This document shows positions 1 through 64,000 of a stretch of DNA of 64,000 nucleotides, piece after piece (position 1 is the stretch's first letter; every line of letters begins with the position of its first letter). Source of the stretch: Granulosicoccus antarcticus IMCC3135 (lineage in GTDB: Bacteria > Pseudomonadota > Gammaproteobacteria > Granulosicoccales > Granulosicoccaceae). The stretch covers positions 124,501 to 188,500 of the forward strand of contig NZ_CP018632.1 in assembly GCF_002215215.1 (NCBI RefSeq), in the 5' to 3' direction. The notes below the pieces were generated by a model, which was given only the letters and a program-made list of their open reading frames with translations, ran no database searches and had not been told where the DNA came from. The position numbers and the translations under genes were made by a program.

Positions 1-2
1 AG

Positions 3-416
3 AATGAGCAGATCATTGATGAGGCCATCACTTATGGCGCTGCCGGATTTCTACCCAAATCGCTGGGGCGTGAGGTGCTGGCAACGGCCATCGCCATCAT
101 CATGGAAGGCGGTATCTATGTGCCAGACAGGCTGGATACGGATCATGGCGCCGATGCTGCGAACGACAACGCCAGAATTATCGAGCGGCTCTTGAGTCTG
201 ACTCCGCAACAGCTGCGCGTACTGTTCATGTTACGTGAAGGTTTGTTGAACAAGCAGATTGCCTATGAGCTGGATGTTGGTGCCACAACGGTCAAGAAGC
301 ACGTGTCAGAAATCCTGCGCAAGTTAAGTGTTCACAGTCGTACCCAGGCTGTTATCGAAGTGTCAAAGCTGGATCAGGATGATCTGTTCGATGTGGAAAA
401 ACGCTTCCTTAACTGA
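3..416 (+). CDS. LuxR/NarL-family response regulator, C-terminal part (cut by window edge)
   Basis: The reading frame is open from the left edge, so the phospho-acceptor part of the receiver lies outside the window. The visible start encodes the end of a receiver domain, with the motif GAAGFLPKS supplying the conserved lysine, and then a LuxR-type helix-turn-helix (LTPQQLRVLFMLREGLLNKQ onward, with VGATTVKKHVSEILRKL as recognition helix region). The protein is therefore a DNA-binding response regulator. It ends 24 bases from the convergent end of a hybrid histidine kinase gene. In Pseudomonas the NosP/NahK genes also lie near LuxR-type regulators, so this may be a partner, but that is inference from position. 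Confidence 0.85.
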   Translation, partial: NEQIIDEAITYGAAGFLPKSLGREVLATAIAIIMEGGIYVPDRLDTDHGADAANDNARIIERLLSLTPQQLRVLFMLREGLLNKQIAYELDVGATTVKKHVSEILRKLSVHSRTQAVIEVSKLDQDDLFDVEKRFLN

Positions 417-440
417 GAGCTGGTGCGCGGTGAGGCCTGT

Positions 441-1805
441 CTAGTTCTCGCTCAGGTCTGCGGCTCGCGCTCTCAGATGCATCAGCAGGGCTCGTAGTTG
501 TGCAGGTTTGACCGGCTTCTGCATGATTTCCAGTCGCCGTTGATCCGCCATGGCCCAGAGTCTGTCTGATGGGGCCGCAGTGACAACAACAGCCGGCAGA
601 CGTCGACCGGTACGCTGGCGCACGATGCGAATTATCGAGGTGCCGCGTTCATTGTTGTCCAGATGCTGATCGGCAATGATCAAGTCCGGTTCCCAGGACT
701 TGTCATGGTTCAGGACATCCATGGTTTCCTGGGTGGAGCTGGCCACACGCAGGTCACATCCCCACTGGCTCAGTAGAGTGTTCATGGCCTTGAGCGCCAC
801 CAGATCATTTTCGATCAATAGTATTTTCGTATTGGCAAGCTGCGCACCGCTGAGCTTTTCGGGCATCCGGCCCCCTGCCAGAAACTGTGTTGGTTCCTTG
901 AAGGGCAGGGTCAGCTTGAAACAGGAGCCTCTGTCGACACGGGAATTGACCGTCAACTCGATATCGAGCGCATTCACCATACGTTCAACGATGGCCAGGC
1001 CCAGACCCAGGCCTGCATAGGAACCATCCAGTTCATTCTGTCCCTGGGCGCAGCGATGGAACTCGACAAAGATCTCTTTGATGCGAGCGGGTTCGATGCC
1101 GATGCCGGTGTCGGCAATGCGCACATGTACCTTGCCTTCATGACGTCCGGCAACCAGCAGTGCGCCGCCTTCGCGTGTGTAGCGTAGTGCGTTGGTGACG
1201 ATATTCTGAATGGTACGACGTAACATGGTGGGGTCGGACCAGACGTGCAGACCGCTGCGTTTGACTCGTAGTTTGAGATTGCGAACGCGGGCGACCGGCT
1301 CGAAGTCAGAGGCAATGGAATCGAACAGATTGTCGAGTGAGACGGTTTGCCAGTTAGGGTGCACATCGCCTGCATCGAGTCGCGACATGTACAGCAGATT
1401 ACGCAACAGATCGTCCATGGTCTCCAGCGATTGTTCAACCTGTCTGGATAGCCGCACGCCTTCATCGCTGGCTTGTATGGTGCTGAGTGAGGACATCAGT
1501 AGCATGGCAGCATTGAGAGGTTGCAATACATCGTGACTGGCTGAGGCCAGAAAACGGGTCTTTGAGAAGTTGGCTTGCTCCGCAGCATCCTTGGCGGTGA
1601 CCAGCTGCAGGTTGGTCTGTTCCAGATCGACCAGTGTGCTGGATAGCTCCATGGTTCTGCGCCGCACCTGTTCCTCAAGCACGATGGCGGCTTGAAACAG
1701 GGAATAGGCATTGCCTTGCTGATCCATGGAGCGTTCGACCCGTTCCATCAGAGCTTTGTTGATCTTGCGAAGCTTGCGTAGCTCCTCCTGTTCGGCACTG
1801 CCCAT
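441..1805 (-). CDS. Hybrid histidine kinase with C-terminal receiver (NahK/ErcS'-like)
   Basis: Cytoplasmic hybrid sensor kinase of 454 residues with no membrane segment. The N-terminal 80 residues are predicted coiled coil rich in Glu, Arg and Gln. The H-box is SASHDVLQPLNAA with the phospho-acceptor His near residue 91. The ATPase domain has an N-box around NIVTNALRYT (residues 201-210) and a G-box DTGIGI (232-237). A receiver domain follows from about residue 326, with Asp near 379 (LIIADQHL) and the conserved Lys in QKPVKP (430). It lacks its own sensor domain, which fits kinases controlled by a separate partner protein. It lies 11 bases downstream of the FIST-domain gene on the same strand, the arrangement of NosP-NahK pairs that sense nitric oxide. 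Confidence 0.85.
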   Translation of the reverse strand: MGSAEQEELRKLRKINKALMERVERSMDQQGNAYSLFQAAIVLEEQVRRRTMELSSTLVDLEQTNLQLVTAKDAAEQANFSKTRFLASASHDVLQPLNAAMLLMSSLSTIQASDEGVRLSRQVEQSLETMDDLLRNLLYMSRLDAGDVHPNWQTVSLDNLFDSIASDFEPVARVRNLKLRVKRSGLHVWSDPTMLRRTIQNIVTNALRYTREGGALLVAGRHEGKVHVRIADTGIGIEPARIKEIFVEFHRCAQGQNELDGSYAGLGLGLAIVERMVNALDIELTVNSRVDRGSCFKLTLPFKEPTQFLAGGRMPEKLSGAQLANTKILLIENDLVALKAMNTLLSQWGCDLRVASSTQETMDVLNHDKSWEPDLIIADQHLDNNERGTSIIRIVRQRTGRRLPAVVVTAAPSDRLWAMADQRRLEIMQKPVKPAQLRALLMHLRARAADLSEN

Positions 1806-1816
1806 GATTAACGCGT

Positions 1817-3001
1817 CTATGGCTTGGGAGGGACGCCAATGGCGATCCCGGTAATGGTTTGATTGTCGTGTAGTGAGTTGAGCTGTTCGCCATAGGCATT
1901 GAAGCCGACGAAACGTTTTTCCCGGTAAAGAGACGATATCCGGTGTGTGGTCTGGCGGTTGCGTGCATCGAGTTTGCGAGCGATGCAGTCGAATCCGAAC
2001 ATCAAATCGATGGCCCCGATTTCCGTTTCAACCTCTTCGATGGCCTTGCGTGAAGAGGCAACCATGCCTTCGGAGCGCGCCACCGTCAGCACCAGGCCAT
2101 TGTCGATGGCACAGAAGAAGGTCAGAGACTGATCATCATTCAATTGCTGGATGGCGCGACAGTAATAGCGGCCGCCAAAACGCACGATGACTGAATAGGA
2201 GGCAAAGCTGCCAGCGTTCAGTTCTTCGGTGCTCATGCCGATCGCATTGGCATAGGCGATGGCGGCAGGCTCAGCATTGAATTCACTGACACGACGCAGA
2301 TCCGGATCAGCTTCGGTGACGACCAGTTTGTGTTCTGTCGGGACGAAATTGTTGTTGGTGAATATCTGACAGGGCAGGCGACAGTGAATCAGGGTCAGAA
2401 CCGAGGCACTGCTCAAGACCTGGCCATTGCTTATCTGCGAGGTGCTCTGGAAGTGCAGGTCGTCTCCTGCCGAACCACCAATCAGGGGAATGCCTTCCAG
2501 GCCACGATCGATGGCAACTGTGACGGTTTCCTCAGAGTAGGAGAGCCCGTCAATCAGGTTCATGGCAAACAGGCCGCGCTTGTCATCCGGGTTGCCCAGT
2601 TCGAGAAGAAACTGATTGCGTGTATCGCTGGTGAGCCTGGCAATCGTCTCCATGCCCAAGGCTGCGACATTGTCCATGACCAGTGTCATGACTTCGAACC
2701 AGAGAGCTGGCAGCAAGATTACGACAAAACCATGCTCCTGCATGCCATCAGGCGTCACTTCGCCGCTGGTGGAGCAACCGCAGAAGGTCAGAGAAGGCGC
2801 CAGTACGGCCAGTTGGGAGACAATATCGGCGGCTTGATGCCGCGTGGGTGAGAACCAGATGATTGCCAGTGCGCTCTCTTCACTCGAGCTGTGTGTCGCA
2901 ATGCTCTGGCACAGGCTGATGGTGTCAGCCGTGTCGCTCCATAGAACCTGCACGCCACTGGCATAGCGTTGGGTCTTGATGGTGTTGGCGGAGGCATCCA
3001 C
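1817..3001 (-). CDS. FIST-domain sensor protein (NosP-like)
   Basis: A 394-residue soluble protein with the two-part FIST N / FIST C architecture: an N-terminal half with LAIIWFSPTRHQAADIV and FCGCSTSGEVTPDGMQEHG, and a C-terminal half with FGGRYYCRAIQQLNDD, IDLMFGFDCIARKLD and KRFVGFNAYGEQLNSLHDNQ. FIST proteins bind small ligands; the NosP branch binds haem and nitric oxide and controls a co-encoded histidine kinase involved in biofilm or motility. The gene directly precedes the NahK-like kinase with an 11-base gap, so the two are almost certainly co-transcribed. No signal peptide is present. That this one is a haem-NO sensor is inferred from the partnership; FIST proteins can also bind amino acids. 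Confidence 0.8.
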   Translation of the reverse strand: MDASANTIKTQRYASGVQVLWSDTADTISLCQSIATHSSSEESALAIIWFSPTRHQAADIVSQLAVLAPSLTFCGCSTSGEVTPDGMQEHGFVVILLPALWFEVMTLVMDNVAALGMETIARLTSDTRNQFLLELGNPDDKRGLFAMNLIDGLSYSEETVTVAIDRGLEGIPLIGGSAGDDLHFQSTSQISNGQVLSSASVLTLIHCRLPCQIFTNNNFVPTEHKLVVTEADPDLRRVSEFNAEPAAIAYANAIGMSTEELNAGSFASYSVIVRFGGRYYCRAIQQLNDDQSLTFFCAIDNGLVLTVARSEGMVASSRKAIEEVETEIGAIDLMFGFDCIARKLDARNRQTTHRISSLYREKRFVGFNAYGEQLNSLHDNQTITGIAIGVPPKP

Positions 3002-3136
3002 GATGAGGCGAGGAATTTTCTGAGAAAAATTGAAGGCTCAGTGTGTCATAAAGCTTGTGCTGCCGTGAAGCTTGATGATCGCTCTGGTAGTCTGAACTGT
3101 GCCTGATGACAGGCAGGCAGATAACAGAGAATGTGC

Positions 3137-3493
3137 ATGAGTGAGTCTGAAGACAAGCCCCAGGGTCAGGCATTGCCTGAGCGCCCGGACGAATGGCTGA
3201 ACGGTATCGCGGCGGAGGCCTGGCAGGCTTTCAATGCCATGGAGACCACCAAGCGACGGCATTTTTCCTTGTTGGAGGTCATGGATAATCGCAAGAAGAA
3301 TTACAACATCGATCCCTATGAGCGGGAAAAGGCCATGTTGGCTTACCTGCTGCGTGATCATGATGAGCAGGTGCGACGCTTTACCGAGTCGAGCAGGGAG
3401 CTGAAGGCTCTGGATTCAGAAGCTCACAAGGCTCTGTTTATCTATATTGGTGAAATCAGCCAGGACTCGCTGACTCCACGCGTGACCCATTGA
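3137..3493 (+). CDS. Small conserved-looking hypothetical protein
   Basis: A 118-residue charged, mostly alpha-helical soluble protein with no signal peptide or membrane segment. I do not recognise the family. The start at MSESEDK is preferred over an ATG two codons upstream because an AGAGA element at 3126-3130 sits six bases before it, but abuts the upstream ATG directly. It is transcribed divergently from the FIST sensor gene and converges on the OmpA-domain gene 39 bases further on. Codon usage resembles its neighbours, so it is probably real. Confidence 0.6.
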   Translation: MSESEDKPQGQALPERPDEWLNGIAAEAWQAFNAMETTKRRHFSLLEVMDNRKKNYNIDPYEREKAMLAYLLRDHDEQVRRFTESSRELKALDSEAHKALFIYIGEISQDSLTPRVTH

Positions 3494-3532
3494 GCCGGGC
3501 TGGCAAAGCTTGAGCTTGCAAAACAATGACCT

Positions 3533-4717
3533 TCACTTAAGACGATGTAGCTCGACGCGGCGGTTGGCGCGTCTGCCAGCAGCCAGGGTATTGTCGTAGG
3601 CGGGTGCTGATTCGCCCATGCCCCGTGCCTTGAGTTGCGCAGGCTCCACGCCGAGTAGTTGAAGGTAGTAGCGCACAGCCTCTGCCCGTTCGCGGGAATC
3701 TCGCTGATTGATGTCAACCCGACCTGCGTTGTCGGTATGTGAACGGATTTCGAAAACGCTCTCCGGCATTTTCTGCAAGGCGCGGGCAACACGCTCCAGC
3801 ACTTCGCGGCTGGCCACATCCAGATAGCTTTGACGACTGGCAAAGCGCACGCCTGTCAGCCGCACAGGGTCTTCATTGGCGCAGCCCAGTTCGTCAGCCC
3901 TGTCTTTCAAGACGGAAGCCGAAGGTACTGGAATAGCCAGGGCGGGTGTTGGACGCAGGGCCAGAACCTCACTGGTCGGGGGCAGGCACAAATCCCTTGA
4001 ATCAGGCACACCATCATCATCGATATCCGGGGAGCAGCGTTCGTCGCTAGTTGAACCAGGCGAACAGGGCTCTGTGACCAGACTTTCGAAGGGGGATAGA
4101 GAAAAGCGCAGGCGCAGGGCCGGTAGCTGTCCGCCCGTTTGCCGGTAAGTGACGACTTGCCCGCGGGTTTGCCAGTCTCCGGATGGAGTTTGGGGCACTT
4201 GTTCCGATGTGCTCGGTTGCAGGCTGGCATCAGCATCGAGTTTGAGCAAGCTGACATTACCCGGCAATATCCAGGTGAGAGACCATTGCACCTCTTCGGC
4301 CTCTGTGAATCGGATGTCAAGCTGCTCGAGGGCCGTATTCAGTTCGAAAACACCAGGGTAGGGCTCGCTGAGTCCTTGTTCGTAGCGATGCTGGTAACGG
4401 GTCATGACACTGCCCGAGGATAGAGAAAGCTGATCGGGATTTTGCTCATGAATGCTGGCGAATGCCTGCCAGTCGGGGCCTGCGAAGCGAGTTTCCTGTG
4501 TTACGCGCTCGGCAGGTAACGTTGCCACAACGGGATTAGCGCTGGTCGCCAGCCACTGCTGGGCAACATAGTGCCGTCCGTCTGGATCGAGCACAATCAG
4601 CCGGTCACTGATGGATTCTGCCTGCAGAGCGGAGGAGGTGAGACTGGCCAGCAGCAAGAGGCCAAGGTTAAGTGATTTTCGAGCGTCAATCGGTCGAATC
4701 CTGAGTCTGTTCGCCAT
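3533..4717 (-). CDS. Exported OmpA-domain protein with a thrombospondin type-3-like calcium repeat
   Basis: An envelope protein of 394 residues from the chosen start. That start gives a classical signal peptide (SLNLGLLLLASLTSSALQA), whereas the longer open frame would run back towards trpS. A middle domain of unknown fold precedes a short acidic repeat (SPDIDDDGVPDSRDLC), typical of calcium-binding thrombospondin type-3 repeats. The C-terminal 120 residues are an OmpA-like peptidoglycan-binding domain, with the diagnostic run RSHTDNAG followed by RDSRERAEAVRYYL and ending GRRANRRVEL. It probably links the outer membrane or a periplasmic complex to peptidoglycan. It diverges from trpS; the 151 bases between them must hold both promoters. 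Confidence 0.85.
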   Translation of the reverse strand: MANRLRIRPIDARKSLNLGLLLLASLTSSALQAESISDRLIVLDPDGRHYVAQQWLATSANPVVATLPAERVTQETRFAGPDWQAFASIHEQNPDQLSLSSGSVMTRYQHRYEQGLSEPYPGVFELNTALEQLDIRFTEAEEVQWSLTWILPGNVSLLKLDADASLQPSTSEQVPQTPSGDWQTRGQVVTYRQTGGQLPALRLRFSLSPFESLVTEPCSPGSTSDERCSPDIDDDGVPDSRDLCLPPTSEVLALRPTPALAIPVPSASVLKDRADELGCANEDPVRLTGVRFASRQSYLDVASREVLERVARALQKMPESVFEIRSHTDNAGRVDINQRDSRERAEAVRYYLQLLGVEPAQLKARGMGESAPAYDNTLAAGRRANRRVELHRLK

Positions 4718-4868
4718 AAAATAGAGAGTTGGGCGCGATAATTTGCGGCGCTTGCGTGTGTGTGGGGCCTGTGGATGGAATAAGCCGCCGCTGAGAACGG
4801 TGGAGCTTGGTACACTGGCCTCAACGCAGAACCCGCGTTGGCGGGCGTAGAGAATAGACCAATTACGC

Positions 4869-5870
4869 ATGTTGAAACAAACCTGGCTTACTGGCATTAC
4901 CACTTCCGGAACACCCCACCTGGGTAACTATGTGGGTGCGATCCGACCAAGCGTTGACGCAAGTCACGATCCGGAGCGAAGCGGCTTTTATTTTCTGGCC
5001 GATTATCACGCCCTGATCAAGAATCAGGACCCGGCCATGCTGCGCCAGTCGCGGCAAGAGATATCCGCCGCATGGCTTGCACTGGGCTTGAATACGGAAC
5101 GAGCGACCTTCTACCGGCAATCCGACATCCCCGAGATCATGGAAATGGCCTGGATGCTGACGTGCATGACCGCCAAAGGTTTGTTGAACCGGGCCCATGC
5201 CTACAAGGCATCGGTGCAGGACAATGTTGACAATGGCGCCGCTGATCCGGACAAGGGCATCACTATGGGTCTGTTCAATTACCCCGTGCTGATGAGCGCC
5301 GATATACTCATTTTCAAGGCCACGCATGTACCGGTTGGCCGTGATCAGACACAGCATCTGGAAATGGCACGCGACATTGCGCAGCGCTTCAATCATCATT
5401 ATGGCGATCATCTGGTGCTGCCCCAAGCGGTAGTGGACGAACACGCCTCGGTGCTCGCAGGCCTCGATGGACGCAAGATGAGCAAGAGTTACGGCAACAC
5501 CATTCCTCTGTTCGAGACAGCGAAGAAGCTGCGTAAATCGATCATGAAAATCAAGACCAATTCGCAGGAACCTGGTGAGCCCAAGGACCCGGAAGACAAT
5601 ACCGTGTTCGAAATCTACCGGGCATTTGCTACAGACGAACAAGTGCAAGTCATGCGCCAGGCCTATGCTGATGGCATCGGCTGGGGCGATGCCAAGCAGC
5701 AATTGTTTGAACTGGTCGATGGTGTGCTGGATGAGCCACGCAAGCGCTATGACGAATTGATGGCCAATCCGGCACAGATTGATGCGGTTCTGGCACTCGG
5801 TGCTGAGAAGGCGCGTGATCTGAGTCAGCCGATGCTGGCAGAGCTGCGTCGTGCCGTGGGTGTTGCGTGA
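4869..5870 (+). CDS. trpS: Tryptophanyl-tRNA synthetase
   Basis: Class I aminoacyl-tRNA synthetase charging tRNA-Trp in the cytoplasm. The 333-residue length matches bacterial TrpRS. The HIGH-type motif is TPHLGNYVGA (residues 15-24) and the KMSKS motif is intact at 203-207 (RKMSKSYGNTIPL). The specificity region with GRDQTQHLEMARDIA is present. The start ATG follows directly from the strong N-terminal match (MLKQTWLTGITTSGTPH). The last four bases overlap the start of the asparaginase-II gene (GTGA), implying translational coupling. Confidence 0.97.
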   Translation: MLKQTWLTGITTSGTPHLGNYVGAIRPSVDASHDPERSGFYFLADYHALIKNQDPAMLRQSRQEISAAWLALGLNTERATFYRQSDIPEIMEMAWMLTCMTAKGLLNRAHAYKASVQDNVDNGAADPDKGITMGLFNYPVLMSADILIFKATHVPVGRDQTQHLEMARDIAQRFNHHYGDHLVLPQAVVDEHASVLAGLDGRKMSKSYGNTIPLFETAKKLRKSIMKIKTNSQEPGEPKDPEDNTVFEIYRAFATDEQVQVMRQAYADGIGWGDAKQQLFELVDGVLDEPRKRYDELMANPAQIDAVLALGAEKARDLSQPMLAELRRAVGVA

Positions 5871-6880
5871 ATCCGGTCCTGGTCAATCGCTGGCGCGGCA
5901 ATGCCATCGAAAGCCGGCATCGCGGCTCTGTTGCCGTGGTGGAAGCCACCGGGCGGGTCATTGCCGCGTTGGGTGATGTTCAGCGAGCGGTCTTCCCGCG
6001 TTCCGCCATCAAGTTTTTGCAGGCGATACCGTTTGTCGAAAGCGGCGCAGTAGACACCTACGATCTCGACGATCGACATATTGCACTGTCCTGTGCGTCG
6101 CACAATGGCGAGCCGATTCATGCCGGTCTGGCGCAGGACTGGCTAGAGCGTATCAAATGTGACCACGACGATCTGGAATGTGGAGCTGAGCTGCCCATGC
6201 ATCAGGCGACCCAGTTCGAGCTGATGTCAGAAGGGCGTGGGCCGCAACGTATCCATCACAATTGTTCTGGCAAACATCTGGGTTTTTTGTCTACCTGCAA
6301 GCAACTGGGTGAACAGACTGACAACTACCGACTGTACAACCATGCTGCTCAACAACGCTGGTTCGAGGTGTTGGAAAGTGTCAGTAACACCCGTGTTGCC
6401 CAACTGCCCTGGGGATATGACGGCTGCGCCATCCCCACACTGGCAATTCCGTTGCAACGCATTGCGCTGGCCATGGCCAGATTTGGCGATGTATCAAGAT
6501 TCGAAGGTCCCCGACGCGAAGCGGTCGAGCGCATTCATGCGGCGATTACCAGCAATCCTTACCTGGTTGCCGGCAAGGAGCGTCTGTGTACGGCGCTGAT
6601 GGAGAGACTGGCACCTCATATCATGATCAAGGTGGGTGCTGATGGAGTTTATACGGCAGTGATACCAGAGCATGGGCTGGGTATTGCCCTGAAGATTGAC
6701 GATGGCAATGATGCCGCGGCACGCGTTGCCATCGGTGCCGTGTTGCAGCGTCTGGGTCTGTTGTCCGGTGAAGACATCAAGGCTCTCAACGAATATCTGC
6801 GTCCTTCTGTGGCCAATTCGCGTGGCGAAACCGTTGGTCGCATCGAGCCTTCTTCTGACTGGGAGTCACTTACGGCGTAA
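5867..6880 (+). CDS. Asparaginase II family protein
   Basis: A 337-residue protein of the asparaginase-II family (Rhizobium etli AnsA type, unrelated to the E. coli enzymes). Recognisable family blocks are RHRGSVAVV near the N-terminus, the FPRSAIKFLQAIP segment, LSCASHNGEP, the HHNCSGKHLGFL block and the GYDGCAIPT block. Members with this architecture hydrolyse L-asparagine to aspartate and ammonia. The GTG start overlaps the trpS stop by four bases, so it is co-translated with trpS. The end overlaps the convergent cysteine-protease gene by 11 bases within a small palindrome. No signal peptide is seen, so a cytoplasmic location is likely. Confidence 0.85.
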   Translation: MNPVLVNRWRGNAIESRHRGSVAVVEATGRVIAALGDVQRAVFPRSAIKFLQAIPFVESGAVDTYDLDDRHIALSCASHNGEPIHAGLAQDWLERIKCDHDDLECGAELPMHQATQFELMSEGRGPQRIHHNCSGKHLGFLSTCKQLGEQTDNYRLYNHAAQQRWFEVLESVSNTRVAQLPWGYDGCAIPTLAIPLQRIALAMARFGDVSRFEGPRREAVERIHAAITSNPYLVAGKERLCTALMERLAPHIMIKVGADGVYTAVIPEHGLGIALKIDDGNDAAARVAIGAVLQRLGLLSGEDIKALNEYLRPSVANSRGETVGRIEPSSDWESLTA

Positions 6881-6883
6881 GTG
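6867..6883. terminator. Shared hairpin over two convergent stop codons
   Basis: CACTTAC-GGC-GTAAGTG is a perfect 7-bp stem with a 3-base loop. It contains the TAA stop of the asparaginase gene on one strand and the TAA stop of the protease gene on the other. There is no T-run, so efficient intrinsic termination is doubtful. Confidence 0.35.
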
Positions 6884-8357
6884 GCGTGTCCTCACAAGCA
6901 ACCAGAGAATGATAATCCAGTTGTTCCTGGTTGCTGCCGTACTCCGATATCTGCTGTTTCAACAAGGCTAGCTGGCGCAGCCGGATCAATTTGTGGAGCT
7001 GAGTGCCAAGGCGCTCTTGCTCGAGGAGCTCAAGGTCCAGGTCGGCAAACTGTGTCTGGGCCTCCACCAGGCTTGAATAGTCCGGCATCTGACTGATTTG
7101 ATCAGCGATCAGCAGTAGCGAGCCGTTACTGGCCAGCGTCTGATAGGCACCTGTATAGGGCCCCATCAATTCGGGCCAGTGCTGCATCAGTGCAAGCTGC
7201 AATTCAATTTGTTTGCGCCCTATCTGGTTCTCCAGCAGGTGGCGCTGTTCTATTGTTGCTTGCTGCTGCTGGTCATTCAGGGCCAGTTTCTGGCGAATGG
7301 CAGCAGGGGCTGCCCCAGCGGCAGTGTCCACTGCGGCAGTTCCCACTGGGGTATCAATCTCGTATTGGCTGGCCAGTTGCGCGAACATGCGTGAATATTC
7401 GTTGTCGGGCAGAATCGCAGGAGAGGGTAGCCAGCGCAGATACCAGGGTTGCCACTGATCCAGATAATCTTCGCTGGTCGAGCGTGACAGATCGGTGCTC
7501 ACGGCTTGCTCGAGGGTGTACAGATGAGCTTCGCGCAGTGTGGTGATGCCATCCTTATTGGCATCCGGGTTGTGACTGGTTGCCTGGCCATTGCGATCCT
7601 CACCGGCAAGTGCTGCAAAGAAGTAGGTGGTGTAATCACGATAGTCATCGGTGTCGATGCTTGCACTACAGCCTTCTGCCAGGCGATAGGCGGACTCGGC
7701 GGTAAAGCCACAGCGAGGCGTGGAATTGAGTTCCAGGCCCTTTTGCGATTCCTTGTAGGCGAGTCGGTGAAAACCACCCGAGTAGCACTGTGTGAATACG
7801 AACCGAAAGGGTGCGGTCCGCGGTTCCAGCATCTCGTGCAGTTCTCTGGCCGTCAGTGTCGTGTCGTCCCATAAGTTCAGGGTGACCCGGTCCGGCGTGG
7901 TCATCGACTGACTACCGTGACCGTTGTAGACCAGCAAGAGGTCCTGATCGTCGGTACGCTCGATGATGTCGCGTAATTTTGGTTCCAGTTCATTTCGGCG
8001 AGTACTGCCCAGTACATTGGGCACCGAGTGTTCTCGGTAGCGTCGATTCTCGAGCACCCAGTCGTAGAACACGCGTGCCAGTGGCTCGGTTCTGGACTGA
8101 CCCTGCTCAGGGACTACGACGTAATGAACATCTGCGCCGGGCTCATCGCCATCGGTGAAATAGGTGTCGACGGTAATGTTCTGTGTTTCCAGAATACTCT
8201 GGACCCACTTGACGTTCAATTCGATCTGTCCCTGTGAACCGTGAACGTTGTACCCACCGCCGATCAGGACAGCTTCAGTGCTGAGAGCGCTGCCTGAATA
8301 CAGCAGGCTCAGGGCACTCGCTGTCAGCAGTTGTCGCGCGTTCTTCCAGTGTATCAA
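6870..8357 (-). CDS. Exported caspase/legumain-like (clan CD) cysteine protease with C-terminal helical region
   Basis: A 495-residue secreted protein with a signal peptide (LLTASALSLLYSGSALS). The core resembles clan CD peptidases (C13/C14): a predicted strand ending in the catalytic-type His, DLLLVYNGHGS (His near residue 147), and 44 residues later the Cys in RFVFTQCYSGGF (Cys near 191). Further blocks include DANKDGITTLREA, which looks like a calcium-binding loop. The C-terminal third, from about residue 350, is Gln/Leu-rich and probably coiled coil. It is last in a four-gene operon, with its start overlapping the stop of the membrane-protein gene by four bases. Peptidase activity and substrate are unproven; both catalytic residues are present. 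Confidence 0.75.
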   Translation of the reverse strand: MIHWKNARQLLTASALSLLYSGSALSTEAVLIGGGYNVHGSQGQIELNVKWVQSILETQNITVDTYFTDGDEPGADVHYVVVPEQGQSRTEPLARVFYDWVLENRRYREHSVPNVLGSTRRNELEPKLRDIIERTDDQDLLLVYNGHGSQSMTTPDRVTLNLWDDTTLTARELHEMLEPRTAPFRFVFTQCYSGGFHRLAYKESQKGLELNSTPRCGFTAESAYRLAEGCSASIDTDDYRDYTTYFFAALAGEDRNGQATSHNPDANKDGITTLREAHLYTLEQAVSTDLSRSTSEDYLDQWQPWYLRWLPSPAILPDNEYSRMFAQLASQYEIDTPVGTAAVDTAAGAAPAAIRQKLALNDQQQQATIEQRHLLENQIGRKQIELQLALMQHWPELMGPYTGAYQTLASNGSLLLIADQISQMPDYSSLVEAQTQFADLDLELLEQERLGTQLHKLIRLRQLALLKQQISEYGSNQEQLDYHSLVACEDTPLTP

Positions 8358-8797
8358 CGCAATCTCCCGCGGCGTGTGAAGCCTGCCAGCACGTCAAGAA
8401 ATCGATAGGCAATCGCCAGCAGCAAGCCGGTTAATACCAGCGTTGGCAACGCATTGGCTGCCTGTTGAAAAAGCATCAATGCAAGCAAGGCACCCGTTAG
8501 CGGGAGGGAAATGCCAGCCAGCCACCAGCTGATTCGCTTGCGTGACATCAGCAGATAATCCGCAACAGCGATCAGGCCTAATGGCAGTGTGATGGACAGG
8601 CTCTGCTGGTAGCCGTTCAGAAAGTGTTCGAGCATCACTCGCTTGGGCGTTTGTGACCAGGCATCCAGTTGCCAGCCATCACCTTGCAGATAAGCCAGCA
8701 ATGAGCTTGAAAACACATAAGCGGGCCAGGCCAGGGCGCTGATAAGAACCCACAGGCCCAGCAGGTAGATCGTTCCAGCTTTGCGACGAGCTCTCAT
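8354..8797 (-). CDS. Small integral membrane protein, four predicted helices
   Basis: A 147-residue protein with a basic N-terminus (MRARRKAG) and about four hydrophobic segments: GTIYLLGLWVLISALAW, SITLPLGLIAVADYLLM, WLAGISLPLTGALLALML and LPTLVLTGLLLAIAYRF. It ends in a basic tail (RRGRLR). I do not recognise a family. It occupies the place where carbamoyltransferase clusters often carry small membrane proteins of the SxtJ or DUF5989 kind, but I cannot assign it to either. It overlaps both neighbours by four bases and is therefore translationally coupled to the carbamoyltransferase and the protease. Confidence 0.75.
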   Translation of the reverse strand: MRARRKAGTIYLLGLWVLISALAWPAYVFSSSLLAYLQGDGWQLDAWSQTPKRVMLEHFLNGYQQSLSITLPLGLIAVADYLLMSRKRISWWLAGISLPLTGALLALMLFQQAANALPTLVLTGLLLAIAYRFLDVLAGFTRRGRLR

Positions 8798-10509
8798 TTG
8801 CCGGTGTCAGGCTGCGCGCTGGCCTGTTTGGAAACGATGAAGGAGCCGATAGCCAGATAGTCCAGGCCTGTCGAGAAGAAGCAGCGGATGGCATCTCGAG
8901 GGGACTCGACTACGGGTTCGCCCTGAATGTTGAAGCTGGTGTTCAATACCACGGGTACCCCTGTTCTTTGCCCCAACTGGGTGATGAGCTCATGATACAG
9001 CGGGTTGGTGTCCCTGCGTACGGTCTGCAAACGTGCGCTGCCATCCACATGGGTGATAGCTGGCAATTGTGCCTGTTTGTCTTCGCGCACCTGGCAGACC
9101 TTGAGCATGAAGGGAGCCTCTACCTGAATATCGAAGAACTCGCCAGCGGCCTCAACCGTTGCCGAAGGGGCAAAGGGTCGATAGGCTTCGCGGAATTTGA
9201 CTTCGCTGTTGATTTTGGCCTTCATGTCCGGATAGGCCGGGTTGGCGAGGATGCTGCGAGCCCCCAGTGCTCGAGGGCCGATTTCCATACGACCCTGGAA
9301 CCAGCCGAGAATATGACCTTGCTCCAGCAGTTGGGCTGCCTCCAGAGCAACGTTACCGGCTCGATGGTAGGAGAGTTTGAATTGTTTCAGCAACGCCTCG
9401 ATGTTCACGTCGTCGTATTGATTACCGACATAGGGATTGTCATGAACGGCGGTACGCGGCTGAGCAAGCGTTTGATGCAGTACGGTAAAGGCGGCGCCGA
9501 TGGATGTGCCGTTGTCGCCCGCTGCCGGCATGATGTAGACATCATCAAAGCCTGCCTCGCGTAGCAGGCGTCCGTTCATGACGCTGTTCAGGGCGACACC
9601 GCCTGCGATCACCAGATAAGGGGCGTTGGTTCGTTGCTTGAGAATGCTGGCCATGGCAAGGGCGCACTCTTCCAGCACTTGCTGGAAGGCGGCGGCCACG
9701 TCGTGGTGATGTGTCTTGAATTCACCATCAAGGGGCCTGGGTTTGCCAAAGGTCTGATGGAATAGGTCCGAACAGCGGCGGTAGCCCCAGTACTGGTAGC
9801 TGAAGTAGTCAAGGTTGACCTGTAATTGGCCCTCGGCATTGACTGTCACGCATTTTCTGGCCTGCTTGATAAAGCTGGAAGCATCACCCAGAGGTGCCAG
9901 TCCCATGGTTTTGCCTTCATCGTAGTTGGGTTTGAAACCGCAGAACTCGGTAACGGCCTCATAGACCGAACCCAGAGAGTTGGGGAACAGGCTTTCGTTG
10001 AAGCAGGTAACGTCTGTACCACGACCTTCACCCAGCCAGGCACAAGCCCATTCACCGGAGCCGTCGATAGCCATGATGGCAGCGTGCTCATAGGGACTGA
10101 CAAAAAAGCTGCCGGCGGCATGTGCCAGATGGTGCTGTATGTAGTGAACCTGAGGCGACTTGCCACTGGGCCAGTGGGCTTTCATGAAAGCCTTGAAGCG
10201 CTGTTGCTTGAAGATACCTGCAACCAGTTCATGCTTGATGAAGGGCAGGCTCTTGTGCGGCGCTTTCAGGGCGTAAAGAGTTTTTGGCAACCACTGGTGC
10301 GTCGGTTTGATCGAGAGCGCTATATGGTCAATGTCGGCATAATCGATGCCGGCGACCTCAAGACATCGCTGAATGGCCAGTTCAGGAAAGGCACGAGTGT
10401 GCTTGTCACGCGAAAAGCGTTCTTCTTCCAGCGCCACCACCAGTTCACCATCGCGCACAATACAGGCGCTGGTGTCGTGGAACCATGTGTTCAGTCCGAG
10501 AATAATCAT
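8794..10509 (-). CDS. NodU/CmcH/TobZ-family carbamoyltransferase
   Basis: A 571-residue cytoplasmic enzyme of the family that transfers a carbamoyl group from carbamoyl phosphate, through an adenylate intermediate, to a hydroxyl on a sugar or natural product. The N-terminal domain has the ASKHA-type start ILGLNTWFHDTSACIV and the metal-binding HHLAHAAGSFF run, followed by MAIDGSGEWACAWLG and the IAGGVALNSVMNGRLL block. The C-terminal domain shows FQGRMEIGPRALGARSI and VVLNTSFNIQGEPVVESP. All hallmark blocks are intact. It sits nine bases after the acyltransferase gene and overlaps the membrane-protein gene by four. The acceptor molecule cannot be told from the sequence. Confidence 0.92.
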   Translation of the reverse strand: MIILGLNTWFHDTSACIVRDGELVVALEEERFSRDKHTRAFPELAIQRCLEVAGIDYADIDHIALSIKPTHQWLPKTLYALKAPHKSLPFIKHELVAGIFKQQRFKAFMKAHWPSGKSPQVHYIQHHLAHAAGSFFVSPYEHAAIMAIDGSGEWACAWLGEGRGTDVTCFNESLFPNSLGSVYEAVTEFCGFKPNYDEGKTMGLAPLGDASSFIKQARKCVTVNAEGQLQVNLDYFSYQYWGYRRCSDLFHQTFGKPRPLDGEFKTHHHDVAAAFQQVLEECALAMASILKQRTNAPYLVIAGGVALNSVMNGRLLREAGFDDVYIMPAAGDNGTSIGAAFTVLHQTLAQPRTAVHDNPYVGNQYDDVNIEALLKQFKLSYHRAGNVALEAAQLLEQGHILGWFQGRMEIGPRALGARSILANPAYPDMKAKINSEVKFREAYRPFAPSATVEAAGEFFDIQVEAPFMLKVCQVREDKQAQLPAITHVDGSARLQTVRRDTNPLYHELITQLGQRTGVPVVLNTSFNIQGEPVVESPRDAIRCFFSTGLDYLAIGSFIVSKQASAQPDTGK

Positions 10510-10518
10510 ACGATCAAT

Positions 10519-11619
10519 TTATGCCGCACGCCGGACACGGGCGCGAGCTGTTTGTTTCAGGCGGTCCAGAGTGCGTAGAGCAAGACCACCAGGATTGTTG
10601 GCATAGCGTGTCAGATGCCATACGGATTCGGTATGTGGGTGCCAGCGCTCCGCCCAGGACGGTGAGGACACCAGGCTGAGTGTTGACAAGCCAAGTTTGC
10701 TGGCCTGTTCGGCCGTATCCTGCAATAACAGGGAGCCGGGCGAGTATTGACTGTGTTGTTCACTGTAGGCAATCTTCAACAGGCTCAGACACTGACCGGT
10801 TTGCAAGCCGAACTGCGCGGCTATGCACTCTTCATCAAGCCACAATAGAATGATCACCGGTTGCAGCCCCTCGAATCGTGGTGCCAGCAAACGGCGATAG
10901 AAATTTGTCAGTGCAGGGTCTGCAGCAATGGCCGTGGATTCTCCCTGCGCACCTTTCCAGCCGGAGGCCTCAAGGTGCAGAAATCGTGAGTAGGCTTCGG
11001 GCAGCTCGTCTGGCTGACGGACCCACTGCATGCGCAACTGTCCCGCCTCCTGAAGTTTATGACGCAAGCGTTTCAGATTGCGCCTCAGTTTACCGCTGGC
11101 TGGCGGCAAGCCTTCTTGCAAATCGAACCAGGCTGATTGGCGTGCCGGGCGTTGTTCCCAGTGCGCGTGTGTTTGGCTGACAGTTGTGTTGTCCAGATTC
11201 TGCTCGGCAAGCATGCCGAGTAGTGCAGAGCGCTCTGGCACATTGCAGATTTGCCAGTCCCACTGCGCGGTTCCTGCCAGAGACAGGGCGCTCTGGATGG
11301 CAGAATTACTCTCGATAGCGCTCATCCGGGGATGTATCAACACATCACCCAGAGTCAGGTGGTCATGCCTAGGGGCATGGAATCGATGCCGCTGGGCACG
11401 TGCCTGCAATGGCAGCATCAGCTTCAACTGGTCGCCTTGATGCACGCAGGCAAGCTCCACCGGACACTGCAGCAGGTTCTCATCCGCCGCCAGAATCCAG
11501 TCTGGATGGTGATAGAAACGCGGTTCTGCCTGCGATGAAAACAGTTTCAGCCAGCCACATTTGCTGATGCGCTCTTCATCCAGTCGTTCTATATGGGTAT
11601 TGATCAGTGGCTCTGCCAT
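10519..11619 (-). CDS. CelD/BcsL-type GNAT acyltransferase
   Basis: A 366-residue protein with a GNAT fold of the CelD (Acetyltransf_6) type, recognised by the block LHLEASGWKGAQGE and, further on, IILLWLDEECIAAQFGLQ and KIAYSEQHSQYSPGSLLLQD. The N-terminal half (FYHHPDWILAADENL, LMLPLQARAQRHRF) matches the usual first half of these duplicated GNAT proteins. Members often act in polysaccharide or capsule biosynthesis as acyl- or aminoacyl-transferases. It is first in the four-gene operon. The pairing with a carbamoyltransferase suggests both modify one glycan or small molecule. Confidence 0.82.
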   Translation of the reverse strand: MAEPLINTHIERLDEERISKCGWLKLFSSQAEPRFYHHPDWILAADENLLQCPVELACVHQGDQLKLMLPLQARAQRHRFHAPRHDHLTLGDVLIHPRMSAIESNSAIQSALSLAGTAQWDWQICNVPERSALLGMLAEQNLDNTTVSQTHAHWEQRPARQSAWFDLQEGLPPASGKLRRNLKRLRHKLQEAGQLRMQWVRQPDELPEAYSRFLHLEASGWKGAQGESTAIAADPALTNFYRRLLAPRFEGLQPVIILLWLDEECIAAQFGLQTGQCLSLLKIAYSEQHSQYSPGSLLLQDTAEQASKLGLSTLSLVSSPSWAERWHPHTESVWHLTRYANNPGGLALRTLDRLKQTARARVRRAA

Positions 11620-11690
11620 GGAGCGGGGAATGCCTCGCAGTCGTCCTGCTGTCTAGTTGTTTCTGGTTATCGGCGGAGCGCTGGATGACT

Positions 11691-12698
11691 TCAATGAATA
11701 CTGCGAACCTGGGCAGCACTGACGGCCATGATATTCACGATATCGTCGATGCTGCAGCCTCTACTCAGATCATTTACCGGTTTTGCAAGTCCTTGAAGAA
11801 TGGGGCCGATAGCCTGTGCACCTCCAAAACGCTGGATGAGTTTATACCCGATATTGCCGGCATCAAGGGTTGGGAATATCAAGATATTGCAAGGATTTTC
11901 ACTTGCCTGTTCTGGTGCCTTGCGATGCAGAATTTCAGGGACTACGGCTGCATCGAGCTGGACTTCGCCGACAATGCGCCACTCACTGCGCATCTGCCTT
12001 GCCAGAGCCGTTGCCTGAGTGACTTTGCTGACGGCTGCATTGCGGGCGCTGCCGTTGGTGGAAAAAGACAGCATGGCCACCTCCGGCGTAATGCCGGTCA
12101 ATTGTATTGCCGTATCACCGGTGGCAACTGCGATGGCCGCCAGTTGCTCGGCATCAGGATTGATAACCAGCGCACAATCACCGATCAGCATTAAATCGGA
12201 GACCGGGTGCTCTTGCTTGAGCAACATGATAAAGCAGCTGGAGACCAGGGTTTCACCCGAACGGGTGCCCACATAGCGCTTGGCATTGCGCACCACATCA
12301 GCTGTGGAGGTCGTGGCTCCAGCGACGCAGGCGTCAGCATCGCCTTCACTGACCATCAGGCAGGCAAAGGTGAGCGGGTCTTCCAGTGCATGGTCGGCCT
12401 TTTCAGCGGTCATGCCGCGATCGCCACGTTTTCGCAAAAGAGCCGCAATATAGGCATCGCGACGGCTGTAGCTGGCAGGATCTACAATGGTAATGCCCTC
12501 AAGCGAGAGTTCCAGCCTGTTGGCGATAGCCTGCAACTGCTCTTTCTGACCGAGCAGAATCGGGTCTGCAAGGCGGCGCAGGTAAGCCTCTACGGCTGCC
12601 GTCAGGATTCGCTCATCTTTGCCTTCTGGCAAGACCACACGTCGGATGTTGCTGCGCGCGGCATCCAGCACACGATCAAAAGCGGACATAGTCTTCAT
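11691..12698 (-). CDS. pta: Phosphate acetyltransferase, short form
   Basis: A 335-residue PTA/PTB-domain enzyme interconverting acetyl-CoA and acetyl phosphate. Family blocks: RVVLPEGKDERIL at the N-terminus, MVSEGDADACVAGATTSTADVVRNA, SSCFIML, MLIGDCALVINPDAEQLA, SFSTNGSA and VGEVQLDAAVVPEI, ending DIVNIMAVSAAQV. It lacks the N-terminal regulatory domains of the 700-residue enterobacterial enzyme and corresponds to the compact bacterial form. No acetate kinase gene is in the window. It is transcribed divergently from the HTH plus binding-domain regulator, with only 80 bases between the starts. Confidence 0.9.
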   Translation of the reverse strand: MKTMSAFDRVLDAARSNIRRVVLPEGKDERILTAAVEAYLRRLADPILLGQKEQLQAIANRLELSLEGITIVDPASYSRRDAYIAALLRKRGDRGMTAEKADHALEDPLTFACLMVSEGDADACVAGATTSTADVVRNAKRYVGTRSGETLVSSCFIMLLKQEHPVSDLMLIGDCALVINPDAEQLAAIAVATGDTAIQLTGITPEVAMLSFSTNGSARNAAVSKVTQATALARQMRSEWRIVGEVQLDAAVVPEILHRKAPEQASENPCNILIFPTLDAGNIGYKLIQRFGGAQAIGPILQGLAKPVNDLSRGCSIDDIVNIMAVSAAQVRSIH

Positions 12699-12778
12699 GC
12701 TTCGTCTGGGGGTGAGTGATTCTACGGCAAACAGGCTTGTAGTACCTATTACGCGCTCGGACAGTTAAAATTCCGCTT

Positions 12779-13666
12779 ATGAATTTATCAGATGATCCGT
12801 ACCTCACCACGCGTGAGTTGGCCGAACTGCTGCGCATCAAAGAGCGCAAGGTTTATGATATGGCGACCCATGGCGATGTGCCCTGCGTGCGTGTCGTGGG
12901 AAAGTTGCTGTTTCCACGTAGCGAAATAATGCAGTGGATTGCTGCCTCACGCTCCGGCCCGCAGGCCAATGGGGCACCAATGGTTTTGCCGCCGACGGTG
13001 CTCGGCAGTCACGATCCATTGCTGGACTGGGCTTTGCGAGAATCAGGCAGTGCTCTGGCAGCTTTCATGGATGGTAGTGCTGACGGTCTCAGGCGCATGG
13101 CTGTGAACGAAGGCGTGGCTTGTGGCACACACTTGCATGAGGCAGATGGCTGGAATGTCAACACGGTCAGTGAGCAGTTCGAGCATCAGCCCGTGGTGCT
13201 GGTGGAATTTGCAAAGCGTGTTCGGGGGCTGATTGTTGCCGCCGGCAATCCATTGCAGTTGTCAGATGTGGCCTCACTGGCGGGCCATAGGGTTGCACGC
13301 CGACAAGATAATGCTGCCAGTCAGCAGCTGTTTGAACATTTGCTGGGGAAGGCTGAGATGACTAACGATGCCGTGCAGATGGTCGAAGATTGTGCCCGGA
13401 CCGAGGACGAACTGGGCATGCAAGTATTTGATGGACGCGTTGATGCTGCCTTTGGTCTGGCTTCGGTAGCATCACGCCTGAGGTTGGAATTTGTGCCATT
13501 ACTGGAAGAGCGCTTTGATCTGTTGGTCTGGCGACAGGCGTGGTTCGAACCTGCCTTCCAGCATTTACTGACGTTCATGCAGAGTGAGGCTTTCAGGAAT
13601 AAAGCAGCCTCTCTGGGCGGTTATGATATCTCCAGCCTGGGTAAAGTGCACTTCAACGGGCGATAA
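12779..13666 (+). CDS. One-component regulator: excisionase-like HTH fused to a periplasmic-binding-like domain
   Basis: A 295-residue cytoplasmic protein. Residues about 6-60 (PYLTTRELAELLRIKERKVY, then a VGKLLFPRSEIMQWIAA wing) form a MerR/excisionase-type winged HTH. Residues about 90-290 form a type 2 periplasmic-binding-like domain without signal peptide, with segments such as VVLVEFAKRVRGLIVAAGNP and GRVDAAFGLASVASRLRLEF, related to the domain of molybdate/tungstate-type binding proteins. Such fusions are ligand-sensing repressors or activators, often of oxyanion uptake or molybdoenzyme genes. It diverges from pta, which may be a target. It is not a phage excisionase, despite its HTH type. 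Confidence 0.8.
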   Translation: MNLSDDPYLTTRELAELLRIKERKVYDMATHGDVPCVRVVGKLLFPRSEIMQWIAASRSGPQANGAPMVLPPTVLGSHDPLLDWALRESGSALAAFMDGSADGLRRMAVNEGVACGTHLHEADGWNVNTVSEQFEHQPVVLVEFAKRVRGLIVAAGNPLQLSDVASLAGHRVARRQDNAASQQLFEHLLGKAEMTNDAVQMVEDCARTEDELGMQVFDGRVDAAFGLASVASRLRLEFVPLLEERFDLLVWRQAWFEPAFQHLLTFMQSEAFRNKAASLGGYDISSLGKVHFNGR

Positions 13667-13684
13667 CCCGGGAGCTTGCCCGGG
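13667..13684. terminator. CCCGGG hairpin between convergent genes
   Basis: CCCGGG-AGCTTG-CCCGGG gives a 6-bp GC stem just after the regulator stop and 14 bases before the convergent DUF3570 stop. There is no clear T-run. A nearly identical hairpin occurs at 49382-49399. Confidence 0.45.
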
Positions 13685-13697
13685 AATTGACTAAACG

Positions 13698-15029
13698 CTA
13701 GAAATCCCGGATGAAGCGCACGAAAAAGGCGTCAACATCTGGGAACAGTGTCTGATCTGCCAAAGCGCCGAACTTTTTGTCCGGTTCTTTGCCCGATTGC
13801 AGGTAATATTCAGCAGCCACACTCCAGCCTCGGGTACCGGAACGTCGTCCGTATTCCAGTCCCAGAGTCGTGGCGGTAAATTCACCCAGGCGGTAATCGG
13901 CTGAGGCAAAGCTGTGCGAATCACCACTGACGGGACGCTCGCTACCCACGAAAAAGGGTGTGTAGAAGTCAGCTGCGGATTGCTGATACAAGCGTATATG
14001 TGGTTGCCAGTAACTACCGTTGTTGCTGGCAATGCGGTAGCGAAAGTCCAGTGTGTGTGAATTGATGCCCCAGTCATCAGTCAGGAAACGGTAGGAGGAA
14101 TCCAGAATATTGTCTCCCAAGGCAATTTTGTATTGTGCATACAGGCTGTGCTTGGTACGTGAATCCGGCCTGTTCTCGTAGGCCACGGTAGGCAGATCTG
14201 GTTGCACAGAGTTTTCGAACACCGGGTTACCGGTTATGGGGTCAACCACACTGATGAATTTGTAAGGATCATTCAGATAGCCATCGGATGAGCTCAAGGA
14301 ATAGTTGATCTGGAAAAGACTGCGCTTGTTGATGATCTGCGTCAGTCCAAATACGGCATCGATCACTTGCTTGTCACTGCCAGAGCCTTGCCGGAGCGGG
14401 TCTGTATCTTCGGGCTGCATGGCCGCAAACGGGATGGGTTCACCTCCGACGGGGGAGCCTGAGTCTGCACTTAATGAGAGGCCACCCGAGAGAGTCGTGT
14501 TGCCTGCGTTGATGTCCTTCGCCAGTCCGCCGCTGATTCCCAGTGACAGGTAGTCATATTCCTTCGACAGGGCAGTACCCAGATTGAGCGTCAACTCTTC
14601 GGCTACCGGGCGTTCCCAGTTTGCATTGAAGGTAAGGCGCGTATCCTTGAATGTGTCATCCAGTGGCGTTTGTCCACTGGCAATGGTGTAGCTGCCATTG
14701 CCCGATGGTCGGGTGAATGTCTGCGGTAGCTCCGAGCTGACCGCGCCGGTTGCCGAGGCTCCCGTGAGCGTATCCAGTGTCAGCTTGAGTGTCAGATACT
14801 CATCGGTATCCAGATTTTTCTTCGCGCTGATCACCGGTTCGATAGCACTGACACGGCCCGATTCACTGTAATACATCAGCCCTGCGCTGGTTTCCCAATC
14901 CTGCAGATCGGGAAGCCAATCGGCGCTGACACCACCGCTTGCCAGCAGCGCACCCGTGGCTATGCCCAGCGTGGCTCGTATGGATGGATGTCTGGACTTG
15001 TTCGTTTGACTGGAATCAGTTACAGCCAC
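13698..15029 (-). CDS. DUF3570 family envelope protein
   Basis: A protein of about 443 residues matching the DUF3570 family: exported, beta-rich, outer-membrane-like, with alternating aromatic strands (DWETSAGLMYYSESGRVS near the start, FFVRFIRDF as a terminal Phe-ending strand typical of barrels). A hydrophobic export signal lies in ATLGIATGALLASGGVSA. The longer open frame would start 63 bases upstream inside the lipoprotein gene. I prefer GTG at 15027-15029 because a GGAGG at 15038-15042 lies eight bases before it. The start then overlaps the end of the DUF4266 gene. DUF3570, DUF4266 and thioredoxin genes commonly travel together. Function is unknown. Confidence 0.8.
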   Translation of the reverse strand: MAVTDSSQTNKSRHPSIRATLGIATGALLASGGVSADWLPDLQDWETSAGLMYYSESGRVSAIEPVISAKKNLDTDEYLTLKLTLDTLTGASATGAVSSELPQTFTRPSGNGSYTIASGQTPLDDTFKDTRLTFNANWERPVAEELTLNLGTALSKEYDYLSLGISGGLAKDINAGNTTLSGGLSLSADSGSPVGGEPIPFAAMQPEDTDPLRQGSGSDKQVIDAVFGLTQIINKRSLFQINYSLSSSDGYLNDPYKFISVVDPITGNPVFENSVQPDLPTVAYENRPDSRTKHSLYAQYKIALGDNILDSSYRFLTDDWGINSHTLDFRYRIASNNGSYWQPHIRLYQQSAADFYTPFFVGSERPVSGDSHSFASADYRLGEFTATTLGLEYGRRSGTRGWSVAAEYYLQSGKEPDKKFGALADQTLFPDVDAFFVRFIRDF

Positions 15030-15258
15030 AGCCACCGCCTCCAAAACTGCGACCACCACTGGAGGCCTCCTTGCTGAAGTAGATGTGGTCATCCAGTGCC
15101 GCGGCGATTGGCTGGCTGGTCAATGCCATTTCTGGTCTGGCCAGCGTGCCTCTTTCCCAGGGCTGCACGCCCAGAGAACTGCAGCCGCCCAGCGCGATCA
15201 GCAGGGGGCCGAGAACGAGTATTCGAGACAAGTGTTGCAAGCGAGGTGTTGTTTTCAT
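15016..15258 (-). CDS. DUF4266 small lipoprotein with Gly-rich CxC tail
   Basis: An 80-residue lipoprotein. The lipobox LLIALGGC puts the lipidated Cys near residue 26. After the mature start come QPWERGTLARPEMAL and HIYFSKEASSGGRSF, the conserved DUF4266 pattern, ending in a Gly-rich Cys tail (GGGGCGCN). The chosen Met gives a normal signal peptide; an ATG four codons earlier is also possible. The gene lies between the thioredoxin-like gene and DUF3570, overlapping the latter. The CxC tail could be a substrate of the co-encoded thioredoxin or a metal ligand; this is inference. Confidence 0.8.
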   Translation of the reverse strand: MKTTPRLQHLSRILVLGPLLIALGGCSSLGVQPWERGTLARPEMALTSQPIAAALDDHIYFSKEASSGGRSFGGGGCGCN

Positions 15259-15318
15259 ACAGATGTTCAATTCAATCGATTTGTCGTGTTGGTGGATGTC
15301 GGGGGAATCAGTTGCAGG

Positions 15319-15777
15319 CTATCTACTGATGTTCTCCGTGATCCATTGACGCAGCTCGTCGGAATCCTTCTTCCGGAAGCCCACATGTTTACCAATCAGC
15401 TGTCCTTCACGGTCATACAGGTAGGAGGTCGGCATGCCGGGGACCTCGTATTGTGCCGCTAGCTCTCCACCATGATCGAACACAATGTCGAAGGGTGTTT
15501 CATAGTCGACGAGAAATGCCACTGCGTCGTCGCGTTTTTCATCAACATTGATGGCCACGATAGCCAGATCATCCTTGTGCTCACTGGCAATATCGGCCAT
15601 GAAAGGGAAGGAGGCACGGCAAGGCGTGCACCAGGACGCCCAGAAATCCACATAGACGATCTTGCCCTTGTAGTTGGCAAGATCGAAATCTGCGGCTTCC
15701 AGCTGTTGCTGAGCGAAGAGTTGATGACTTCCGGCAAAGAGTATGAGGACGCCTAGCAGCTGTTTGACAATTTTCAT
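15319..15777 (-). CDS. TlpA/ResA-like periplasmic thioredoxin
   Basis: A 152-residue exported thioredoxin-fold protein. The signal peptide is LLGVLILFAGSHQLFA, the active site WCTPC is at residues 49-53 within VYVDFWASWCTPCRASFPF, and the cis-Pro loop is VPGMPTSYL. TlpA/ResA-type proteins reduce periplasmic disulfides, often for cytochrome maturation or metal-centre assembly. It lies 34 bases downstream of the cytochrome b gene and upstream of the CxC-tailed DUF4266 lipoprotein, a plausible redox partner. Confidence 0.9.
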   Translation of the reverse strand: MKIVKQLLGVLILFAGSHQLFAQQQLEAADFDLANYKGKIVYVDFWASWCTPCRASFPFMADIASEHKDDLAIVAINVDEKRDDAVAFLVDYETPFDIVFDHGGELAAQYEVPGMPTSYLYDREGQLIGKHVGFRKKDSDELRQWITENISR

Positions 15778-15811
15778 TTAATGCTCCGGTATGCACCGCC
15801 GTGTGCCGTGT

Positions 15812-16357
15812 TCAAGTGATGTCGCCGGGTTCGGCGCCTCGCTTCTTGCCATTGATCATGGCTTTGATCAGGTTTTCCTTGTGCCGATAGCTCGCATGAA
15901 GCACACCAGTAACATGAATAAGAACCATCATTAACATGAGTGTGGCGGTGGCGTCATGGATATTCATGACCCATTGCACACCCCAGAATGCATCCAGTGT
16001 GTACATCCAGCCTGTGAGGGCCGTTACCAGCATGGCCAGAATGAGTGCCACAATCATGTAGCCGCCAGCCGGATTGTGGCCAATGTAACGGGGCTCCTTG
16101 CGCCCTCGCATGGCTTGCAGGAAAGCCGCGACGCTGGCTGGTGTTCTGACAAATTGCTGGAATCGCGCATAGTAAGAGCCTGCCAGGCCCCATATCAAAC
16201 GAGTACCGATCAGTAGGGCCGCACTGTAGCCGGCCCATTCATGCAGATCCCGCCAGTCCTCGGCGCTCAGCCAGGCGATGGCAAAGCTGGCGACGAGGCT
16301 CCAGTGAAAAAATCGCACGAACGGGTCCCAGACGGATATTGTCTGGTTGTTCTTCAC
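15812..16357 (-). CDS. Di-haem cytochrome b561-type membrane protein
   Basis: A 181-residue four-helix membrane protein of the bacterial cytochrome b561 / Ni-hydrogenase b-subunit family. Candidate haem-ligand histidines fall in WDPFVRFFHWSLV (helix 1), WRDLHEWAGYSAALL (helix 2), VMNIHDATATL (helix 3) and VLIHVTGVLHASY (helix 4). The family passes electrons between quinol and periplasmic acceptors. It follows the PepSY gene by 11 bases and precedes the thioredoxin gene by 34, so it is part of the envelope redox operon. Confidence 0.9.
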   Translation of the reverse strand: MKNNQTISVWDPFVRFFHWSLVASFAIAWLSAEDWRDLHEWAGYSAALLIGTRLIWGLAGSYYARFQQFVRTPASVAAFLQAMRGRKEPRYIGHNPAGGYMIVALILAMLVTALTGWMYTLDAFWGVQWVMNIHDATATLMLMMVLIHVTGVLHASYRHKENLIKAMINGKKRGAEPGDIT

Positions 16358-16368
16358 AGGCTTGCGAA

Positions 16369-16644
16369 CTAGTCTTTTTGTGACTTGATCAGTTCGAAGG
16401 TCTGCGGGTTGAAGTAGGCTTCAACACGTTCGCCTTCTGAGTTGAGTGCGTAAGCTTCGTAGCAGCCCTCATCAACTTTGATGGTCTTGACTTTCCAGCC
16501 ATCTGATTCAAGTTTGGACTGCAGGGCTCCAATCGGTTGTCTGTCTGCTTCGGCGACGTGGCACAGATCGCTGGCATAGAGGTTGCCGGCTGCAATGGTG
16601 GCCAGCAGGCCAAGTGCGGTGAGTATGATGGGCTGTTTAAGCAT
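16369..16644 (-). CDS. Small exported PepSY-domain protein
   Basis: A 91-residue secreted protein with signal peptide (PIILTALGLLATIAAGNLYA) and one PepSY-type domain: LQSKLESDGWKVKTIKVDEG and YEAYALNSEGERVEAYFNPQTFEL. Small PepSY proteins next to two-component systems and cytochrome b genes are common in proteobacteria; they may act as periplasmic inhibitors, sensors or haem/redox accessory proteins. It is first in the redox operon, and its start faces the divergent response regulator across two inverted repeats. Confidence 0.85.
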   Translation of the reverse strand: MLKQPIILTALGLLATIAAGNLYASDLCHVAEADRQPIGALQSKLESDGWKVKTIKVDEGCYEAYALNSEGERVEAYFNPQTFELIKSQKD

Positions 16645-16650
16645 GGTAAG

Positions 16651-16682
16651 TCTGACTCAGTGTGGCTCGATATCGAGTCAGA
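16651..16682. promoter_or_regulatory. Inverted repeat with 8-bp arms upstream of the PepSY gene
   Basis: TCTGACTC (16651-16658) and GAGTCAGA (16675-16682) are perfect inverted arms separated by 16 bases. They lie seven bases upstream of the PepSY start codon, inside the divergent control region, so protein binding here could regulate the redox operon. Confidence 0.45.
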
Positions 16683-16700
16683 ACAGATTGAAGTACTTAG

Positions 16701-16749
16701 CTGTCAGCAACCTGAAGGCAGAAGAAAACTTTCTTCAGGTTGCTGACAG
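16701..16749. promoter_or_regulatory. Perfect 16-bp inverted repeat, candidate operator of the divergent redox/two-component region
   Basis: CTGTCAGCAACCTGAA (16701-16716) is repeated exactly in inverse at 16734-16749 with a 17-base centre. It sits between the divergent PepSY gene and response-regulator gene, about 50 bases before the latter's start. No T-run follows and both genes point away from it, so a terminator role is unlikely. Autoregulation by the adjacent OmpR-type regulator is the simplest reading. Confidence 0.6.
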
Positions 16750-16798
16750 GTAAATGCTATATCAATGGCGGCTGAGTTTTTCAGGAAAAACGTAACGC

Positions 16799-17467
16799 AT
16801 GCGCATACTGCTGGTAGAAGACAACGTTCAGCTGGGTGATGCAGTGCGTGAGCAGATGCTCAGTGACGGGCATGCGATCGATCACATGCTGAACCTGAAG
16901 GATGCAGGCGCCTGTCTGAGTACGACGGCCTACGATCTTGTTCTGCTGGACATGATGCTGCCTGACGGCAAGGGGCTGGTACTACTACAGAAGCTCAGGC
17001 AGAAAAAGGATATGACTCCTGTGATCATACTCACCGCCCTGGATCAGATCTCTGATCGCATTTCGGGGCTGAACGCGGGGGCGGATGATTATCTGGTCAA
17101 ACCGTTCGATCTTGCCGAGTTGTCGGCACGTGTCGGCGCTGTTGCCAGGCGTTATGCCGGCAATCCGAATCCTGTCGTAACTGTGGGTGATCTGCGGATT
17201 GACCTTGCTGCCCGGGAGTTACGCTGTAATGATCGTGTCGTCGATCTGACTCCGCGGGAATGGAGTCTGATGGAGGCCCTGGTGCAAAGGCCCAATCGAA
17301 CCGTGTCCAAGGCGAGTCTGGAAAACCGTTTATATGATCTGGGTGCTGAGGTTGAAAGTAATACGGTGGAGGTACATATCAGTCGCTTGCGCAAGAAAAT
17401 TGGCCGCGACCGGATTCAGACTGTGCGTGGTATCGGCTATCGTCTCGCCAATGGAACTCAGCCTTGA
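16799..17467 (+). CDS. OmpR/QseB-family response regulator
   Basis: A 222-residue response regulator. The receiver has the acidic pair LLVEDN, phospho-acceptor Asp51 (YDLVLLDMMLPDG) and the conserved Lys in DDYLVKPFDLAEL. The C-terminal winged HTH (LTPREWSLMEALVQRPNRTV, then VEVHISRLRKKIG and VRGIGYRL) is of OmpR/PhoB type, closest in pattern to QseB/PmrA. Its stop overlaps the TTG start of the sensor kinase gene. It faces the PepSY-cytochrome-thioredoxin operon and probably controls it. Confidence 0.93.
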   Translation: MRILLVEDNVQLGDAVREQMLSDGHAIDHMLNLKDAGACLSTTAYDLVLLDMMLPDGKGLVLLQKLRQKKDMTPVIILTALDQISDRISGLNAGADDYLVKPFDLAELSARVGAVARRYAGNPNPVVTVGDLRIDLAARELRCNDRVVDLTPREWSLMEALVQRPNRTVSKASLENRLYDLGAEVESNTVEVHISRLRKKIGRDRIQTVRGIGYRLANGTQP

Positions 17468-18969
17468 GCAGTATTCAGCGCAAGCTGAGTGTCAGTCTTG
17501 CGATAGGCATCACGCTGCTCTGGTTGCTGGCATCGGTGGTGTCGAGCCTGATCATTCATCATGAGCTCGAAGAAGCTGCTGATAGTGCTTTGCGGGTTAC
17601 GGCTCGACAGCTGCTTGCCATCGGAGCGGTAGCATCGGAGTTTTCAGTAGAATCCGAGGCCGTCACGGAGATGGATTCGAGGACGGTGTCCGGAACCAAA
17701 TCGAAACCCGAGTCTGGGTCCGGGACTGAGTCGCTGCGCACATTGCAACTCAGGAGGGCTCAGCAGGCTGAGCTGAGTGCTGGCGAAGGACGACGAATGG
17801 AAGAGGTTAAAGGCCTGTTGGGGTACGTTATCCGAGACGCTGGCGGTGCGGCACTCGTCATCGGTGGCAAGTTGCCGCAAACGTTATTGGTACAGAAGAT
17901 ACCTTCCGGTTTTTCCTCGATTGAAGGCTACCGGGTGTACATCGAACAGTCAGTGGTATCTCAACGTTCCATTCTCATAGCCGAGCCGTTGGAGCATCGC
18001 AATGAGATCAATCAGGGCGCCATTATCGTGCTTTCATTATCGTTGTTGCTGCTTATACCCTTGAGTCTGCTACTGGTCTGGTGGGTGGTACGTGGCAGCA
18101 TGCACGAGGTGGAATCCGTGCAACAGGACATCGAGAGTCGCGGCGGTAATGATCTGAGTGTTCTTGCTACGACCGATATGCCTCGAGAACTGGTGCCGAT
18201 CGTGGAGTCCGTGAATCGTCTGCTTGGTCGCTTGAGCCGGACACTGGAATCGGAGCGCAATTTCACCACCAACAGTGCGCATGAGTTGCGAACGCCCATT
18301 GCCAGTGCTCTGGCTCAGACTCAGCGACAGATCGCATCACTGCCGGATGGGACAGAGCGAGAACGTGCCAGAAGAATAGAGCAGACGCTACAAGAACTGG
18401 CCAGAACCTCGGAGAAGTTGATGCAACTGGCCAGAGCGGAATCAGGCTCGATGATCAATGATGTACCGACTAATGCGTTTCCGATCATCGAGTATCTGCT
18501 GGACGAATACAAATCCTTGCGGGTGGAAGCATCCAGGCTACAGCTTTATTGCATCACTGAGGCTCAGTTCCATACCGTACTGGACCCGGATGGGGTCGCG
18601 ATTTTGCTGCGTAATCTGATTGATAATGCGCTGAAGCATGGTGCGGCGAACAGCACGATAGAGGTCGTTGTGGACAGTGAGCCCAATGAAATACGGGTGA
18701 TTAACAGCGGGCCTGTGATTCCGGCTGCAGAGTTGCAGGGCTTGAAAGAGCGCTTCAAGCGTTACTCGTCCGGCACTGACGGCAATGGTGCCGAGGTGGC
18801 AGATCATGTGGACATCGGCCCGACGGGTTCCGGTCTGGGCTTGGCTATTGCCGAGACGATAGCCGGACATGCAGGCATCACACTGACGTTGCAGTCTCCT
18901 GCAAGAGGGCGATCTGACGGGTTTGAAGCCATCCTGTCGGCAGGCTGGCTTCAAACCACTAGAGCTTAA
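17464..18969 (+). CDS. Sensor histidine kinase (QseC-like)
   Basis: A 501-residue inner-membrane kinase. It has a transmembrane helix near residues 10-31, a periplasmic region up to about 183 and a second helix at 184-209. The H-box SAHELRTPIASAL has the phospho-acceptor His273, the N-box is LLRNLIDNALKHG, and the ATPase has a G-box GSGLGLAIAETIAGH. The periplasmic region contains an unusual low-complexity Ser/Glu/Thr/Gly stretch around residues 60-92. The TTG start overlaps the regulator stop (TTGA). Its stop overlaps the convergent tupA stop in the sequence TTAA. Confidence 0.92.
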   Translation: MSSIQRKLSVSLAIGITLLWLLASVVSSLIIHHELEEAADSALRVTARQLLAIGAVASEFSVESEAVTEMDSRTVSGTKSKPESGSGTESLRTLQLRRAQQAELSAGEGRRMEEVKGLLGYVIRDAGGAALVIGGKLPQTLLVQKIPSGFSSIEGYRVYIEQSVVSQRSILIAEPLEHRNEINQGAIIVLSLSLLLLIPLSLLLVWWVVRGSMHEVESVQQDIESRGGNDLSVLATTDMPRELVPIVESVNRLLGRLSRTLESERNFTTNSAHELRTPIASALAQTQRQIASLPDGTERERARRIEQTLQELARTSEKLMQLARAESGSMINDVPTNAFPIIEYLLDEYKSLRVEASRLQLYCITEAQFHTVLDPDGVAILLRNLIDNALKHGAANSTIEVVVDSEPNEIRVINSGPVIPAAELQGLKERFKRYSSGTDGNGAEVADHVDIGPTGSGLGLAIAETIAGHAGITLTLQSPARGRSDGFEAILSAGWLQTTRA

Positions 18970-19799
18970 TTATAGTTGGAGTTCGGGAAGAACAGCTGCT
19001 CTCCATCGATCTTGAAATCAGCGATGGCGTTCTGACCTGCTTTACCTATCAGCCAATCGATGAAAATCTGACCTTCTTTGGCTTTAACGTTCGCATGCTT
19101 GGCCGGGTTGACCAGAATCACCCCGTACTGATTGAACAGTCGCTCGTCTCCTTCTACAGCGATCTGGTAGTCACCCTTGTTGCCAAAGGCAATCCAGGTC
19201 GCTCGATCTGTCAGAACGTAGGCTGACATACCCGTACCGGCATTCAATGTGGCACCCATGCCTGATCCAGTCTCGCGATACCAATCGCCAGAGGCGGCTT
19301 GCGCATCCACATTGGCCATGTCCCACAATCTCAGTTCTGCCTTGTGAGTACCGGAATCATCACCTCTTGAGGCAAAAGTGGATTGGGTGTCTGCGATTGT
19401 TGCCATGGCAGCGGCGATGTCGGATCCGCCTGCGATACCCGCAGGGTCAGCGGCCGGACCCACCAGTACGAAGTCGTTGTACATGACATCGAAACGTTCA
19501 ACGCCCTGGCCTTCTTCGATGAATTTTTCTTCAGCAGGTTTGGCATGCACCAGCAGCACGTCACCATCGCCATTGGAGGCGTTCTTGATAGCCTGACCGG
19601 TGCCGACGGCAACCACACGAACATCAATGCCCGTTGATTCTGTGAATTGCGGCAGGATGACATCCAGCAAGCCTGAATTCTGGGTGGACGTTGTTGACTG
19701 AACAACGATGAACGGGTTCTCAGCATGGGCTGTACTCAAGCCTGAGACTGCCAAGGCGATGCCAAGCAGGACACTTTTGAGTGTTTTTTGCAGAAGCAT
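18966..19799 (-). CDS. tupA: Tungstate-type ABC transporter substrate-binding protein
   Basis: A 277-residue periplasmic binding protein from the chosen Met, which follows an AAGGAT element by about a dozen bases. The signal peptide is LLGIALAVSGLSTAHA. The TupA signature STTSTQNSGLLDVILPQF is followed by VGTGQAIKNASNGDGDVLLV, with DFVLVGP and SRGDDSGTHKAELRLW downstream. TupA proteins bind tungstate (sometimes molybdate). No tupB or tupC gene is present on either side in this window. The gene converges on the two-component kinase gene. Confidence 0.88.
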   Translation of the reverse strand: MLLQKTLKSVLLGIALAVSGLSTAHAENPFIVVQSTTSTQNSGLLDVILPQFTESTGIDVRVVAVGTGQAIKNASNGDGDVLLVHAKPAEEKFIEEGQGVERFDVMYNDFVLVGPAADPAGIAGGSDIAAAMATIADTQSTFASRGDDSGTHKAELRLWDMANVDAQAASGDWYRETGSGMGATLNAGTGMSAYVLTDRATWIAFGNKGDYQIAVEGDERLFNQYGVILVNPAKHANVKAKEGQIFIDWLIGKAGQNAIADFKIDGEQLFFPNSNYN

Positions 19800-19838
19800 G
19801 TTGTTTGTGTGATCCTTTTCGGTGTGTGAAGTAATTAT

Positions 19839-19858
19839 CACATCAAAAACACATCAAA
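19839..19858. promoter_or_regulatory. Direct repeat with 11-bp period upstream of tupA
   Basis: CACATCAAA occurs at 19839-19847 and again at 19850-19858, one helical turn apart, about 40 bases upstream of the chosen tupA start. Tandem half-sites with this spacing are typical of OmpR-family regulators, so control by the adjacent two-component system is possible. Confidence 0.35.
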
Positions 19859-19860
19859 CA

Positions 19861-19915
19861 ACAGTAAATACTGTCTTCAAGATGATCTGACGAATATTTT
19901 TTGTATGTCAGATCA
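19861..19915. promoter_or_regulatory. Two palindromes upstream of tupA
   Basis: ACAGTA-AA-TACTGT (19861-19874) is a compact dyad. TGATCTGAC (19883-19891) and GTCAGATCA (19907-19915) form a 9-bp inverted repeat with a 15-base AT-rich loop. They lie between tupA and the transporter remnant. The second could be a weak terminator of upstream minus-strand transcription or an operator. Confidence 0.4.
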
Positions 19916-20038
19916 CATTTATTTCGTTTTGGATGCCCAGCATCGAAGCCTGTGCATGTTCAGCGCAGGCTGAAATATTTCTAACTCGTTCTCAACGTAT
20001 GGCTATCTGTGCAGCCAAAGCCGTCCAGACTGGCAGTG

Positions 20039-20590
20039 TCACCAGGCCGATTGTCGAAGTGCGGCGCCCAGAGACAGCAGTACAACAGGGATGGCGGCAT
20101 CGGCAAGCCTGTCCAGAAAGCTGGACACCAATATGGGCGGTGAGGTGCCCATGAGACCGACTATCACACCCAGCAAGCTTGCCAGTAGAAACGGGTTGAG
20201 CGCGATCTCGCCCAGTTTTTGCCAGCGCGAATGCGACAGGCCATTGGTCATGGCCAGTACCGCGTAGAGATTAGCTATCGGTATCGCCAAGCCTACAATG
20301 ATGGCCATGATACCGACAGCTTCAGCGGGCAGAGCGGTGACTGCCACGAAGCCCAGAGCGGTATTGAAACGCCAGGCATTCTGGGATACGCCAGCTTTGT
20401 CGGATCGAGTGTCATTGCCCAGCGTTCTGACACACAAGGCCAGCAGCAGCCCCGCCGTTACCAGTACACAGGCCAGTAGGCCGATCAGCAGAAAGGAGTC
20501 CAGCTCGATGGGACGCTGCGAGGCAGCCATGAACAACAGGGCCGGGTAGAACAGGTAGTAGCAAAGCCAGTCAATCCCCAGCGAGAGCAC
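20039..20590 (-). pseudogene. Truncated AEC (auxin efflux carrier) family transporter
   Basis: The 183-residue frame covers only the middle of an AEC permease: YYLFYPALLFMAASQRPIEL through PIANLYAVLAMTNGL to IPVVLLSLGAALRQ. Intact members, such as the one at 45911-46792, are about 300 residues. The first helix and the last two or three helices are missing. An in-frame stop immediately precedes the possible GTG start. At the 3' end the frame stops soon after the LGAAL motif, and a hydrophobic stretch continues only briefly in another frame. Only 38 bases separate it from the aldehyde dehydrogenase gene. This looks like a decayed gene. Confidence 0.7.
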
Positions 20591-20628
20591 TCAGACAAGG
20601 TGTCTCGCTGGAGTCGATAGATCAGTTT

Positions 20629-22104
20629 TTAGCTGATACCACCGAGGCAGAGGTATTTCATTTCCAGATAATCATCGCAGCCGTGGTGTGAGCCTTCGTG
20701 ACCCTGACCTGACTGCTTGACACCGCCAAACGGTGCAACTTCGGTGGAAATAAGGCCAGTGTTGACGCCAACCATGCCGTATTCCAAAGCCTCGGCGACC
20801 TTCCATACCCGGTTCAGATCGTTGGCATAGAAATAGGAGGCCAGACCGAAGATTGTATCGTTGGCCTGTTCGATGACATCGTCCACGTCGTCGAATTTGA
20901 ATAAGGGAGCAACCGGCCCGAAGGTCTCTTCGGTAGCCACTTTCATGGACTTGTTCACGCCTGTGAGTACGGTGGGTTCGAAGAAAGTACGGCCAAGACT
21001 ATGCCGCTTGCCGCCGGTCAGGACGGTGGCACCGTGAGAGACGGCATCTGCAATATGATCTTCGACCTTCGCCAGTGCCTTGTCATCAATCAAGGGCCCT
21101 GCTGATACACCCTCTTCAAAGCCTTCACCCACTTTGATTTTGCTGACGGCTACCGCCAGTTTTTCGGCAAACTGATCATAAACAGCTGCCTGCACATAAA
21201 TGCGATTGGCGCAAACGCAGGTCTGGCCATTGTTGCGATACTTGGAAATCATGGCGCCCTCAACGGCGGCGTCGATATTGGCATCATCAAATACGATGAA
21301 AGGTGCATTACCGCCCAGCTCCATTGAGGTTCGCATGACCTGATCGGCAGCCTGTTTCATCAGAATGCGACCAACCGGGGTCGAGCCTGTGAAGGTCAGC
21401 TTGCGAACCTTGTGGTTTTCGCAGAATTCCTTGCCCATTTCAGAGGAGGAGGTTGACGGCAGAATGCTCAGCAAACCTTCCGGCAAGCCGGCTTCCTGCG
21501 CCAGCAAGGCAATAGCCAGTGCCGATAAGGGAGTTTCAGCGGCGGGTTTGGCAACAAACGCGCAACCGACGGCCAGTGCCGGTGCCATCTTGCGAGCGAT
21601 CATTGCATTAGGGAAGTTCCACGGCGTGATGGAGGAGACGACACCGATAGGCTGCTTGAGAACGATGATCCGCTTGTCGGCTTGATGCCCGGGGATGGTC
21701 TCGCCGTAGATACGCTTGGCCTCTTCTGCAAACCATTCAACAAAGCTTGCGCCATAGAGAATTTCGCCGCGGGCTTCTGCGAGGGGCTTACCCATTTCAG
21801 CCGTTAGAATGGCAGCCAGATCATCGGCGTTTTCGATCATCAGATCGTGCCACAGACGCAAGACAGCGCCGCGTTCCTTACCGGTTTTCGCAGCCCATGC
21901 TTTTTGTGCCACATAAGCGATGTCGATAGCCTGGCTGGCTTCTTCGCGACCGAAGTCCGGCAATGTGGCCAATACCTCGCCGGTGGCAGGGTTGGTGACG
22001 GAAAATTCCTTCTTGCTGCTGGATTGTGCAACCCAGTTGCCAGCAAGAAAACCTGCGGAACACAGCAAGTCCTTACGTTTCAGGAGTTTCTGAAGGTTAT
22101 TCAT
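20629..22104 (-). CDS. gabD: NAD(P)-dependent succinate-semialdehyde dehydrogenase-type aldehyde dehydrogenase
   Basis: A 491-residue aldehyde dehydrogenase. Cofactor segment ITPWNFPNAMIARKMAPALA, catalytic Glu in TSMELGGNAPFIVFDDA, and catalytic Cys in NNGQTCVCANRIYV. The second Cys two residues on is the redox-switch arrangement of GabD. The C-terminus PFGGVKQSGQGHEGSHHG and DYLEMKYLCLGG is GabD-like. It converts succinate semialdehyde to succinate at the end of the putrescine/GABA route. It diverges from the puuA-like gene, consistent with a putrescine catabolic unit. Other short-chain semialdehydes are possible substrates. Confidence 0.88.
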   Translation of the reverse strand: MNNLQKLLKRKDLLCSAGFLAGNWVAQSSSKKEFSVTNPATGEVLATLPDFGREEASQAIDIAYVAQKAWAAKTGKERGAVLRLWHDLMIENADDLAAILTAEMGKPLAEARGEILYGASFVEWFAEEAKRIYGETIPGHQADKRIIVLKQPIGVVSSITPWNFPNAMIARKMAPALAVGCAFVAKPAAETPLSALAIALLAQEAGLPEGLLSILPSTSSSEMGKEFCENHKVRKLTFTGSTPVGRILMKQAADQVMRTSMELGGNAPFIVFDDANIDAAVEGAMISKYRNNGQTCVCANRIYVQAAVYDQFAEKLAVAVSKIKVGEGFEEGVSAGPLIDDKALAKVEDHIADAVSHGATVLTGGKRHSLGRTFFEPTVLTGVNKSMKVATEETFGPVAPLFKFDDVDDVIEQANDTIFGLASYFYANDLNRVWKVAEALEYGMVGVNTGLISTEVAPFGGVKQSGQGHEGSHHGCDDYLEMKYLCLGGIS

Positions 22105-22456
22105 GAAAAAGACCTATACAACAGCATGGAGTGAGAAGAAATGAATCTGACTACGAAGCCTTACTTCGCCGATGACAGTTGTCCTTTCGTCTCGTGCGAG
22201 GTGCCAGTGCGCATCAGCGATTGAACAATCAGCCTACCAGAATGTGTCTGGAAGCGGCGTAGGAGCACATTATGCGAAAATTCTCTGGTCACGAGTAGAA
22301 CCAGTTGTCGAGTTTGTCTGGTTATTGCCAAGGCCTCAATCAATTGCCGCAGACACCTGTTCGCACTGAATTTATTATTTCAATTGAGTTTTAGTGCCTC
22401 TAAATACTATAGATTGCGGTTTCCGACTCTGTCTCATTTGACCCCCAGTACCCGCC
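22105..22456. promoter_or_regulatory. Divergent control region between gabD- and puuA-like genes
   Basis: These 352 bases hold no convincing gene; the short open frames are uncharacteristic. The segment must contain promoters for both directions. For the plus strand a candidate sigma-70 promoter is TTGAGT at 22384-22389 with TATAGA at 22408-22413 (18-base spacer), or TACTAT at 22405-22410 (15-base spacer). No clear dyad operator was found. Confidence 0.4.
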
Positions 22457-23812
22457 ATGCGAAAGCAACAGCAACTGAATTGGTTGCAAGAACAAAACGA
22501 CATCGAAAATGTCTTCGCCTGTATCTGTGATCTCAACGGCACCTTGCGTGGCAAGCGTGTTGATGTCGATCAGGCAGGCAAGATTCTCGATGGCAACATG
22601 CGTATGCCCTTGTCTCTGGCCGGCGTCGACATTTGGGGTGAGGACATCGAAAACAGCGAGCTGGTTTTCGAAACCGGTGATGCCGATGGCATCTGCCAGC
22701 CAACCGGGCGGGATATCGTACCGATCAACTGGACATCCAAGCCCACGGCTCTGATTCCCCTGTGGCTCTATGAAGAGAGCGGTGCGCCTTTTCCGGGTGA
22801 TCCGAGGCATGCATTGAACGATATCGTGCAGCGTTTCAAGGCACGTGGCCTGACACCGGTGGTTGCAACCGAACTTGAATTTTATCTGGTGGACCCATCG
22901 GAACAAGAACCACAACCACCCTTGTCACCCGTCACCGGCAAGCGTCTGGATTCCGACGGCGCCTTGTCGCTTGATGAGCTGGAGCATTTCGATGCCTTCC
23001 TCAATGATGTTTATGCGGCTTGCCATGCCCAGGGTATTCCTGCTGATACGGCTATCTCTGAGAACGGCGCCGGGCAATTTGAAATCAATATGCGCCATGT
23101 TGCTGACGCGGTACGTGCGGCTGATGATGCGGTACTGTTCAAGCGCCTGGTGCGTGGCATTGCCAGGCAACATGGGTTTGCCGCAACCTTCATGGCCAAG
23201 CCTTATGGGCTGCGTGCCGGCAATGGCTTCCATGTGCATTTCTCGATGGAAGACGAGGAGGGCAAGAACGTCTTTGACAATGGTGGTGAGCAGGGCACCG
23301 ACATCATGCTGAATGCGGTTGCCGGTCTGTTGCGCACCATGCAGGAAAACGCTCTGGCCTTTGCCCCGCACGAAAATTCCTTCCGACGCTTGCTGCCGGG
23401 CACTCATGCTCCATCCAGTGTGGGATGGGGTTATGAGAATCGTACCGTTGCGGTGCGTGTTCCCGGAGGTAACTTCAAGGCGCGTCGGATCGAACATCGG
23501 GTCGCCGGTGCGGATGCCAACCCCTACCTGGTGTTGACCAGCATATTGGGTGGTGCACTGTTGGGCATCGAAAATGGCTGGATGCCGACTGCCCCGATTA
23601 CGGGCGATGCTTATTCGATTGCCAAAGACTTACCGCACCTGCCGCTGGATTGGGCCTCTGCTATCGAAGCGTTTGCAACCGGATCGCATATTCGTTCGAT
23701 CTACCCACGACGTCTGCAGTCCATGCTGGTGGGCTGCAAGCGACAGGAGCAATTTCGCTTCAACCGTCATGTAACCGATTTTGAATATCACAGCTACCTG
23801 GAAACAGTCTGA
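22457..23812 (+). CDS. puuA: Glutamine-synthetase family enzyme, probable gamma-glutamylputrescine synthetase
   Basis: A 451-residue GS-fold ligase. Recognisable blocks: an N-terminal beta-grasp with CDLNGTLRGKRVD, VATELEFYLVDP, ENGAGQFEINM, FMAKPYGLRAGNGFHVHFS, the ATP-binding region FAPHENSFRRLLPGTHAP, and VRVPGGNFKARRIEHRVAGA. The pattern is that of PuuA/SpuI enzymes that ligate glutamate to putrescine or other amines, not biosynthetic GlnA. The stop overlaps the start of the next gene (TGATG), an FAD oxidase of the PuuB type, which strongly supports the putrescine assignment. Confidence 0.87.
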   Translation: MRKQQQLNWLQEQNDIENVFACICDLNGTLRGKRVDVDQAGKILDGNMRMPLSLAGVDIWGEDIENSELVFETGDADGICQPTGRDIVPINWTSKPTALIPLWLYEESGAPFPGDPRHALNDIVQRFKARGLTPVVATELEFYLVDPSEQEPQPPLSPVTGKRLDSDGALSLDELEHFDAFLNDVYAACHAQGIPADTAISENGAGQFEINMRHVADAVRAADDAVLFKRLVRGIARQHGFAATFMAKPYGLRAGNGFHVHFSMEDEEGKNVFDNGGEQGTDIMLNAVAGLLRTMQENALAFAPHENSFRRLLPGTHAPSSVGWGYENRTVAVRVPGGNFKARRIEHRVAGADANPYLVLTSILGGALLGIENGWMPTAPITGDAYSIAKDLPHLPLDWASAIEAFATGSHIRSIYPRRLQSMLVGCKRQEQFRFNRHVTDFEYHSYLETV

Positions 23813-25122
23813 TGAGTGCTGCTATTCATTCCTATGCCGGTAATGGCGAACACACTGGAAGCTACTACGCGGCATCCGCCAATCCTGCGCCGCACAGGCC
23901 TGAGTTGGAAGGTGATGTAGAAGTTGATATCTGCGTGGTGGGTGCCGGTTACAGCGGCCTGTCGACTGCCTTGCACCTGGTAGAGAAAGGCTATCAGGTA
24001 GCGATTGTGGAAGGAGCTCGGGTTGGCTGGGGAGCATCGGGACGCAATGGTGGTCAGATCGTCAACGGTCTGAATGCCAGTCTGCAAACCATCCGCAAGC
24101 GCTACGGTCAGGATACCGCTACCTTTGTTGCCGGCATGATGCAAGAGGGCGGCAGCATCATTCGCGAGCGTATCGCCACCTACGACATCCAGTGCGACCT
24201 GAAGGAGACCAATATCTTTGTAGGCCTGACCAGTGCACATATGCGTGAGCTGGATGAGCGGCGCTTGCTGTGGAAAAGCTACGGTATTGATAATCAGCGC
24301 CTGCTGGACGCCAACGAATTACGCGAGCATGTCGATTCAGACCTCTACAAGGGCGGATTGATTGATTACAGTGGCGGTCATATGCATCCCTTGAACCTGG
24401 CTTTGGGTGAGGCGCAGGCGTTTGAATCGCTAGGCGGCACTCTCTACGAAATGTCCCCAGTGACAGAGGTGGATACAAACGCGGCTAAACCGCTGGTTAA
24501 AACAGCTAAAGGTCAGGTGCGTTGTAAGACTCTGGTCCTGTGTGGCAACGCCTATCTGGGCGGTGTTGTGCCTGCTTTGACATCGCGGGTCATGCCGGTT
24601 TCCACGCAGGTCATGGCAACCGAGCCATTGAGTGAAGAGCTGGCGCGCTCATTGATACCCGGTGATGGCTGTGTCGAGGATATCCGGTACATTCTTGATT
24701 ATTACCGAATGTCAGCGGATCGCCGATTGCTGTTCGGTGGCGGTACTGTCTATGGTGGTGCAGACCCTGTTGATATCGAAGCCAAGCTGCGCGGTAACAT
24801 GCTCAAGGTTTTCCCTCAGCTCAACAGTGTCAAGGTGGACTATGCTTGGAGTGGTAACTTTGCGCTCTCGTTCAGTCGCGTGCCGCAGATGGGGCGCCTG
24901 GGTGACAACACATACTATGCTCATGGCTACAGTGGTCATGGTGTAACCGGCTCACATACTTTCGGGCGTATTCTGTCAGAAGCCATTGATGGTGATCTTT
25001 CACGATTTGATGTGTTTGCAGGCCTGCCCTGGTACCCCTTTCCAGGAGGGCGGGCGCTGAGGGTACCGTATTCGGTCATGGGGTCCTGGTGGTACGGTGT
25101 GCGTGATCGACTGGGCGTCTGA
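23812..25122 (+). CDS. puuB: FAD-dependent oxidoreductase, probable gamma-glutamylputrescine oxidase
   Basis: A 436-residue DAO-fold flavoprotein with N-terminal dinucleotide motif VVGAGYSGLSTALHL and the PuuB-type segment VGWGASGRNGGQIVNG. It also has IDYSGGHMHPLNLALGEAQA and a C-terminal HGYSGHGVTGSHTFGRI. It would oxidise gamma-glutamylputrescine to gamma-glutamyl-aminobutyraldehyde, releasing peroxide and ammonia. It is translationally coupled to the puuA-like gene. Genes for the next aldehyde dehydrogenase (PuuC) and hydrolase (PuuD) are not in the window, though the divergent GabD-type enzyme could act on an aldehyde of this route. Confidence 0.87.
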   Translation: MSAAIHSYAGNGEHTGSYYAASANPAPHRPELEGDVEVDICVVGAGYSGLSTALHLVEKGYQVAIVEGARVGWGASGRNGGQIVNGLNASLQTIRKRYGQDTATFVAGMMQEGGSIIRERIATYDIQCDLKETNIFVGLTSAHMRELDERRLLWKSYGIDNQRLLDANELREHVDSDLYKGGLIDYSGGHMHPLNLALGEAQAFESLGGTLYEMSPVTEVDTNAAKPLVKTAKGQVRCKTLVLCGNAYLGGVVPALTSRVMPVSTQVMATEPLSEELARSLIPGDGCVEDIRYILDYYRMSADRRLLFGGGTVYGGADPVDIEAKLRGNMLKVFPQLNSVKVDYAWSGNFALSFSRVPQMGRLGDNTYYAHGYSGHGVTGSHTFGRILSEAIDGDLSRFDVFAGLPWYPFPGGRALRVPYSVMGSWWYGVRDRLGV

Positions 25123-25222
25123 GGCTCAATGAGGTAATAGCTGTAGTACCATCGGTGTTTGATTGACTGGCGATGCCTTGCCGGCATTGTCGGCTTTCAT
25201 GACCACGACCATGATGATTGCC

Positions 25223-25999
25223 ATGAGTGACGAGACACAAACTCGCAGTCCGAAGGGCTCAACTGTTACGCGTGTTCTGGATATCCTGGATGCGGTAGCG
25301 GATTCAGAGCATCCATTGAGCCCGACTGATATTGCCGCGCAGCTGTCCATACCCAAAGCCAGTGTGCATCGTCTGTGCGCGGCACTGGAGGAGCATGGTT
25401 ACGTGACAACTCGTCTCAATGGGCGTGGTTTGCAGGCGGGGCATCGACTCAACCGACTGGCACTGAATGTATTGTCAGGTGCACCCTTGCAGGCGCAGCG
25501 CCAGGCGATTCTTTCGGCGTTGTCACGTGAGATTGGAGAGACTTGCAATATTGCGGTGCCCGACGGTGCTGAAATGATCTATTTTGATCGAGCCCAGACG
25601 CACTGGCCGGTGCAAGTCAATCTGAAGATTGGTACTCGGGTTCCCATGTATGCCACGGCGGGAGGCAAGATGTACCTCAGCACTCTTTCGGATGCACGGC
25701 GTGACAGAATAATCCTGAATACCCATATGGAACGTCTGACGCCTAATACTCTGTTGAGTCATGATGATCTGAAAGAGGATTTGATTGCCACTCGGGAGCG
25801 AGGTTATTCGCTGGATAACGAGGAATACATAGAAGGGGTGGTTGCCATGGCCATGCCGATTAAAAACCACCAGGGCAGACTCTATGCAACCTTGTCATTT
25901 CATGCGCCTTGTATGCGACTGCCTATTTCCGCAGTGTCTGATTTTTTGCCCCAGCTGCGTGCTGCTAGCGAGCAGCTGAGTGCCTTGCTCGACGAATGA
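25223..25999 (+). CDS. IclR-family transcriptional regulator
   Basis: A one-component regulator of about 258 residues. The N-terminal winged HTH has VTRVLDILDAVADSEHPLSP, then IAAQLSIPKASVHRLCAAL and EEHGYV. The C-terminal IclR effector domain has EIGETCNIAVPDGAEMIYFD, VPMYATAGGKMYLS and GVVAMAMPIKN. The start is uncertain: MSDETQTRSP is chosen because family members usually begin about 15-20 residues before the HTH, but Met codons at 25199 and 25211 are in frame and none has a clear ribosome-binding site. It follows the puuB-like gene on the same strand and may control the putrescine genes. Confidence 0.85.
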   Translation: MSDETQTRSPKGSTVTRVLDILDAVADSEHPLSPTDIAAQLSIPKASVHRLCAALEEHGYVTTRLNGRGLQAGHRLNRLALNVLSGAPLQAQRQAILSALSREIGETCNIAVPDGAEMIYFDRAQTHWPVQVNLKIGTRVPMYATAGGKMYLSTLSDARRDRIILNTHMERLTPNTLLSHDDLKEDLIATRERGYSLDNEEYIEGVVAMAMPIKNHQGRLYATLSFHAPCMRLPISAVSDFLPQLRAASEQLSALLDE

Positions 26000-26045
26000 G
26001 CGAAAGCGTTTCTCCTCGTATCCTATAACCCTACCCTTCATAAGC

Positions 26046-27095
26046 ATGACCAATTTCTGGACCGAGACGGTAAAGCGTCTGACCCCATACGTGCCAGGTG
26101 AGCAGCGCAGTGGCGCCCATATCACCAAGCTCAATACCAACGAAAATCCTTATCCGCCAGCACCCGAGGTGCTGCAGGCAATCCGTGGCGTCGAGGGCGA
26201 TCAGCTACGCCGCTATCCGGACCCTGAAAGTGTGGAGCTACGCACGACACTGGCTGAATACCATGGCCTGAGTATCGATGAAGTCTTTGTCGGCAACGGT
26301 TCGGATGAAATCCTGGCACTGGCATTTCTGGCCTACTTCACTAATGGCAAGCCTTTGCAGTTTCCGGATATCAGTTACAGCTTTTACCCGGTGTACTGTG
26401 ATCTTTACGGTATTGAGCAAAAGCTGGTCGAGCTTGAGCCAGATTACAGTCTGTCGCTGGAACGATTTGAGGCCAATCTGGGCGGTATCATTTTCCCGAA
26501 CCCGAATGCGCCCACAGCCAGTGCTGTGCCTGCGGATGCGGTCTCTCGACTGTTAGAGAAGCATACCGAGCAGGTGTTACTGGTAGATGAGGCTTATGCT
26601 GATTTTGGTGGCGAAAGCGTGGTTGGACTGATTCGGCAGTATCCGAATCTACTGGTCAGTCATACTTTCTCGAAAGGGCGTTCACTGGCGGGTATGCGTC
26701 TGGGGGTGGCCTTTGGTCATCCGTCCCTGATCGAGGGGCTGCAGCGGGTCAAGAACTCCTTCAACTCCTACCCGGTGGATGCGTTGGCGCAGGCCGCAGG
26801 TGTTGCATCAATCAAGGCTGAAGACTACTACCGCCAGACTCTGACAAGCATCATGCAGACGCGACAGCAGGCTGTGTCAGACTTGCAGAATCGTGGCTTT
26901 GAGGTATTGCCAAGTGCTGCCAACTTCGTGTTTGCCAAGGCCCCCGACGGTAATGCTGAGCAGGTATTCAGAAAGCTGAATGATGCCGGTGTGCTGGTTA
27001 GGTACTGGAACAAGCCGCGACTGGATCAGTGGTTGCGTATTTCCATCGGAACGGCAGCCGAGATGCAGGCACTTCTGAGCGCTCTTGATGCGTAA
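26046..27095 (+). CDS. hisC: Histidinol-phosphate aminotransferase
   Basis: A PLP-dependent class II aminotransferase of about 349 residues from the chosen Met (MTNFWTETVKRLTPYVPGEQ). That start gives the normal family N-terminus, while the longer frame overlaps the IclR gene. Hallmarks: KLNTNENPYPP, VFVGNGSDEILALAF, LVDEAYADFGGES, and the Schiff-base lysine block SHTFSKGRSLAGMRLG. It converts imidazole-acetol phosphate to histidinol phosphate. No other his genes are nearby. Its 3' end overlaps the next gene by eight bases. Confidence 0.9.
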   Translation: MTNFWTETVKRLTPYVPGEQRSGAHITKLNTNENPYPPAPEVLQAIRGVEGDQLRRYPDPESVELRTTLAEYHGLSIDEVFVGNGSDEILALAFLAYFTNGKPLQFPDISYSFYPVYCDLYGIEQKLVELEPDYSLSLERFEANLGGIIFPNPNAPTASAVPADAVSRLLEKHTEQVLLVDEAYADFGGESVVGLIRQYPNLLVSHTFSKGRSLAGMRLGVAFGHPSLIEGLQRVKNSFNSYPVDALAQAAGVASIKAEDYYRQTLTSIMQTRQQAVSDLQNRGFEVLPSAANFVFAKAPDGNAEQVFRKLNDAGVLVRYWNKPRLDQWLRISIGTAAEMQALLSALDA

Positions 27096-28095
27096 GCGCC
27101 TGACGCTACTGTTGTTATCAAGCTTGTTTGTAGTATTTGCAGGCCCTGGCCAGGCCGAGGATGCGAAAGAGGATGAGGTCGAGAAAGAGCCGGGCATGGT
27201 GATCAAGGCCGGTAATTATATCGATGGTGCACAGGGTCGGGCGACTGAGAGTTTTGAGGCTTTCATGACGCGGGTTGATGGCTTTTTCACCGATGCTTCC
27301 ACCAACAGCGATGTATTGACGAATGACAGTTGGGCGCGTATCAAGCTTGATACGCAGGCCGCCGAGGGCGGCACGTTTGAAATGGATCCATCGGTCAAGA
27401 TCCGTGTCTCATTGCCCAATACCGAACGTCGCTTCAAACTGCTGTTCAGTACGGAAGGTGATGATACCGACTCGGTCGGCGATAACATTGGTGGTGCACA
27501 GAGCACTGTGGTCAGAAACAACCAGAATGCTTCGGCTGCGATCCGCTTTATCCGTTCCGCACGCAAGAACGGCAATACCGATGTGGACTTGGGCGTGCGG
27601 CAGCGCGAGGGCGATATTCAATATTTTGGCCGTGTCAGTCTCGGCTACCGGACCAAGCTGAAAAGACGTTGGGATTTCAGTGCATCCAATAGTTATTGGC
27701 ATTACAACAAATCGGGGTTTGAGAACCGCTTGACCTTCGATTTTCGGCGAGTTCTGTTCTATAACGAGGATTTTTTCTTTCGCTCATTTAGCGAATTGAG
27801 CTGGCGCAAGGGCAATAAAGGTGCAATTACAGGACAGACTCTGGGGCTCTATACCCAGTTTGGGGAAAGAAAGGCGCTGGCGCTCGAGGCGCTTGCCAGC
27901 TATCACACGGCCCTGAACGAGGATGTTCTGGAGCGTTATCGAGGCCATGAATTTCGTATTCGCTGGAGACACAGCATCTGGCGACCCTGGTTTTCCTATG
28001 AGGTCTGGCCTTCTGTATCATGGCTTGCAGAAAACGATTATGAGAGACTCTATTCTCTCTTGTTCAGATTGGAAATGACCATTGGCAAACAATGA
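27088..28095 (+). CDS. Exported beta-rich protein, possibly outer membrane; family unknown
   Basis: A 335-residue protein with a signal peptide (LTLLLLSSLFVVFAGPGQA) followed by an acidic linker (EDAKEDEVEKE). The remainder is rich in alternating aromatic/hydrophobic segments, such as FGRVSLGYRTKLKRRWDFSA, YNEDFFFRSFSELSWRKG and YEVWPSVSWLAENDYERLYS, suggesting beta strands of an outer-membrane barrel. I cannot name a family. The ATG lies inside the end of hisC, so it is translationally coupled to it, and the phosphoesterase gene follows after 12 bases. Confidence 0.7.
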   Translation: MRKRLTLLLLSSLFVVFAGPGQAEDAKEDEVEKEPGMVIKAGNYIDGAQGRATESFEAFMTRVDGFFTDASTNSDVLTNDSWARIKLDTQAAEGGTFEMDPSVKIRVSLPNTERRFKLLFSTEGDDTDSVGDNIGGAQSTVVRNNQNASAAIRFIRSARKNGNTDVDLGVRQREGDIQYFGRVSLGYRTKLKRRWDFSASNSYWHYNKSGFENRLTFDFRRVLFYNEDFFFRSFSELSWRKGNKGAITGQTLGLYTQFGERKALALEALASYHTALNEDVLERYRGHEFRIRWRHSIWRPWFSYEVWPSVSWLAENDYERLYSLLFRLEMTIGKQ

Positions 28096-28107
28096 GGTCG
28101 TGTACGC

Positions 28108-28773
28108 GTGAAGCTAGTTTGCATCAGTGATACTCATGGTGATCATGAAAAGCTGGATCTGCCGTCTGGAGATGTGTTGATTCATGCTGGAGACCTGACC
28201 GGCCATGGCTCTCAGGAAGAGACTCGTGCTTTCATGCACTGGTTCGGAAAACAGGCCTTTGCCCACAAATTGTGTATCGCGGGCAATCATGACGCCTTCA
28301 TGGAAGCTGCACCGGCAATAGTTGCGGGGTTTGCAAAAGAGTGCGGGGTGCAGTTGCTGAATGATTCGGGTTGCCGGATTGAGGGTGTGAATTTCTGGGG
28401 TTCGCCCATCACGCCACGATTCATGCACTGGTCGTTCATGCGTGATCCGGGAGCCGCCATCGAGTCGCACTGGAATCTGATACCAAAGGATACGGATGTG
28501 CTGATAACGCACGGCCCACCCTTGGGTATCATGGATGAGGTGCAGCGAAGTGACGATGAGTTCGAAAGTACGGGTTGTCCCTCGCTGTTGAGGCGAGTTG
28601 ACGAGCTAGAGCCATTGCTGCATATTTTTGGTCATATTCATGAGGGCCATGGGCGTGTGGACCATTCGAGCACGTCTTTTCTCAATGTCAGCACCATGAA
28701 CAAGGGATACAGCATCGAGCACGCCCCGGTTTGTGTCGAGCTGAAACTCAACAAATCTGGAGAGAATGTATGA
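28108..28773 (+). CDS. Calcineurin-like metallophosphoesterase
   Basis: A 221-residue cytoplasmic protein with the complete metallophosphoesterase signature: CISDTHGDH, LIHAGDLTGHG, CIAGNHDAF, DVLITHGPP and FGHIHEGHG supply the di-metal ligands. Such enzymes cleave phosphoesters (cyclic nucleotides, nucleotides or phosphoproteins); the substrate is not evident. It starts at GTG with a GAGG element ten bases upstream and ends by overlapping the next gene by four bases. The pattern VNFWGSPITPRF is typical of the small bacterial/eukaryotic MPPED-like group. Confidence 0.88.
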   Translation: MKLVCISDTHGDHEKLDLPSGDVLIHAGDLTGHGSQEETRAFMHWFGKQAFAHKLCIAGNHDAFMEAAPAIVAGFAKECGVQLLNDSGCRIEGVNFWGSPITPRFMHWSFMRDPGAAIESHWNLIPKDTDVLITHGPPLGIMDEVQRSDDEFESTGCPSLLRRVDELEPLLHIFGHIHEGHGRVDHSSTSFLNVSTMNKGYSIEHAPVCVELKLNKSGENV

Positions 28774-29351
28774 ACAAACCGACAGTCCTTCTTACATGTA
28801 GTCTGTTTCTGGTCAGTGCGCAGGCTATGGCGCAGTCGTCTGAAGAGGCCGCAACGGCGTGTACCGAAGCTGCGCGTTTGATCGGGGAAGATGATCTGGT
28901 TGGTGCTCTGGATGAAGCCAAATGGTGCGTGGAAAGTCTGCAGCAGCTACGTCAGCAGGCAACCCTGACCATTTTTCCTGACGAGGTCGACGGATTCACC
29001 GGAGGTGAGGTCGATAATCAGAGCGCCATGGGCATGACCATCATGGAACGCAGTTACTCGAAGGATGGTAGCGATGTATCGGTTTCTCTGACGACGGGTG
29101 TGGCCGGTGGTGGTCTGGCGGCACTGGCTCAGCTGGGTATGGGGATGAGTAGCGGGGGTGGCAAGAAAATTCGGATTCAGAAGCGCACAGTGCTGGATAT
29201 GAGTGATGGCGGGGGCGATAGCCAGTACATGGTGCAGCTCAAAAGCGGCGGTATGCTGACCATTTCCTCGTCTGGTCTGGCGGCCGAGCAACTGCTGCCG
29301 TTCGTCAAAGCATTCCCGATTGCCGAACTGGATGATGCGCTCGAAGAGTAA
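28770..29351 (+). CDS. Secreted hypothetical protein
   Basis: A 193-residue exported protein with signal peptide (PTVLLTCSLFLVSAQAMA). The mature part begins with a helical Cys-containing segment (AATACTEAARLIGEDD, then DEAKWCVESLQQL), then a beta-type domain with Gly-rich loops (VAGGGLAALAQLGMGMSSGG) and an acidic end. No family recognised. The ATG overlaps the phosphoesterase stop (ATGA), so the two are coupled. The gene ends about 30 bases before a strong terminator. Confidence 0.7.
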   Translation: MNKPTVLLTCSLFLVSAQAMAQSSEEAATACTEAARLIGEDDLVGALDEAKWCVESLQQLRQQATLTIFPDEVDGFTGGEVDNQSAMGMTIMERSYSKDGSDVSVSLTTGVAGGGLAALAQLGMGMSSGGGKKIRIQKRTVLDMSDGGGDSQYMVQLKSGGMLTISSSGLAAEQLLPFVKAFPIAELDDALEE

Positions 29352-29380
29352 TCTTTCCTGACGAATCGACTGTAGAAATA

Positions 29381-29409
29381 AAAAAGGCCGCATCAGATGC
29401 GGCCTTTTT
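29381..29409. terminator. Bidirectional rho-independent terminator
   Basis: GGCCGCAT-CAG-ATGCGGCC is an 8-bp perfect stem flanked by an A-run on the left and a T-run on the right. It ends plus-strand transcription of the hisC-linked genes and can also act on the minus strand. Confidence 0.9.
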
Positions 29410-29432
29410 GGTTACTACAAGCTGCTTGATCG

Positions 29433-29455
29433 AGCCCCCGCCTTGAAGGGGGGCT
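29433..29455. terminator. GC-rich hairpin downstream of the dsbA-like gene
   Basis: AGCCCCC (29433-29439) and GGGGGCT (29449-29455) form a 7-bp stem with a 9-base loop, 18 bases beyond the dsbA-like stop on the minus strand. It lacks its own T-run, but the strong terminator at 29381-29409 lies just beyond. Confidence 0.5.
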
Positions 29456-29473
29456 AATCAGCAGGGTTTGAAG

Positions 29474-30136
29474 CTATTCCAGACCCATCGTTTGTTTTTC
29501 GATGGCAATGGTTTCATTGATGACGTTGATGATGCCGTCATTGCCACCCGCCAGGCTTGCACCTGTCAGATATTTGCCGTTGATGACAACAGAAGGTACG
29601 CCACTCAGGCCTGCCGCTTTTGCCAGTTGCATGGAGCGATTCAGCTTGGTTTGTACACCAAAGGAATCCATGGTCTTCCGGAATTTATCTTTATCCATGC
29701 CTAGTGTCGCTGCCAGTTCGGCAATGACTTCAGGGTTTCTCATGTTCTTTCGTTCTTCGTGAATGGCATTGAACATGGCTTTGACGAATACTTCTTCATG
29801 CCCCATCAGCTGCGCTGCATAGAAAGCACGAGAATGTTGTTCCCATGAAGGGTTCAGAGGCGGTGCCTCTCGGATAAAGGCTACATTGTCCGGCTTGCTC
29901 TCTTCCCAGGCAGAAATGCTGGGTTCGAATGAATAGCAGTGAGGGCAGCCAAGCCAGAAGAATTCGATGACCTCAACCTGGTCAGGCGTAGAGGTGTTCT
30001 GTGGTGGGTTGATCAGGTCATAACCACCAGCAGCAGCAGCGGTACCGACAAGGCCGATAGCACCTGCACTACCGACTGAGGCAGCAAGAGTTGTTTTGAT
30101 CGTAGCTGATAGAAAGCCGCGTCGAGAGAAAAGCAT
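29474..30136 (-). CDS. dsbA: DsbA-family thiol:disulfide oxidoreductase
   Basis: A 220-residue periplasmic protein with a thioredoxin fold. The active site CPHC (residues 64-67) is in VIEFFWLGCPHCYSFEPS, and the cis-Pro loop is GLSGVPSVVINGKYL. It introduces disulfides into exported proteins. The N-terminus SRRGFLSATIKTTLAASVGS resembles a twin-arginine signal followed by a hydrophobic stretch, whereas DsbA usually uses the SRP/Sec route. It lies next to cytochrome c4 and engB, the arrangement seen in Pseudomonas. Confidence 0.92.
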   Translation of the reverse strand: MLFSRRGFLSATIKTTLAASVGSAGAIGLVGTAAAAGGYDLINPPQNTSTPDQVEVIEFFWLGCPHCYSFEPSISAWEESKPDNVAFIREAPPLNPSWEQHSRAFYAAQLMGHEEVFVKAMFNAIHEERKNMRNPEVIAELAATLGMDKDKFRKTMDSFGVQTKLNRSMQLAKAAGLSGVPSVVINGKYLTGASLAGGNDGIINVINETIAIEKQTMGLE

Positions 30137-30315
30137 GTCCAGATCCTCGTGGAAAACAGATTCTTAGGGTAGGCAAATAGACCCGTACGGTAGCTGAACG
30201 TTCAGTTCGACTAACATAAATAGCTGACGATCTTGCAATGTCAGGAATGTGAGTCGTGTTCGACGGTCAGGACTCTGTCATGAAATCGTGACTTTGTCGA
30301 AATGCTGTCGAGCAG

Positions 30316-30341
30316 AATCGGCCCGTAAAGAGGGGCCGATT
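30316..30341. terminator. Hairpin downstream of cytochrome c4
   Basis: AATCGGCCC and GGGCCGATT form a perfect 9-bp stem with an 8-base loop, 24 bases past the cytochrome c4 stop on the minus strand. No T-run follows, so it may be a transcript-end or processing structure. The rest of the 229-base gap up to the dsbA-like gene shows no gene. Confidence 0.55.
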
Positions 30342-30365
30342 AACTAGCGGGACACAACGAATCGA

Positions 30366-30983
30366 TCAGGGTGCTGCGTGCAGACCGGTGATATAGTTCG
30401 TGACGGCTGTGATTTCTGCATCGGTCATTCGCTTGGCAATGCCACGCATCATCGAATTAGGATCGTTAGCACGTTCGCCGGAGCGGAAATATTTCAGCTG
30501 ATCGGCTGCATATTCGGCATTTTGGCCTGAAACGACTGGCCAGCTGGCGCCTGGGTTGCCTTCTCCTGCAGGACCATGACATGCGCTACAGGCTGCAACA
30601 CCTGCTGCTGTGATGCCTCCACGATAGATATCGCGGCCCAGAGCAAGATCATCTTCTTCAGATGCAACGCCTTCATGCTTGGTCATGCTGGCATAGTAGG
30701 CAGCAAGATCTTCGATATCTTCATCAGTAAGATTGGTTGCCTGACCTGACATTAGTGCATTGACTCGATCTCCATCACGATACGCAGTTAATTGTTTGGA
30801 GATATATGAGGCATGCTGGCCTGCCAGGTTCGGATAGGCAGGCATAATCGCCTTACCGTCAGCACCGTGACAAGCTGAACAAACAGCTGATTTTTCTTTA
30901 CCAGTCGCTGGATCGCCAGCGGCGGAAGCAGGACTTGCTAACCAGGCAAAGGCAAGTGCGGCTGCGAGGGCCCAAATTTTCAT
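30366..30983 (-). CDS. Cytochrome c4 (di-haem c-type cytochrome)
   Basis: A 205-residue periplasmic protein with signal peptide (WALAAALAFAWLASPASA) and two homologous c-type domains, each with the haem motif CSACHG (residues 35-40 and 132-137). Methionine ligands are supplied by late loop segments such as MSGQATNLTDEDIEDLAAYY and MMRGIAKRMTDAEI. Cytochrome c4 donates electrons to terminal oxidases. It neighbours the dsbA-like gene downstream and engB upstream (divergent). Confidence 0.94.
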   Translation of the reverse strand: MKIWALAAALAFAWLASPASAAGDPATGKEKSAVCSACHGADGKAIMPAYPNLAGQHASYISKQLTAYRDGDRVNALMSGQATNLTDEDIEDLAAYYASMTKHEGVASEEDDLALGRDIYRGGITAAGVAACSACHGPAGEGNPGASWPVVSGQNAEYAADQLKYFRSGERANDPNSMMRGIAKRMTDAEITAVTNYITGLHAAP

Positions 30984-31126
30984 GAAAACTCCGACGATTA
31001 CTTGAATTTGTTCGAGTGGTTAGACTGTACGTGGTCGAAACCCGCACGGGATCGACGAATTTTAGCAGACTGGCGGGGTACGCAAGTGACTAAGCCCGTC
31101 AATATCAATTGGATAGAACCCTTAAA

Positions 31127-31738
31127 ATGAACTCGGTGTACTTTTCGGCACAATTTCACTCCAGTGCGAGCGACCCCTACTACTGTCCCGAGTCGACGGC
31201 CGAAGTGGCCTTTGCCGGTCGTTCGAATGCGGGCAAGAGCAGTGCCATTAACACAATCACACGTAACGGTAAGCTGGCCCGGACCAGTAAAACTCCGGGT
31301 CGAACGCAGCTGATCAACCATTTTTCGCTGGATGAAGGAAAATTTCTGGTTGATCTGCCGGGCTATGGCTACGCCAAGGTATCCAAAGACCGTCAGAAAG
31401 AATGGCAGTCGGCCATGACGCGATACCTGATATCGCGCTCGAGTCTACGCGGCCTGGTACTCGTCATGGACATTCGTCATCCTCTGACAGATAGCGACTG
31501 GACTCTGATAGAACTGCAGCAGCAAGGTCAGGCAAGTCTGCACATTATTCTCACTAAAGCGGACAAGATCTCCAAAAATCAGGCCAGCAGCTCCCTGATG
31601 GGCGTGCAGCAGGCACTTTCCGATGCAGGCGTCGATGCCACATTGCAGGATTTCTCGGCATTGAAGAAGCAAGGCGTTGGCGATGCTCACAAGGTGCTGG
31701 ATAGCTGGTTGTACGAGAGTTCTTTAAGCGTCGAATGA
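31127..31738 (+). CDS. engB: Ribosome-biogenesis GTP-binding protein EngB/YsxC
   Basis: A 203-residue GTPase needed for assembly of the large ribosomal subunit. G1 GRSNAGKSSA (31-40), the G2 region KTPGRTQLINHF, G3 VDLPGYGYAKV, G4 LTKADK and a G5-like FSALKKQGV are all present. The start MNSVYFSAQFHSS is chosen over an upstream TTG because it matches the family N-terminus. It is divergent from cytochrome c4. Confidence 0.95.
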   Translation: MNSVYFSAQFHSSASDPYYCPESTAEVAFAGRSNAGKSSAINTITRNGKLARTSKTPGRTQLINHFSLDEGKFLVDLPGYGYAKVSKDRQKEWQSAMTRYLISRSSLRGLVLVMDIRHPLTDSDWTLIELQQQGQASLHIILTKADKISKNQASSSLMGVQQALSDAGVDATLQDFSALKKQGVGDAHKVLDSWLYESSLSVE

Positions 31739-32177
31739 TTGAAATCGGCCAGATTGACACTTCTTTATTGTGTCTATCAGGCCGCATTTCAGGAAATTAG
31801 GTGCAGTCAGCTCAAGACGGTGTACGGCTGGCCGATGCATTGACACTGGAAAAGCGTTACTTTTCGTAACACTAGGCACCAAAATGGTTGCGATTCAAAT
31901 GCTGCCAAAGCTTGTAGGTATATAAACTATTGTTTTTGTTAATGATAGAAAAAATCCTTACCAAACTGTCAGATTCCCTATACTGATTTCAGGCTCTTGT
32001 GTCGGCACATCATATGTGGCGATTCGGCACTAAAGATTTTGGACTGACAACGTTGTGTCAGGCAGATCTGGCTTTGCATCAGCTCACCACGGCTGATTAC
32101 GGTTAGTTAGAGACAGATCCGCAAAGGACCGCTCTGATAACCATCGAAAAAGTACCACCTTGGAGAGAGACTTTTTT
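31739..32177. promoter_or_regulatory. Control region and leader of the branched-chain-type ABC transporter
   Basis: This 439-base stretch has no credible gene. It contains a small hairpin GTTAC-TTTTC-GTAAC (31856-31870), a candidate -10 element TATACT (31979-31984) with only a weak -35 match upstream, and a dyad CTGACA-ACGTTG-TGTCAG (32044-32061). A strong ribosome-binding site GGAGAGAG (32162-32169) precedes the start codon at 32178. The long leader suggests regulated expression, but no known riboswitch was recognised. Confidence 0.4.
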
Positions 32178-33542
32178 ATGAGCAAGAAAAATACGACAGG
32201 AAGCTGGTCCCGCCGGTCAGTGCTGAAAGCCAGCGCAGCCTCGGCTGCCATAACCGGAGCGCCGTTGTTCTTCTCACGGCATGCTTACGGTGCAGAGTTT
32301 CTGAATAACCCCGGTGACAAGGGCAGTGTGACACTCGGTTTCAATGTCCCACAGTCCGGTGCCTATGCTGACGAAGGTGCCGACGAGCTGCGCGCCTACA
32401 AACTTGCCGTCAAACACCTCAATGGTGAAGGCGATGGCGGCATGATGAACACCATGCAGCCCAGTGCGTTGAAGGGCAACGGTATTCTGGGCAAGAAAGT
32501 CGAATACGTAACGGGTGATACGCAAACCAAATCCGATGCAGCGCGTGCTTCTGCCAAGCGCATGATCGAAAAGGATGGCGTGGTCATGGTAACCGGTGGC
32601 TCCTCTTCAGGTGTTGCGGTCGCGGTTCAGGGGCTTTGCCAGGATGCCGGCATTATTTTCATGGCAGGTCTGACTCACTCCAATGACACGACGGGCAAGG
32701 ACAAGAAAGCCAATGGCTTTCGTCACTTCTTCAACGCCTATATGTCAGGCGCGGCTCTGGGGCCTGTTTTGGAGAAAACCTATGGCAATGACAGAACAAC
32801 TTATCACCTGACAGCAGATTACACCTGGGGTTGGACGCAGGAAGAATCGATTGTGGCATCAACCGAGGCAATTGGCTGGACTACCGGTGCCAAGGTCATG
32901 ACGCCTGTGGGCGCGGGTGACTTCAGTCAGTACATCACGCCAATTCTGAATTCTGGCGCTGACACGCTGATTCTCAATCACTACGGCAAGGATATGATCA
33001 ACTCCCTGACGCAAGCTATTCAGTTCGGCTTGAAAGACCGGCAGGTCAATGGGAAGGACTTCCAGATTGTGGTACCGCTTTACTCACGTCTGATGGCTCA
33101 AGGGGCGGGTGAAAACGTCAAAGGTATCTACGGTTCAACCAACTGGCACTGGTCATTGTCGGATGCCGGCAGTCAGGCCTTCGTCAAGTCGTTTGGTCAG
33201 GAGTATGGATTCCCGCCTTCGCAGGCGGCCCACACCTGCTACGTTCAGACACTTCTGTATGCAGATGCCTGTGAACGTGCCGGAACCTTCGAGCCGTGCC
33301 AGGTAGTCGCTGCACTGGAAGGTCACAAATTCGACGGGCTGGGTAATGGTCCAACCGAATATCGTGCCGGTGATCATCAGTGCTTCAAAGATGTCCTGGT
33401 AGTGAAAGGCAAGGAAAACCCATCCTCGCAGTTTGATTTGCTGGAAGTTGTGGAAGTGACTCCACGTGCGCAGGTGGAATATCCAGTCGATCACCCGATG
33501 TTTGCGGGTGGTGACCTGGGCGTCTGTAATAACGGGGTCTGA
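32178..33542 (+). CDS. ABC transporter substrate-binding protein, branched-chain amino acid type, Tat-exported
   Basis: A 454-residue periplasmic binding protein of the Leu/Ile/Val-binding (Peripla_BP_6) type. The signal carries a twin-arginine motif (SWSRRSVLKASAASAA). Domain blocks: VTLGFNVPQSGAYADEGADE, a ligand-region VVMVTGGSSSGVAVAVQGL, and HHLTADYTWGW-like TYHLTADYTWGWTQEESIV. Start MSKKN is preferred over an upstream TTG because GGAGAGAG lies eight bases before it. It heads a five-gene transporter set. The ligand is unknown; amino acids, short amides and urea are typical for the family. Confidence 0.87.
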   Translation: MSKKNTTGSWSRRSVLKASAASAAITGAPLFFSRHAYGAEFLNNPGDKGSVTLGFNVPQSGAYADEGADELRAYKLAVKHLNGEGDGGMMNTMQPSALKGNGILGKKVEYVTGDTQTKSDAARASAKRMIEKDGVVMVTGGSSSGVAVAVQGLCQDAGIIFMAGLTHSNDTTGKDKKANGFRHFFNAYMSGAALGPVLEKTYGNDRTTYHLTADYTWGWTQEESIVASTEAIGWTTGAKVMTPVGAGDFSQYITPILNSGADTLILNHYGKDMINSLTQAIQFGLKDRQVNGKDFQIVVPLYSRLMAQGAGENVKGIYGSTNWHWSLSDAGSQAFVKSFGQEYGFPPSQAAHTCYVQTLLYADACERAGTFEPCQVVAALEGHKFDGLGNGPTEYRAGDHQCFKDVLVVKGKENPSSQFDLLEVVEVTPRAQVEYPVDHPMFAGGDLGVCNNGV

Positions 33543-33577
33543 CGCACAGCCTTTCAACCACCGTCGTTGACTGTCTG

Positions 33578-33597
33578 GCGCCTGATCCAAGGCGCCG
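33578..33597 (+). other. Intercistronic GC hairpin after the binding-protein gene
   Basis: GGCGCC-TGATCCAA-GGCGCC lies 36 bases after the binding-protein stop and lacks a T-run. Such structures commonly protect the 3' end of the abundant binding-protein message while allowing partial read-through to the permease genes. The remaining bases up to 33828 show no gene. Confidence 0.45.
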
Positions 33598-33828
33598 GCC
33601 AGTACGTTGGTGGGCAGCTGCGGAATGCAGCTGTGTATTGATTCTGATTCAGTTTGCTCGGTAAGCAGCCGTCACCGTGCCCGGAATCAAACTTTGTCTT
33701 GTCATGCTGGTGGCCTGTTGGCCGGTTAGCTGACTCCCTTTCTGATCAATAACCGGGCGCCTCATTGGATGAGGTACAGCCAGGTTGTGTTCGCTTTTGA
33801 TCGGTTTTGAACCACACGGGACACGCTT

Positions 33829-34845
33829 TTGGACGCACTGATTCTTCAACTTCTCAACGGTCTGGACAAAGGCGGGGCCTACGCGCTGATTGCCCTGGGC
33901 CTGACCCTGGTGTTCGGTACGCTGGGCGTCGTCAACTTTGCCCATGGGGCCATTTTCATGCTGGGTGCATTCTGCGCGGTTACCGTGCGCAAGGTGCTAA
34001 CCCTATCAACCAAGGTTCGAGACGAGAGTGTCACCTTGTTTGAAGCCTACAAGGAGGTGCCGATTCTGGAGGCCAAGTTTCCAGTCATTGGTGGCGTCAT
34101 TGTTGATTATTCGGTGCCCCTGTCCATCATCATCGCCATACCGATCATGTTGTTCCTCGGTTTGGTCATGGAGAGAGGTCTGATACGACATTTCTACAAG
34201 CGTCCGCATGCTGATCAGATTCTGGTGACCTTCGGGCTGGCCATCATCTGCCAGGAAGTCGTCCGGCATTACTTCGGTGCCAACCCCATACCGCAGGCGG
34301 CACCGGCTATCGTTGCCGGCAGTGCCAATATTGGAGCGTTCTTTGGTCTGGGCGACAACATCGTCTACCCCTGGTGGCGTCTGATCTACCTGCTGTTTTC
34401 AGCCCTTGTCATTGGTGCCGTCTTTGCTTTTCTGCAGTTCACAACCTTTGGCATGGTGGTCCGCGCTGGCATGCAGGATCGTGAAATGGTGGGTCTGCTG
34501 GGTATCGACATACAGCGACGCTTTACCATCGTGTTCGGTATGGCAACGGTTGTGGCGGGGCTGGCAGGGGTTATGTACACGCCGATACTTCCGCCGGATT
34601 ACCACATGGGGATGGATTTTCTGGTGCTCTCCTTCGTGGTCGTCGTCGTCGGTGGTATGGGTTCCCTGGGCGGGGCTGTGCTAGCCGGGTTCCTGCTTGG
34701 CATATTGCAATCGTTTGCCTCCATGAACGAGATCAAGAGCATCGTTCCGGGTATTGATCAGATCATCATCTATCTTGTTGCCGTTATCGTCCTGCTGGTT
34801 CGTCCGCGCGGGTTGATGGGTCGCAAGGGTGTGATGGAAGACTAG
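33829..34845 (+). CDS. Branched-chain amino acid-type ABC transporter permease (LivH-like)
   Basis: A 338-residue inner-membrane permease with about eight helices. Family blocks: LLNGLDKGGAYALIALGLTL, VFGTLGVVNFAHGAIFMLGA, GLVMERGLIRHFYKR, VRAGMQDREMVGLLGIDI and GGMGSLGGAVLAGFLLGILQ. The TTG start fits the LivH N-terminus. An insert of about 30 residues after the second helix (VLTLSTKVRDESVTLFEAYK) is longer than in typical LivH. It is the first permease of the transporter operon. Confidence 0.9.
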   Translation: MDALILQLLNGLDKGGAYALIALGLTLVFGTLGVVNFAHGAIFMLGAFCAVTVRKVLTLSTKVRDESVTLFEAYKEVPILEAKFPVIGGVIVDYSVPLSIIIAIPIMLFLGLVMERGLIRHFYKRPHADQILVTFGLAIICQEVVRHYFGANPIPQAAPAIVAGSANIGAFFGLGDNIVYPWWRLIYLLFSALVIGAVFAFLQFTTFGMVVRAGMQDREMVGLLGIDIQRRFTIVFGMATVVAGLAGVMYTPILPPDYHMGMDFLVLSFVVVVVGGMGSLGGAVLAGFLLGILQSFASMNEIKSIVPGIDQIIIYLVAVIVLLVRPRGLMGRKGVMED

Positions 34846-34866
34846 GAATCCAACCGGACAATAATC

Positions 34867-36015
34867 ATGACTAAAATATCAGCAACATCCGACTGGGTTC
34901 TTTTCATTGTCTTTGCGGCAGTGATACTGAGCATGCCGGTCTGGCTCGCACCCTTCGGTGCAAACTATCCTGATCTGATGCAGAAGTTTGCCATCTTTGG
35001 CGTGTTCGCCATCGGCTTCAACATACTGTTCGGTCTGACAGGATATCTATCCTTTGGTCACGCCGCCTTCCTGGGAGTTGGTTCCTATACCGCCGTGTGG
35101 TCATTCAAGCTGTTGACGATGAATGTACTGCCGGCTGTGATATTGAGTGTTGTGGTAGCGGGCATATTTGCATTTCTGATTGGTTTCATCAGTCTGCGCC
35201 GCTCCGGCATCTACTTCTCGATACTGACGCTGGCCTTTGCCCAGATGTCCTATAACCTGGCTTATTCGGTGTTGACACCCATAACCAATGGGGAGACAGG
35301 CTTGCAATTAAGCCTGAGTGATGCACGTGTTCTCGATGCCATGGCAGGTGTCAGCACGGGCAGGTCATTACCTTCTACCAGTCTGTTTGGTTTGAAGATG
35401 AGCGGTTTGCCTGGATTCTATTTCTGCGCGGTTGCATTGATTATCGGCTTCTTCATTGCCATGCGTATTACACGCTCGCCTTTTGGTGCGATGCTGCGAG
35501 GCATCAAGTCCAATCAGACTCGGATGTCCTATACCGGGATCAATACCAGGCCCTATCTGATCTGGGCGTTCATCATCTCGGGAATGTATGCCGGACTTGC
35601 CGGAGCATTGCTTGCGGTCACCGACCCGCTGGCAGGAGCCGAACGCATGCAGTGGACTGCTTCTGGCGAGGTGGTTCTGATGACGATTCTCGGTGGTGCG
35701 GGTACTCTGCTTGGCCCGGTGCTGGGAGCTGCCCTGATCAAGTATTTCGAGAATATATTCTCAGCCTTCAACGAAGGAACCCTGAATCAGATATTCGATG
35801 GATTGCCTGATGCATTGCAGGGCATTGTGGTGGATGTTGTCAGCCTGTTTGTTGGTGATGGCTGGCATCTGACGCTGGGCTTGTTGTTCATGATCGTCGT
35901 CATCTTCCTGCCAGGCGGCATCATGGAGGGCATGCGTCGAATCGGAGGCCTGTTCAAACGCAAGTCCGTCAAACCCGACGCTGGCACTCCGGCGCCGGTT
36001 GCAGATAAATCCTAG
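34867..36015 (+). CDS. Branched-chain amino acid-type ABC transporter permease (LivM-like)
   Basis: A 382-residue inner-membrane permease with about ten helices: [58 protein letters not shown] and [20 protein letters not shown] are LivM blocks. It follows the LivH-like gene by 21 bases and precedes the first ATPase gene by 11. The C-terminus has a basic/proline tail ([18 protein letters not shown]). Confidence 0.9.
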
Positions 36016-36026
36016 GGGCAAATCTC

Positions 36027-36788
36027 ATGGAAAATACAGTTTTGCACGTCGCTGACGTGCACAAGAGCTTTGCTGGTCTGCATGCCCTGAGCGATATTGA
36101 CTTGAGTGTCAAAGAAGGCGAAACGCACGCCATCATCGGGCCCAATGGTGCAGGCAAATCCACTTTGTTGAATGTGTGTATCGGTCGGCTTCGGCCAGAT
36201 TCGGGCCAGGTCATCTTTGATGGTGCCAACCTGACGGGCAAGCATCCGCATGAGATCAACCAGCTGGGTGTGGTACGGGTTTTTCAGACACCGGAGATAT
36301 TCCCAGAGTTGAGTTTGCTTGAAAATGTCATGATTCCCATTCTGGCGAAGCGCGATGGTGCCTTTAAGCTAAGTTGGTTCAGGCGGTTTTCTGGTGAGAA
36401 AACGGTGCGCAGTAAAGCCGAAGATATGCTTGAAGATCTGGGCTTGGGGGCTTTGACCAAGGTTGATGCCAGCAGCCTGTCAAGGGGTGACAAACGCAGG
36501 CTCGAGCTTGCCATGGGGCTCGCACAGGAACCTCGGCTGTTATTGCTGGATGAGCCAACGGCGGGTATGGCCCGGCATGACACCAATGCCACGATCGACT
36601 TGCTGAAACGCATCAAGGCACAAGGCATGACAAAAGTCATTATCGAGCACGATATGCACGTCGTATTCAGTCTGGCTGATCGAATATCGGTGCTCGCGGG
36701 TGGAAAAATAATTTGCCAGGGTACCCCTGAGGAGGTCAAGGCCGACCCACGAGTCAAGGAAGCCTATCTGGGCGAGGAGCAAGTATAA
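36027..36788 (+). CDS. ABC transporter ATP-binding protein (LivG-like)
   Basis: A 253-residue ATPase. Walker A is IIGPNGAGKSTLLN, Walker B is LLLLDEPTAGM, and the H-loop is VIIEHDMHVVFSLADRI. The signature is SSLSRGDKRRLELAMGLA, the LSRGDKR variant seen in LivG-type subunits instead of LSGGQQ. It overlaps the following ATPase gene by one base (TAATG). Confidence 0.92.
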   Translation: MENTVLHVADVHKSFAGLHALSDIDLSVKEGETHAIIGPNGAGKSTLLNVCIGRLRPDSGQVIFDGANLTGKHPHEINQLGVVRVFQTPEIFPELSLLENVMIPILAKRDGAFKLSWFRRFSGEKTVRSKAEDMLEDLGLGALTKVDASSLSRGDKRRLELAMGLAQEPRLLLLDEPTAGMARHDTNATIDLLKRIKAQGMTKVIIEHDMHVVFSLADRISVLAGGKIICQGTPEEVKADPRVKEAYLGEEQV

Positions 36789-37528
36789 TGAGTAATGCAA
36801 CTGTGAAGCCCGAATCAGATAAGGATGCCTATTTGAGGGTGGAAGGACTCAAGGCTTACTATGGCGACAGCTATATTGTCCAGGACGTATCCTTTTCCAT
36901 CAATGAGGGTGAGATCGTGGCATTGCTGGGCCGCAATGGTGCTGGCAAAACCTCTACCTTGAGGGCAATCGCCCGCGCCGCCAGTCCTGAATTGCGCAGT
37001 GGCAGCATCTGGTTGAACGGCGTCGGACTGCATGAAATGCAAGACTATGAAGCTGCTCTGGCGGGCGTGCAACTGGTACCGGAGGATCGACGCATCATCC
37101 CGGGCCTGACGGTCGAAGAGAATCTGGACATTGCTTGTATAGCAGGTTCCAGTGGGTGGAGTTACGAGCGTATTTACGAATTGTTCCCGCGCCTCAAAGA
37201 GCGTCGCCGCCAGGAAGGCATTACCTTGTCAGGTGGAGAACAACAAATGCTAGCCATCGGCCGTGCACTGGCTCGCGATATCAAACTGTTATTGCTGGAT
37301 GAGCCTTACGAAGGGCTTGCTCCAGTGGTTCGTCACGATATCGAGAATGCGCTGATTGAAGTCAAGAATACCGGCATCACAACCATCCTCGTCGAACAGA
37401 ATGCCGTCGCCGCCCTACGCTTGTCCGACTCCGCCCTGATTCTTGATACCGGTGAAATCGTCTACAGCGGTACCGCTGCCGAAGTCCTCCAGAACGAAGA
37501 GCTCCGCCACGAATACCTCGCCATATAG
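36788..37528 (+). CDS. ABC transporter ATP-binding protein (LivF-like)
   Basis: A 246-residue ATPase. Walker A is LLGRNGAGKTSTLRAI, the signature LSGGEQQMLAIGRALA, Walker B LLLLDEPYEGLAP and the switch His region TTILVEQNAVAALRL (Gln-Asn in place of the usual His, as in LivF). VQLVPEDRRIIPGLTVEENL is typical of LivF. It is the last gene of the transporter operon, ending 126 bases before a strong terminator. Confidence 0.92.
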   Translation: MSNATVKPESDKDAYLRVEGLKAYYGDSYIVQDVSFSINEGEIVALLGRNGAGKTSTLRAIARAASPELRSGSIWLNGVGLHEMQDYEAALAGVQLVPEDRRIIPGLTVEENLDIACIAGSSGWSYERIYELFPRLKERRRQEGITLSGGEQQMLAIGRALARDIKLLLLDEPYEGLAPVVRHDIENALIEVKNTGITTILVEQNAVAALRLSDSALILDTGEIVYSGTAAEVLQNEELRHEYLAI

Positions 37529-37537
37529 GCCAGAGAG

Positions 37538-37550
37538 AGGGTCTGACCCT
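37538..37550. repeat. Short palindrome AGGGTCTGACCCT
   Basis: A perfect 6-bp dyad around a central T, ten bases after the LivF-like stop. Motifs of this form recur in intergenic regions of many gammaproteobacteria as parts of REP-type elements; a single copy here cannot prove that. Confidence 0.3.
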
Positions 37551-37654
37551 TGTAAGTTGTTGATATTGCTTGTTATGTGGGTATGATTTGGGCAAATATT
37601 GCTCCTAAATGGCTATTTTTATAGGTAATAAGAGGCATTTAAGGGCCGTTAACG

Positions 37655-37692
37655 AAAAAACCCGCGGGGACTGAGTCCGTCGCGGGTTTTTT
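37655..37692. terminator. Bidirectional rho-independent terminator
   Basis: An A6 run, the stem CCCGCG/CGCGGG around a 14-base partly paired loop, and a T6 run. It lies between the ABC transporter operon (plus) and the lipoprotein gene (minus) and can serve both. Confidence 0.9.
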
Positions 37693-37714
37693 GTTTTACG
37701 GCTATGTAGTCAGA

Positions 37715-38011
37715 TCAAAGAGCGGATTTTTGCTTTTTGATGAACGTTGCAACCGTTTCGTTATCGTCCAGCTCCAGCGGGCTTGTGTTGGCATCGCCGA
37801 AGGCATTGAGCAGGTCAGCATTAACCTGATCCAGACCATCATCAGCTGGCTGTGAGTTGGCAGGTGAACTCACTAACGCATCCAGTGTCACCGTCGTTGT
37901 ATTACCGCCGGTGCCGGGATCGGTGCCATTGTCGTCGTCATCTGAACTCGAGCTGCATCCCGCTAACGCGACGGTAGCTGCCATTACGAGTGTCATCACT
38001 GTTTTTTTCAT
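37715..38011 (-). CDS. Small acidic lipoprotein
   Basis: A 98-residue lipoprotein: signal peptide KKTVMTLVMAATVALAGC with the lipidated Cys at 19. Then come a Ser run, an Asp-rich linker (SSSSDDDDNGTDPGTGGN) and a short domain (LDALVSSPANSQPADDGLDQ, then NETVATFIKKQKS). Family unknown. It lies 28 bases downstream of the DUF4331 gene on the same strand and probably is co-transcribed and functionally linked. It ends close to a strong terminator. Confidence 0.75.
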   Translation of the reverse strand: MKKTVMTLVMAATVALAGCSSSSDDDDNGTDPGTGGNTTTVTLDALVSSPANSQPADDGLDQVNADLLNAFGDANTSPLELDDNETVATFIKKQKSAL

Positions 38012-38039
38012 GATTCCAGTCTCCTGTCAGATTGGCCGA

Positions 38040-39647
38040 TTAGTTAGACGCCGTACTACCGGAAACCGGAGTACGCAGATAAGGGAAGCTGGTATCAAAC
38101 TGAGCTGCATTTTGTGGAGCACCGTCGCGGAAAGCAACGGCACCTGCAGGAGCTGATGCTTCATTGGCTTCGGCTGAATCACCGCCACACACGTTCAGGT
38201 TGTCCGCATCATCAAGGTTGCCATCGCCGTTCAGATCGACGGCGATGTTATGGCAAAGTGCTCCCATGACAACTCGCAAAGCCAGGTCAGTTACATCATC
38301 ACCAGGACGACGACCGTTAGGAAAGCCTGCCAGATCGCCTGCTGCCACGCCCAGGTTGGACTGAGCATCTGCGGCGGTGGCTGCAATTGCGGTGTTCAGA
38401 CGCAACATTTCAGATGGCGTTACCGTTGCCAGTTGATTAACACCCTCAAAGCCTGTCAAAAATGCGGCAACCAGATCGGTACGAGGAAAGTTCTGTGGTG
38501 CAATGTCCGCGACTCCGAATTCCTGATTGCTGTTGAAGATGATGTTCAACAAGGCTGGCAAAGTAGGGTTGGTGACATAGTCGGCAAACTGTCCGTCGTC
38601 AGCTGGTTGGCTGGCGTTGAAACGGTTCTTGTCACCCAGACCGATGACCACTTCGTTAACCAATGGAGCGCCCAGGCGGGACACCTGTGTCCATGCACCG
38701 GCAACAATTTCTGCACGATCAAAGCTGGCTGATGGGTTCAATACGCGAATCTGTTGTTCGCTGGCAGCCGTCCAGCCACCGATGACACCATTACCTGCAC
38801 CTGTCAGGCAGTCTTTGCTGACTTCCAGAGCAATGGTTGTGATGTTCTTGTCAGCCAACTGATTATTGCTGTCGTTGTCTTCGATACTGGTCGGATCGAA
38901 GTTCACCAGGTCGAACACCTGGCCCAGGTTTACCGAGAAAGACTCAGTACGCTGTCCGACAAATACACGTGCATCCTGTGCACCACTGGGGCAAGCACTC
39001 AGAGTGATGTCGTTATAGGCGCTGCCAGAATTGTGGAGTGCCGCAACATAATCGCTGTAGCCTTGCTGCCCGGAGAATGTCTTGTCACCGATAAAGTCCA
39101 ATGGCTTGGCGAAGCTGGATTCGCTGGAGGCTGTGTCAGTCGCACTGCTGCGCTCGCCAGTTCGTGAATCGCCTGCAACCATTTCCAGGGAATAGGTTTC
39201 GCTGAAGTTGGCTGCTGCCTGGCTGGATGCACTCACACCGCCTGCGATTTGTAGTGGAATGGTGACCATCTTGTCGCCAATGGGAAGCTGTACACCGGTA
39301 CCGCCAGCCAATGCCTGTTGAAAACGGAATTGGAAGCTGATGTCGCCGACTGCATCACCATCGTTGTCTACATTGATTTCATAGAGCGCATTCGGGTCCA
39401 TGGAGAAGTAATTGGGACCACCGTAGGGATCCTGCAGAGGGACATAGTTGGCAACCAGCGTGACGTAACCTTCGCGGCCCGACTCATAGCTGTTGAATAG
39501 ATAGAAGTCAGTCGCATCGACCTTCGGCTTTTGTGTAACGTAAGGTGCCTCGCGATGACTTGATGCCAGTACGGGGGTAGCAACGGCGCCGACAAGCAGT
39601 GGGATGGCAATAGCCAGATAGTGCTTGATGGGCATTTGGTTTTTCAT
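38040..39647 (-). CDS. DUF4331 family exported protein
   Basis: A 535-residue exported protein. The signal peptide (LAIAIPLLVGAVATPVLA) is followed directly by SSHREAPYV, then VDATDFYLFNSYESG, which is the hallmark start of DUF4331 proteins. Further blocks: NALYEINVDNDGDAVGDISF and the C-terminal DLNGDGNLDDADNLNVCGGD, a calcium-binding-like Asp loop. Function of the family is unknown; members are periplasmic or extracellular. It is followed by the acidic lipoprotein gene. Confidence 0.88.
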   Translation of the reverse strand: MKNQMPIKHYLAIAIPLLVGAVATPVLASSHREAPYVTQKPKVDATDFYLFNSYESGREGYVTLVANYVPLQDPYGGPNYFSMDPNALYEINVDNDGDAVGDISFQFRFQQALAGGTGVQLPIGDKMVTIPLQIAGGVSASSQAAANFSETYSLEMVAGDSRTGERSSATDTASSESSFAKPLDFIGDKTFSGQQGYSDYVAALHNSGSAYNDITLSACPSGAQDARVFVGQRTESFSVNLGQVFDLVNFDPTSIEDNDSNNQLADKNITTIALEVSKDCLTGAGNGVIGGWTAASEQQIRVLNPSASFDRAEIVAGAWTQVSRLGAPLVNEVVIGLGDKNRFNASQPADDGQFADYVTNPTLPALLNIIFNSNQEFGVADIAPQNFPRTDLVAAFLTGFEGVNQLATVTPSEMLRLNTAIAATAADAQSNLGVAAGDLAGFPNGRRPGDDVTDLALRVVMGALCHNIAVDLNGDGNLDDADNLNVCGGDSAEANEASAPAGAVAFRDGAPQNAAQFDTSFPYLRTPVSGSTASN

Positions 39648-39911
39648 GTGGCGATAATTCCGGTAGTGGCGAGGTGAAGAAAAGCTTCCTCCTGAACATT
39701 ACGCGGGCTAGCCGCAGATAGATGCAGTTAGATGGGACTCATTTGCTGCCTTGAGGTTATTCGTATAGCAAGATGAGAGGTGACTCCCACTGTGTAAAAA
39801 TTACCGGGAATAATGGGTGTTTGCTGTATTTCAAGCTGAGACGCAGAAGAGGGCAGCCGGCAGGGCAAGTTGCTTCTAATCGTTATATGCAAGGGTGGGG
39901 ATAGCAGCGCG

Positions 39912-39928
39912 CATCATTTTAAATGATG
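39912..39928. promoter_or_regulatory. 17-bp palindrome CATCATTT-T-AAATGATG
   Basis: A perfect 8-bp dyad around a single central base. It is AT-rich and operator-like, and lies about 265 bases upstream of the DUF4331 start and 58 bases past the pilU-like stop. Confidence 0.35.
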
Positions 39929-39949
39929 GATCATGCTGAGGCGATCACA

Positions 39950-39978
39950 GGGCTGAATCACTCAAGAGGATTCAGCCC
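39950..39978. terminator. Hairpin after the pilU-like gene
   Basis: GGGCTGAATC and GATTCAGCCC form a perfect 10-bp stem with a 9-base loop, seven bases past the pilU-like stop on the minus strand. No T-run follows. Confidence 0.6.
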
Positions 39979-39985
39979 GGCTTAT

Positions 39986-41419
39986 CTAACCAATACGCCC
40001 CATGCCAAACTGCGCCGGATCCTCTTCAGCATCATCGTCGGAAGGCTCGGGTTCGGGCTCCTCTTCAAGTGAAAGCTCGAACAGTTCCGCCGCTTTTTCC
40101 AGATTGGAATTGCTTCCAGAAGATTTACCTGCCGATCCCGAGGTGCCATCGTTAGCAGCCTTGTGGCTGGCAATCTTCTGTGCCATGGCTGCATGTACGT
40201 CCAGCGGTTCTGAAGCTTCAGACGATTGTGCGGATTCGGCAGTTGCTTCGTCAGCACCGCCCTCCTTCTCGGCAGCGGCCTTCGCTGCAGCTACCTGACT
40301 TGGCATCTGGCCTCTGAGCAGAAGTTCCTCAGCCTCGTCCTCATCGTTGCTTTTTCCCGAACGGCCACTTAATTTGAAACGCAGGCGCAGGTTGTTGGCT
40401 GAATCGGCATTCTTCAAAGCCTCATCCTCGGTAATGCGTCCCTCGCGAGCCAGATCGAACAAAGCACTGTCGAATGTTTTCATGCCCTGATTTTCTGACT
40501 TCAGCATGGCCTCCTTGATATCGGAGAGCTGATCTTTCATGATCATCTGCTTGATGGTATGGGAGCCCAGCAGAATCTCGATGGCAGCGCATCGCTTGCC
40601 ATCGACGGTGGGCACCAGTCGTTGCGAAACGATCGCCCGGATATTGTTACCCAGATCATGCAGTAGCTGAGCCTTGCGCTCTTCGGGGAAGAAATTGATG
40701 ATGCGATCCAGCGCCTGGTTGGCGTTGTTGGCGTGCAGTGTGGAAATGGCAAGATGGCCGGTTTCTGCAAAAGCCACGGCATGTTCCATGGTTTCCCGAT
40801 CACGAATCTCACCGATCAGAATGACATCAGGTGCCTGACGCAGCGTATTTTTCAGGGCCGCATGAAAGCTGTTGGTGTCGACGCCCACCTCACGCTGATT
40901 GACGATGCACTTCTTGTGAGGGTGTACATACTCCACAGGATCTTCGATGGTGATGATATGCCCACCCTTGAAACTGTTTCGATGATCGATCAGTGCTGCC
41001 AGAGATGTGGACTTGCCCGAGCCGGTACCGCCAACAAACAGTACCAATCCATTTTTGGCTGTGATGACATCCTTCAGGATGTCAGGCAGACCCAGATCGT
41101 CGAAACGTGGAATTTCTGTCTGTATGTTTCGGGCAACGAGTGATACCTCGTTACGCTGCTTGAAGATGTTCAGGCGAAAGCGGCCAATTCCCTCTGGTGC
41201 TATGGCCAGATTCATCTCAAGCTCGCGTTCGAATTCCTCACGCTGATCCTGGTTCATGACCTGATTGGCGATTGCCTCTACCTCACCTCGGGCAAAAGGC
41301 ACATCGCTCAGTGCGGTGAGCTCCCCGGCGAATTTGGCACTGGGAGGTGCACCGGTAGCAAGGTATAGATCTGACCCGTCGAAATCGACCAGTCTTTTGA
41401 GCAGTGCGTATATATCCAT
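39986..41419 (-). CDS. pilU: PilT/PilU-family type IV pilus retraction ATPase with long C-terminal extension
   Basis: A 477-residue hexameric ATPase subunit powering pilus retraction at the inner membrane. Walker A VGGTGSGKST (129-138), Asp box ITIEDPVEYVHPHKK, Walker B DVILIGEIRD (198-207), His box GHLAISTLHA (221-230). The N-terminus MDIYALLKRLVDFDGSDLYL is PilU-like. The core ends near residue 365; some 110 further residues are low-complexity, Ala/Glu/Ser-rich, with an acidic end (LEEEPEPEPSDDDAEEDPAQ). It lies 111 bases downstream of the pilY1-like gene, an unusual pairing since pilU normally follows pilT. Confidence 0.9.
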   Translation of the reverse strand: MDIYALLKRLVDFDGSDLYLATGAPPSAKFAGELTALSDVPFARGEVEAIANQVMNQDQREEFERELEMNLAIAPEGIGRFRLNIFKQRNEVSLVARNIQTEIPRFDDLGLPDILKDVITAKNGLVLFVGGTGSGKSTSLAALIDHRNSFKGGHIITIEDPVEYVHPHKKCIVNQREVGVDTNSFHAALKNTLRQAPDVILIGEIRDRETMEHAVAFAETGHLAISTLHANNANQALDRIINFFPEERKAQLLHDLGNNIRAIVSQRLVPTVDGKRCAAIEILLGSHTIKQMIMKDQLSDIKEAMLKSENQGMKTFDSALFDLAREGRITEDEALKNADSANNLRLRFKLSGRSGKSNDEDEAEELLLRGQMPSQVAAAKAAAEKEGGADEATAESAQSSEASEPLDVHAAMAQKIASHKAANDGTSGSAGKSSGSNSNLEKAAELFELSLEEEPEPEPSDDDAEEDPAQFGMGRIG

Positions 41420-41530
41420 GAGGCAGGCGTTTCGGTATTAGTCCAGAGTGTCAGTTAGCGGCTGCGTCTGCATAAATTGAAGCTTGTGCAGACGGGCGCT
41501 CAATTCTTGTCGTGAGTGGACCGAAGGCAA

Positions 41531-44500
41531 TTACTTTGCATGCCAGAAGACACGCGAGAGCTTCTGCTCAAGCAGGTTGACAGCTTCCTTGTCCACGATG
41601 ATCTGGACGACGCTGGAGCCCTTGGGGAATACGATGACCGGAGTGCTTGGAATACCTGCACTTTCCAGATCGCTCCAGCGATAAAAAACAGTGTCGTCAG
41701 CATCACCGGATGAGCTTCCCAGGCCATCAATGGTCGCAGCATCTTTCAGACTCATCTGATAGAGACGGCCGGTGGTGTCGTAGCCGCAAATGCTGGTGTC
41801 CAGCGTTGTATCTGCCTCGAAGGTTGTCGCCATCAGCGTACCTTCAAAGGTGATCAGCTCTGAAAGTGACTTTTCATTGGGAGCCAGAGATATTTTCCAG
41901 CCCCGTGCCTCCAACAGATCCTCTTGGGCGTCATCGGCTGTGTCCTTGTCGGTGGAGCTGATATCGTCGCTGGTCGCATCGAACAGATTGCCGGGTGTCA
42001 CTGTTGTAAAATCAGATGCCGGAACCCCTTTGTCCAGGTGTGTATCGCGGATCATGTAAAGATGATTCTGAATGCCGGCCAGTAGCGGGTTGGTGCGATT
42101 GCCGGACCCCAGGCTGATAGACAGGTAGTCACCTGCGGCATCGCTATTGAGGGCGATACTGGGAGCATAGAAGATCGGTTGATGCTCACCATCGTCAAGC
42201 GTTGCGAACAAGGTCACCGCAGGTGTGGTGTCGATGTCGTCAAAGTCGACTCGCCAGAGTTGTCCACCCAGATCGCCGACGTAGAGTCTGTCTGCCAGTC
42301 CATCGTAATCGCTATCGATAATGCTCAGATCAGAGGCAATCGAATACAGCATGGAAGCATGATCGCTGCTATCAACAGACCAGACCGGGTCACCGTATTC
42401 GTCGATCATGTAAATGGCATTGCCCAGGGATGCCACAGGTGTGTTTTTCGAATCCTGCGCGTCAGCGTCATAGCCCGCTGCGAAAGCGAGTACACGTCGT
42501 TCACTAGTGCCGTCCTTGACTTTGATCAGTGACATCCGTGACCAGGATTGCGCCAGTCTTGGAAAGTCTGTCGACTCGCCAGTGATCGACCAGGCTAATC
42601 GCGGCGCTTCCGGGGTGCTGACATTCAACGCATAGTAGGAATTACCGCCACGCCGCATGCCTAGTATCAGAAGCAGTTTTTCGCCATTGTTGACGATGCC
42701 ATCGTTGTTGGTGTCGGTATGCCAACGAGTAATCTGGCCATCGAGTCCGTAGATATGATTGCCGCTATTGAGATTCTGTGACAAGGCCGGTATGTGCGAT
42801 ATCAGCTCTTTTGGCATGAAGGCAAACAGTTCTTCGCCACCACTGGTATCACCGCTACCCAGTACCGTGGGTGCTGATGTATCGAAGGCGTGTAGCAGGC
42901 CCTGGTTGGTCATCACATACGTCATGCTGCGCGTGCCATAGTCAACCTGCACGCTCTTGCTGTGCAGGGAGGAACCCATGGGAGCATCCTGCAGCCAGTC
43001 AAGGGAGGTGGTGCGCAGCGCCGAGCTTGTCGGCAGCCCCAGCAACGTAGTCGAGATTGCCGTGTTGCTGCTCTCCAGTCGGTTGGCGGCAACACCTGCA
43101 AGCGGTACACCGATCGAGGGAATATCGTCGCCGGTGTAGGTGTATATATTGCGCACCGTGTCAGCCAGTTTCTCTGAAGCGCCACCCTTGCTGACCGAGT
43201 TGCCATCAATATCATCGGACCAGAAGCTCTGGGCGGTTTCAGAGAATTGCTCGCCGAACTCGCTAACAGCTGTTGCCTTGTCGCCATTGATGTCGATCAA
43301 GCCAGTACTGTCCACAAAGTAGCCTTTCAGATTGCCCTTCCAGCTGCTACGAGTGCTGGGTGAAAACAGGTTGTAGAACACTCGGTTGTCATGCGAAAAA
43401 CTGGCCTTGTCGACATCAATGGACAGCTCGGCAAAGTTCTCGGAGCCTCCCAGCACTTCGTCGATGATAGAGTCAAGAGCTGCGTTCAATTCTTCGGGCT
43501 TGTCAGCCTTGAAGAATTTGCCCTTGCCGGCTGTGGCCAGCAGAGTCAGATAATCCTGACCGGGGCCTTCGACATTGAAGCCCACTGTATAGGTCTTGAC
43601 GGCACTATCGAGGATGCCGGGCATCTGATCAGAGGAGGCAAGCGCTCTTACGACTTCGGGTCCACAGTTGCCTTCGGTCTGCATGCCGTCGGGCATCTCG
43701 AAAATGCTCAGACTGAGATCTTCACAGCCATCCATGTCAGTGCCAATGGTACTACGCAGAGAGTCGCCATCATTAATCCACGTAGGCTCTCCGTCAGAGA
43801 TGAGAACAATGGTATTGGCCTGGCAGGTCTGGGTAATGGGGGAGTTGTAGTTTGCACCCATCCAGTTACGCGTATGTTCGTATTCGCACTGTTGATAGCT
43901 GCCCCAGAGATTTGTCTGGCGTTCGGAGCCTGCGGTGGGTGTATCCGTTGAGCTTCTGAGCTCACAGTTGCTGAGTGTTTTGCTCTCGCAGTAGTTCGGT
44001 CCACCCGAGCCTGAAAAATCATTGCAATAATAGGTGGCGGATGTGTTCGTTGAATAAGCGTCGCTGGGTGAATAACTGGCAGCTATGGCGGCCTTTGAGT
44101 TACCACCGGTGTAGAGTCCGGTAACGCTGTTCCAAGTGGCCGGCTGATGCTCTGATCCGATGAGAGGTGAGCGATCGTTATGGGTGACAGCGTCGCCGCG
44201 AAAGTACTGTGCAGCCTCCACCAGTGCATCGACAGTTGCCGTGCCACCACCGGCAAAGCGTGCGTCAACCCGTTGACCGATAATATCCTTGACCGTGAAG
44301 AGGCCTGGCAGAATGTTGCCATCCACGCTGCTGGCATCGGCACTGAGTTCGCTGATTGGCCACTGGATTCCCGTCGTGGTATAGCTGTAGAGTGAGCCGA
44401 TTCCAGCGTTGATGGTATCCACGTTGTTGTCCAGCACGTTGTGCATGGCATCTTTGAGAATATCAATTTTTTTCGGATTGGTATTCCATTTATAGCTGCC

Positions 44501-44686
44501 ATAAATGTCGGCGGCCATACTGCCGGAATAATCCAGAACGAAGAGAATATTGGGCTTCTGCTGTCCGGCTATTCTGGCTCTGTAGACATCAATGTCATCC
44601 GCCTGGGCTGGGGCTGGCAGGCAGAAAACCAGAGAGGCTGTCAGGCAGATGTTTCTGATGCTGGTCGAGGTAGCCGTCATGCTCAT
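41531..44686 (-). CDS. pilY1: PilY1-like pilus tip adhesin/assembly protein
   Basis: A 1051-residue exported protein. Signal peptide (ICLTASLVFCLPAPAQA), then a von Willebrand A domain with metal site NILFVLDYSGSM (DYSGSM at 52-57) and IVLISDGEPTW. The C-terminal half is a PilY1-type beta-propeller with MTYVMTNQGLLHAFDTSAP, LLLILGMRRGGNSYYALNVS and the calcium loop DSDYDGLADRLYVGDLGGQL near residue 790. PilY1 proteins sit at the pilus tip and prime pilus assembly, adhesion and surface sensing. No minor pilin genes are adjacent, which is unusual. Confidence 0.9.
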   Translation of the reverse strand: MSMTATSTSIRNICLTASLVFCLPAPAQADDIDVYRARIAGQQKPNILFVLDYSGSMAADIYGSYKWNTNPKKIDILKDAMHNVLDNNVDTINAGIGSLYSYTTTGIQWPISELSADASSVDGNILPGLFTVKDIIGQRVDARFAGGGTATVDALVEAAQYFRGDAVTHNDRSPLIGSEHQPATWNSVTGLYTGGNSKAAIAASYSPSDAYSTNTSATYYCNDFSGSGGPNYCESKTLSNCELRSSTDTPTAGSERQTNLWGSYQQCEYEHTRNWMGANYNSPITQTCQANTIVLISDGEPTWINDGDSLRSTIGTDMDGCEDLSLSIFEMPDGMQTEGNCGPEVVRALASSDQMPGILDSAVKTYTVGFNVEGPGQDYLTLLATAGKGKFFKADKPEELNAALDSIIDEVLGGSENFAELSIDVDKASFSHDNRVFYNLFSPSTRSSWKGNLKGYFVDSTGLIDINGDKATAVSEFGEQFSETAQSFWSDDIDGNSVSKGGASEKLADTVRNIYTYTGDDIPSIGVPLAGVAANRLESSNTAISTTLLGLPTSSALRTTSLDWLQDAPMGSSLHSKSVQVDYGTRSMTYVMTNQGLLHAFDTSAPTVLGSGDTSGGEELFAFMPKELISHIPALSQNLNSGNHIYGLDGQITRWHTDTNNDGIVNNGEKLLLILGMRRGGNSYYALNVSTPEAPRLAWSITGESTDFPRLAQSWSRMSLIKVKDGTSERRVLAFAAGYDADAQDSKNTPVASLGNAIYMIDEYGDPVWSVDSSDHASMLYSIASDLSIIDSDYDGLADRLYVGDLGGQLWRVDFDDIDTTPAVTLFATLDDGEHQPIFYAPSIALNSDAAGDYLSISLGSGNRTNPLLAGIQNHLYMIRDTHLDKGVPASDFTTVTPGNLFDATSDDISSTDKDTADDAQEDLLEARGWKISLAPNEKSLSELITFEGTLMATTFEADTTLDTSICGYDTTGRLYQMSLKDAATIDGLGSSSGDADDTVFYRWSDLESAGIPSTPVIVFPKGSSVVQIIVDKEAVNLLEQKLSRVFWHAK

Positions 44687-44763
44687 ACTTCCACAGTCTC
44701 CAAAGTGGGCTCGCCTCGCTACCGCACGATGGAGCTCGTGCCGGAAAAGCGGGGCTTATCGTG

Positions 44764-44813
44764 CCTAGGGCTGGGGACAGAAATGTGATTTTATTTTGTC
44801 CTCAGCCCTTAGG
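44764..44813. repeat. REP-like imperfect palindrome
   Basis: CCTAGGGCTGGGGACA (44764-44779) pairs with TGTCCTCAGCCCTTAGG (44797-44813) with one mismatch and one bulge, around an AT-rich 17-base loop. The core GGGGACA...TGTCCTC resembles intergenic REP palindromes mobilised by REP-associated transposases in gammaproteobacteria. It lies between the EamA gene and pilY1, both minus strand. The rest of the 263-base gap shows no gene. Confidence 0.5.
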
Positions 44814-44949
44814 CGGCAGATATCGAGCTTCCCTTTAGAGCTGAATGATCAGCTTGTCCGGAGGGTGTCACCGAGGAGGCGAGACTGTGATCCGGTTGGC
44901 GTTCGGGTCATTCTCAAGTATTGAAGATCAAGCTGAGAAGTCGTAGCTG

Positions 44950-45834
44950 TCAGCGAGGCGTACGAATGCCACTAGGGGCATTCTCTCGGGCGTTACGTAC
45001 CGCAATAATGGTCACGCCAAGCAGTGTCAGGCCGCCACCGATGGCAATTTTCAGGGTCAGTGTCTCGCCTGTAAACAGGATGCCGAATACGATGGCGAAA
45101 AGTGTAGAAAGCGTGATGAAGGGGGCGACGCTATTGACGCTGTATCGTTTCAGCAGGTAGTAGAGCAGGCCGTGTCCGACGACGGTGGCGCCAATGGCCG
45201 AGTAGGTCACTGTCCAGTAGTCGATCAGCGGGATGCTGGCTATATGCTGCCATTGTGGTCGTTCGAGAACCAGGGTGATGATGCCCATGGAGGTAGTGGC
45301 GCACAACGCAATCCAGGCCTGCAGATTGAATACGGCAACGTCTTTGAGCTGGCGTATGAGTATGGTGGATACCGCCATGGCTAGAGAGGCAACGGCTGTG
45401 AGTATCATGGCGGTCAGATGCTCTGGGCCGACAGGGGCGAAGCCGATTACCACAACGCCTGCAAACGAGATCAGGATGGCCACTACTCGTATCAGGCGAA
45501 TACGCTCGCCGAGAAAAATGACAGCCAGCAAGGTTGCGAATGGCACTGTCAGCTGCGAGGTGATGGCCACTGATGACAGTGAGCCTGCCAGAAAGATGCC
45601 GTAGAACATGAAACTGAAATGGCCGACGCCCATGCAGATGCCAATAGTCAGGATCCTGCGCATTTGTCCGGGTACCCAGCGCAGAAAGACCGCCAGCAAG
45701 ACCAGTACGATGGCGAAGCGCAGCGTTATGAACAACATGGGACCAAAAACGACAGTGCCGGCTTTGCCAGCAACGAAATTGAATCCCCACAACGCATTGA
45801 CCAGGATCAGGAACAGGAGATGAATACGAGTCAC
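44950..45834 (-). CDS. EamA/DMT-family transporter
   Basis: A 294-residue inner-membrane protein with ten predicted helices in two EamA repeats: repeat 1 with LFLILVNALWGFNFVAGKAG and SQLTVPFATLLAVIFLGERI, repeat 2 with SAIGATVVGHGLLYYLLKRY and FITLSTLFAIVFGILFTGET. Drug/metabolite superfamily exporters of this type move amino acids or other metabolites. It is divergent from the AEC transporter gene with a 76-base gap. Confidence 0.88.
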   Translation of the reverse strand: MTRIHLLFLILVNALWGFNFVAGKAGTVVFGPMLFITLRFAIVLVLLAVFLRWVPGQMRRILTIGICMGVGHFSFMFYGIFLAGSLSSVAITSQLTVPFATLLAVIFLGERIRLIRVVAILISFAGVVVIGFAPVGPEHLTAMILTAVASLAMAVSTILIRQLKDVAVFNLQAWIALCATTSMGIITLVLERPQWQHIASIPLIDYWTVTYSAIGATVVGHGLLYYLLKRYSVNSVAPFITLSTLFAIVFGILFTGETLTLKIAIGGGLTLLGVTIIAVRNARENAPSGIRTPR

Positions 45835-45910
45835 AAGGTCGGTTCTTTCCGGTTAGCCTGACAGCTTCAGTATACTCGCCGATCCCGAGACTTGAACACA
45901 GCCACTCATC

Positions 45911-46792
45911 ATGAATAGCATGATTCTTCAGATTGCCAATATCCTTGCACCGGGAATGGTTCTGGCAATTATCGGACTGGTCTGGCATTTCAAGGGCCCG
46001 CGCTTTCCCGTGGACTTTGTCACCACGCTGGTTCTCAATATCTGCATGCCAGCTTTGCTGTTCCACACCTTGGCGACCTCAGTGGTCCCCATCCGTTCTC
46101 TTGGGCAGATGGCGTTGGCGACTTTGCTGGTACATATCGTTTTCACCGCACTGGCGCTGGTCGTACTGAAACTGGCAAACAAGGACTGGCGGTTGTGCAT
46201 TGCACAGGTGGTTGGTAATACCGGCAATCTGGGGCTGCCGGTCTGTTTTCTGGCTTTTGGTGAGGAAGGGCTGGCCTATGCCATGGCTTTTTTTGCGGTT
46301 CAATGCGTGCTGTTGTTCAGCCTTGGAGATGCGATCTACGCCGGGAGTGTCAGCGTGTCCCGAGTCTTGCGTTCGCCGGTACTGCACTCGATCTGGATGG
46401 GAGTGCTGGTGCGTTTCATGGATTGGCAATTGCCTGATATGGTTATGCAATCCACAGAGCTTCTAGGTCAGATTGTCATTCCCCTGATGCTGATTACGCT
46501 GGGCATCAGTCTGGCCGGAATGCGCGCCTCACAACTGCCTGCCACCTTGTTGTGGGCGGGTATCCGGACAGCGATGGCGATAACCGTCGGCTTCGGTATT
46601 GCCGCCTTGATGGGGCTGGAAGGTGTGGCACGCGGTGTATTGATTATCCAGACCATGGTGCCGGTAGCCGTATTCAACTATCTGCTGGCTGTCAAACACG
46701 GGCATGATGCCAGTGAGTTGTCAGGGTTGATTCTGGTCACCCATGTCAGCGCAATCTTTTATCTGCCGTTGCTGCTGGGTGTCTTGCTCTGA
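45911..46792 (+). CDS. AEC-family transporter (intact)
   Basis: A 293-residue inner-membrane carrier with about ten helices. AEC blocks: FVTTLVLNICMPALLFHTLA, CIAQVVGNTGNLGLPVCFLA, VIPLMLITLGISLAGMRASQ and IIQTMVPVAVFNYLLAVKHG. Family members export organic anions such as malonate or auxin-like compounds. This is the full-length counterpart of the remnant at 20039-20590. It converges on gnd over a strong hairpin. Confidence 0.88.
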   Translation: MNSMILQIANILAPGMVLAIIGLVWHFKGPRFPVDFVTTLVLNICMPALLFHTLATSVVPIRSLGQMALATLLVHIVFTALALVVLKLANKDWRLCIAQVVGNTGNLGLPVCFLAFGEEGLAYAMAFFAVQCVLLFSLGDAIYAGSVSVSRVLRSPVLHSIWMGVLVRFMDWQLPDMVMQSTELLGQIVIPLMLITLGISLAGMRASQLPATLLWAGIRTAMAITVGFGIAALMGLEGVARGVLIIQTMVPVAVFNYLLAVKHGHDASELSGLILVTHVSAIFYLPLLLGVLL

Positions 46793-46848
46793 GGCGTTGC
46801 CTGATACGTCAGGGGCGTGAAATACGGCCCGGCTTTAGTGCTGACAAT

Positions 46849-46873
46849 GCCGGAGCCCGTACAGGGCTCCGGC
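46849..46873. terminator. Strong GC hairpin between convergent genes
   Basis: GCCGGAGCCC-GTACA-GGGCTCCGGC is a perfect 10-bp stem between the AEC gene end and the gnd end. No marked T-run; likely shared transcript end. Confidence 0.7.
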
Positions 46874-46893
46874 CAGAGATCGCAAACGACTGA

Positions 46894-48342
46894 TCAGGCG
46901 TCGTAGGTACTGCTTGAAACATTAGAGCCACTGCCAATCCAGTCAGTGTGATGCCAGCTCTCATCGCCATCGACACGCTGATAGGTATGTGCACCAAAAT
47001 AGTCTCGTTGCGCCTGTAGCAGGTTGGCGGGCAGACGCGCGTTGCGGTAACCGTCATAGAACGACAGAGCAGCGCTCATCGCCGGTACCGGTATGCCACG
47101 GGTGACCGCTTCACCGATGATGCGACGCCAGCTATCCTGAGACTCGTGGATGCGATCCCGGAAGTAGTCATCTACCAGCAAGTTGGATAGCTCAGGTGCC
47201 TTGTCGTAGGCCGCCTTGATGTCGTCCAGAAAGGCAGAACGGATGATGCAGCCGCCGCGCCACATCTGGGCGATAGAGCCGTATTGCAGATCCCAGTTGT
47301 ATTCTTCGGCTGCAGCACGCATCAGCATATAGCCCTGCGTATAGGAGATGATCTTGGCAGCAAACAGTGCCTGGCCCAGAGCATCGACCCACTCTGCAGG
47401 AGCGCCGGCGGGTACCGCTGAAGGTCCCTTGAGTATGCCGGACGCTACAACACGCTCATCCTTGATGGCAGACAGGGCACGGGCAAAAACGGCTTCACCG
47501 ATCAGTGTCAGTGGTATGCCAAGTTCCAGCGCATTGATGCCGGTCCACTTGCCAGTACCCTTCTGGCCGGCTTTATCCATGATGGTGTCTACCACGTAGG
47601 TATCACCGTCCTTGAAGCCGAGAATGTCAGCGGTGATTTCGATCAGGTAGCTGTCCAGAGCGCCCTTGTTCCACTCGGTGAAGGTGGCTTGCATGGCATC
47701 GTTGTCCATTTCCAACGCTTTTTGCATGAAGTCATAGGCTTCACAAATCAGCTGCATATCGCCATATTCGATACCGTTGTGGACCATCTTGACGAAATGC
47801 CCTGCGCCGCCATCGCCAACCCAATCGCAGCAAGGATCACCCGACTCAGTCTTGGCTGCAATGGCTTGAAATATCGGCTTGATATGGGGCCAGGCGGCCT
47901 TGTGGCCACCGGGCATCATGGAAGGTCCATGACGTGCACCTTCTTCACCGCCTGAAACGCCACTGCCGACAAACAGCAGATCCTTGGTGGCCAGGTGGGC
48001 GGCTCTTCGTTCGGAATCTTCGAAGTTGGAATTACCACCATCGATGATGATGTCACCCTTGTCCAGCAGGGGGATGAGCTCGTCGATGACGGCATCGACA
48101 GCGGCACCGGCCTTGACCATCAGCATGACCTTACGAGGGCTGGCCAAGGCGGCAACGACATCCTCCAGGGTCTTGGCACCAATGATATTCGTGCCTTTGG
48201 CAGAGCCGTTGAGAAAATCTTCTGTCTTTGCGTACGTTCTGTTGTAGGCAACGACCTTGAAGTCATGGTCGTTCATGTTCAAAATAAGATTCTGACCCAT
48301 GACGGCCAGGCCAATAACGGCAATATCTGCTGATGCACTCAT
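46894..48342 (-). CDS. gnd: 6-phosphogluconate dehydrogenase (decarboxylating)
   Basis: A 482-residue enzyme converting 6-phosphogluconate to ribulose 5-phosphate. NADP-binding start IAVIGLAVMGQNLILNMNDH (with an Ala where Gly is usual: GLAVMG), then YNRT, GDIIIDGGNSNFEDSERR, FVGSGVSGGEEGARHGPSMM, VKMVHNGIEYGDMQLICEAY and KGTGKWT. The full length matches the long (E. coli type) form. It lies 75 bases downstream of the 2-hydroxyacid dehydrogenase, in the idonate/gluconate set, and would use the product of the gluconokinase. Confidence 0.95.
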   Translation of the reverse strand: MSASADIAVIGLAVMGQNLILNMNDHDFKVVAYNRTYAKTEDFLNGSAKGTNIIGAKTLEDVVAALASPRKVMLMVKAGAAVDAVIDELIPLLDKGDIIIDGGNSNFEDSERRAAHLATKDLLFVGSGVSGGEEGARHGPSMMPGGHKAAWPHIKPIFQAIAAKTESGDPCCDWVGDGGAGHFVKMVHNGIEYGDMQLICEAYDFMQKALEMDNDAMQATFTEWNKGALDSYLIEITADILGFKDGDTYVVDTIMDKAGQKGTGKWTGINALELGIPLTLIGEAVFARALSAIKDERVVASGILKGPSAVPAGAPAEWVDALGQALFAAKIISYTQGYMLMRAAAEEYNWDLQYGSIAQMWRGGCIIRSAFLDDIKAAYDKAPELSNLLVDDYFRDRIHESQDSWRRIIGEAVTRGIPVPAMSAALSFYDGYRNARLPANLLQAQRDYFGAHTYQRVDGDESWHHTDWIGSGSNVSSSTYDA

Positions 48343-48417
48343 TTAACTGCTCCTGCCGGAAGGTGACCTTCGCGGATTACCGTTGGTCGGCGTTGGGTGG
48401 TGGAAAGGTCAGGCCGT

Positions 48418-49359
48418 TTAACTGACAGGTGTCAGCAATGGCTTGTCGTTGAAATGGGCAGCCAGGTTATCCAGAACCAGTTTGCCCATCGCTTCACGTG
48501 TCTCCCAGGTACCGCTGGCATTATGGGGTTGCAAGACCACATTTTCGAGAGAGAACAGGGCTTCCGGGATACTTGGCTCTTCTGCGAATACATCAAGACC
48601 AGCACCGGCGATCTTGTTTTCCTGGAGATATTTCACCAGCACCGGCTCATCCACCAGCGTACCGCGAGAGACATTGACAAGGTAGCCTTGTGGACCGAGC
48701 GCATCCAGAACGGCGGCATTCACAGCACCGATGGTGCCCGGAGTGGCGGCAGCGGTCACGAACAGATAGTCGACATTGGCGGCCATTTCTTCGAGTGATG
48801 CGACAAAGGTATGTGGAGAATCGCTACGGGCACTGCGATTACAATAGCTGATCTGCATGCCAAAACCTTCCAGGCGCCGAGCCAGTGCCAGGCCGATGCT
48901 ACCCATACCGAAGATACCTGCACGTTTGCCCATGACACGGCGTGTCAGTGGCATGGCGCCTTCTTTGGGCCAGCGTCCCGCACGTGCGTATTGATCACCT
49001 GTAACCAGTTGTCGCGAGACCGCCAGTGCCAGCGCCATAGCCATATCGGCCACATCGTCACTGAGTACATCGGGGGTATTGCCTACCGAGATTCCGTGCT
49101 CCCGGCAATAGGCCAGATCCACAGCATCAACGCCGACGCCAAATACGGACACGATTTTGGCTTTAGGCAATTTTTCCAGAACGGCAGCGCTGACTCCACG
49201 ACCACCGTCAGTCACGATACCGACGCAATCGCCAGCAATCGTGTCGAGCAGAGCGTCCTGCTCAGCTGCTTCCCAGTAACGATGGACTGTATAGGAGGAT
49301 TCCAGAGTGCTCATTACGCTTGGCAGTAGCGGACCCATCAATAGCAAGGTGTAACTCAT
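48418..49359 (-). CDS. D-isomer 2-hydroxyacid dehydrogenase (2-ketogluconate/glyoxylate reductase type)
   Basis: A 313-residue NAD(P)-dependent dehydrogenase. Rossmann motif GIFGMGSIGLALARRLEGFG, followed by SYCNRS as the cofactor-specificity loop. Catalytic Arg in LVNVSRGTLVDEPVL, Glu in DVFAEEPSIPEAL and His in VVLQPHNASGTWETREAM. The gene context with idonate/gluconate enzymes suggests reduction of 2-keto-gluconate or hydroxypyruvate; the exact substrate cannot be read from sequence. Confidence 0.88.
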   Translation of the reverse strand: MSYTLLLMGPLLPSVMSTLESSYTVHRYWEAAEQDALLDTIAGDCVGIVTDGGRGVSAAVLEKLPKAKIVSVFGVGVDAVDLAYCREHGISVGNTPDVLSDDVADMAMALALAVSRQLVTGDQYARAGRWPKEGAMPLTRRVMGKRAGIFGMGSIGLALARRLEGFGMQISYCNRSARSDSPHTFVASLEEMAANVDYLFVTAAATPGTIGAVNAAVLDALGPQGYLVNVSRGTLVDEPVLVKYLQENKIAGAGLDVFAEEPSIPEALFSLENVVLQPHNASGTWETREAMGKLVLDNLAAHFNDKPLLTPVS

Positions 49360-49381
49360 GTGGCATGTCTCGGATTGTTGT

Positions 49382-49399
49382 CCCGGGAGTGTGCCCGGG
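49382..49399. repeat. CCCGGG hairpin, second copy
   Basis: CCCGGG-AGTGTG-CCCGGG lies between the SDR gene and the hydroxyacid dehydrogenase gene. It differs from the hairpin at 13667-13684 only in two loop bases. Possible intercistronic or terminator structure. Confidence 0.45.
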
Positions 49400-49449
49400 T
49401 CTGACGAATTGGAATGATGATATGTGTTTAGCGACGAATGATTCTATTG

Positions 49450-50217
49450 TCAGACGACTGCTGACATGCCGCCGTCGACATACAGGATATGACCGTTGAC
49501 GAAATTGGAAGCTGGTGCTGCAAGAAATATGGCGGCACCAATCAGTTCCTTGACATCGCCCCAGCGTCCAGCCGGTGTGCGCTTGCAAAGCCAGCCGCTG
49601 AATTCAGCATCATCGACCAGAGCGGCAGTCAGCTCGGTGGCAAAGTAGCCGGGCCCCAGACCGTTGACCTGGACGTTGTGAGGTGCCCACTCGGCGCACA
49701 TGTTCTTGGTGAGCATCTTGACGCCGCCTTTGGAGGCTGCATACGGTGCAATAGTGGGTCTGCCCAGCTCGCTCTGGATGGAACAGGTGTTGATGATCTT
49801 GCCCTGCTTGCGTTCAACCATATTTTTTGCAACGGCGCGTGACACACGAAATACGGATGCCAGGTTGGTGTTCATCACTTCTTCCCAGGTTGCATCATCA
49901 CACTCAAGCAACGGGGTACGACGTTGTATTCCGGCATTGTTGACCAGTATGTCGATAGGTCCGGTGTTGGCTTCAATCTCTGCAACTGCTGTATTGATGG
50001 AATCGCTGTCAGTGACATCGAAGGGTTTGCCGATAGCCTTCAGGCCAGCGCTTTCAAATTCTGCGACGGTGCTGGCAACGGTTGCCGGGTTCATGCCGTT
50101 AATGATGACCGTGGCGCCTGCTTCTGCCATGCCGCGAGCCAGGTGTTTGCCGATACCTCGGCTGGAGCCTGTCAGTAATGCCAGCTTGCCACTGAGGTCA
50201 AATAATGTAGTGCTCAT
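49450..50217 (-). CDS. idnO: Gluconate 5-dehydrogenase-type short-chain dehydrogenase
   Basis: A 255-residue SDR enzyme. Cofactor motif LLTGSSRGIGKHLARGMAEA, NNAGIQRR, catalytic Ser in NTCSIQSELG and YxxxK in APYAASKGGVKML. IdnO-type members reversibly reduce 5-keto-D-gluconate to D-gluconate. Its neighbour is an idonate dehydrogenase-like gene 31 bases upstream, supporting the assignment. VNGLGPGYFATELTAAL is typical of gluconate 5-dehydrogenases. Confidence 0.9.
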   Translation of the reverse strand: MSTTLFDLSGKLALLTGSSRGIGKHLARGMAEAGATVIINGMNPATVASTVAEFESAGLKAIGKPFDVTDSDSINTAVAEIEANTGPIDILVNNAGIQRRTPLLECDDATWEEVMNTNLASVFRVSRAVAKNMVERKQGKIINTCSIQSELGRPTIAPYAASKGGVKMLTKNMCAEWAPHNVQVNGLGPGYFATELTAALVDDAEFSGWLCKRTPAGRWGDVKELIGAAIFLAAPASNFVNGHILYVDGGMSAVV

Positions 50218-50248
50218 AAATATCGAGAGTCCTTGGTTCGGGAATGGT

Positions 50249-51295
50249 TCAAGCGTCGAAACGCAATTGGATCTTCATGTGCTTGCTGCGATCTGTGGCG
50301 GCCGTAAATGCAGCATCGGCATCAGAGAATGCGTAGACGCCTGTCAGCAGAGAAGAGACATCCAGACGCTGATTGACCAGTAAGTCCACCGCCAGATCGA
50401 ACTCTTCATGGAAACGGAAAGTGCCTTTCATGGACAATTCCTTGGAGAGCATCTTGTTGACCAGGATGGGGGTATCACCAGGAGGCATCATACCCGTCTG
50501 CACAATGGTGCCGCGTGGACGTACCGCGTTCAGGCAGGTTCGCAGAGCGAGTGGGTTGCCTGAGCACTCGATGGCTGCATCAAAGTGACCGCGTCCTGAT
50601 TCGTATTTTTCCAATCGAGCCGCATCCGTGCGAATGTTGATCACTTCATCAGCACCCAGCTTGAGGGCCATGTCCAGCACCGTGTCCTCGACATCAGTGG
50701 CGGTGATGTGGCGAACCCCTGCCAGACGTGCCGCCATGATGGCCAGGCAACCAATCGGGCCGCAGCCAGTAATCAGTAATGATTTGTGCAAAAGGTTGTC
50801 TGCGCGATTTACGGCATGCAGGCAGATAGCCAGCGGCTCGGCGAAGGCTGCGATAGCGGTGTCGAATCCATCTGGCAGACCGACGCATTGACGTTGTGGT
50901 ACCACCAGCTCTTCACGAAAGCCGCCCTGGATGTGTGGCATGACTGCGGCGCTGCCAAAGAACACCATTTCCTGGCACAGATTGGTCTGGCCTGCCAGGC
51001 AGTAGTCGCATTTGAGGCAGGGCAGGTTCGGGTTGATGGCGACTGGTTGGCCCACTTTCAGCCCGGTGACGGCGGAGCCGATTTCGCTCACGGTACCGGC
51101 GATTTCATGGCCCAGTATCAGAGGTTCCTGCACGGCGAATGCGCCCACACGGCCTTCATGATAGTAGTGGATGTCGGAGCCGCAGATGCCACCGGTGGCA
51201 TAACGGACACGAACTTCATGTTCCTGGAGAGTGCTGGCTGTCTGAATATCGATCAGACGAAGGTCTTTGGCGGCGTGAATGGCGCAAGCTTGCAT
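50249..51295 (-). CDS. idnD: Zinc-dependent L-idonate 5-dehydrogenase-type alcohol dehydrogenase
   Basis: A 348-residue medium-chain dehydrogenase. Catalytic zinc ligands in TGGICGSDIHYYHEGRVG and LILGHEIAG; structural zinc cysteines in CLKCDYCLAGQTNLC. Rossmann segment LLITGCGPIGCLAIMAARLA. IdnD oxidises L-idonate to 5-ketogluconate, feeding the adjacent IdnO. Related sorbitol and threonine dehydrogenases share these motifs, so the substrate rests mostly on context. Confidence 0.88.
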   Translation of the reverse strand: MQACAIHAAKDLRLIDIQTASTLQEHEVRVRYATGGICGSDIHYYHEGRVGAFAVQEPLILGHEIAGTVSEIGSAVTGLKVGQPVAINPNLPCLKCDYCLAGQTNLCQEMVFFGSAAVMPHIQGGFREELVVPQRQCVGLPDGFDTAIAAFAEPLAICLHAVNRADNLLHKSLLITGCGPIGCLAIMAARLAGVRHITATDVEDTVLDMALKLGADEVINIRTDAARLEKYESGRGHFDAAIECSGNPLALRTCLNAVRPRGTIVQTGMMPPGDTPILVNKMLSKELSMKGTFRFHEEFDLAVDLLVNQRLDVSSLLTGVYAFSDADAAFTAATDRSKHMKIQLRFDA

Positions 51296-51336
51296 AGCGG
51301 CGTACTTCCTGAGTTACGGGTTGAATGAAGGGGGAA

Positions 51337-51897
51337 TCAGGCCGGAGCAGGCCAGAAACCGTGCTTGCGCAGTGCGAGCACCGCGTTGTGAGAGATGGTT
51401 GGAATATCGTCTTCAATGCTGACAGTCACCACATTGTCTTCCTTGCGAGGATCTTCCAGAGCGGCGAACTGGCTTAGCAGCAGGGAGTCGGGCATGAAAT
51501 GTCCTTCACGTCGGCTCATGCGTGATCCGATCATTTCCTGTGAGCCCTCAAGAAATACAAAGACCACATTGCCCGCTGTGCTCAGCGTCTGGCGATAGGT
51601 TTGCTTCAGTGCCGAGCAGGCAATGACGCAGATGCCATGAGTCTGTGCCTGGCTGGCTGCATACCGTGCTACATCCTCCAGCCAAGGTTGACGATCTTCA
51701 TCGCTCAGAGGGGTGCCGGCAGCCATCTTGTCTATATTGGAGGCAGGGTGCAGCTCGTCGCCATCCTTGAAGTGGCCTTTCAGATCGGTTGCCAGTTGGC
51801 TGGCAACTGAAGACTTGCCGCAGCCGCTGACTCCCATTACGATGATGATCAGAGGTGCGTTGGCAGGTTTTGCTGTCATGAATTCTAGTGGTCTCAT
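51337..51897 (-). CDS. gntK: Gluconokinase
   Basis: A 186-residue P-loop kinase: IIVMGVSGCGKSSVASQLA, then FKDGDELHPASNIDKMAAGT, PLSDEDRQPWLEDVA, VIACSALKQTYRQTL and SRREGHFMPDSLLLSQFAAL, all hallmarks of GntK/IdnK. It phosphorylates gluconate to 6-phosphogluconate, the substrate of the Gnd in this cluster. It is the first gene of the minus-strand set and diverges from the SMP-30 gene. Confidence 0.94.
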   Translation of the reverse strand: MRPLEFMTAKPANAPLIIIVMGVSGCGKSSVASQLATDLKGHFKDGDELHPASNIDKMAAGTPLSDEDRQPWLEDVARYAASQAQTHGICVIACSALKQTYRQTLSTAGNVVFVFLEGSQEMIGSRMSRREGHFMPDSLLLSQFAALEDPRKEDNVVTVSIEDDIPTISHNAVLALRKHGFWPAPA

Positions 51898-52082
51898 TTT
51901 CTTGACGAAACACGCGCTTTTGAATACTCGTCATCGACGGCCGCCGGGGCGAAACCGGTTGTCGGGTTTGCCTGCGCTCTGACGATGCATGGCAGGGTGA
52001 CTCATCAACTGGGTTCTGCCGAGAAGAAATAGTCGGATTCTGTTGCTGAAAGAGGCTTCTGGTGCTGTCCGGATGTATGCGA

Positions 52083-52096
52083 TGATAGCGTTAACA
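52083..52096. promoter_or_regulatory. LacI-family type operator
   Basis: TGATAGCGTTAACA fits the symmetric pattern TGNTANCGNTANCA with a central CG, the form bound by gluconate-type LacI-family repressors (GntR/IdnR). It lies 36 bases upstream of the SMP-30 start in the divergent region shared with gntK. No LacI-type regulator gene is in the window. Confidence 0.5.
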
Positions 52097-52132
52097 CCAT
52101 TGATTCATCAAGGCTTGAGGAGAAGTACTGAT

Positions 52133-53056
52133 ATGTACGGAGAGCTGGAAGGTTGCGGCATGGAAGTAATCGATGACACTTTTAGTGAGTGTTTTATCGG
52201 GCATGCCCGGGTTGAGAGATTGTGGACCGGCGCTCGCTGGTGCGAAGGTCCTGCATGGTTTGCGGCAGGCCGTTATCTGATCTGGTCCGATATTCCCAAC
52301 AATCGGATGTTACGTCTGGACGAACCTTCCGGCCATGTGTCGGTTTTTCGTAACCCTAGCCAGAACAGCAATGGAAATACCGTCGATCGGCAGGGCAGGC
52401 TTGTGAGTTGTGAGCATCTGACTCGCCGGGTCACACGCACCGAGCACGATGGCTCCGTATCCGTACTGGCCAGCGAATGGCAAGGCAAACGACTGAATTC
52501 GCCCAATGATGTGGTCGTCAAGTCAGATGGCTCCGTCTGGTTTACTGATCCCAGCTACGGCATCATGACCGACTACGAAGGTGATAGTGCTGAGTCAGAA
52601 TTGCCCTGTCAGGTCTACCGTATAGACCCGGATGGCAGTCTGAGCGTTGTGGCCGAGGATTTTGTGAAGCCTAATGGCCTGGCTTTTTCGCTGGATGAAT
52701 CGATCCTCTATGTTTCCGATACCGGTGTTTCGCACATGCCCGGTGGTCCACGGCATATACGCGCTCTGGTTCTCTCTGCCGATGGGCGCAGCGTTACTGG
52801 TTCGAGTGTGTTTGCCGAATGCTCCGCGGGTCTGTTTGACGGCTTTCGGGTTGATTGTAATGGTCGGCTCTGGTGCAGTGCCGAGGATGGTGTGCATTGC
52901 ATTGACCCGTCCGGAAAGCTGATTGGCAAGGTGCACATTCCTGAAATTGTCAGCAATGTCACCTTTGGTGGTCCCAAGCGCAATCGGCTGTTCATCTGCG
53001 GTACAACGTCTATCTACTCGCTCTACCTGGCAATCAATGGCAGCACGCCAGGCTAG
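52133..53056 (+). CDS. SMP-30/gluconolactonase family protein
   Basis: A 307-residue six-bladed propeller lactonase from the chosen start. GGAGAAG lies seven bases before this ATG, whereas the longer frame has none. Family motifs: a metal-binding Glu in GARWCEGPAWFAAGRYLIWS, LNSPNDVVVKSDGSVWFTDPSYG, VKPNGLAFSLDESILYVSDT and FDGFRVDCNGRLWCSAEDGV. It hydrolyses sugar lactones to acids such as gluconate. The divergent idonate/gluconate genes make gluconolactone-type substrates likely. No signal peptide, so cytoplasmic. Confidence 0.9.
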   Translation: MYGELEGCGMEVIDDTFSECFIGHARVERLWTGARWCEGPAWFAAGRYLIWSDIPNNRMLRLDEPSGHVSVFRNPSQNSNGNTVDRQGRLVSCEHLTRRVTRTEHDGSVSVLASEWQGKRLNSPNDVVVKSDGSVWFTDPSYGIMTDYEGDSAESELPCQVYRIDPDGSLSVVAEDFVKPNGLAFSLDESILYVSDTGVSHMPGGPRHIRALVLSADGRSVTGSSVFAECSAGLFDGFRVDCNGRLWCSAEDGVHCIDPSGKLIGKVHIPEIVSNVTFGGPKRNRLFICGTTSIYSLYLAINGSTPG

Positions 53057-53069
53057 GCATCTTCGTTTG

Positions 53070-53483
53070 TCAGGCTAGTGCTTGCATGAGTGCATCAATG
53101 CCAGCCTGAGCGACGGCTATATCCTGATCCGGGGCGCCTGAGCCGACACCAACGGCGCCTGCAACCTGCCCATCAATGATGACGGGCAGGCCGCCTTTCA
53201 GATTGGTAAATTTGCCTTGTGTCGTAATGCCCAGCAATTTTCCGGCTTCCTCTGGCGCGTTGCCAGTGGGAGCCGCAATAGAGGCGGCCGTGACTGCTTT
53301 GGCGGTGGCGGTTTCGATGCTCAGAAACTTTGCCCCTTGCATGCGACACATGGCCAGCATGTGACCGCTGGCGTCCACAATGACAATATTCTGTGCGACA
53401 CCGATTGCGATAGCGTGGTTGCGGGCCGCTTCCAGGATGAGGAGCGCGGAGGTGTCGTTGAGTTCAGGTCGGTGATTGAGCAT
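53070..53483 (-). CDS. GlcG/HbpS-family protein
   Basis: A protein of about 137 residues from the preferred Met (MLNHRPELNDTS). Family blocks: AAIGVAQNIVIVDASGHMLA-type AIGVAQNIVIVDASGHMLAM, FLSIETATAKAVTAAS, GKFTNLKGGLPVIIDGQVAG and VGVGSGAPDQDIAVAQAGID. GlcG/HbpS proteins bind haem or act in glycolate-type metabolism; function is poorly defined. It converges on the SMP-30 gene with 13 bases between. An upstream ATG at 53540 is possible but has no ribosome-binding site. Confidence 0.85.
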   Translation of the reverse strand: MLNHRPELNDTSALLILEAARNHAIAIGVAQNIVIVDASGHMLAMCRMQGAKFLSIETATAKAVTAASIAAPTGNAPEEAGKLLGITTQGKFTNLKGGLPVIIDGQVAGAVGVGSGAPDQDIAVAQAGIDALMQALA

Positions 53484-53600
53484 ATCGTTGGAATTCCTGA
53501 CGGGTGACTGGCTTGTGAAAAATGCAGCACTGCCTGACATCGCGTGGGCAGCGCGAGTGGTGCCAGTATGACTACACTGACAGGCAGAGGCAGTAATTTA

Positions 53601-53622
53601 GACCTCAGCTGAGCTTGAGGTC
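53601..53622. promoter_or_regulatory. Inverted repeat upstream of the AI-2E family gene
   Basis: GACCTCA and TGAGGTC form perfect 7-bp arms around an 8-base centre, 39 bases upstream of the start codon. Candidate operator or 5' leader hairpin. Confidence 0.35.
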
Positions 53623-53661
53623 CATCTATAATGAATCCCATCTTCTGTCTGTGAACACCTC

Positions 53662-55086
53662 ATGCAACAACGCATAGTCAATCGCGGTGTTCTGATCTTG
53701 CTGCTGATCGGCATTACGCTGCTGTTTCTGGCGCTCATCAAGCCGTTCCTGCAGGCCGTGTTCGTGGCTGCGCTGTTTGCAGCACTGTTCTCCCCCCTGT
53801 ATCGCAAGATACTCGAGCGTATCGGAGACCGCAGGAGTCTGGCTTCAGCACTGACCTTGCTAACCATCATCCTGTTCGTGATGGTGCCTCTGGTTCTGCT
53901 GCTTGGCACCGTGACCTCTCAGGCTCTGGATATCGCAGACACCGCCGTACCCTGGGTGCGTCAACAGGTGGCTACGCCCGGTTTGATTACTCAAACACTG
54001 GAAAATCTTCCCTTCTACAGTGTGATCGAGCCGTACCGTGATCAGGCCCTGGCTCGATTGGGTGATCTGGCAGGGCTGTTCAGTGGCTGGGCCGTTAACG
54101 CCGTGCAGTCCATCACTCTGGGAACTTTCAGTGCCCTGCTGAGTGTCATGATTGTTCTGTACACCTTGTTCTTCTTTCTGATTGATGGCGATCGCTTGCT
54201 GTATTACATGCTGTATTACCTGCCACTGGACGACGAGGACGAGACCAAGTTGCTGATGCGCTTCACCTCGGTGACCCGTGCAACGCTCAAGGGCACTGCC
54301 GTCATTGGTTTTCTGCAAGGCGCGCTGGCGGGACTGGCCTTGTACTTTGCAGGTATTCCCAGTGCCTTGTTCTGGGCGGTTTCCATGATGGTGCTATCGG
54401 TCGTTCCCGGAATTGGTACCGCACTGGTGTGGTTGCCTGCCGTGCTCTATCTGCTGGTGGGCGGACAATTCATGGAAGCTCTGGCTGTCGGGATTTTCTG
54501 CGTGGTCGTGGTGGGCACAGTGGACAATCTGCTACGGCCCAAGCTGGTCGGTAATGACACCCAGTTGCACGAATTGATGATCTTTTTCAGCACCTTGGGA
54601 GGCCTGCTCATGTTCGGGTTCATGGGTTTTGTCATCGGTCCCATTATTGCCGCACTGTTTGTAACCCTTTGGGAGCTGTATGGCGAAGAATTCAGGGATT
54701 GGTTGCCAACCACCGCATTCAAACCTCAGGGCAAACCCGTAGAACTACCCCATCAGAGATTTGCCAAATACCGCAATTTCGGCAAGAAAAAGAGAACCAC
54801 GCAGGAGGCGATCTCCAATGGCTTGTCAGGTGAGTCGGTTGATCAGGGGCGGGACGAGAGCAGGGTTAAGCCTGTGGATTTGTCGGCTGCCGGACATGGT
54901 TCGGATGCTGCGGACAGCCCGGAGGTCAGTAATTCGAATATCGATATTTCGACCGTCGAATTCTCGAACACCGAGTTCTCAGGTGACAAACTCTCGGGCA
55001 ACGACTTCCCAGACAACGAACGCTCGGAGCACACCAAGCCCAAGCCGGCGACAGAGGGGCGACGCAGACGGCGGCGCCGAAGGTAA
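53662..55086 (+). CDS. AI-2E family transporter with repeat-bearing, poly-Arg C-terminal tail
   Basis: A 474-residue inner-membrane protein of the AI-2E exporter (YdiK/PerM) family. About eight helices span the first 350 residues: GVLILLLIGITLLFLALIKP, LSVMIVLYTLFFFLIDGDRL, VIGFLQGALAGLALYFAGIP and GLLMFGFMGFVIGPIIAALF. The last 120 residues are cytoplasmic-type, hydrophilic, and contain six tandem five-residue units (ISTVE, FSNTE, FSGDK, LSGND, FPDNE, RSEHT; 54946-55035) before a run of eight Arg at the stop. The tail is absent from typical members. Substrate unknown. Confidence 0.87.
   Translation: MQQRIVNRGVLILLLIGITLLFLALIKPFLQAVFVAALFAALFSPLYRKILERIGDRRSLASALTLLTIILFVMVPLVLLLGTVTSQALDIADTAVPWVRQQVATPGLITQTLENLPFYSVIEPYRDQALARLGDLAGLFSGWAVNAVQSITLGTFSALLSVMIVLYTLFFFLIDGDRLLYYMLYYLPLDDEDETKLLMRFTSVTRATLKGTAVIGFLQGALAGLALYFAGIPSALFWAVSMMVLSVVPGIGTALVWLPAVLYLLVGGQFMEALAVGIFCVVVVGTVDNLLRPKLVGNDTQLHELMIFFSTLGGLLMFGFMGFVIGPIIAALFVTLWELYGEEFRDWLPTTAFKPQGKPVELPHQRFAKYRNFGKKKRTTQEAISNGLSGESVDQGRDESRVKPVDLSAAGHGSDAADSPEVSNSNIDISTVEFSNTEFSGDKLSGNDFPDNERSEHTKPKPATEGRRRRRRRR
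54946..55035 (+). repeat. 15-bp tandem repeat coding pentapeptide-like units
   Basis: Six in-frame 15-base units, each with a hydrophobic residue (Ile, Phe, Phe, Leu, Phe) first in the first five, and Arg in the sixth. At the DNA level units share the pattern TTCTCGRRCRMC with drift, so they look like an old duplication. Confidence 0.55.
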
Positions 55087-55199
55087 CCGCTCAAGAGGGC
55101 AGTGACTGCTGAGCAATTACTCTAAAGCAAAGTGACTGAAAAGCAGAGTTTCTAAAGAACAGAGCTACCAAAGAACAGCTACTAAGGGCTCGTGATCAG

Positions 55200-55874
55200 C
55201 TACCAGTTACGCGGCAACTTTCTGAGCAAATGGATGCGGCCGTCGCGAACTTCGAGATATTCCCCCTTGACCAGTTCGGCCATGACCTTGCCAACCATTT
55301 CGCGCGAGGCTCCAATCATGTTTCCCAGCTCCTGATGTGAATACTTGCGAGGTGTTACCGCCTCGTCGTTATCAGGTTCGTCGCTTGAGACACACAATTC
55401 CTGTAGCTTGTCAGCCAGCCGACGATAGACGTTATCCAGTGCCAGGCTACGGCTGCCTTCGGTTGCATCACGCAATCTCTGTGTCAGGGAGCGAATGATA
55501 TTGATAGCCATCTCCGGGCTTGCGCGCAGGCATTCAAGAAATGCCTGCTTGCCGATCATGAGTGCAGTGGAGGGCTCCAGTGTGCTGACAGAAGCGGAGC
55601 GAGGTTCATCATCAAGCAGCGAAATATCGCCGATAGCAGCGCCCGGGCCTTGCTGATAGAGCACCAGCTCACGACCTTCGTCATCACTGACATACACCTT
55701 GACTGAACCGCTTTTGATGACATACATCGACTCGCCAGCATCACCCTCGGTCATCATGATGGCGTGTTTGCGGAAAGTGAGCTCTCGCGTCTGTGCGGCA
55801 AGATCTTCCAACTGTTGCTCTGTCAGATGCTGAAAGAGGTCAACGTGCCTGAGCAATTCGATAGCGCTAGTCAT
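55200..55874 (-). CDS. Crp/Fnr-family transcriptional regulator
   Basis: A 224-residue regulator. The N-terminal cyclic-nucleotide-binding-type barrel has MYVIKSGSVKVYVSDDEGRE and GAAIGDISLLDDEPRSASVS. The C-terminal Crp-type HTH has YSHQELGNMIGASREMVGKV followed by DGRIHLL. There is no N-terminal Cys cluster, so it is not an FNR oxygen sensor. The GDISLLDDEPRSA segment replaces the cAMP-binding signature, so cAMP binding is uncertain. It converges on the AI-2E gene. Confidence 0.9.
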   Translation of the reverse strand: MTSAIELLRHVDLFQHLTEQQLEDLAAQTRELTFRKHAIMMTEGDAGESMYVIKSGSVKVYVSDDEGRELVLYQQGPGAAIGDISLLDDEPRSASVSTLEPSTALMIGKQAFLECLRASPEMAINIIRSLTQRLRDATEGSRSLALDNVYRRLADKLQELCVSSDEPDNDEAVTPRKYSHQELGNMIGASREMVGKVMAELVKGEYLEVRDGRIHLLRKLPRNW

Positions 55875-56173
55875 GGAGTGGTGTGAGCTCGGTCAAGTTA
55901 TGCAGGTTCCATTCTAGCAACCTGTTCAGTTGACGCAGAGCACAGATTGTAAGGAATGAATAAATACTGGTATGCGAAGAGTAACAAGTACGCAGATTGT
56001 GCTACCCGGGTAGCGACCTGAAAAGTTGCCGTAATAGCGAATTGGCACAAGGGTATGTCTGTATCGTCACGCTGGGTTACACTGCGTGGGATCTCACTAA
56101 CTTGTCATGTGAGCGTCGGTGAAGCGCAAGCTTCACCTCGAAATTTACTCTAAAACATAGGTAGAAATCAAAA
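55875..56173. promoter_or_regulatory. Divergent control region with palindrome and 5'-leader hairpin before the dipeptide-type binding-protein gene
   Basis: No gene in these 299 bases. GCTACCCGGGTAGC (56001-56014) is a perfect 14-bp palindrome. GGTGAAGC-GCAA-GCTTCACC (56118-56137) is a perfect 8-bp stem with a GNRA-type tetraloop, 36 bases before the start at 56174. The first may be an operator, the second an mRNA leader structure. Confidence 0.5.
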
Positions 56174-57772
56174 ATGGCACTGAACAAACTTGGTTTGTTG
56201 AGTCTAGGCCTGATCGGTCTGGGATTCAGCACTCAGGCATTGAGCCAGGACACACTCGTATACTGCTCAGAAGGCTCTCCAGAGGGTTTTGACCCGGCTC
56301 TGTACACCGCAGGCACCACATTTGATGCCTCATCGCGTCAGGTTTACAACAAGCTGGTTGAATTCGAACGCGGCACCACGTCCACCATTCCGGGCCTGGC
56401 CGAAAGCTATGAAGTCTCGGAAGATGGCCTCACCTACACCTTCAAACTGCGTCCCGGCGTCAAGTTCCATACCACCGAATACTTCACGCCAACGCGTGAT
56501 CTGAACGCCAGTGATGTGGTGTTTTCATTCGAGCGTCAACGCCTGGCTGAAAATCCTTACAACAAGGTCTCGGGTGGTACTTGGCAATACTTCGACAGCA
56601 TGTCGATGACAGAACTGGTTGAATCCGTTGAAGCGGTTGATGAGCTGACCGTCAAATTCACCCTCACACGTCGTGAAGCGCCCATGATCGCCAATCTGGC
56701 CATGGACTTCGCCTCCATCATGTCCAAGGAATATGCCGATCAACTGTTGGAAAAAGGCACTCCCGAGATGCTCAACCAGCAGCCGATTGGTACCGGTCCG
56801 TTCCAGTTCGTCGGTTACCAGAAAGATGCGGTCATCCGTTTCAAGGCCAATGAAGAATATTGGGCAGGCAAGGCAGAAATCGACAATCTCGTGTTTGCAA
56901 TTACACCTGATGCTTCAGTTCGCTACCAGAAAGTGAAAGCGGGCGAATGTCATGTCATGCCGTTCCCCAACCCAGCCGATCTTGATGCCATGCGCAGCGA
57001 TGACTCCTTGACGCTGATGGAACAGGAAGGTCTGAACGTCGGTTATCTGGCCTACAACACAACGGTTGCACCGTTCGATAACGTGAATGTTCGTCGTGCC
57101 TTGAACATGTCAATCAACAAGCAAGCTATTCTGGATGCCGTTTTCCAGGGCGCAGGCAAAGTTGCCAAGAACCCGATTCCACCCACCATCTGGTCGTATA
57201 ACGAAGCCACGATCGATGACGCATATGATCCTGAGAAAGCCAAGGAAATGCTGGCAGCCGAAGGTGTCGAGAATCTGCAGCTGGACATCTGGGCCATGCC
57301 GGTTCAACGTCCCTACAACCCGAATGCACGTCGCATGGCGGAAGTGATGCAGGAAGATTTTGCCAAAGTGGGTGTTGATGTGAATATCGTCTCCTATGAG
57401 TGGGCGGAGTACCTGAAGTTGTCCAGAGAGCCGGATCGCGCCGGTGCGGTACTGCTGGGTTGGACGGGCGACAATGGAGATCCGGATAACTTCATGGCCG
57501 TGCTGTTGGGCTGTGATGGTGTCGGTGCATCGAATGTGGCTCAGTGGTGCTATGAGCCGTTCGACGACCTGATCCAGGAAGCCAAGATCATTCCTGATCA
57601 GGCGGAACGAACCAAGCTCTACGAACAAGCTCAGGTGATCTTCAAGGAGCAGGCTCCTTGGGCAACCATCGCGCATTCGGTTGTGTACGAGCCGGTTCGC
57701 AAGGAAGTACAAAACTACAAAATCGATCCATTAGGCGGTCATATCTTCTACGGTGTGTCGTTGGCAAAGTAG
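56174..57772 (+). CDS. dppA: Dipeptide-type ABC transporter substrate-binding protein
   Basis: A 532-residue periplasmic protein of the SBP_bac_5 family. Signal peptide LSLGLIGLGFSTQALS. Family segments: LVYCSEGSPEGFDPALYTAG, the signature region LAESYEVSEDGLTYTFKLRP, VKFHTTEYFTPTRDLNASDV and MNQQPIGTGPFQFVGYQKDA-like LNQQPIGTGPFQFVGYQKDA. The C-terminal GWTGDNGDPDNFMAVLLGCD resembles DppA, a di/tripeptide- and haem-binding protein. It heads a gene set including an M24 peptidase and the DppBCDF-type subunits. Confidence 0.88.
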   Translation: MALNKLGLLSLGLIGLGFSTQALSQDTLVYCSEGSPEGFDPALYTAGTTFDASSRQVYNKLVEFERGTTSTIPGLAESYEVSEDGLTYTFKLRPGVKFHTTEYFTPTRDLNASDVVFSFERQRLAENPYNKVSGGTWQYFDSMSMTELVESVEAVDELTVKFTLTRREAPMIANLAMDFASIMSKEYADQLLEKGTPEMLNQQPIGTGPFQFVGYQKDAVIRFKANEEYWAGKAEIDNLVFAITPDASVRYQKVKAGECHVMPFPNPADLDAMRSDDSLTLMEQEGLNVGYLAYNTTVAPFDNVNVRRALNMSINKQAILDAVFQGAGKVAKNPIPPTIWSYNEATIDDAYDPEKAKEMLAAEGVENLQLDIWAMPVQRPYNPNARRMAEVMQEDFAKVGVDVNIVSYEWAEYLKLSREPDRAGAVLLGWTGDNGDPDNFMAVLLGCDGVGASNVAQWCYEPFDDLIQEAKIIPDQAERTKLYEQAQVIFKEQAPWATIAHSVVYEPVRKEVQNYKIDPLGGHIFYGVSLAK

Positions 57773-57796
57773 TTCTATTTGCCGTTGTTCCGGAGA

Positions 57797-57820
57797 ACGG
57801 CCGCGCAAGCGGCCGTTTTT
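57797..57820 (+). terminator. Rho-independent terminator after the binding-protein gene
   Basis: ACGGCCGC-GCAA-GCGGCCGT followed by a T5 run, 24 bases past the stop. It probably gives high binding-protein message relative to the downstream genes. Confidence 0.88.
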
Positions 57821-57883
57821 CGTATACCCCTCCGACTTGACTGCCTCTGATAATTTGCAGATAGCAATTAAAACAACAGGATC

Positions 57884-58987
57884 ATGAGTCACATGACAGA
57901 CCGATACGAGCCTTACCGAAACGTTGCACAGCGCGCCTCCGTGGATGCGATTGCACTGGTGCCGGGGGCTAATTTTTCACGATTGTTCGGCAAGGAGTTT
58001 CATCAGAACGAGCGCCCACTGCTGGTGGTGATACCGGCCATTGGTGCACCAGCTGCCGTGGTGCCCAACCTGGAGCTGGCCTCCTTCGAGCAGATCGGTT
58101 TTGAAGGCGAGGTATTCGACTGGCGTGACCAGACGGGCTACCAGAGCGCGTTTGAAAGTCTGTTGCAACATCTGCCCCTGGGTTCGGTAGGGGTTGAGGG
58201 GCAAGTGATGCGCGTCTTCATTGATCAGGCCTTGCGCAACGCCGCACCGGGCTTGACCATTCGTGATGCACAACAGTCCATCTCGGCTTTGCGACTGCGC
58301 AAGAACGAGGAAGAGATCAGCATTATCCGCAAGGCGATCGGTATTTCCGAGCGAGCACTGGCCAATACCATCGATGCGGTCAAGGTGGGTATGACCGAGC
58401 GCGCTATCGAGAATATTCTGGTGCAAAACCTTTTTGCCGAAGGTGCCGAAGATTTTGCCTTCTCGCCGATCGTGGCCGCTGCGGAAAACTCTGCGCGCCC
58501 GCATGCGCATTCTCGTGATGACTATGCCGTCAAGCCCGGCGATTCATTGTTGATCGATTTTGGCGCCCGGGCCGGTGGTTTGTGTGCCGACATCACTCGC
58601 ACCTTCTTCATCCAGCATTGCACAGATGCTCGGGCAGAGGTCTATCAAACCGTGCTTGCCGCCAACCTGGCAGGTCATGCCGCATCGATACCGGGAGCGA
58701 CTGCACACGATGTTGATGATGCGACCACGCGCGTGCTGGAAGAGTCCGCTTTTGCTTCACGCATTCGGCACAAGACCGGACATGGTATGGGCCGTGATAT
58801 TCATGAAGACCCTTACATCATGCGAGGCAATGAGCAAAAGCTTGAGCCGGGCATGGTGTTCACCATCGAGCCAGGCCTGTATGACCTGAACGATATCGGT
58901 GTCAGAATCGAGGATGATGTTCTGATCACGACCAGCGGCTCCGAATCGCTGACCAGTTTTGACAAGACCCTGACATATATTGGCTAA
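57884..58987 (+). CDS. M24-family Xaa-Pro aminopeptidase/dipeptidase
   Basis: A 367-residue cytoplasmic metallopeptidase. After an N-terminal creatinase-like domain, the pita-bread fold shows all metal ligands: two Asp in [20 protein letters not shown], the His in [17 protein letters not shown], Glu in [11 protein letters not shown] and Glu in [10 protein letters not shown]. Lys/His substrate residues such as RPHAHSRDD are also present. It would cleave peptides with proline at position 2. Position between a peptide-binding protein gene and peptide permease genes suggests it processes imported peptides. Confidence 0.9.
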
Positions 58988-59091
58988 GGGATTGTTTCAC
59001 GATCCCTTAGGCCCTTGTCATGCTTTCACACTCATCGTCGCAACAGGAAGCGCGGCGGTGTCATCATTTCAGCTCCAGGCGAATCTGACCC

Positions 59092-60096
59092 ATGCTGAGT
59101 TTTCTGCTTCGACGACTGGGTACCTTCATACCCACATTCATTGGTGTATCCATTGTTTCTTTTCTGTTCATCCGTCTGCTACCCGGCGACCCTATTCTGC
59201 TAATGGCAGGAGAGAGGGGCATGAGCGATGAGCGTTACGCCATGTTGATGACCCAGTTCGGCTTCGATCAGCCACTGCTGGCCCAGTATTGGGATTACCT
59301 GAGCGGCATCGTACAAGGCGATCTGGGTACCTCCTTCAAGACCAAGCGCCCGGTCTGGGATGAGTTCTTCGCCCTGTTTCCAGCGACGCTGGAATTGTCT
59401 GTGTGTGCCATTATCTTCGCGATCGTGCTCGGTATTCCTGCCGGCATCATTGCGGCGGTCAAGCGTGGTAAATGGCCCGATCAGGTGTTGATGTCCACCG
59501 CCCTGGTTGGTTATTCCATGCCAATCTTCTGGTGGGCTTTGCTGCTGATCATCCTGTTCTCGGGCATGCTCGGCTGGACGCCGGTATCGGGACGGATCTC
59601 GCTGATGTACTACTTTCCCAATGGCACAGGCTTCATGCTGATAGATAGTTTGCGCTCGGGGCAGGCAGGTGCCTTCAGCTCGGCAGTGCAACATCTGATT
59701 CTACCGACCATCGTGCTGGGCACGATACCTCTGGCGGTCATTGCAAGGCAGACCCGTTCCGCCATGCTTGAAGTGCTCAGTGAGGATTATGTGCGTACCG
59801 CGCGAGCCAAGGGGCTGAGCCCGTTGCGAGTCAATGGCCTGCATGCACTGCGCAATGCCCTCATACCGGTGATTACCGTCATCGGTTTGTCCGTGGGCAC
59901 GCTGCTGGCGGGGGCCATTCTGACCGAGACCATTTTCTCCTGGCCGGGTATCGGCAAGTGGATGGTGGAGAGCATCGGCAGCCGTGACTATACCTCCGTG
60001 CAAGGAGGGCTGTTGATGATCGCGGTGATCGTCATGCTCGTCAATCTCTTTGTCGATGTCCTTTATGGGCTCATCAACCCGAAGATTCGTAACTAA
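59092..60096 (+). CDS. dppB: Dipeptide-type ABC transporter permease (DppB-like)
   Basis: A 334-residue inner-membrane permease with six helices and the BPD_transp_1 fold: MLSFLLRRLGTFIPTFIGVS, IRLLPGDPILLMAGERGMSD and DYLSGIVQGDLGTSF. The EAA-like loop is VRTARAKGLSPLRVNGLHAL, and the end FVDVLYGLINPKIRN is DppB-typical. The stop overlaps the next gene start by one base (TAATG). Confidence 0.93.
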   Translation: MLSFLLRRLGTFIPTFIGVSIVSFLFIRLLPGDPILLMAGERGMSDERYAMLMTQFGFDQPLLAQYWDYLSGIVQGDLGTSFKTKRPVWDEFFALFPATLELSVCAIIFAIVLGIPAGIIAAVKRGKWPDQVLMSTALVGYSMPIFWWALLLIILFSGMLGWTPVSGRISLMYYFPNGTGFMLIDSLRSGQAGAFSSAVQHLILPTIVLGTIPLAVIARQTRSAMLEVLSEDYVRTARAKGLSPLRVNGLHALRNALIPVITVIGLSVGTLLAGAILTETIFSWPGIGKWMVESIGSRDYTSVQGGLLMIAVIVMLVNLFVDVLYGLINPKIRN

Positions 60097-61040
60097 TGGC
60101 CATTGATAAATCCGCAGGGGCCGCGTTGAATGAGGCGCCTGAATTGCCAGGCGCTGCAGGCGGTGACATCCTCGCCAGACCCGGTCGCTTCAAGGAGTTC
60201 TGGAGCTACTTCAGCGAGAATCGTGGCGCGGTTGTCGGTCTGGTGGTTTTCATTACCTTCATCCTGATTGCCATTTTCGCCGACCTTATAGCGCCGCATT
60301 CGCCAACGCAGCAATATCGCGATGCTTTGTTGCACCCTCCTGCCTGGCAGGAGGGTGGCACGGTAGAGTTCTTTCTGGGCACTGATGCCATCGGTCGGGA
60401 TCTGTTGTCACGCTTGATTCACGGTGCTCGCTATTCGTTTTTCGTAGGCGTTATCGTGGTGGTCATCGCCGCTGGTAGTGGTGTCATTATCGGACTGATT
60501 GCAGGTTTTGCCCGTGGTTGGGTAGATACGCTGATCATGCGCCTGATGGATATCCTGTTGGCCTTCCCCAGTCTGTTACTGGCGCTGGTCATGGTCGCCA
60601 TTCTCGGGCCTTCCCTGACCAATGCCATGATCGCCATTGCCATTGTCCTGCAGCCTCACTATGTCCGGCTGACCCGGGCGGCGGTGTTGCAGGAGCTGCC
60701 CAAGGACTATGTCACCAGTGCCAGAGTGGTTGGTGCCAGTCGCATGCGGCTGATGTTCGTCACGGTACTGCCCAATTGTCTGGCGCCGATCATTGTGCAG
60801 GCGGCCTTGTCATTTTCCACAGCGATTCTGGATGCTGCAGCGCTGGGCTTTCTGGGTTTGGGGGCACAACCACCCACACCAGAGTGGGGCACCATGCTGG
60901 CGGATTCGCGCGAGTTCGTATTGCGAGCCTGGTGGGTTGTGACCTTCCCCGGCCTTGCCATTCTGATCAATGTGGTTGCCATCAATCTGATGGGCGATGG
61001 GCTGCGTGATGCCCTCGACCCCAAGCTGAAGCGGAGTTAA
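60096..61040 (+). CDS. dppC: Dipeptide-type ABC transporter permease (DppC-like)
   Basis: A 314-residue inner-membrane permease. A hydrophilic N-terminus precedes the first helix ([20 protein letters not shown]). Then come [20 protein letters not shown], the EAA-like loop [20 protein letters not shown] and [20 protein letters not shown], all DppC/OppC hallmarks, ending in [18 protein letters not shown]. It precedes the first ATPase gene by one base. Confidence 0.93.
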
Positions 61041-61041
61041 G

Positions 61042-62025
61042 GTGTCATTACTCGACGTACGCAATCTGTCTGTAGACTTCAAGACCGCCAATGGCCTGTT
61101 CCGCGCTGTAGATGGTGTGGATGTGCAGGTCGATGTGGGTGATGTGCTGGCCATTGTCGGTGAGTCCGGTAGTGGCAAGTCGGTATCCATGCTGGCGCTG
61201 ATGGGCTTGTTACCCTGGACCGCGAACATTCAGGCTGATGTCATGACCTTTGATGGAGTCAGCCTTGCTGGTGCCAGTGGTCGTCAGCGACGCTCGATTA
61301 TCGGCAAGGATGTGGCCATGATCTTTCAGGAGCCCATGTCCAGTCTCAACCCATGCTTCACGGTAGGCTTTCAGTTACGTGAGGCATTAAAGGCGCATTT
61401 GCCTCTGTCGCGTCGTGAGCGTCAGAAGCGGGCGATCGAACTGCTGGAGCAGGTCGGTTTGCCTGAGCCTGAGCGGCGCTTGAAAGCTTATCCGCATCAG
61501 TTATCCGGTGGCATGTGTCAGCGGGTCATGATTGCCATGGCGATTGCCTGCAAGCCTAAACTACTGATTGCCGATGAGCCGACCACCGCTCTGGATGTGA
61601 CCATTCAAGCGCAGATTCTGGAACTGTTGCTGGATTTGCAAAAAGATACCGGCATGGCATTGGTGCTGATTACGCATGACATGGGTGTGGTGGCAGAGAC
61701 CGCACAACGCGTCAGTGTGCAGTACGCCGGCCAGAAAGTGGAAGAGCAGGGTGTGCGTGAATTGTTTGCCAGTCCGCATCATCCCTATACTGATGCACTA
61801 CTGGCAGCTTTGCCGGAGCGTGCCACGACTCGTCAGCTGCCCAGCATCCCGGGTGTGGTGCCCGGCCAGTTTGACCGGCCGACAGGGTGTCTGTTTTCAC
61901 CTCGGTGTGCACATGCTGATGAAAAATGTCGTCAAGTCAAACCAGGTGTGGCACCACAGGCGTTGGGCTATGCCCGTTGTCATTATCCTCTGATACAGGG
62001 TATTCCCCAGCGAGAAGCGTCGTGA
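61042..62025 (+). CDS. dppD: Dipeptide-type ABC transporter ATP-binding protein (DppD-like)
   Basis: A 327-residue ATPase starting at GTG. Walker [19 protein letters not shown], signature [20 protein letters not shown], Walker [15 protein letters not shown], and H-loop [13 protein letters not shown]. The C-terminal oligopeptide-transporter extension has [20 protein letters not shown] with Cys residues typical of the iron-sulfur-binding tail. The stop overlaps the GTG of the next ATPase gene. Confidence 0.94.
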
Positions 62026-63008
62026 GCGATAGCGTGAACAATCTGTTGATCGAGGCGCAAGGTCTCAGTCGCTTCTACGAGGTGTCCAACGGCTTTTTCG
62101 GTGGAAATGCAACCGTCAAAGCCCTGAGTAATGTCTCATTCACTCTAGAGGCGGGACGCACACTGGCCGTGGTTGGAGAGTCGGGTTGCGGCAAGTCCAC
62201 TCTGGCACGGGTTGTGACCATGATCGAGACGCCCACCGCAGGTGAGCTGACGCTGGATGGGCACCATATTCGCAGTGATGTTCCCTTGACAGAGCAGCAG
62301 CAAGCCGAGCTTCGCGCCTCTGTGCAGATTGTCTTTCAGGACCCTTTTGGCTCATTGAACCCCAGGCAGACGATAGGCCGGATACTGGAGGAGCCGGTGC
62401 TGATCAATCGACGGGATGTCACTAAGGCTCAACGTGAACAACAGGCTCGCGAAATGCTGAAGATGGTAGGTCTGCGTCCGGAGCATTACGATCGTTATCC
62501 GCATATGTTCTCTGGTGGTCAGCGACAGCGAATTGCGGTAGCGCGTGCCCTGATGCTGGAGCCGCGCATTCTGGTGCTGGATGAGCCGGTCTCCGCACTC
62601 GATTTATCCATCCAGTCGCAGATACTCAATCTGCTGGTTGAGTTGCAAGAGCGTCTGAATCTGGCCTATCTGTTCATCTCGCATGATCTGTCGGTGGTTC
62701 GACATATGGCCGATGATGTCATGGTGATGTATCTGGGCCGAGTGGTTGAGCGAGGTTCGGCTGCCGAGGTGTTCGAATCTCCCAGGCACCCCTATACACG
62801 CGCCTTGTTGTCAGCCACTCCGGTGGCCGATCCGACGCATGTGCAGACGCGTATTCGTCTGGAAGGCGAATTGCCGTCCCCGTTGAATCCGCCTGCCGGT
62901 TGCGCCTTCAATCCGCGTTGCTGGAAGGCCGAAGATAAATGCCGACAATCAGCCCCTGAACTGACAGAGGGTGAAGCACACGCCGTGGCGTGCTATTTTC
63001 CCTTGTAG
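62022..63008 (+). CDS. dppF: Dipeptide-type ABC transporter ATP-binding protein (DppF-like)
   Basis: A 328-residue ATPase. The GTG at 62022 (frame [20 protein letters not shown]) overlaps the previous stop by four bases and is preferred over a longer frame reaching far into dppD. Walker [21 protein letters not shown], signature [20 protein letters not shown], Walker [16 protein letters not shown]-loop [13 protein letters not shown], and the C-terminal [20 protein letters not shown]. It completes a DppBCDF-type permease. Confidence 0.94.
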
Positions 63009-63029
63009 TCATCGTTGGAGTATCGTCCC

Positions 63030-64000
63030 ATGAGTCCGCTTAAAATTCTGATTGCAGGTTTGGGCAACATGGGGCGCAGCCACGCCATTGCCTGTGCACG
63101 GCACCCCGGCTTCGAGGTAGTAGGCCTGGTCAATCGATCGCCAGTGGCAGATTTGCCCGAGTCACTGGCGTCCGTACCGATGCACAGCGATTACCACGCC
63201 GCGCTGGAGTCGGTTGAGTGTGATGTGGTCTCCATCAATACCTATTCGGATACCCATGCCGAATACGCCATTGCCGCTATGGAAAAGGGTCGGCATGTGT
63301 TTCTTGAAAAACCGATGGCCACCACCGTGGAAGATGCCCGACGAGTCGTCGCGGTTGCCAATCGTCTGGATCGCAAACTGGTCGTAGGTTACATTCTGCG
63401 CCACCACCCATCCTGGGTACGCCTTATTCAGGAGGCGCGGGATCTGGGTGGACCCTATGTGTTTCGTCTGAACCTGAATCAGCAATCCTCGGGGGCTACC
63501 TGGAAGACGCATCTGCAGTTGATGCAATCCACCTCACCATTGGTTGATTGTGGGGTGCACTATGTGGACGTCATGTGCCAGATCACCGATGCCCTGCCGG
63601 TTCAAGTCAATGGTATGGGGGTACGTTTAACTGAATCCATCGAGCCGGAAATGTATAACTACGGGCACTTTCAGGTGCGCTTTGATGATGGATCGGTAGG
63701 CTGGTATGAAGCCGGCTGGGGACCGATGATGTCAGAGACCGCTTTCTTTGTAAAAGACATCATCTCGCCCAATGGAGCAGTGTCTATCGTCATGGATGAC
63801 AATGTACGCTCGGATGATATTGATGCCCATACCCGTACCTCTCGCATTCGCCTGCATAGAGCTGAGTTGAATGAGGCGGGGGAGTTTTCCAAGCCGGATA
63901 CCTTGCTGGATATGCACGACGAGCCTGATCACCAGGGCTTGTGTGATAACGAGCAGGCCTTTCTGCATGACGCTATCGTCAACAATACAGATCTGACCCG
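63030..64000 (+). CDS. Gfo/Idh/MocA-family oxidoreductase (cut by window edge)
   Basis: At least 323 residues are visible before the right edge. The N-terminal Rossmann motif is ILIAGLGNMGRSHAIACARH, followed by NTYSDTHAEYAIAAMEKGRH and the family lysine motif FLEKPMATTVEDA. The dehydrogenase C-domain has GYILRHHPSWVRLIQEARDL and STSPLVDCGVHYVDVMCQI, with the catalytic-type Asp and His. Substrates of the family are sugars, inositol or related cyclic alcohols. It begins 21 bases after dppF and may be part of the same transcript, an unusual companion for a peptide transporter. Confidence 0.88.
   Translation, partial: MSPLKILIAGLGNMGRSHAIACARHPGFEVVGLVNRSPVADLPESLASVPMHSDYHAALESVECDVVSINTYSDTHAEYAIAAMEKGRHVFLEKPMATTVEDARRVVAVANRLDRKLVVGYILRHHPSWVRLIQEARDLGGPYVFRLNLNQQSSGATWKTHLQLMQSTSPLVDCGVHYVDVMCQITDALPVQVNGMGVRLTESIEPEMYNYGHFQVRFDDGSVGWYEAGWGPMMSETAFFVKDIISPNGAVSIVMDDNVRSDDIDAHTRTSRIRLHRAELNEAGEFSKPDTLLDMHDEPDHQGLCDNEQAFLHDAIVNNTDLT

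Follow-up and report, generated by a model that had tools for sequence, protein, structure and literature searches.

A four-gene set encoding a GNAT, an O-carbamoyltransferase, a membrane protein and a predicted exported clan CD peptidase: a possible cell-envelope module

The window analyzed here is a 64,000-nucleotide stretch of the Granulosicoccus antarcticus IMCC3135 chromosome (NZ_CP018632.1, positions 124,501 to 188,500). It contains four uninterrupted open reading frames on one strand, encoding a GNAT acyltransferase, an O-carbamoyltransferase, a small membrane protein (hereafter MEM) and a putative exported peptidase (hereafter PROT), the last with a TTG start codon (Table 1). The first-pass annotation of this DNA had described a short gap followed by two small overlaps on a single strand, and the coordinates of the reading frames confirm that spacing. 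All four products are therefore probably made from one shared transcript. The scanned flanks comprise trpS and L-asparaginase II; phosphotransacetylase, an HTH/PBP regulator, a DUF3570 protein and a thioredoxin-like protein; and ten further genes up to position 28095. None of these scanned genes encodes a glycosyltransferase, as the first-pass annotation had stated. Of the 22 other loci compared, 18 have the housekeeping flank (L-asparaginase II) of the window in place of glycan genes, which weighs against a glycan role for the operon.

Table 1. Genes and junctions of the four-gene operon, in window coordinates.
Feature	Position	Strand	Basis or remark
GNAT acyltransferase	10519..11619	(-)	first gene; PF13480 (Acetyltransf_6)
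O-carbamoyltransferase, NodU/TobZ/CmcH-type	8794..10509	(-)	PF16861 + PF02543
MEM, 147-aa four-helix membrane protein	8354..8797	(-)	hydrophobicity peaks, family alignment
PROT, predicted exported clan CD cysteine peptidase	6870..8357	(-)	dyad, profile comparison, signal-like N-terminus
GNAT/carbamoyltransferase gap, 9 bases	10510..10518	(-)	
ATGA overlap, 4 bases	8794..8797	(-)	carbamoyltransferase stop and MEM start
TTGA overlap, 4 bases	8354..8357	(-)	MEM stop and PROT start

The GNAT matches its Pfam family at E 5.5e-25, a family that I take to be CelD/FemAB-like, and a PDB sequence search returned no significant relative (best E 0.65). It adjoins the carbamoyltransferase, an arrangement conserved in relatives. 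Both domains of the latter, Carbam_trans_N (E 1e-71) and Carbam_trans_C (E 2.3e-60), are above cut-off, and residues H126, H130 (an HxxxH motif) and D332, presumably the metal and active-site residues, are retained in 27/27 operon carbamoyltransferases and in 9/9 other copies compared. By these features the enzyme belongs to the NodU/TobZ/CmcH O-carbamoyltransferase family, and is predicted to carbamoylate a hydroxyl. The operon carbamoyltransferases form a single clade, apart from nine other relatives, in a tree built without characterized enzymes and without L138 (two frames) and G030:C56, one of 11 non-operon matches. In 57 related genomes, 18 carbamoyltransferases were found at E <1e-200, and all adjoin PROT save two at contig ends (G011 and G032). 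This adjacency, together with the single clade, suggests a functional tie.

MEM has hydrophobic segments at residues 7–23, 67–83, 93–109 and 120–136, and both of its ends are rich in Arg and Lys. The window protein has no Pfam or NCBIfam match over cut-off, its best Pfam match staying below. An identity with SxtJ was considered and rejected: at E 0.1 the 40 MEM members together match nine Pfam families, PF19588 not among them, and a profile comparison, of low power with two SxtJ rows, gave no match.

The N-terminus of PROT carries one signal-like hydrophobic stretch, followed by a putative catalytic dyad, H147 (in NGHG) and C191 (in QCYSGGF); C216, C230 and C488 are also conserved, and residues 265–276 form an EF-hand-like loop. 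The C-terminal third looks helical by eye. Among alignment rows with a letter at the position, duplicates included, C191 is kept in 176/177 and H147 in 172/177; both residues are gone in one MEM-PROT locus, L043. One family member (L135) is doubtful, with a branch length >7 and the dyad histidine unaligned. The window protein has no Pfam or NCBIfam match over cut-off, and nothing significant came up when the PDB was searched by sequence, the best hit being 3bij (GSU0716) at E 0.011 with A3.

Legumain and GPI8 are members of peptidase family C13 (PF01650), and PorU is a clan CD peptidase of family C25. In profile-profile comparison (hhalign), PROT scored 96.5% with C13 (E 9e-10), 93.5% with C14 (E 2.2e-7) and 56% with C25, from profiles of 17, 11 and 10 rows respectively; C13 and C14 themselves score 96.2%, about as high as PROT and C13. 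The HG and CYSGGF motifs align with the C13 profile, and the C13 and C14 alignments both place the dyad. PF01650 matches just one of 42 PROT-family members (E 0.0017; 18.4 bits, where the cut-off is 22.8), while its cut-off is passed by four of ten distant relatives scanned. C25 (PF01364) has no match in the window genome (G000) at E 1e-6. PROT is thus predicted, from its His-Gly and Cys dyad, to be a clan CD cysteine peptidase, and on sequence profiles C13 (legumain/GPI8) is favored, though not proven, as its nearest family. The earlier description of PROT as an exported caspase-like protease agrees with the clan CD dyad and the signal-like start, while in kinship PROT looks closer to C13 than to caspases.

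The grouping of the four genes exceeds chance, as it is met again, at times reordered, in bacteria well beyond the genus. In the 43 PROT loci whose upstream sequence extends for 4.1 kb or more (17 of 60 fell short of this, and the distant matches L100-L111 are outside all counts), the complete set is present in 23, the carbamoyltransferase is missing in six, only MEM and PROT are present in five, and only PROT in nine; a MEM too diverged for its profile is scored as absent. The count required upstream sequence only, so that a downstream gene may be missed in short loci: L093 and L094 stop inside PROT, and L028, L070 and L096 have 1.5–2.2 kb downstream. At none of the 43 loci does a carbamoyltransferase occur without the GNAT, or the GNAT without MEM. 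At family level, MEM and PROT occur in the identical 22 of 36 genomes, and the GNAT and orthologous carbamoyltransferase in the identical 17 of 36. These nested states are dispersed over the PROT tree, which holds 56 of 60 rows (the short L091, L093, L094 and L099 being left out). The order also varies with the set intact: GNAT-MEM-PROT-CARB in Reinekea (L087), CARB-MEM-PROT-GNAT in L044, and a convergent arrangement in L083. Carriers include several lineages of Gammaproteobacteria, Sphaerotilus/Leptothrix, and one Myxococcota bin. Repeated co-occurrence in differing surroundings, set beforehand as the test of the operon, was therefore found; scattering of the four genes was not seen in the genomes examined, nor is the carbamoyltransferase always inside a larger known cluster. 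The unit proposed in the first-pass annotation is thus conserved but not indivisible, and since MEM-PROT persists without the enzymes, and PROT alone, MEM-PROT is taken as its core. Among the matches listed from the open-licence PMC literature, titles and the starts of abstracts do not describe this operon.

The claim that the operon is not part of a known locus holds for the scanned window flanks, but not everywhere, as some lineages place it among exopolysaccharide genes. In Marinimicrobium (L085), chain-length (TIGR03007) and sugar-transferase (TIGR03013) genes are over their cut-offs, and BLAST clustering finds homologues of both in the Reinekea locus, where the chain-length homologue has no Pfam match at E 1e-6. 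Glycosyltransferases and polysaccharide deacetylases neighbor L083, a polysaccharide-synthesis (flippase-type) gene is found in L074, a UDP-glucose dehydrogenase in L078, and an adjoining GT2 gene in L080. Three of four neighborhoods of sister carbamoyltransferases were read, and polysaccharide-synthesis genes lie near two (L136 and L139). Taken as raw observations, uncorrected for the frequency of such neighbors at arbitrary loci, these surroundings favor a surface-glycan role; the clearest are confined to few lineages. A formyltransferase is present in 10 of 13 tested genomes with the carbamoyltransferase and 0 of 5 without (Fisher p 0.0065, uncorrected for relatedness), although some matches, at 28–38% identity, may be other formyltransferases. 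It adjoins the operon in L034, L038, L040 and L087, lies elsewhere in the genome in others, and is absent from the window genome. A wider pathway that includes it is weakly suggested.

The presence of the four genes together across distantly related bacteria suggests an undescribed cell-surface module. The reading I prefer, which has about an even chance of being correct, is that of a conserved, unnamed cell-envelope module coupling two enzymes that modify a surface glycan to a peptidase pair of the membrane and periplasm. The two enzymes, GNAT and O-carbamoyltransferase, would act in the cytoplasm, adding acyl (or aminoacyl) and carbamoyl groups to a surface-glycan or glycolipid precursor; at the inner membrane, MEM would work together with the exported, C13-like PROT, which would cut, or cut and re-join, an envelope protein that belongs with the modified glycan. 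I infer here the glycan substrate, the MEM-PROT contact and the cleavage target of PROT; flipping or anchoring by MEM and attachment of a partner by PROT, both proposed in the first-pass annotation, are conjectural. Close co-occurrence ties two proteins lacking a Pfam or NCBIfam name to enzymes of known chemistry, and offers a testable entry to a putative surface modification, including carbamoylation, with a linked periplasmic cysteine peptidase. If PROT joins proteins to glycan, this would be an additional bacterial route of protein anchoring.

It is also possible, if rather doubtful, that MEM and PROT are an independent pair for envelope proteolysis (processing or quality control), to which the GNAT/carbamoyltransferase module became coupled in an ancestor and was since lost several times. 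The loci that keep only MEM-PROT or PROT, and the dispersal of these states on the tree, are in line with this, and indicate that the peptidase does not need a modified product everywhere; four of the nine PROT-only loci (L064, L072, L082 and L134) sit just upstream of a gene recognized by eye as ClpB-like. All five MEM-PROT-only loci that could be viewed in full also have a sigma-54-like site (TGGCAY-type, GG-N10-GC) 64–153 bases upstream (single-base shuffle p 0.00–0.03), a motif initially spotted by eye in three of these five. It reaches p <=0.05 in 6 of 46 other loci tested, and does not reach p 0.05 at the window operon; across eight genomes the motif is matched 36 times and its reversed control 30 times, and no common theme was seen downstream of the sites at 12 loci. 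Sigma-54 control of the MEM-PROT-only loci is a lead only. Against independence, no GNAT or carbamoyltransferase homologue lies beside PROT without MEM in the 43 loci, the close carbamoyltransferases adjoin PROT save at the two contig ends, and the operon copies are one clade.

A role of the operon in producing and maturing a small metabolite or peptide for secretion, its enzymes decorating a natural product and PROT trimming an exported precursor, is unlikely. The closest solved structures to the carbamoyltransferase are indeed antibiotic enzymes (the novobiocin carbamoyltransferase 9s2t, TobZ and GdmN), and among clustered neighbors AMP-ligases occur in four loci and ABC-type ATPases in five, with a carrier-domain AMP-ligase in L040 and an AMP-ligase with an amidotransferase in L084. 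However, the clustered neighbors, some of them scanned for families, include no recognized modular synthase or family of precursor peptides, and there is a likeness, below cut-off in both cases, of the ligase and the amidotransferase to types found with exosortase-linked exopolysaccharide (TIGR03098 and TIGR03108). Anti-phage and toxin-antitoxin systems can also contain clan CD peptidases, but a defence system with PROT as its caspase-like effector is highly improbable: PADLOC gave 0 matches at E 0.1 for the four proteins, PROT has its signal-like N-terminus, and much of the genus carries the operon at one common site.

The modification-peptidase module preferred here resembles several known systems in part. 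The novobiocin, NodU and TobZ carbamoyltransferases share the domain family, HxxxH and Asp residues of the window enzyme. One sister carbamoyltransferase neighborhood (L136) combines an SxtJ-like protein with a hydrolase, as in SxtJ/carbamoyltransferase/GDSL-hydrolase neighborhoods, while L137 has the SxtJ-like protein only and L139 the GDSL hydrolase only; the window operon differs in its hydrolase type, its additional GNAT, and a MEM without SxtJ match (at low power). The PEP-CTERM/exosortase system (EpsH/XrtA) is described as an envelope (trans)peptidase tied to exopolysaccharide genes and sigma-54 sites (PMC1569441), and the likeness lies in these features. Exosortase is however a polytopic membrane protein, whereas PROT looks like a soluble enzyme of clan CD that is exported. 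Exosortase (PF09721) matches 13 of 57 genomes, 12 over cut-off; a partnership with it was rejected, as a match is missing from the window genome and is present in 5/23 PROT-bearing genomes against 8/34 without PROT.

In type IX secretion, the sortase PorU is reported to link proteins to a lipopolysaccharide (PMC8545088, PMC4560394). It and PROT are alike as extracytoplasmic peptidases, but the C25 profile match is far weaker than that to C13. In a more specific form of the module, MEM-PROT would be a transamidase of C13 type that sorts bacterial proteins, with a function like that of GPI8 or PorU: PROT would form a thioester with the C-termini of exported proteins, which would be joined to a glycolipid that the GNAT and the carbamoyltransferase have acylated and carbamoylated and that MEM presents. 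This is speculative and unlikely; if true, it would represent a protein-anchoring system distinct from those of sortase, exosortase and type IX secretion. Unlike C13 peptidases, PROT possesses its own C-terminal region and a co-encoded membrane partner.

The four genes lie on a single 7.78-Mb contig, of which the window covers bases 124501-188500; the named close relatives of this genome are Granulosicoccus. The minus strand encodes, in order, a GNAT acyltransferase, a carbamoyltransferase (CARB), a membrane protein (MEM) and an exported protein (PROT), with GNAT/CARB, CARB/MEM and MEM/PROT junctions of +9, -4 and -4 bases; the description in the first-pass annotation proved exact. A phosphotransacetylase gene is found upstream, and a convergent L-asparaginase II gene, followed by trpS, downstream. 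Two further gene rows of the window are included in the table, the second perhaps an amine-catabolism cluster.

Coordinates of the operon, other window features, and features of collected loci (L numbers)
Sequence	Feature	Position	Strand	Detail
Window	PROT, exported protein	6870-8357	minus	495 residues
Window	3'-end overlap, PROT and convergent L-asparaginase II	6870-6880		11 bases
Window	MEM, membrane protein	8354-8797	minus	147 residues
Window	O-carbamoyltransferase	8794-10509	minus	PF02543 + PF16861
Window	GNAT acyltransferase	10519-11619	minus	PF13480, E 5.5e-25
Window	DUF3570 protein, thioredoxin-like protein, cytochrome b561	13698-16357	minus	
Window	Glutamine-synthetase-like, FAD oxidoreductase, IclR regulator, aminotransferase genes	22457-27095	one strand	
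L034	Formyltransferase family adjoining operon	4752-5726		
L038	Formyltransferase family adjoining operon	3393-4400		
L040	Formyltransferase family adjoining operon	10356-11402		
L087	Formyltransferase family adjoining operon	13192-14166		
L043 (genome G026)	PROT	8398-9918		
L027, L028, L036, L041, L043	Sigma-54-like site			MEM-PROT-only loci

The window PROT has a signal-like N-terminus, and Pfam and NCBIfam scans returned no match for it. Strongly conserved are NGHG (H147), QCYSGGF (C191), C216, C230 and C488-E489, together with a D-x-N-x-D-G-x5-E loop resembling an EF-hand at residues 265-276. In a comparison of 179 rows, 119 from database proteins and 60 from the collected loci, with some duplication, C191 is retained in 176 and H147 in 172 of the 177 rows with a letter at the position. 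The dyad histidine is missing from the database homologues P0083, P0099 and P0114, where it alone is lost, from L043, and from the doubtful member L135. The L043 protein has lost both histidine and cysteine, and retains its MEM partner. Against more even sets from other genomes (17 C13, 11 C14 and 10 C25 rows), hhalign gave 96.5% for C13 (E 9e-10), 93.5% for C14 (E 2.2e-7) and 56% for C25, on a scale where C13 against C14 gives 96.2%. The PF01650 cut-off was passed by four of the ten distant relatives scanned (L103, L109, L110, L111), with six below. Judged from sequence, PROT therefore belongs to clan CD and is most likely C13-like, although formally outside Pfam's C13. By eye, the C-terminal third following the catalytic domain looks helical, and may resemble the legumain C-terminal prodomain.

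I surveyed 57 genomes, namely that of the window and those of 56 relatives; 36 belong to the same family. PROT is present in 23, the carbamoyltransferase (E <1e-200) in 18, and GNAT (E 1e-15) in 19, G052 (5e-16) being marginal. Within the family, PROT and MEM occur in the identical 22 of 36 genomes, and GNAT and the carbamoyltransferase, at the same threshold, in the identical 17 (Fisher p ~1e-10 for either pair, uncorrected for kinship and genome completeness). The absence of MEM from the other 14 is the informative half, because the MEM profile includes sequences from some of these genomes. Contig ends split the operon in G010 and G011 and truncate the carbamoyltransferase tail in G007, while G032 has GNAT and carbamoyltransferase without PROT, on a contig that stops 2 bases past the match.

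A scan of the species-genome collection yielded 67 loci, including Sphaerotilus, Leptothrix, Pokkaliibacter, Sedimenticola, Thiodiazotropha, Thiohalobacter, Marinimicrobium, Reinekea, a Myxococcota bin and Phycisphaerales. PROT was found in 14 of 369 genomes drawn evenly from the class, and its distribution is therefore patchy. The locus set comprises 60 PROT loci, one row per contig, and in 43 the upstream sequence extends for 4.1 kb or more. Of these, 23 are complete, six are GNAT-MEM-PROT, five MEM-PROT and nine, by profile, PROT only, with no violation among the 43 of a nesting in which the carbamoyltransferase never occurs without GNAT, nor GNAT without MEM. The remaining 17 include four complete loci and two (L026, L033) with carbamoyltransferase-MEM-PROT whose contig ends upstream; the others hold less. 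The order GNAT-CARB-MEM-PROT is kept in 23 of the 27 complete loci (exceptions: L044, L083, L087, L090). Placing the complete loci on the PROT tree requires 13 changes of state, nine of them forced by well-supported branches, a count inflated by contig-cut loci carrying separate labels; the changes fit repeated loss with some reshuffling. In four genomes (L064, L072, L082 and L134) the gene immediately after the PROT homologue looks ClpB-like on inspection by eye, and MEM, GNAT and the carbamoyltransferase were not recognised beside PROT.

The nearest solved relatives of the carbamoyltransferase are the novobiocin carbamoyltransferase, 7xb6 (titled just Carbamoyltransferase), TobZ and GdmN. 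In a tree, the 27 operon copies of usable length form one clade against nine others from relatives (support 100/99). MEM has four hydrophobic segments and Arg/Lys-rich tails at both termini, which by the positive-inside rule are probably both cytoplasmic. The window MEM scores 23.4 bits against PF16995, below the 26.8-bit cut-off, and in a Pfam scan of 40 family members every matching family was limited to at most two.

All five MEM-PROT-only loci carry a sigma-54-like GG-N10-GC site 64-153 bases upstream of MEM; at p <=0.05 it is also found in 6 of 46 other loci, and the motif is not clearly enriched genome-wide (36 matches vs 30 in the reversed control). Sigma-54 is reported to be linked to cell-exterior genes (PMC3162934) and PEP-CTERM genes (PMC1569441). 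Sigma-54 control of these five loci is a lead suggested by the motif.

Surface-glycan genes lie near several loci. Kilobases from the Marinimicrobium operon, which lacks the carbamoyltransferase, are a TIGR03007 chain-length determinant and a TIGR03013 sugar transferase, both over cut-off. Reinekea has homologues of both by clustering, the chain-length one without Pfam match at E 1e-6, and also a GT2 gene. Glycosyltransferases and polysaccharide deacetylases surround L083, a Polysacc_synt gene is near L074, a UDP-glucose dehydrogenase near L078 and a GINT1-like transferase near L044, and a GT2 gene adjoins L080. Of 13 tested genomes with the carbamoyltransferase, 10 also carry a formyltransferase, against 0 of 5 with only MEM-PROT; the window genome has none. 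In some relatives this family is located elsewhere in the genome. Counter to a glycan link, the window's housekeeping flank is common to 18 of 22 relatives' loci. Neighbourhoods were examined for three of the four sister carbamoyltransferases: L136 (SxtJ-like protein, GDSL hydrolase, Glycos_transf_4, Polysacc_synt), L139 (GDSL hydrolase, Polysacc_synt) and L137 (SxtJ-like protein on one side, a neighbour without Pfam match on the other). The SxtJ-like small protein (L136, L137) or GDSL hydrolase (L136, L139) beside the sister enzyme is a parallel architecture.

The most economical reading is that GNAT and the carbamoyltransferase would modify a glycan or glycolipid in the cytoplasm, and that MEM and PROT, at the membrane and in the periplasm, would process an envelope protein. 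PROT does not everywhere depend on the modified product, because MEM-PROT persists without the two enzymes. The first-pass annotation had MEM flipping or anchoring the modified molecule and PROT processing or attaching a partner; of this, a conserved, probably envelope-directed unit is retained, with flipping and attachment as conjectures. That the PROT system may be a sorting transamidase is a slim possibility, raised by two known systems. Family C13 includes the GPI transamidase subunit GPI8. The bacterial precedent is PorU, described as a peptidase joining proteins to a glycolipid (PMC8545088, PMC4560394).
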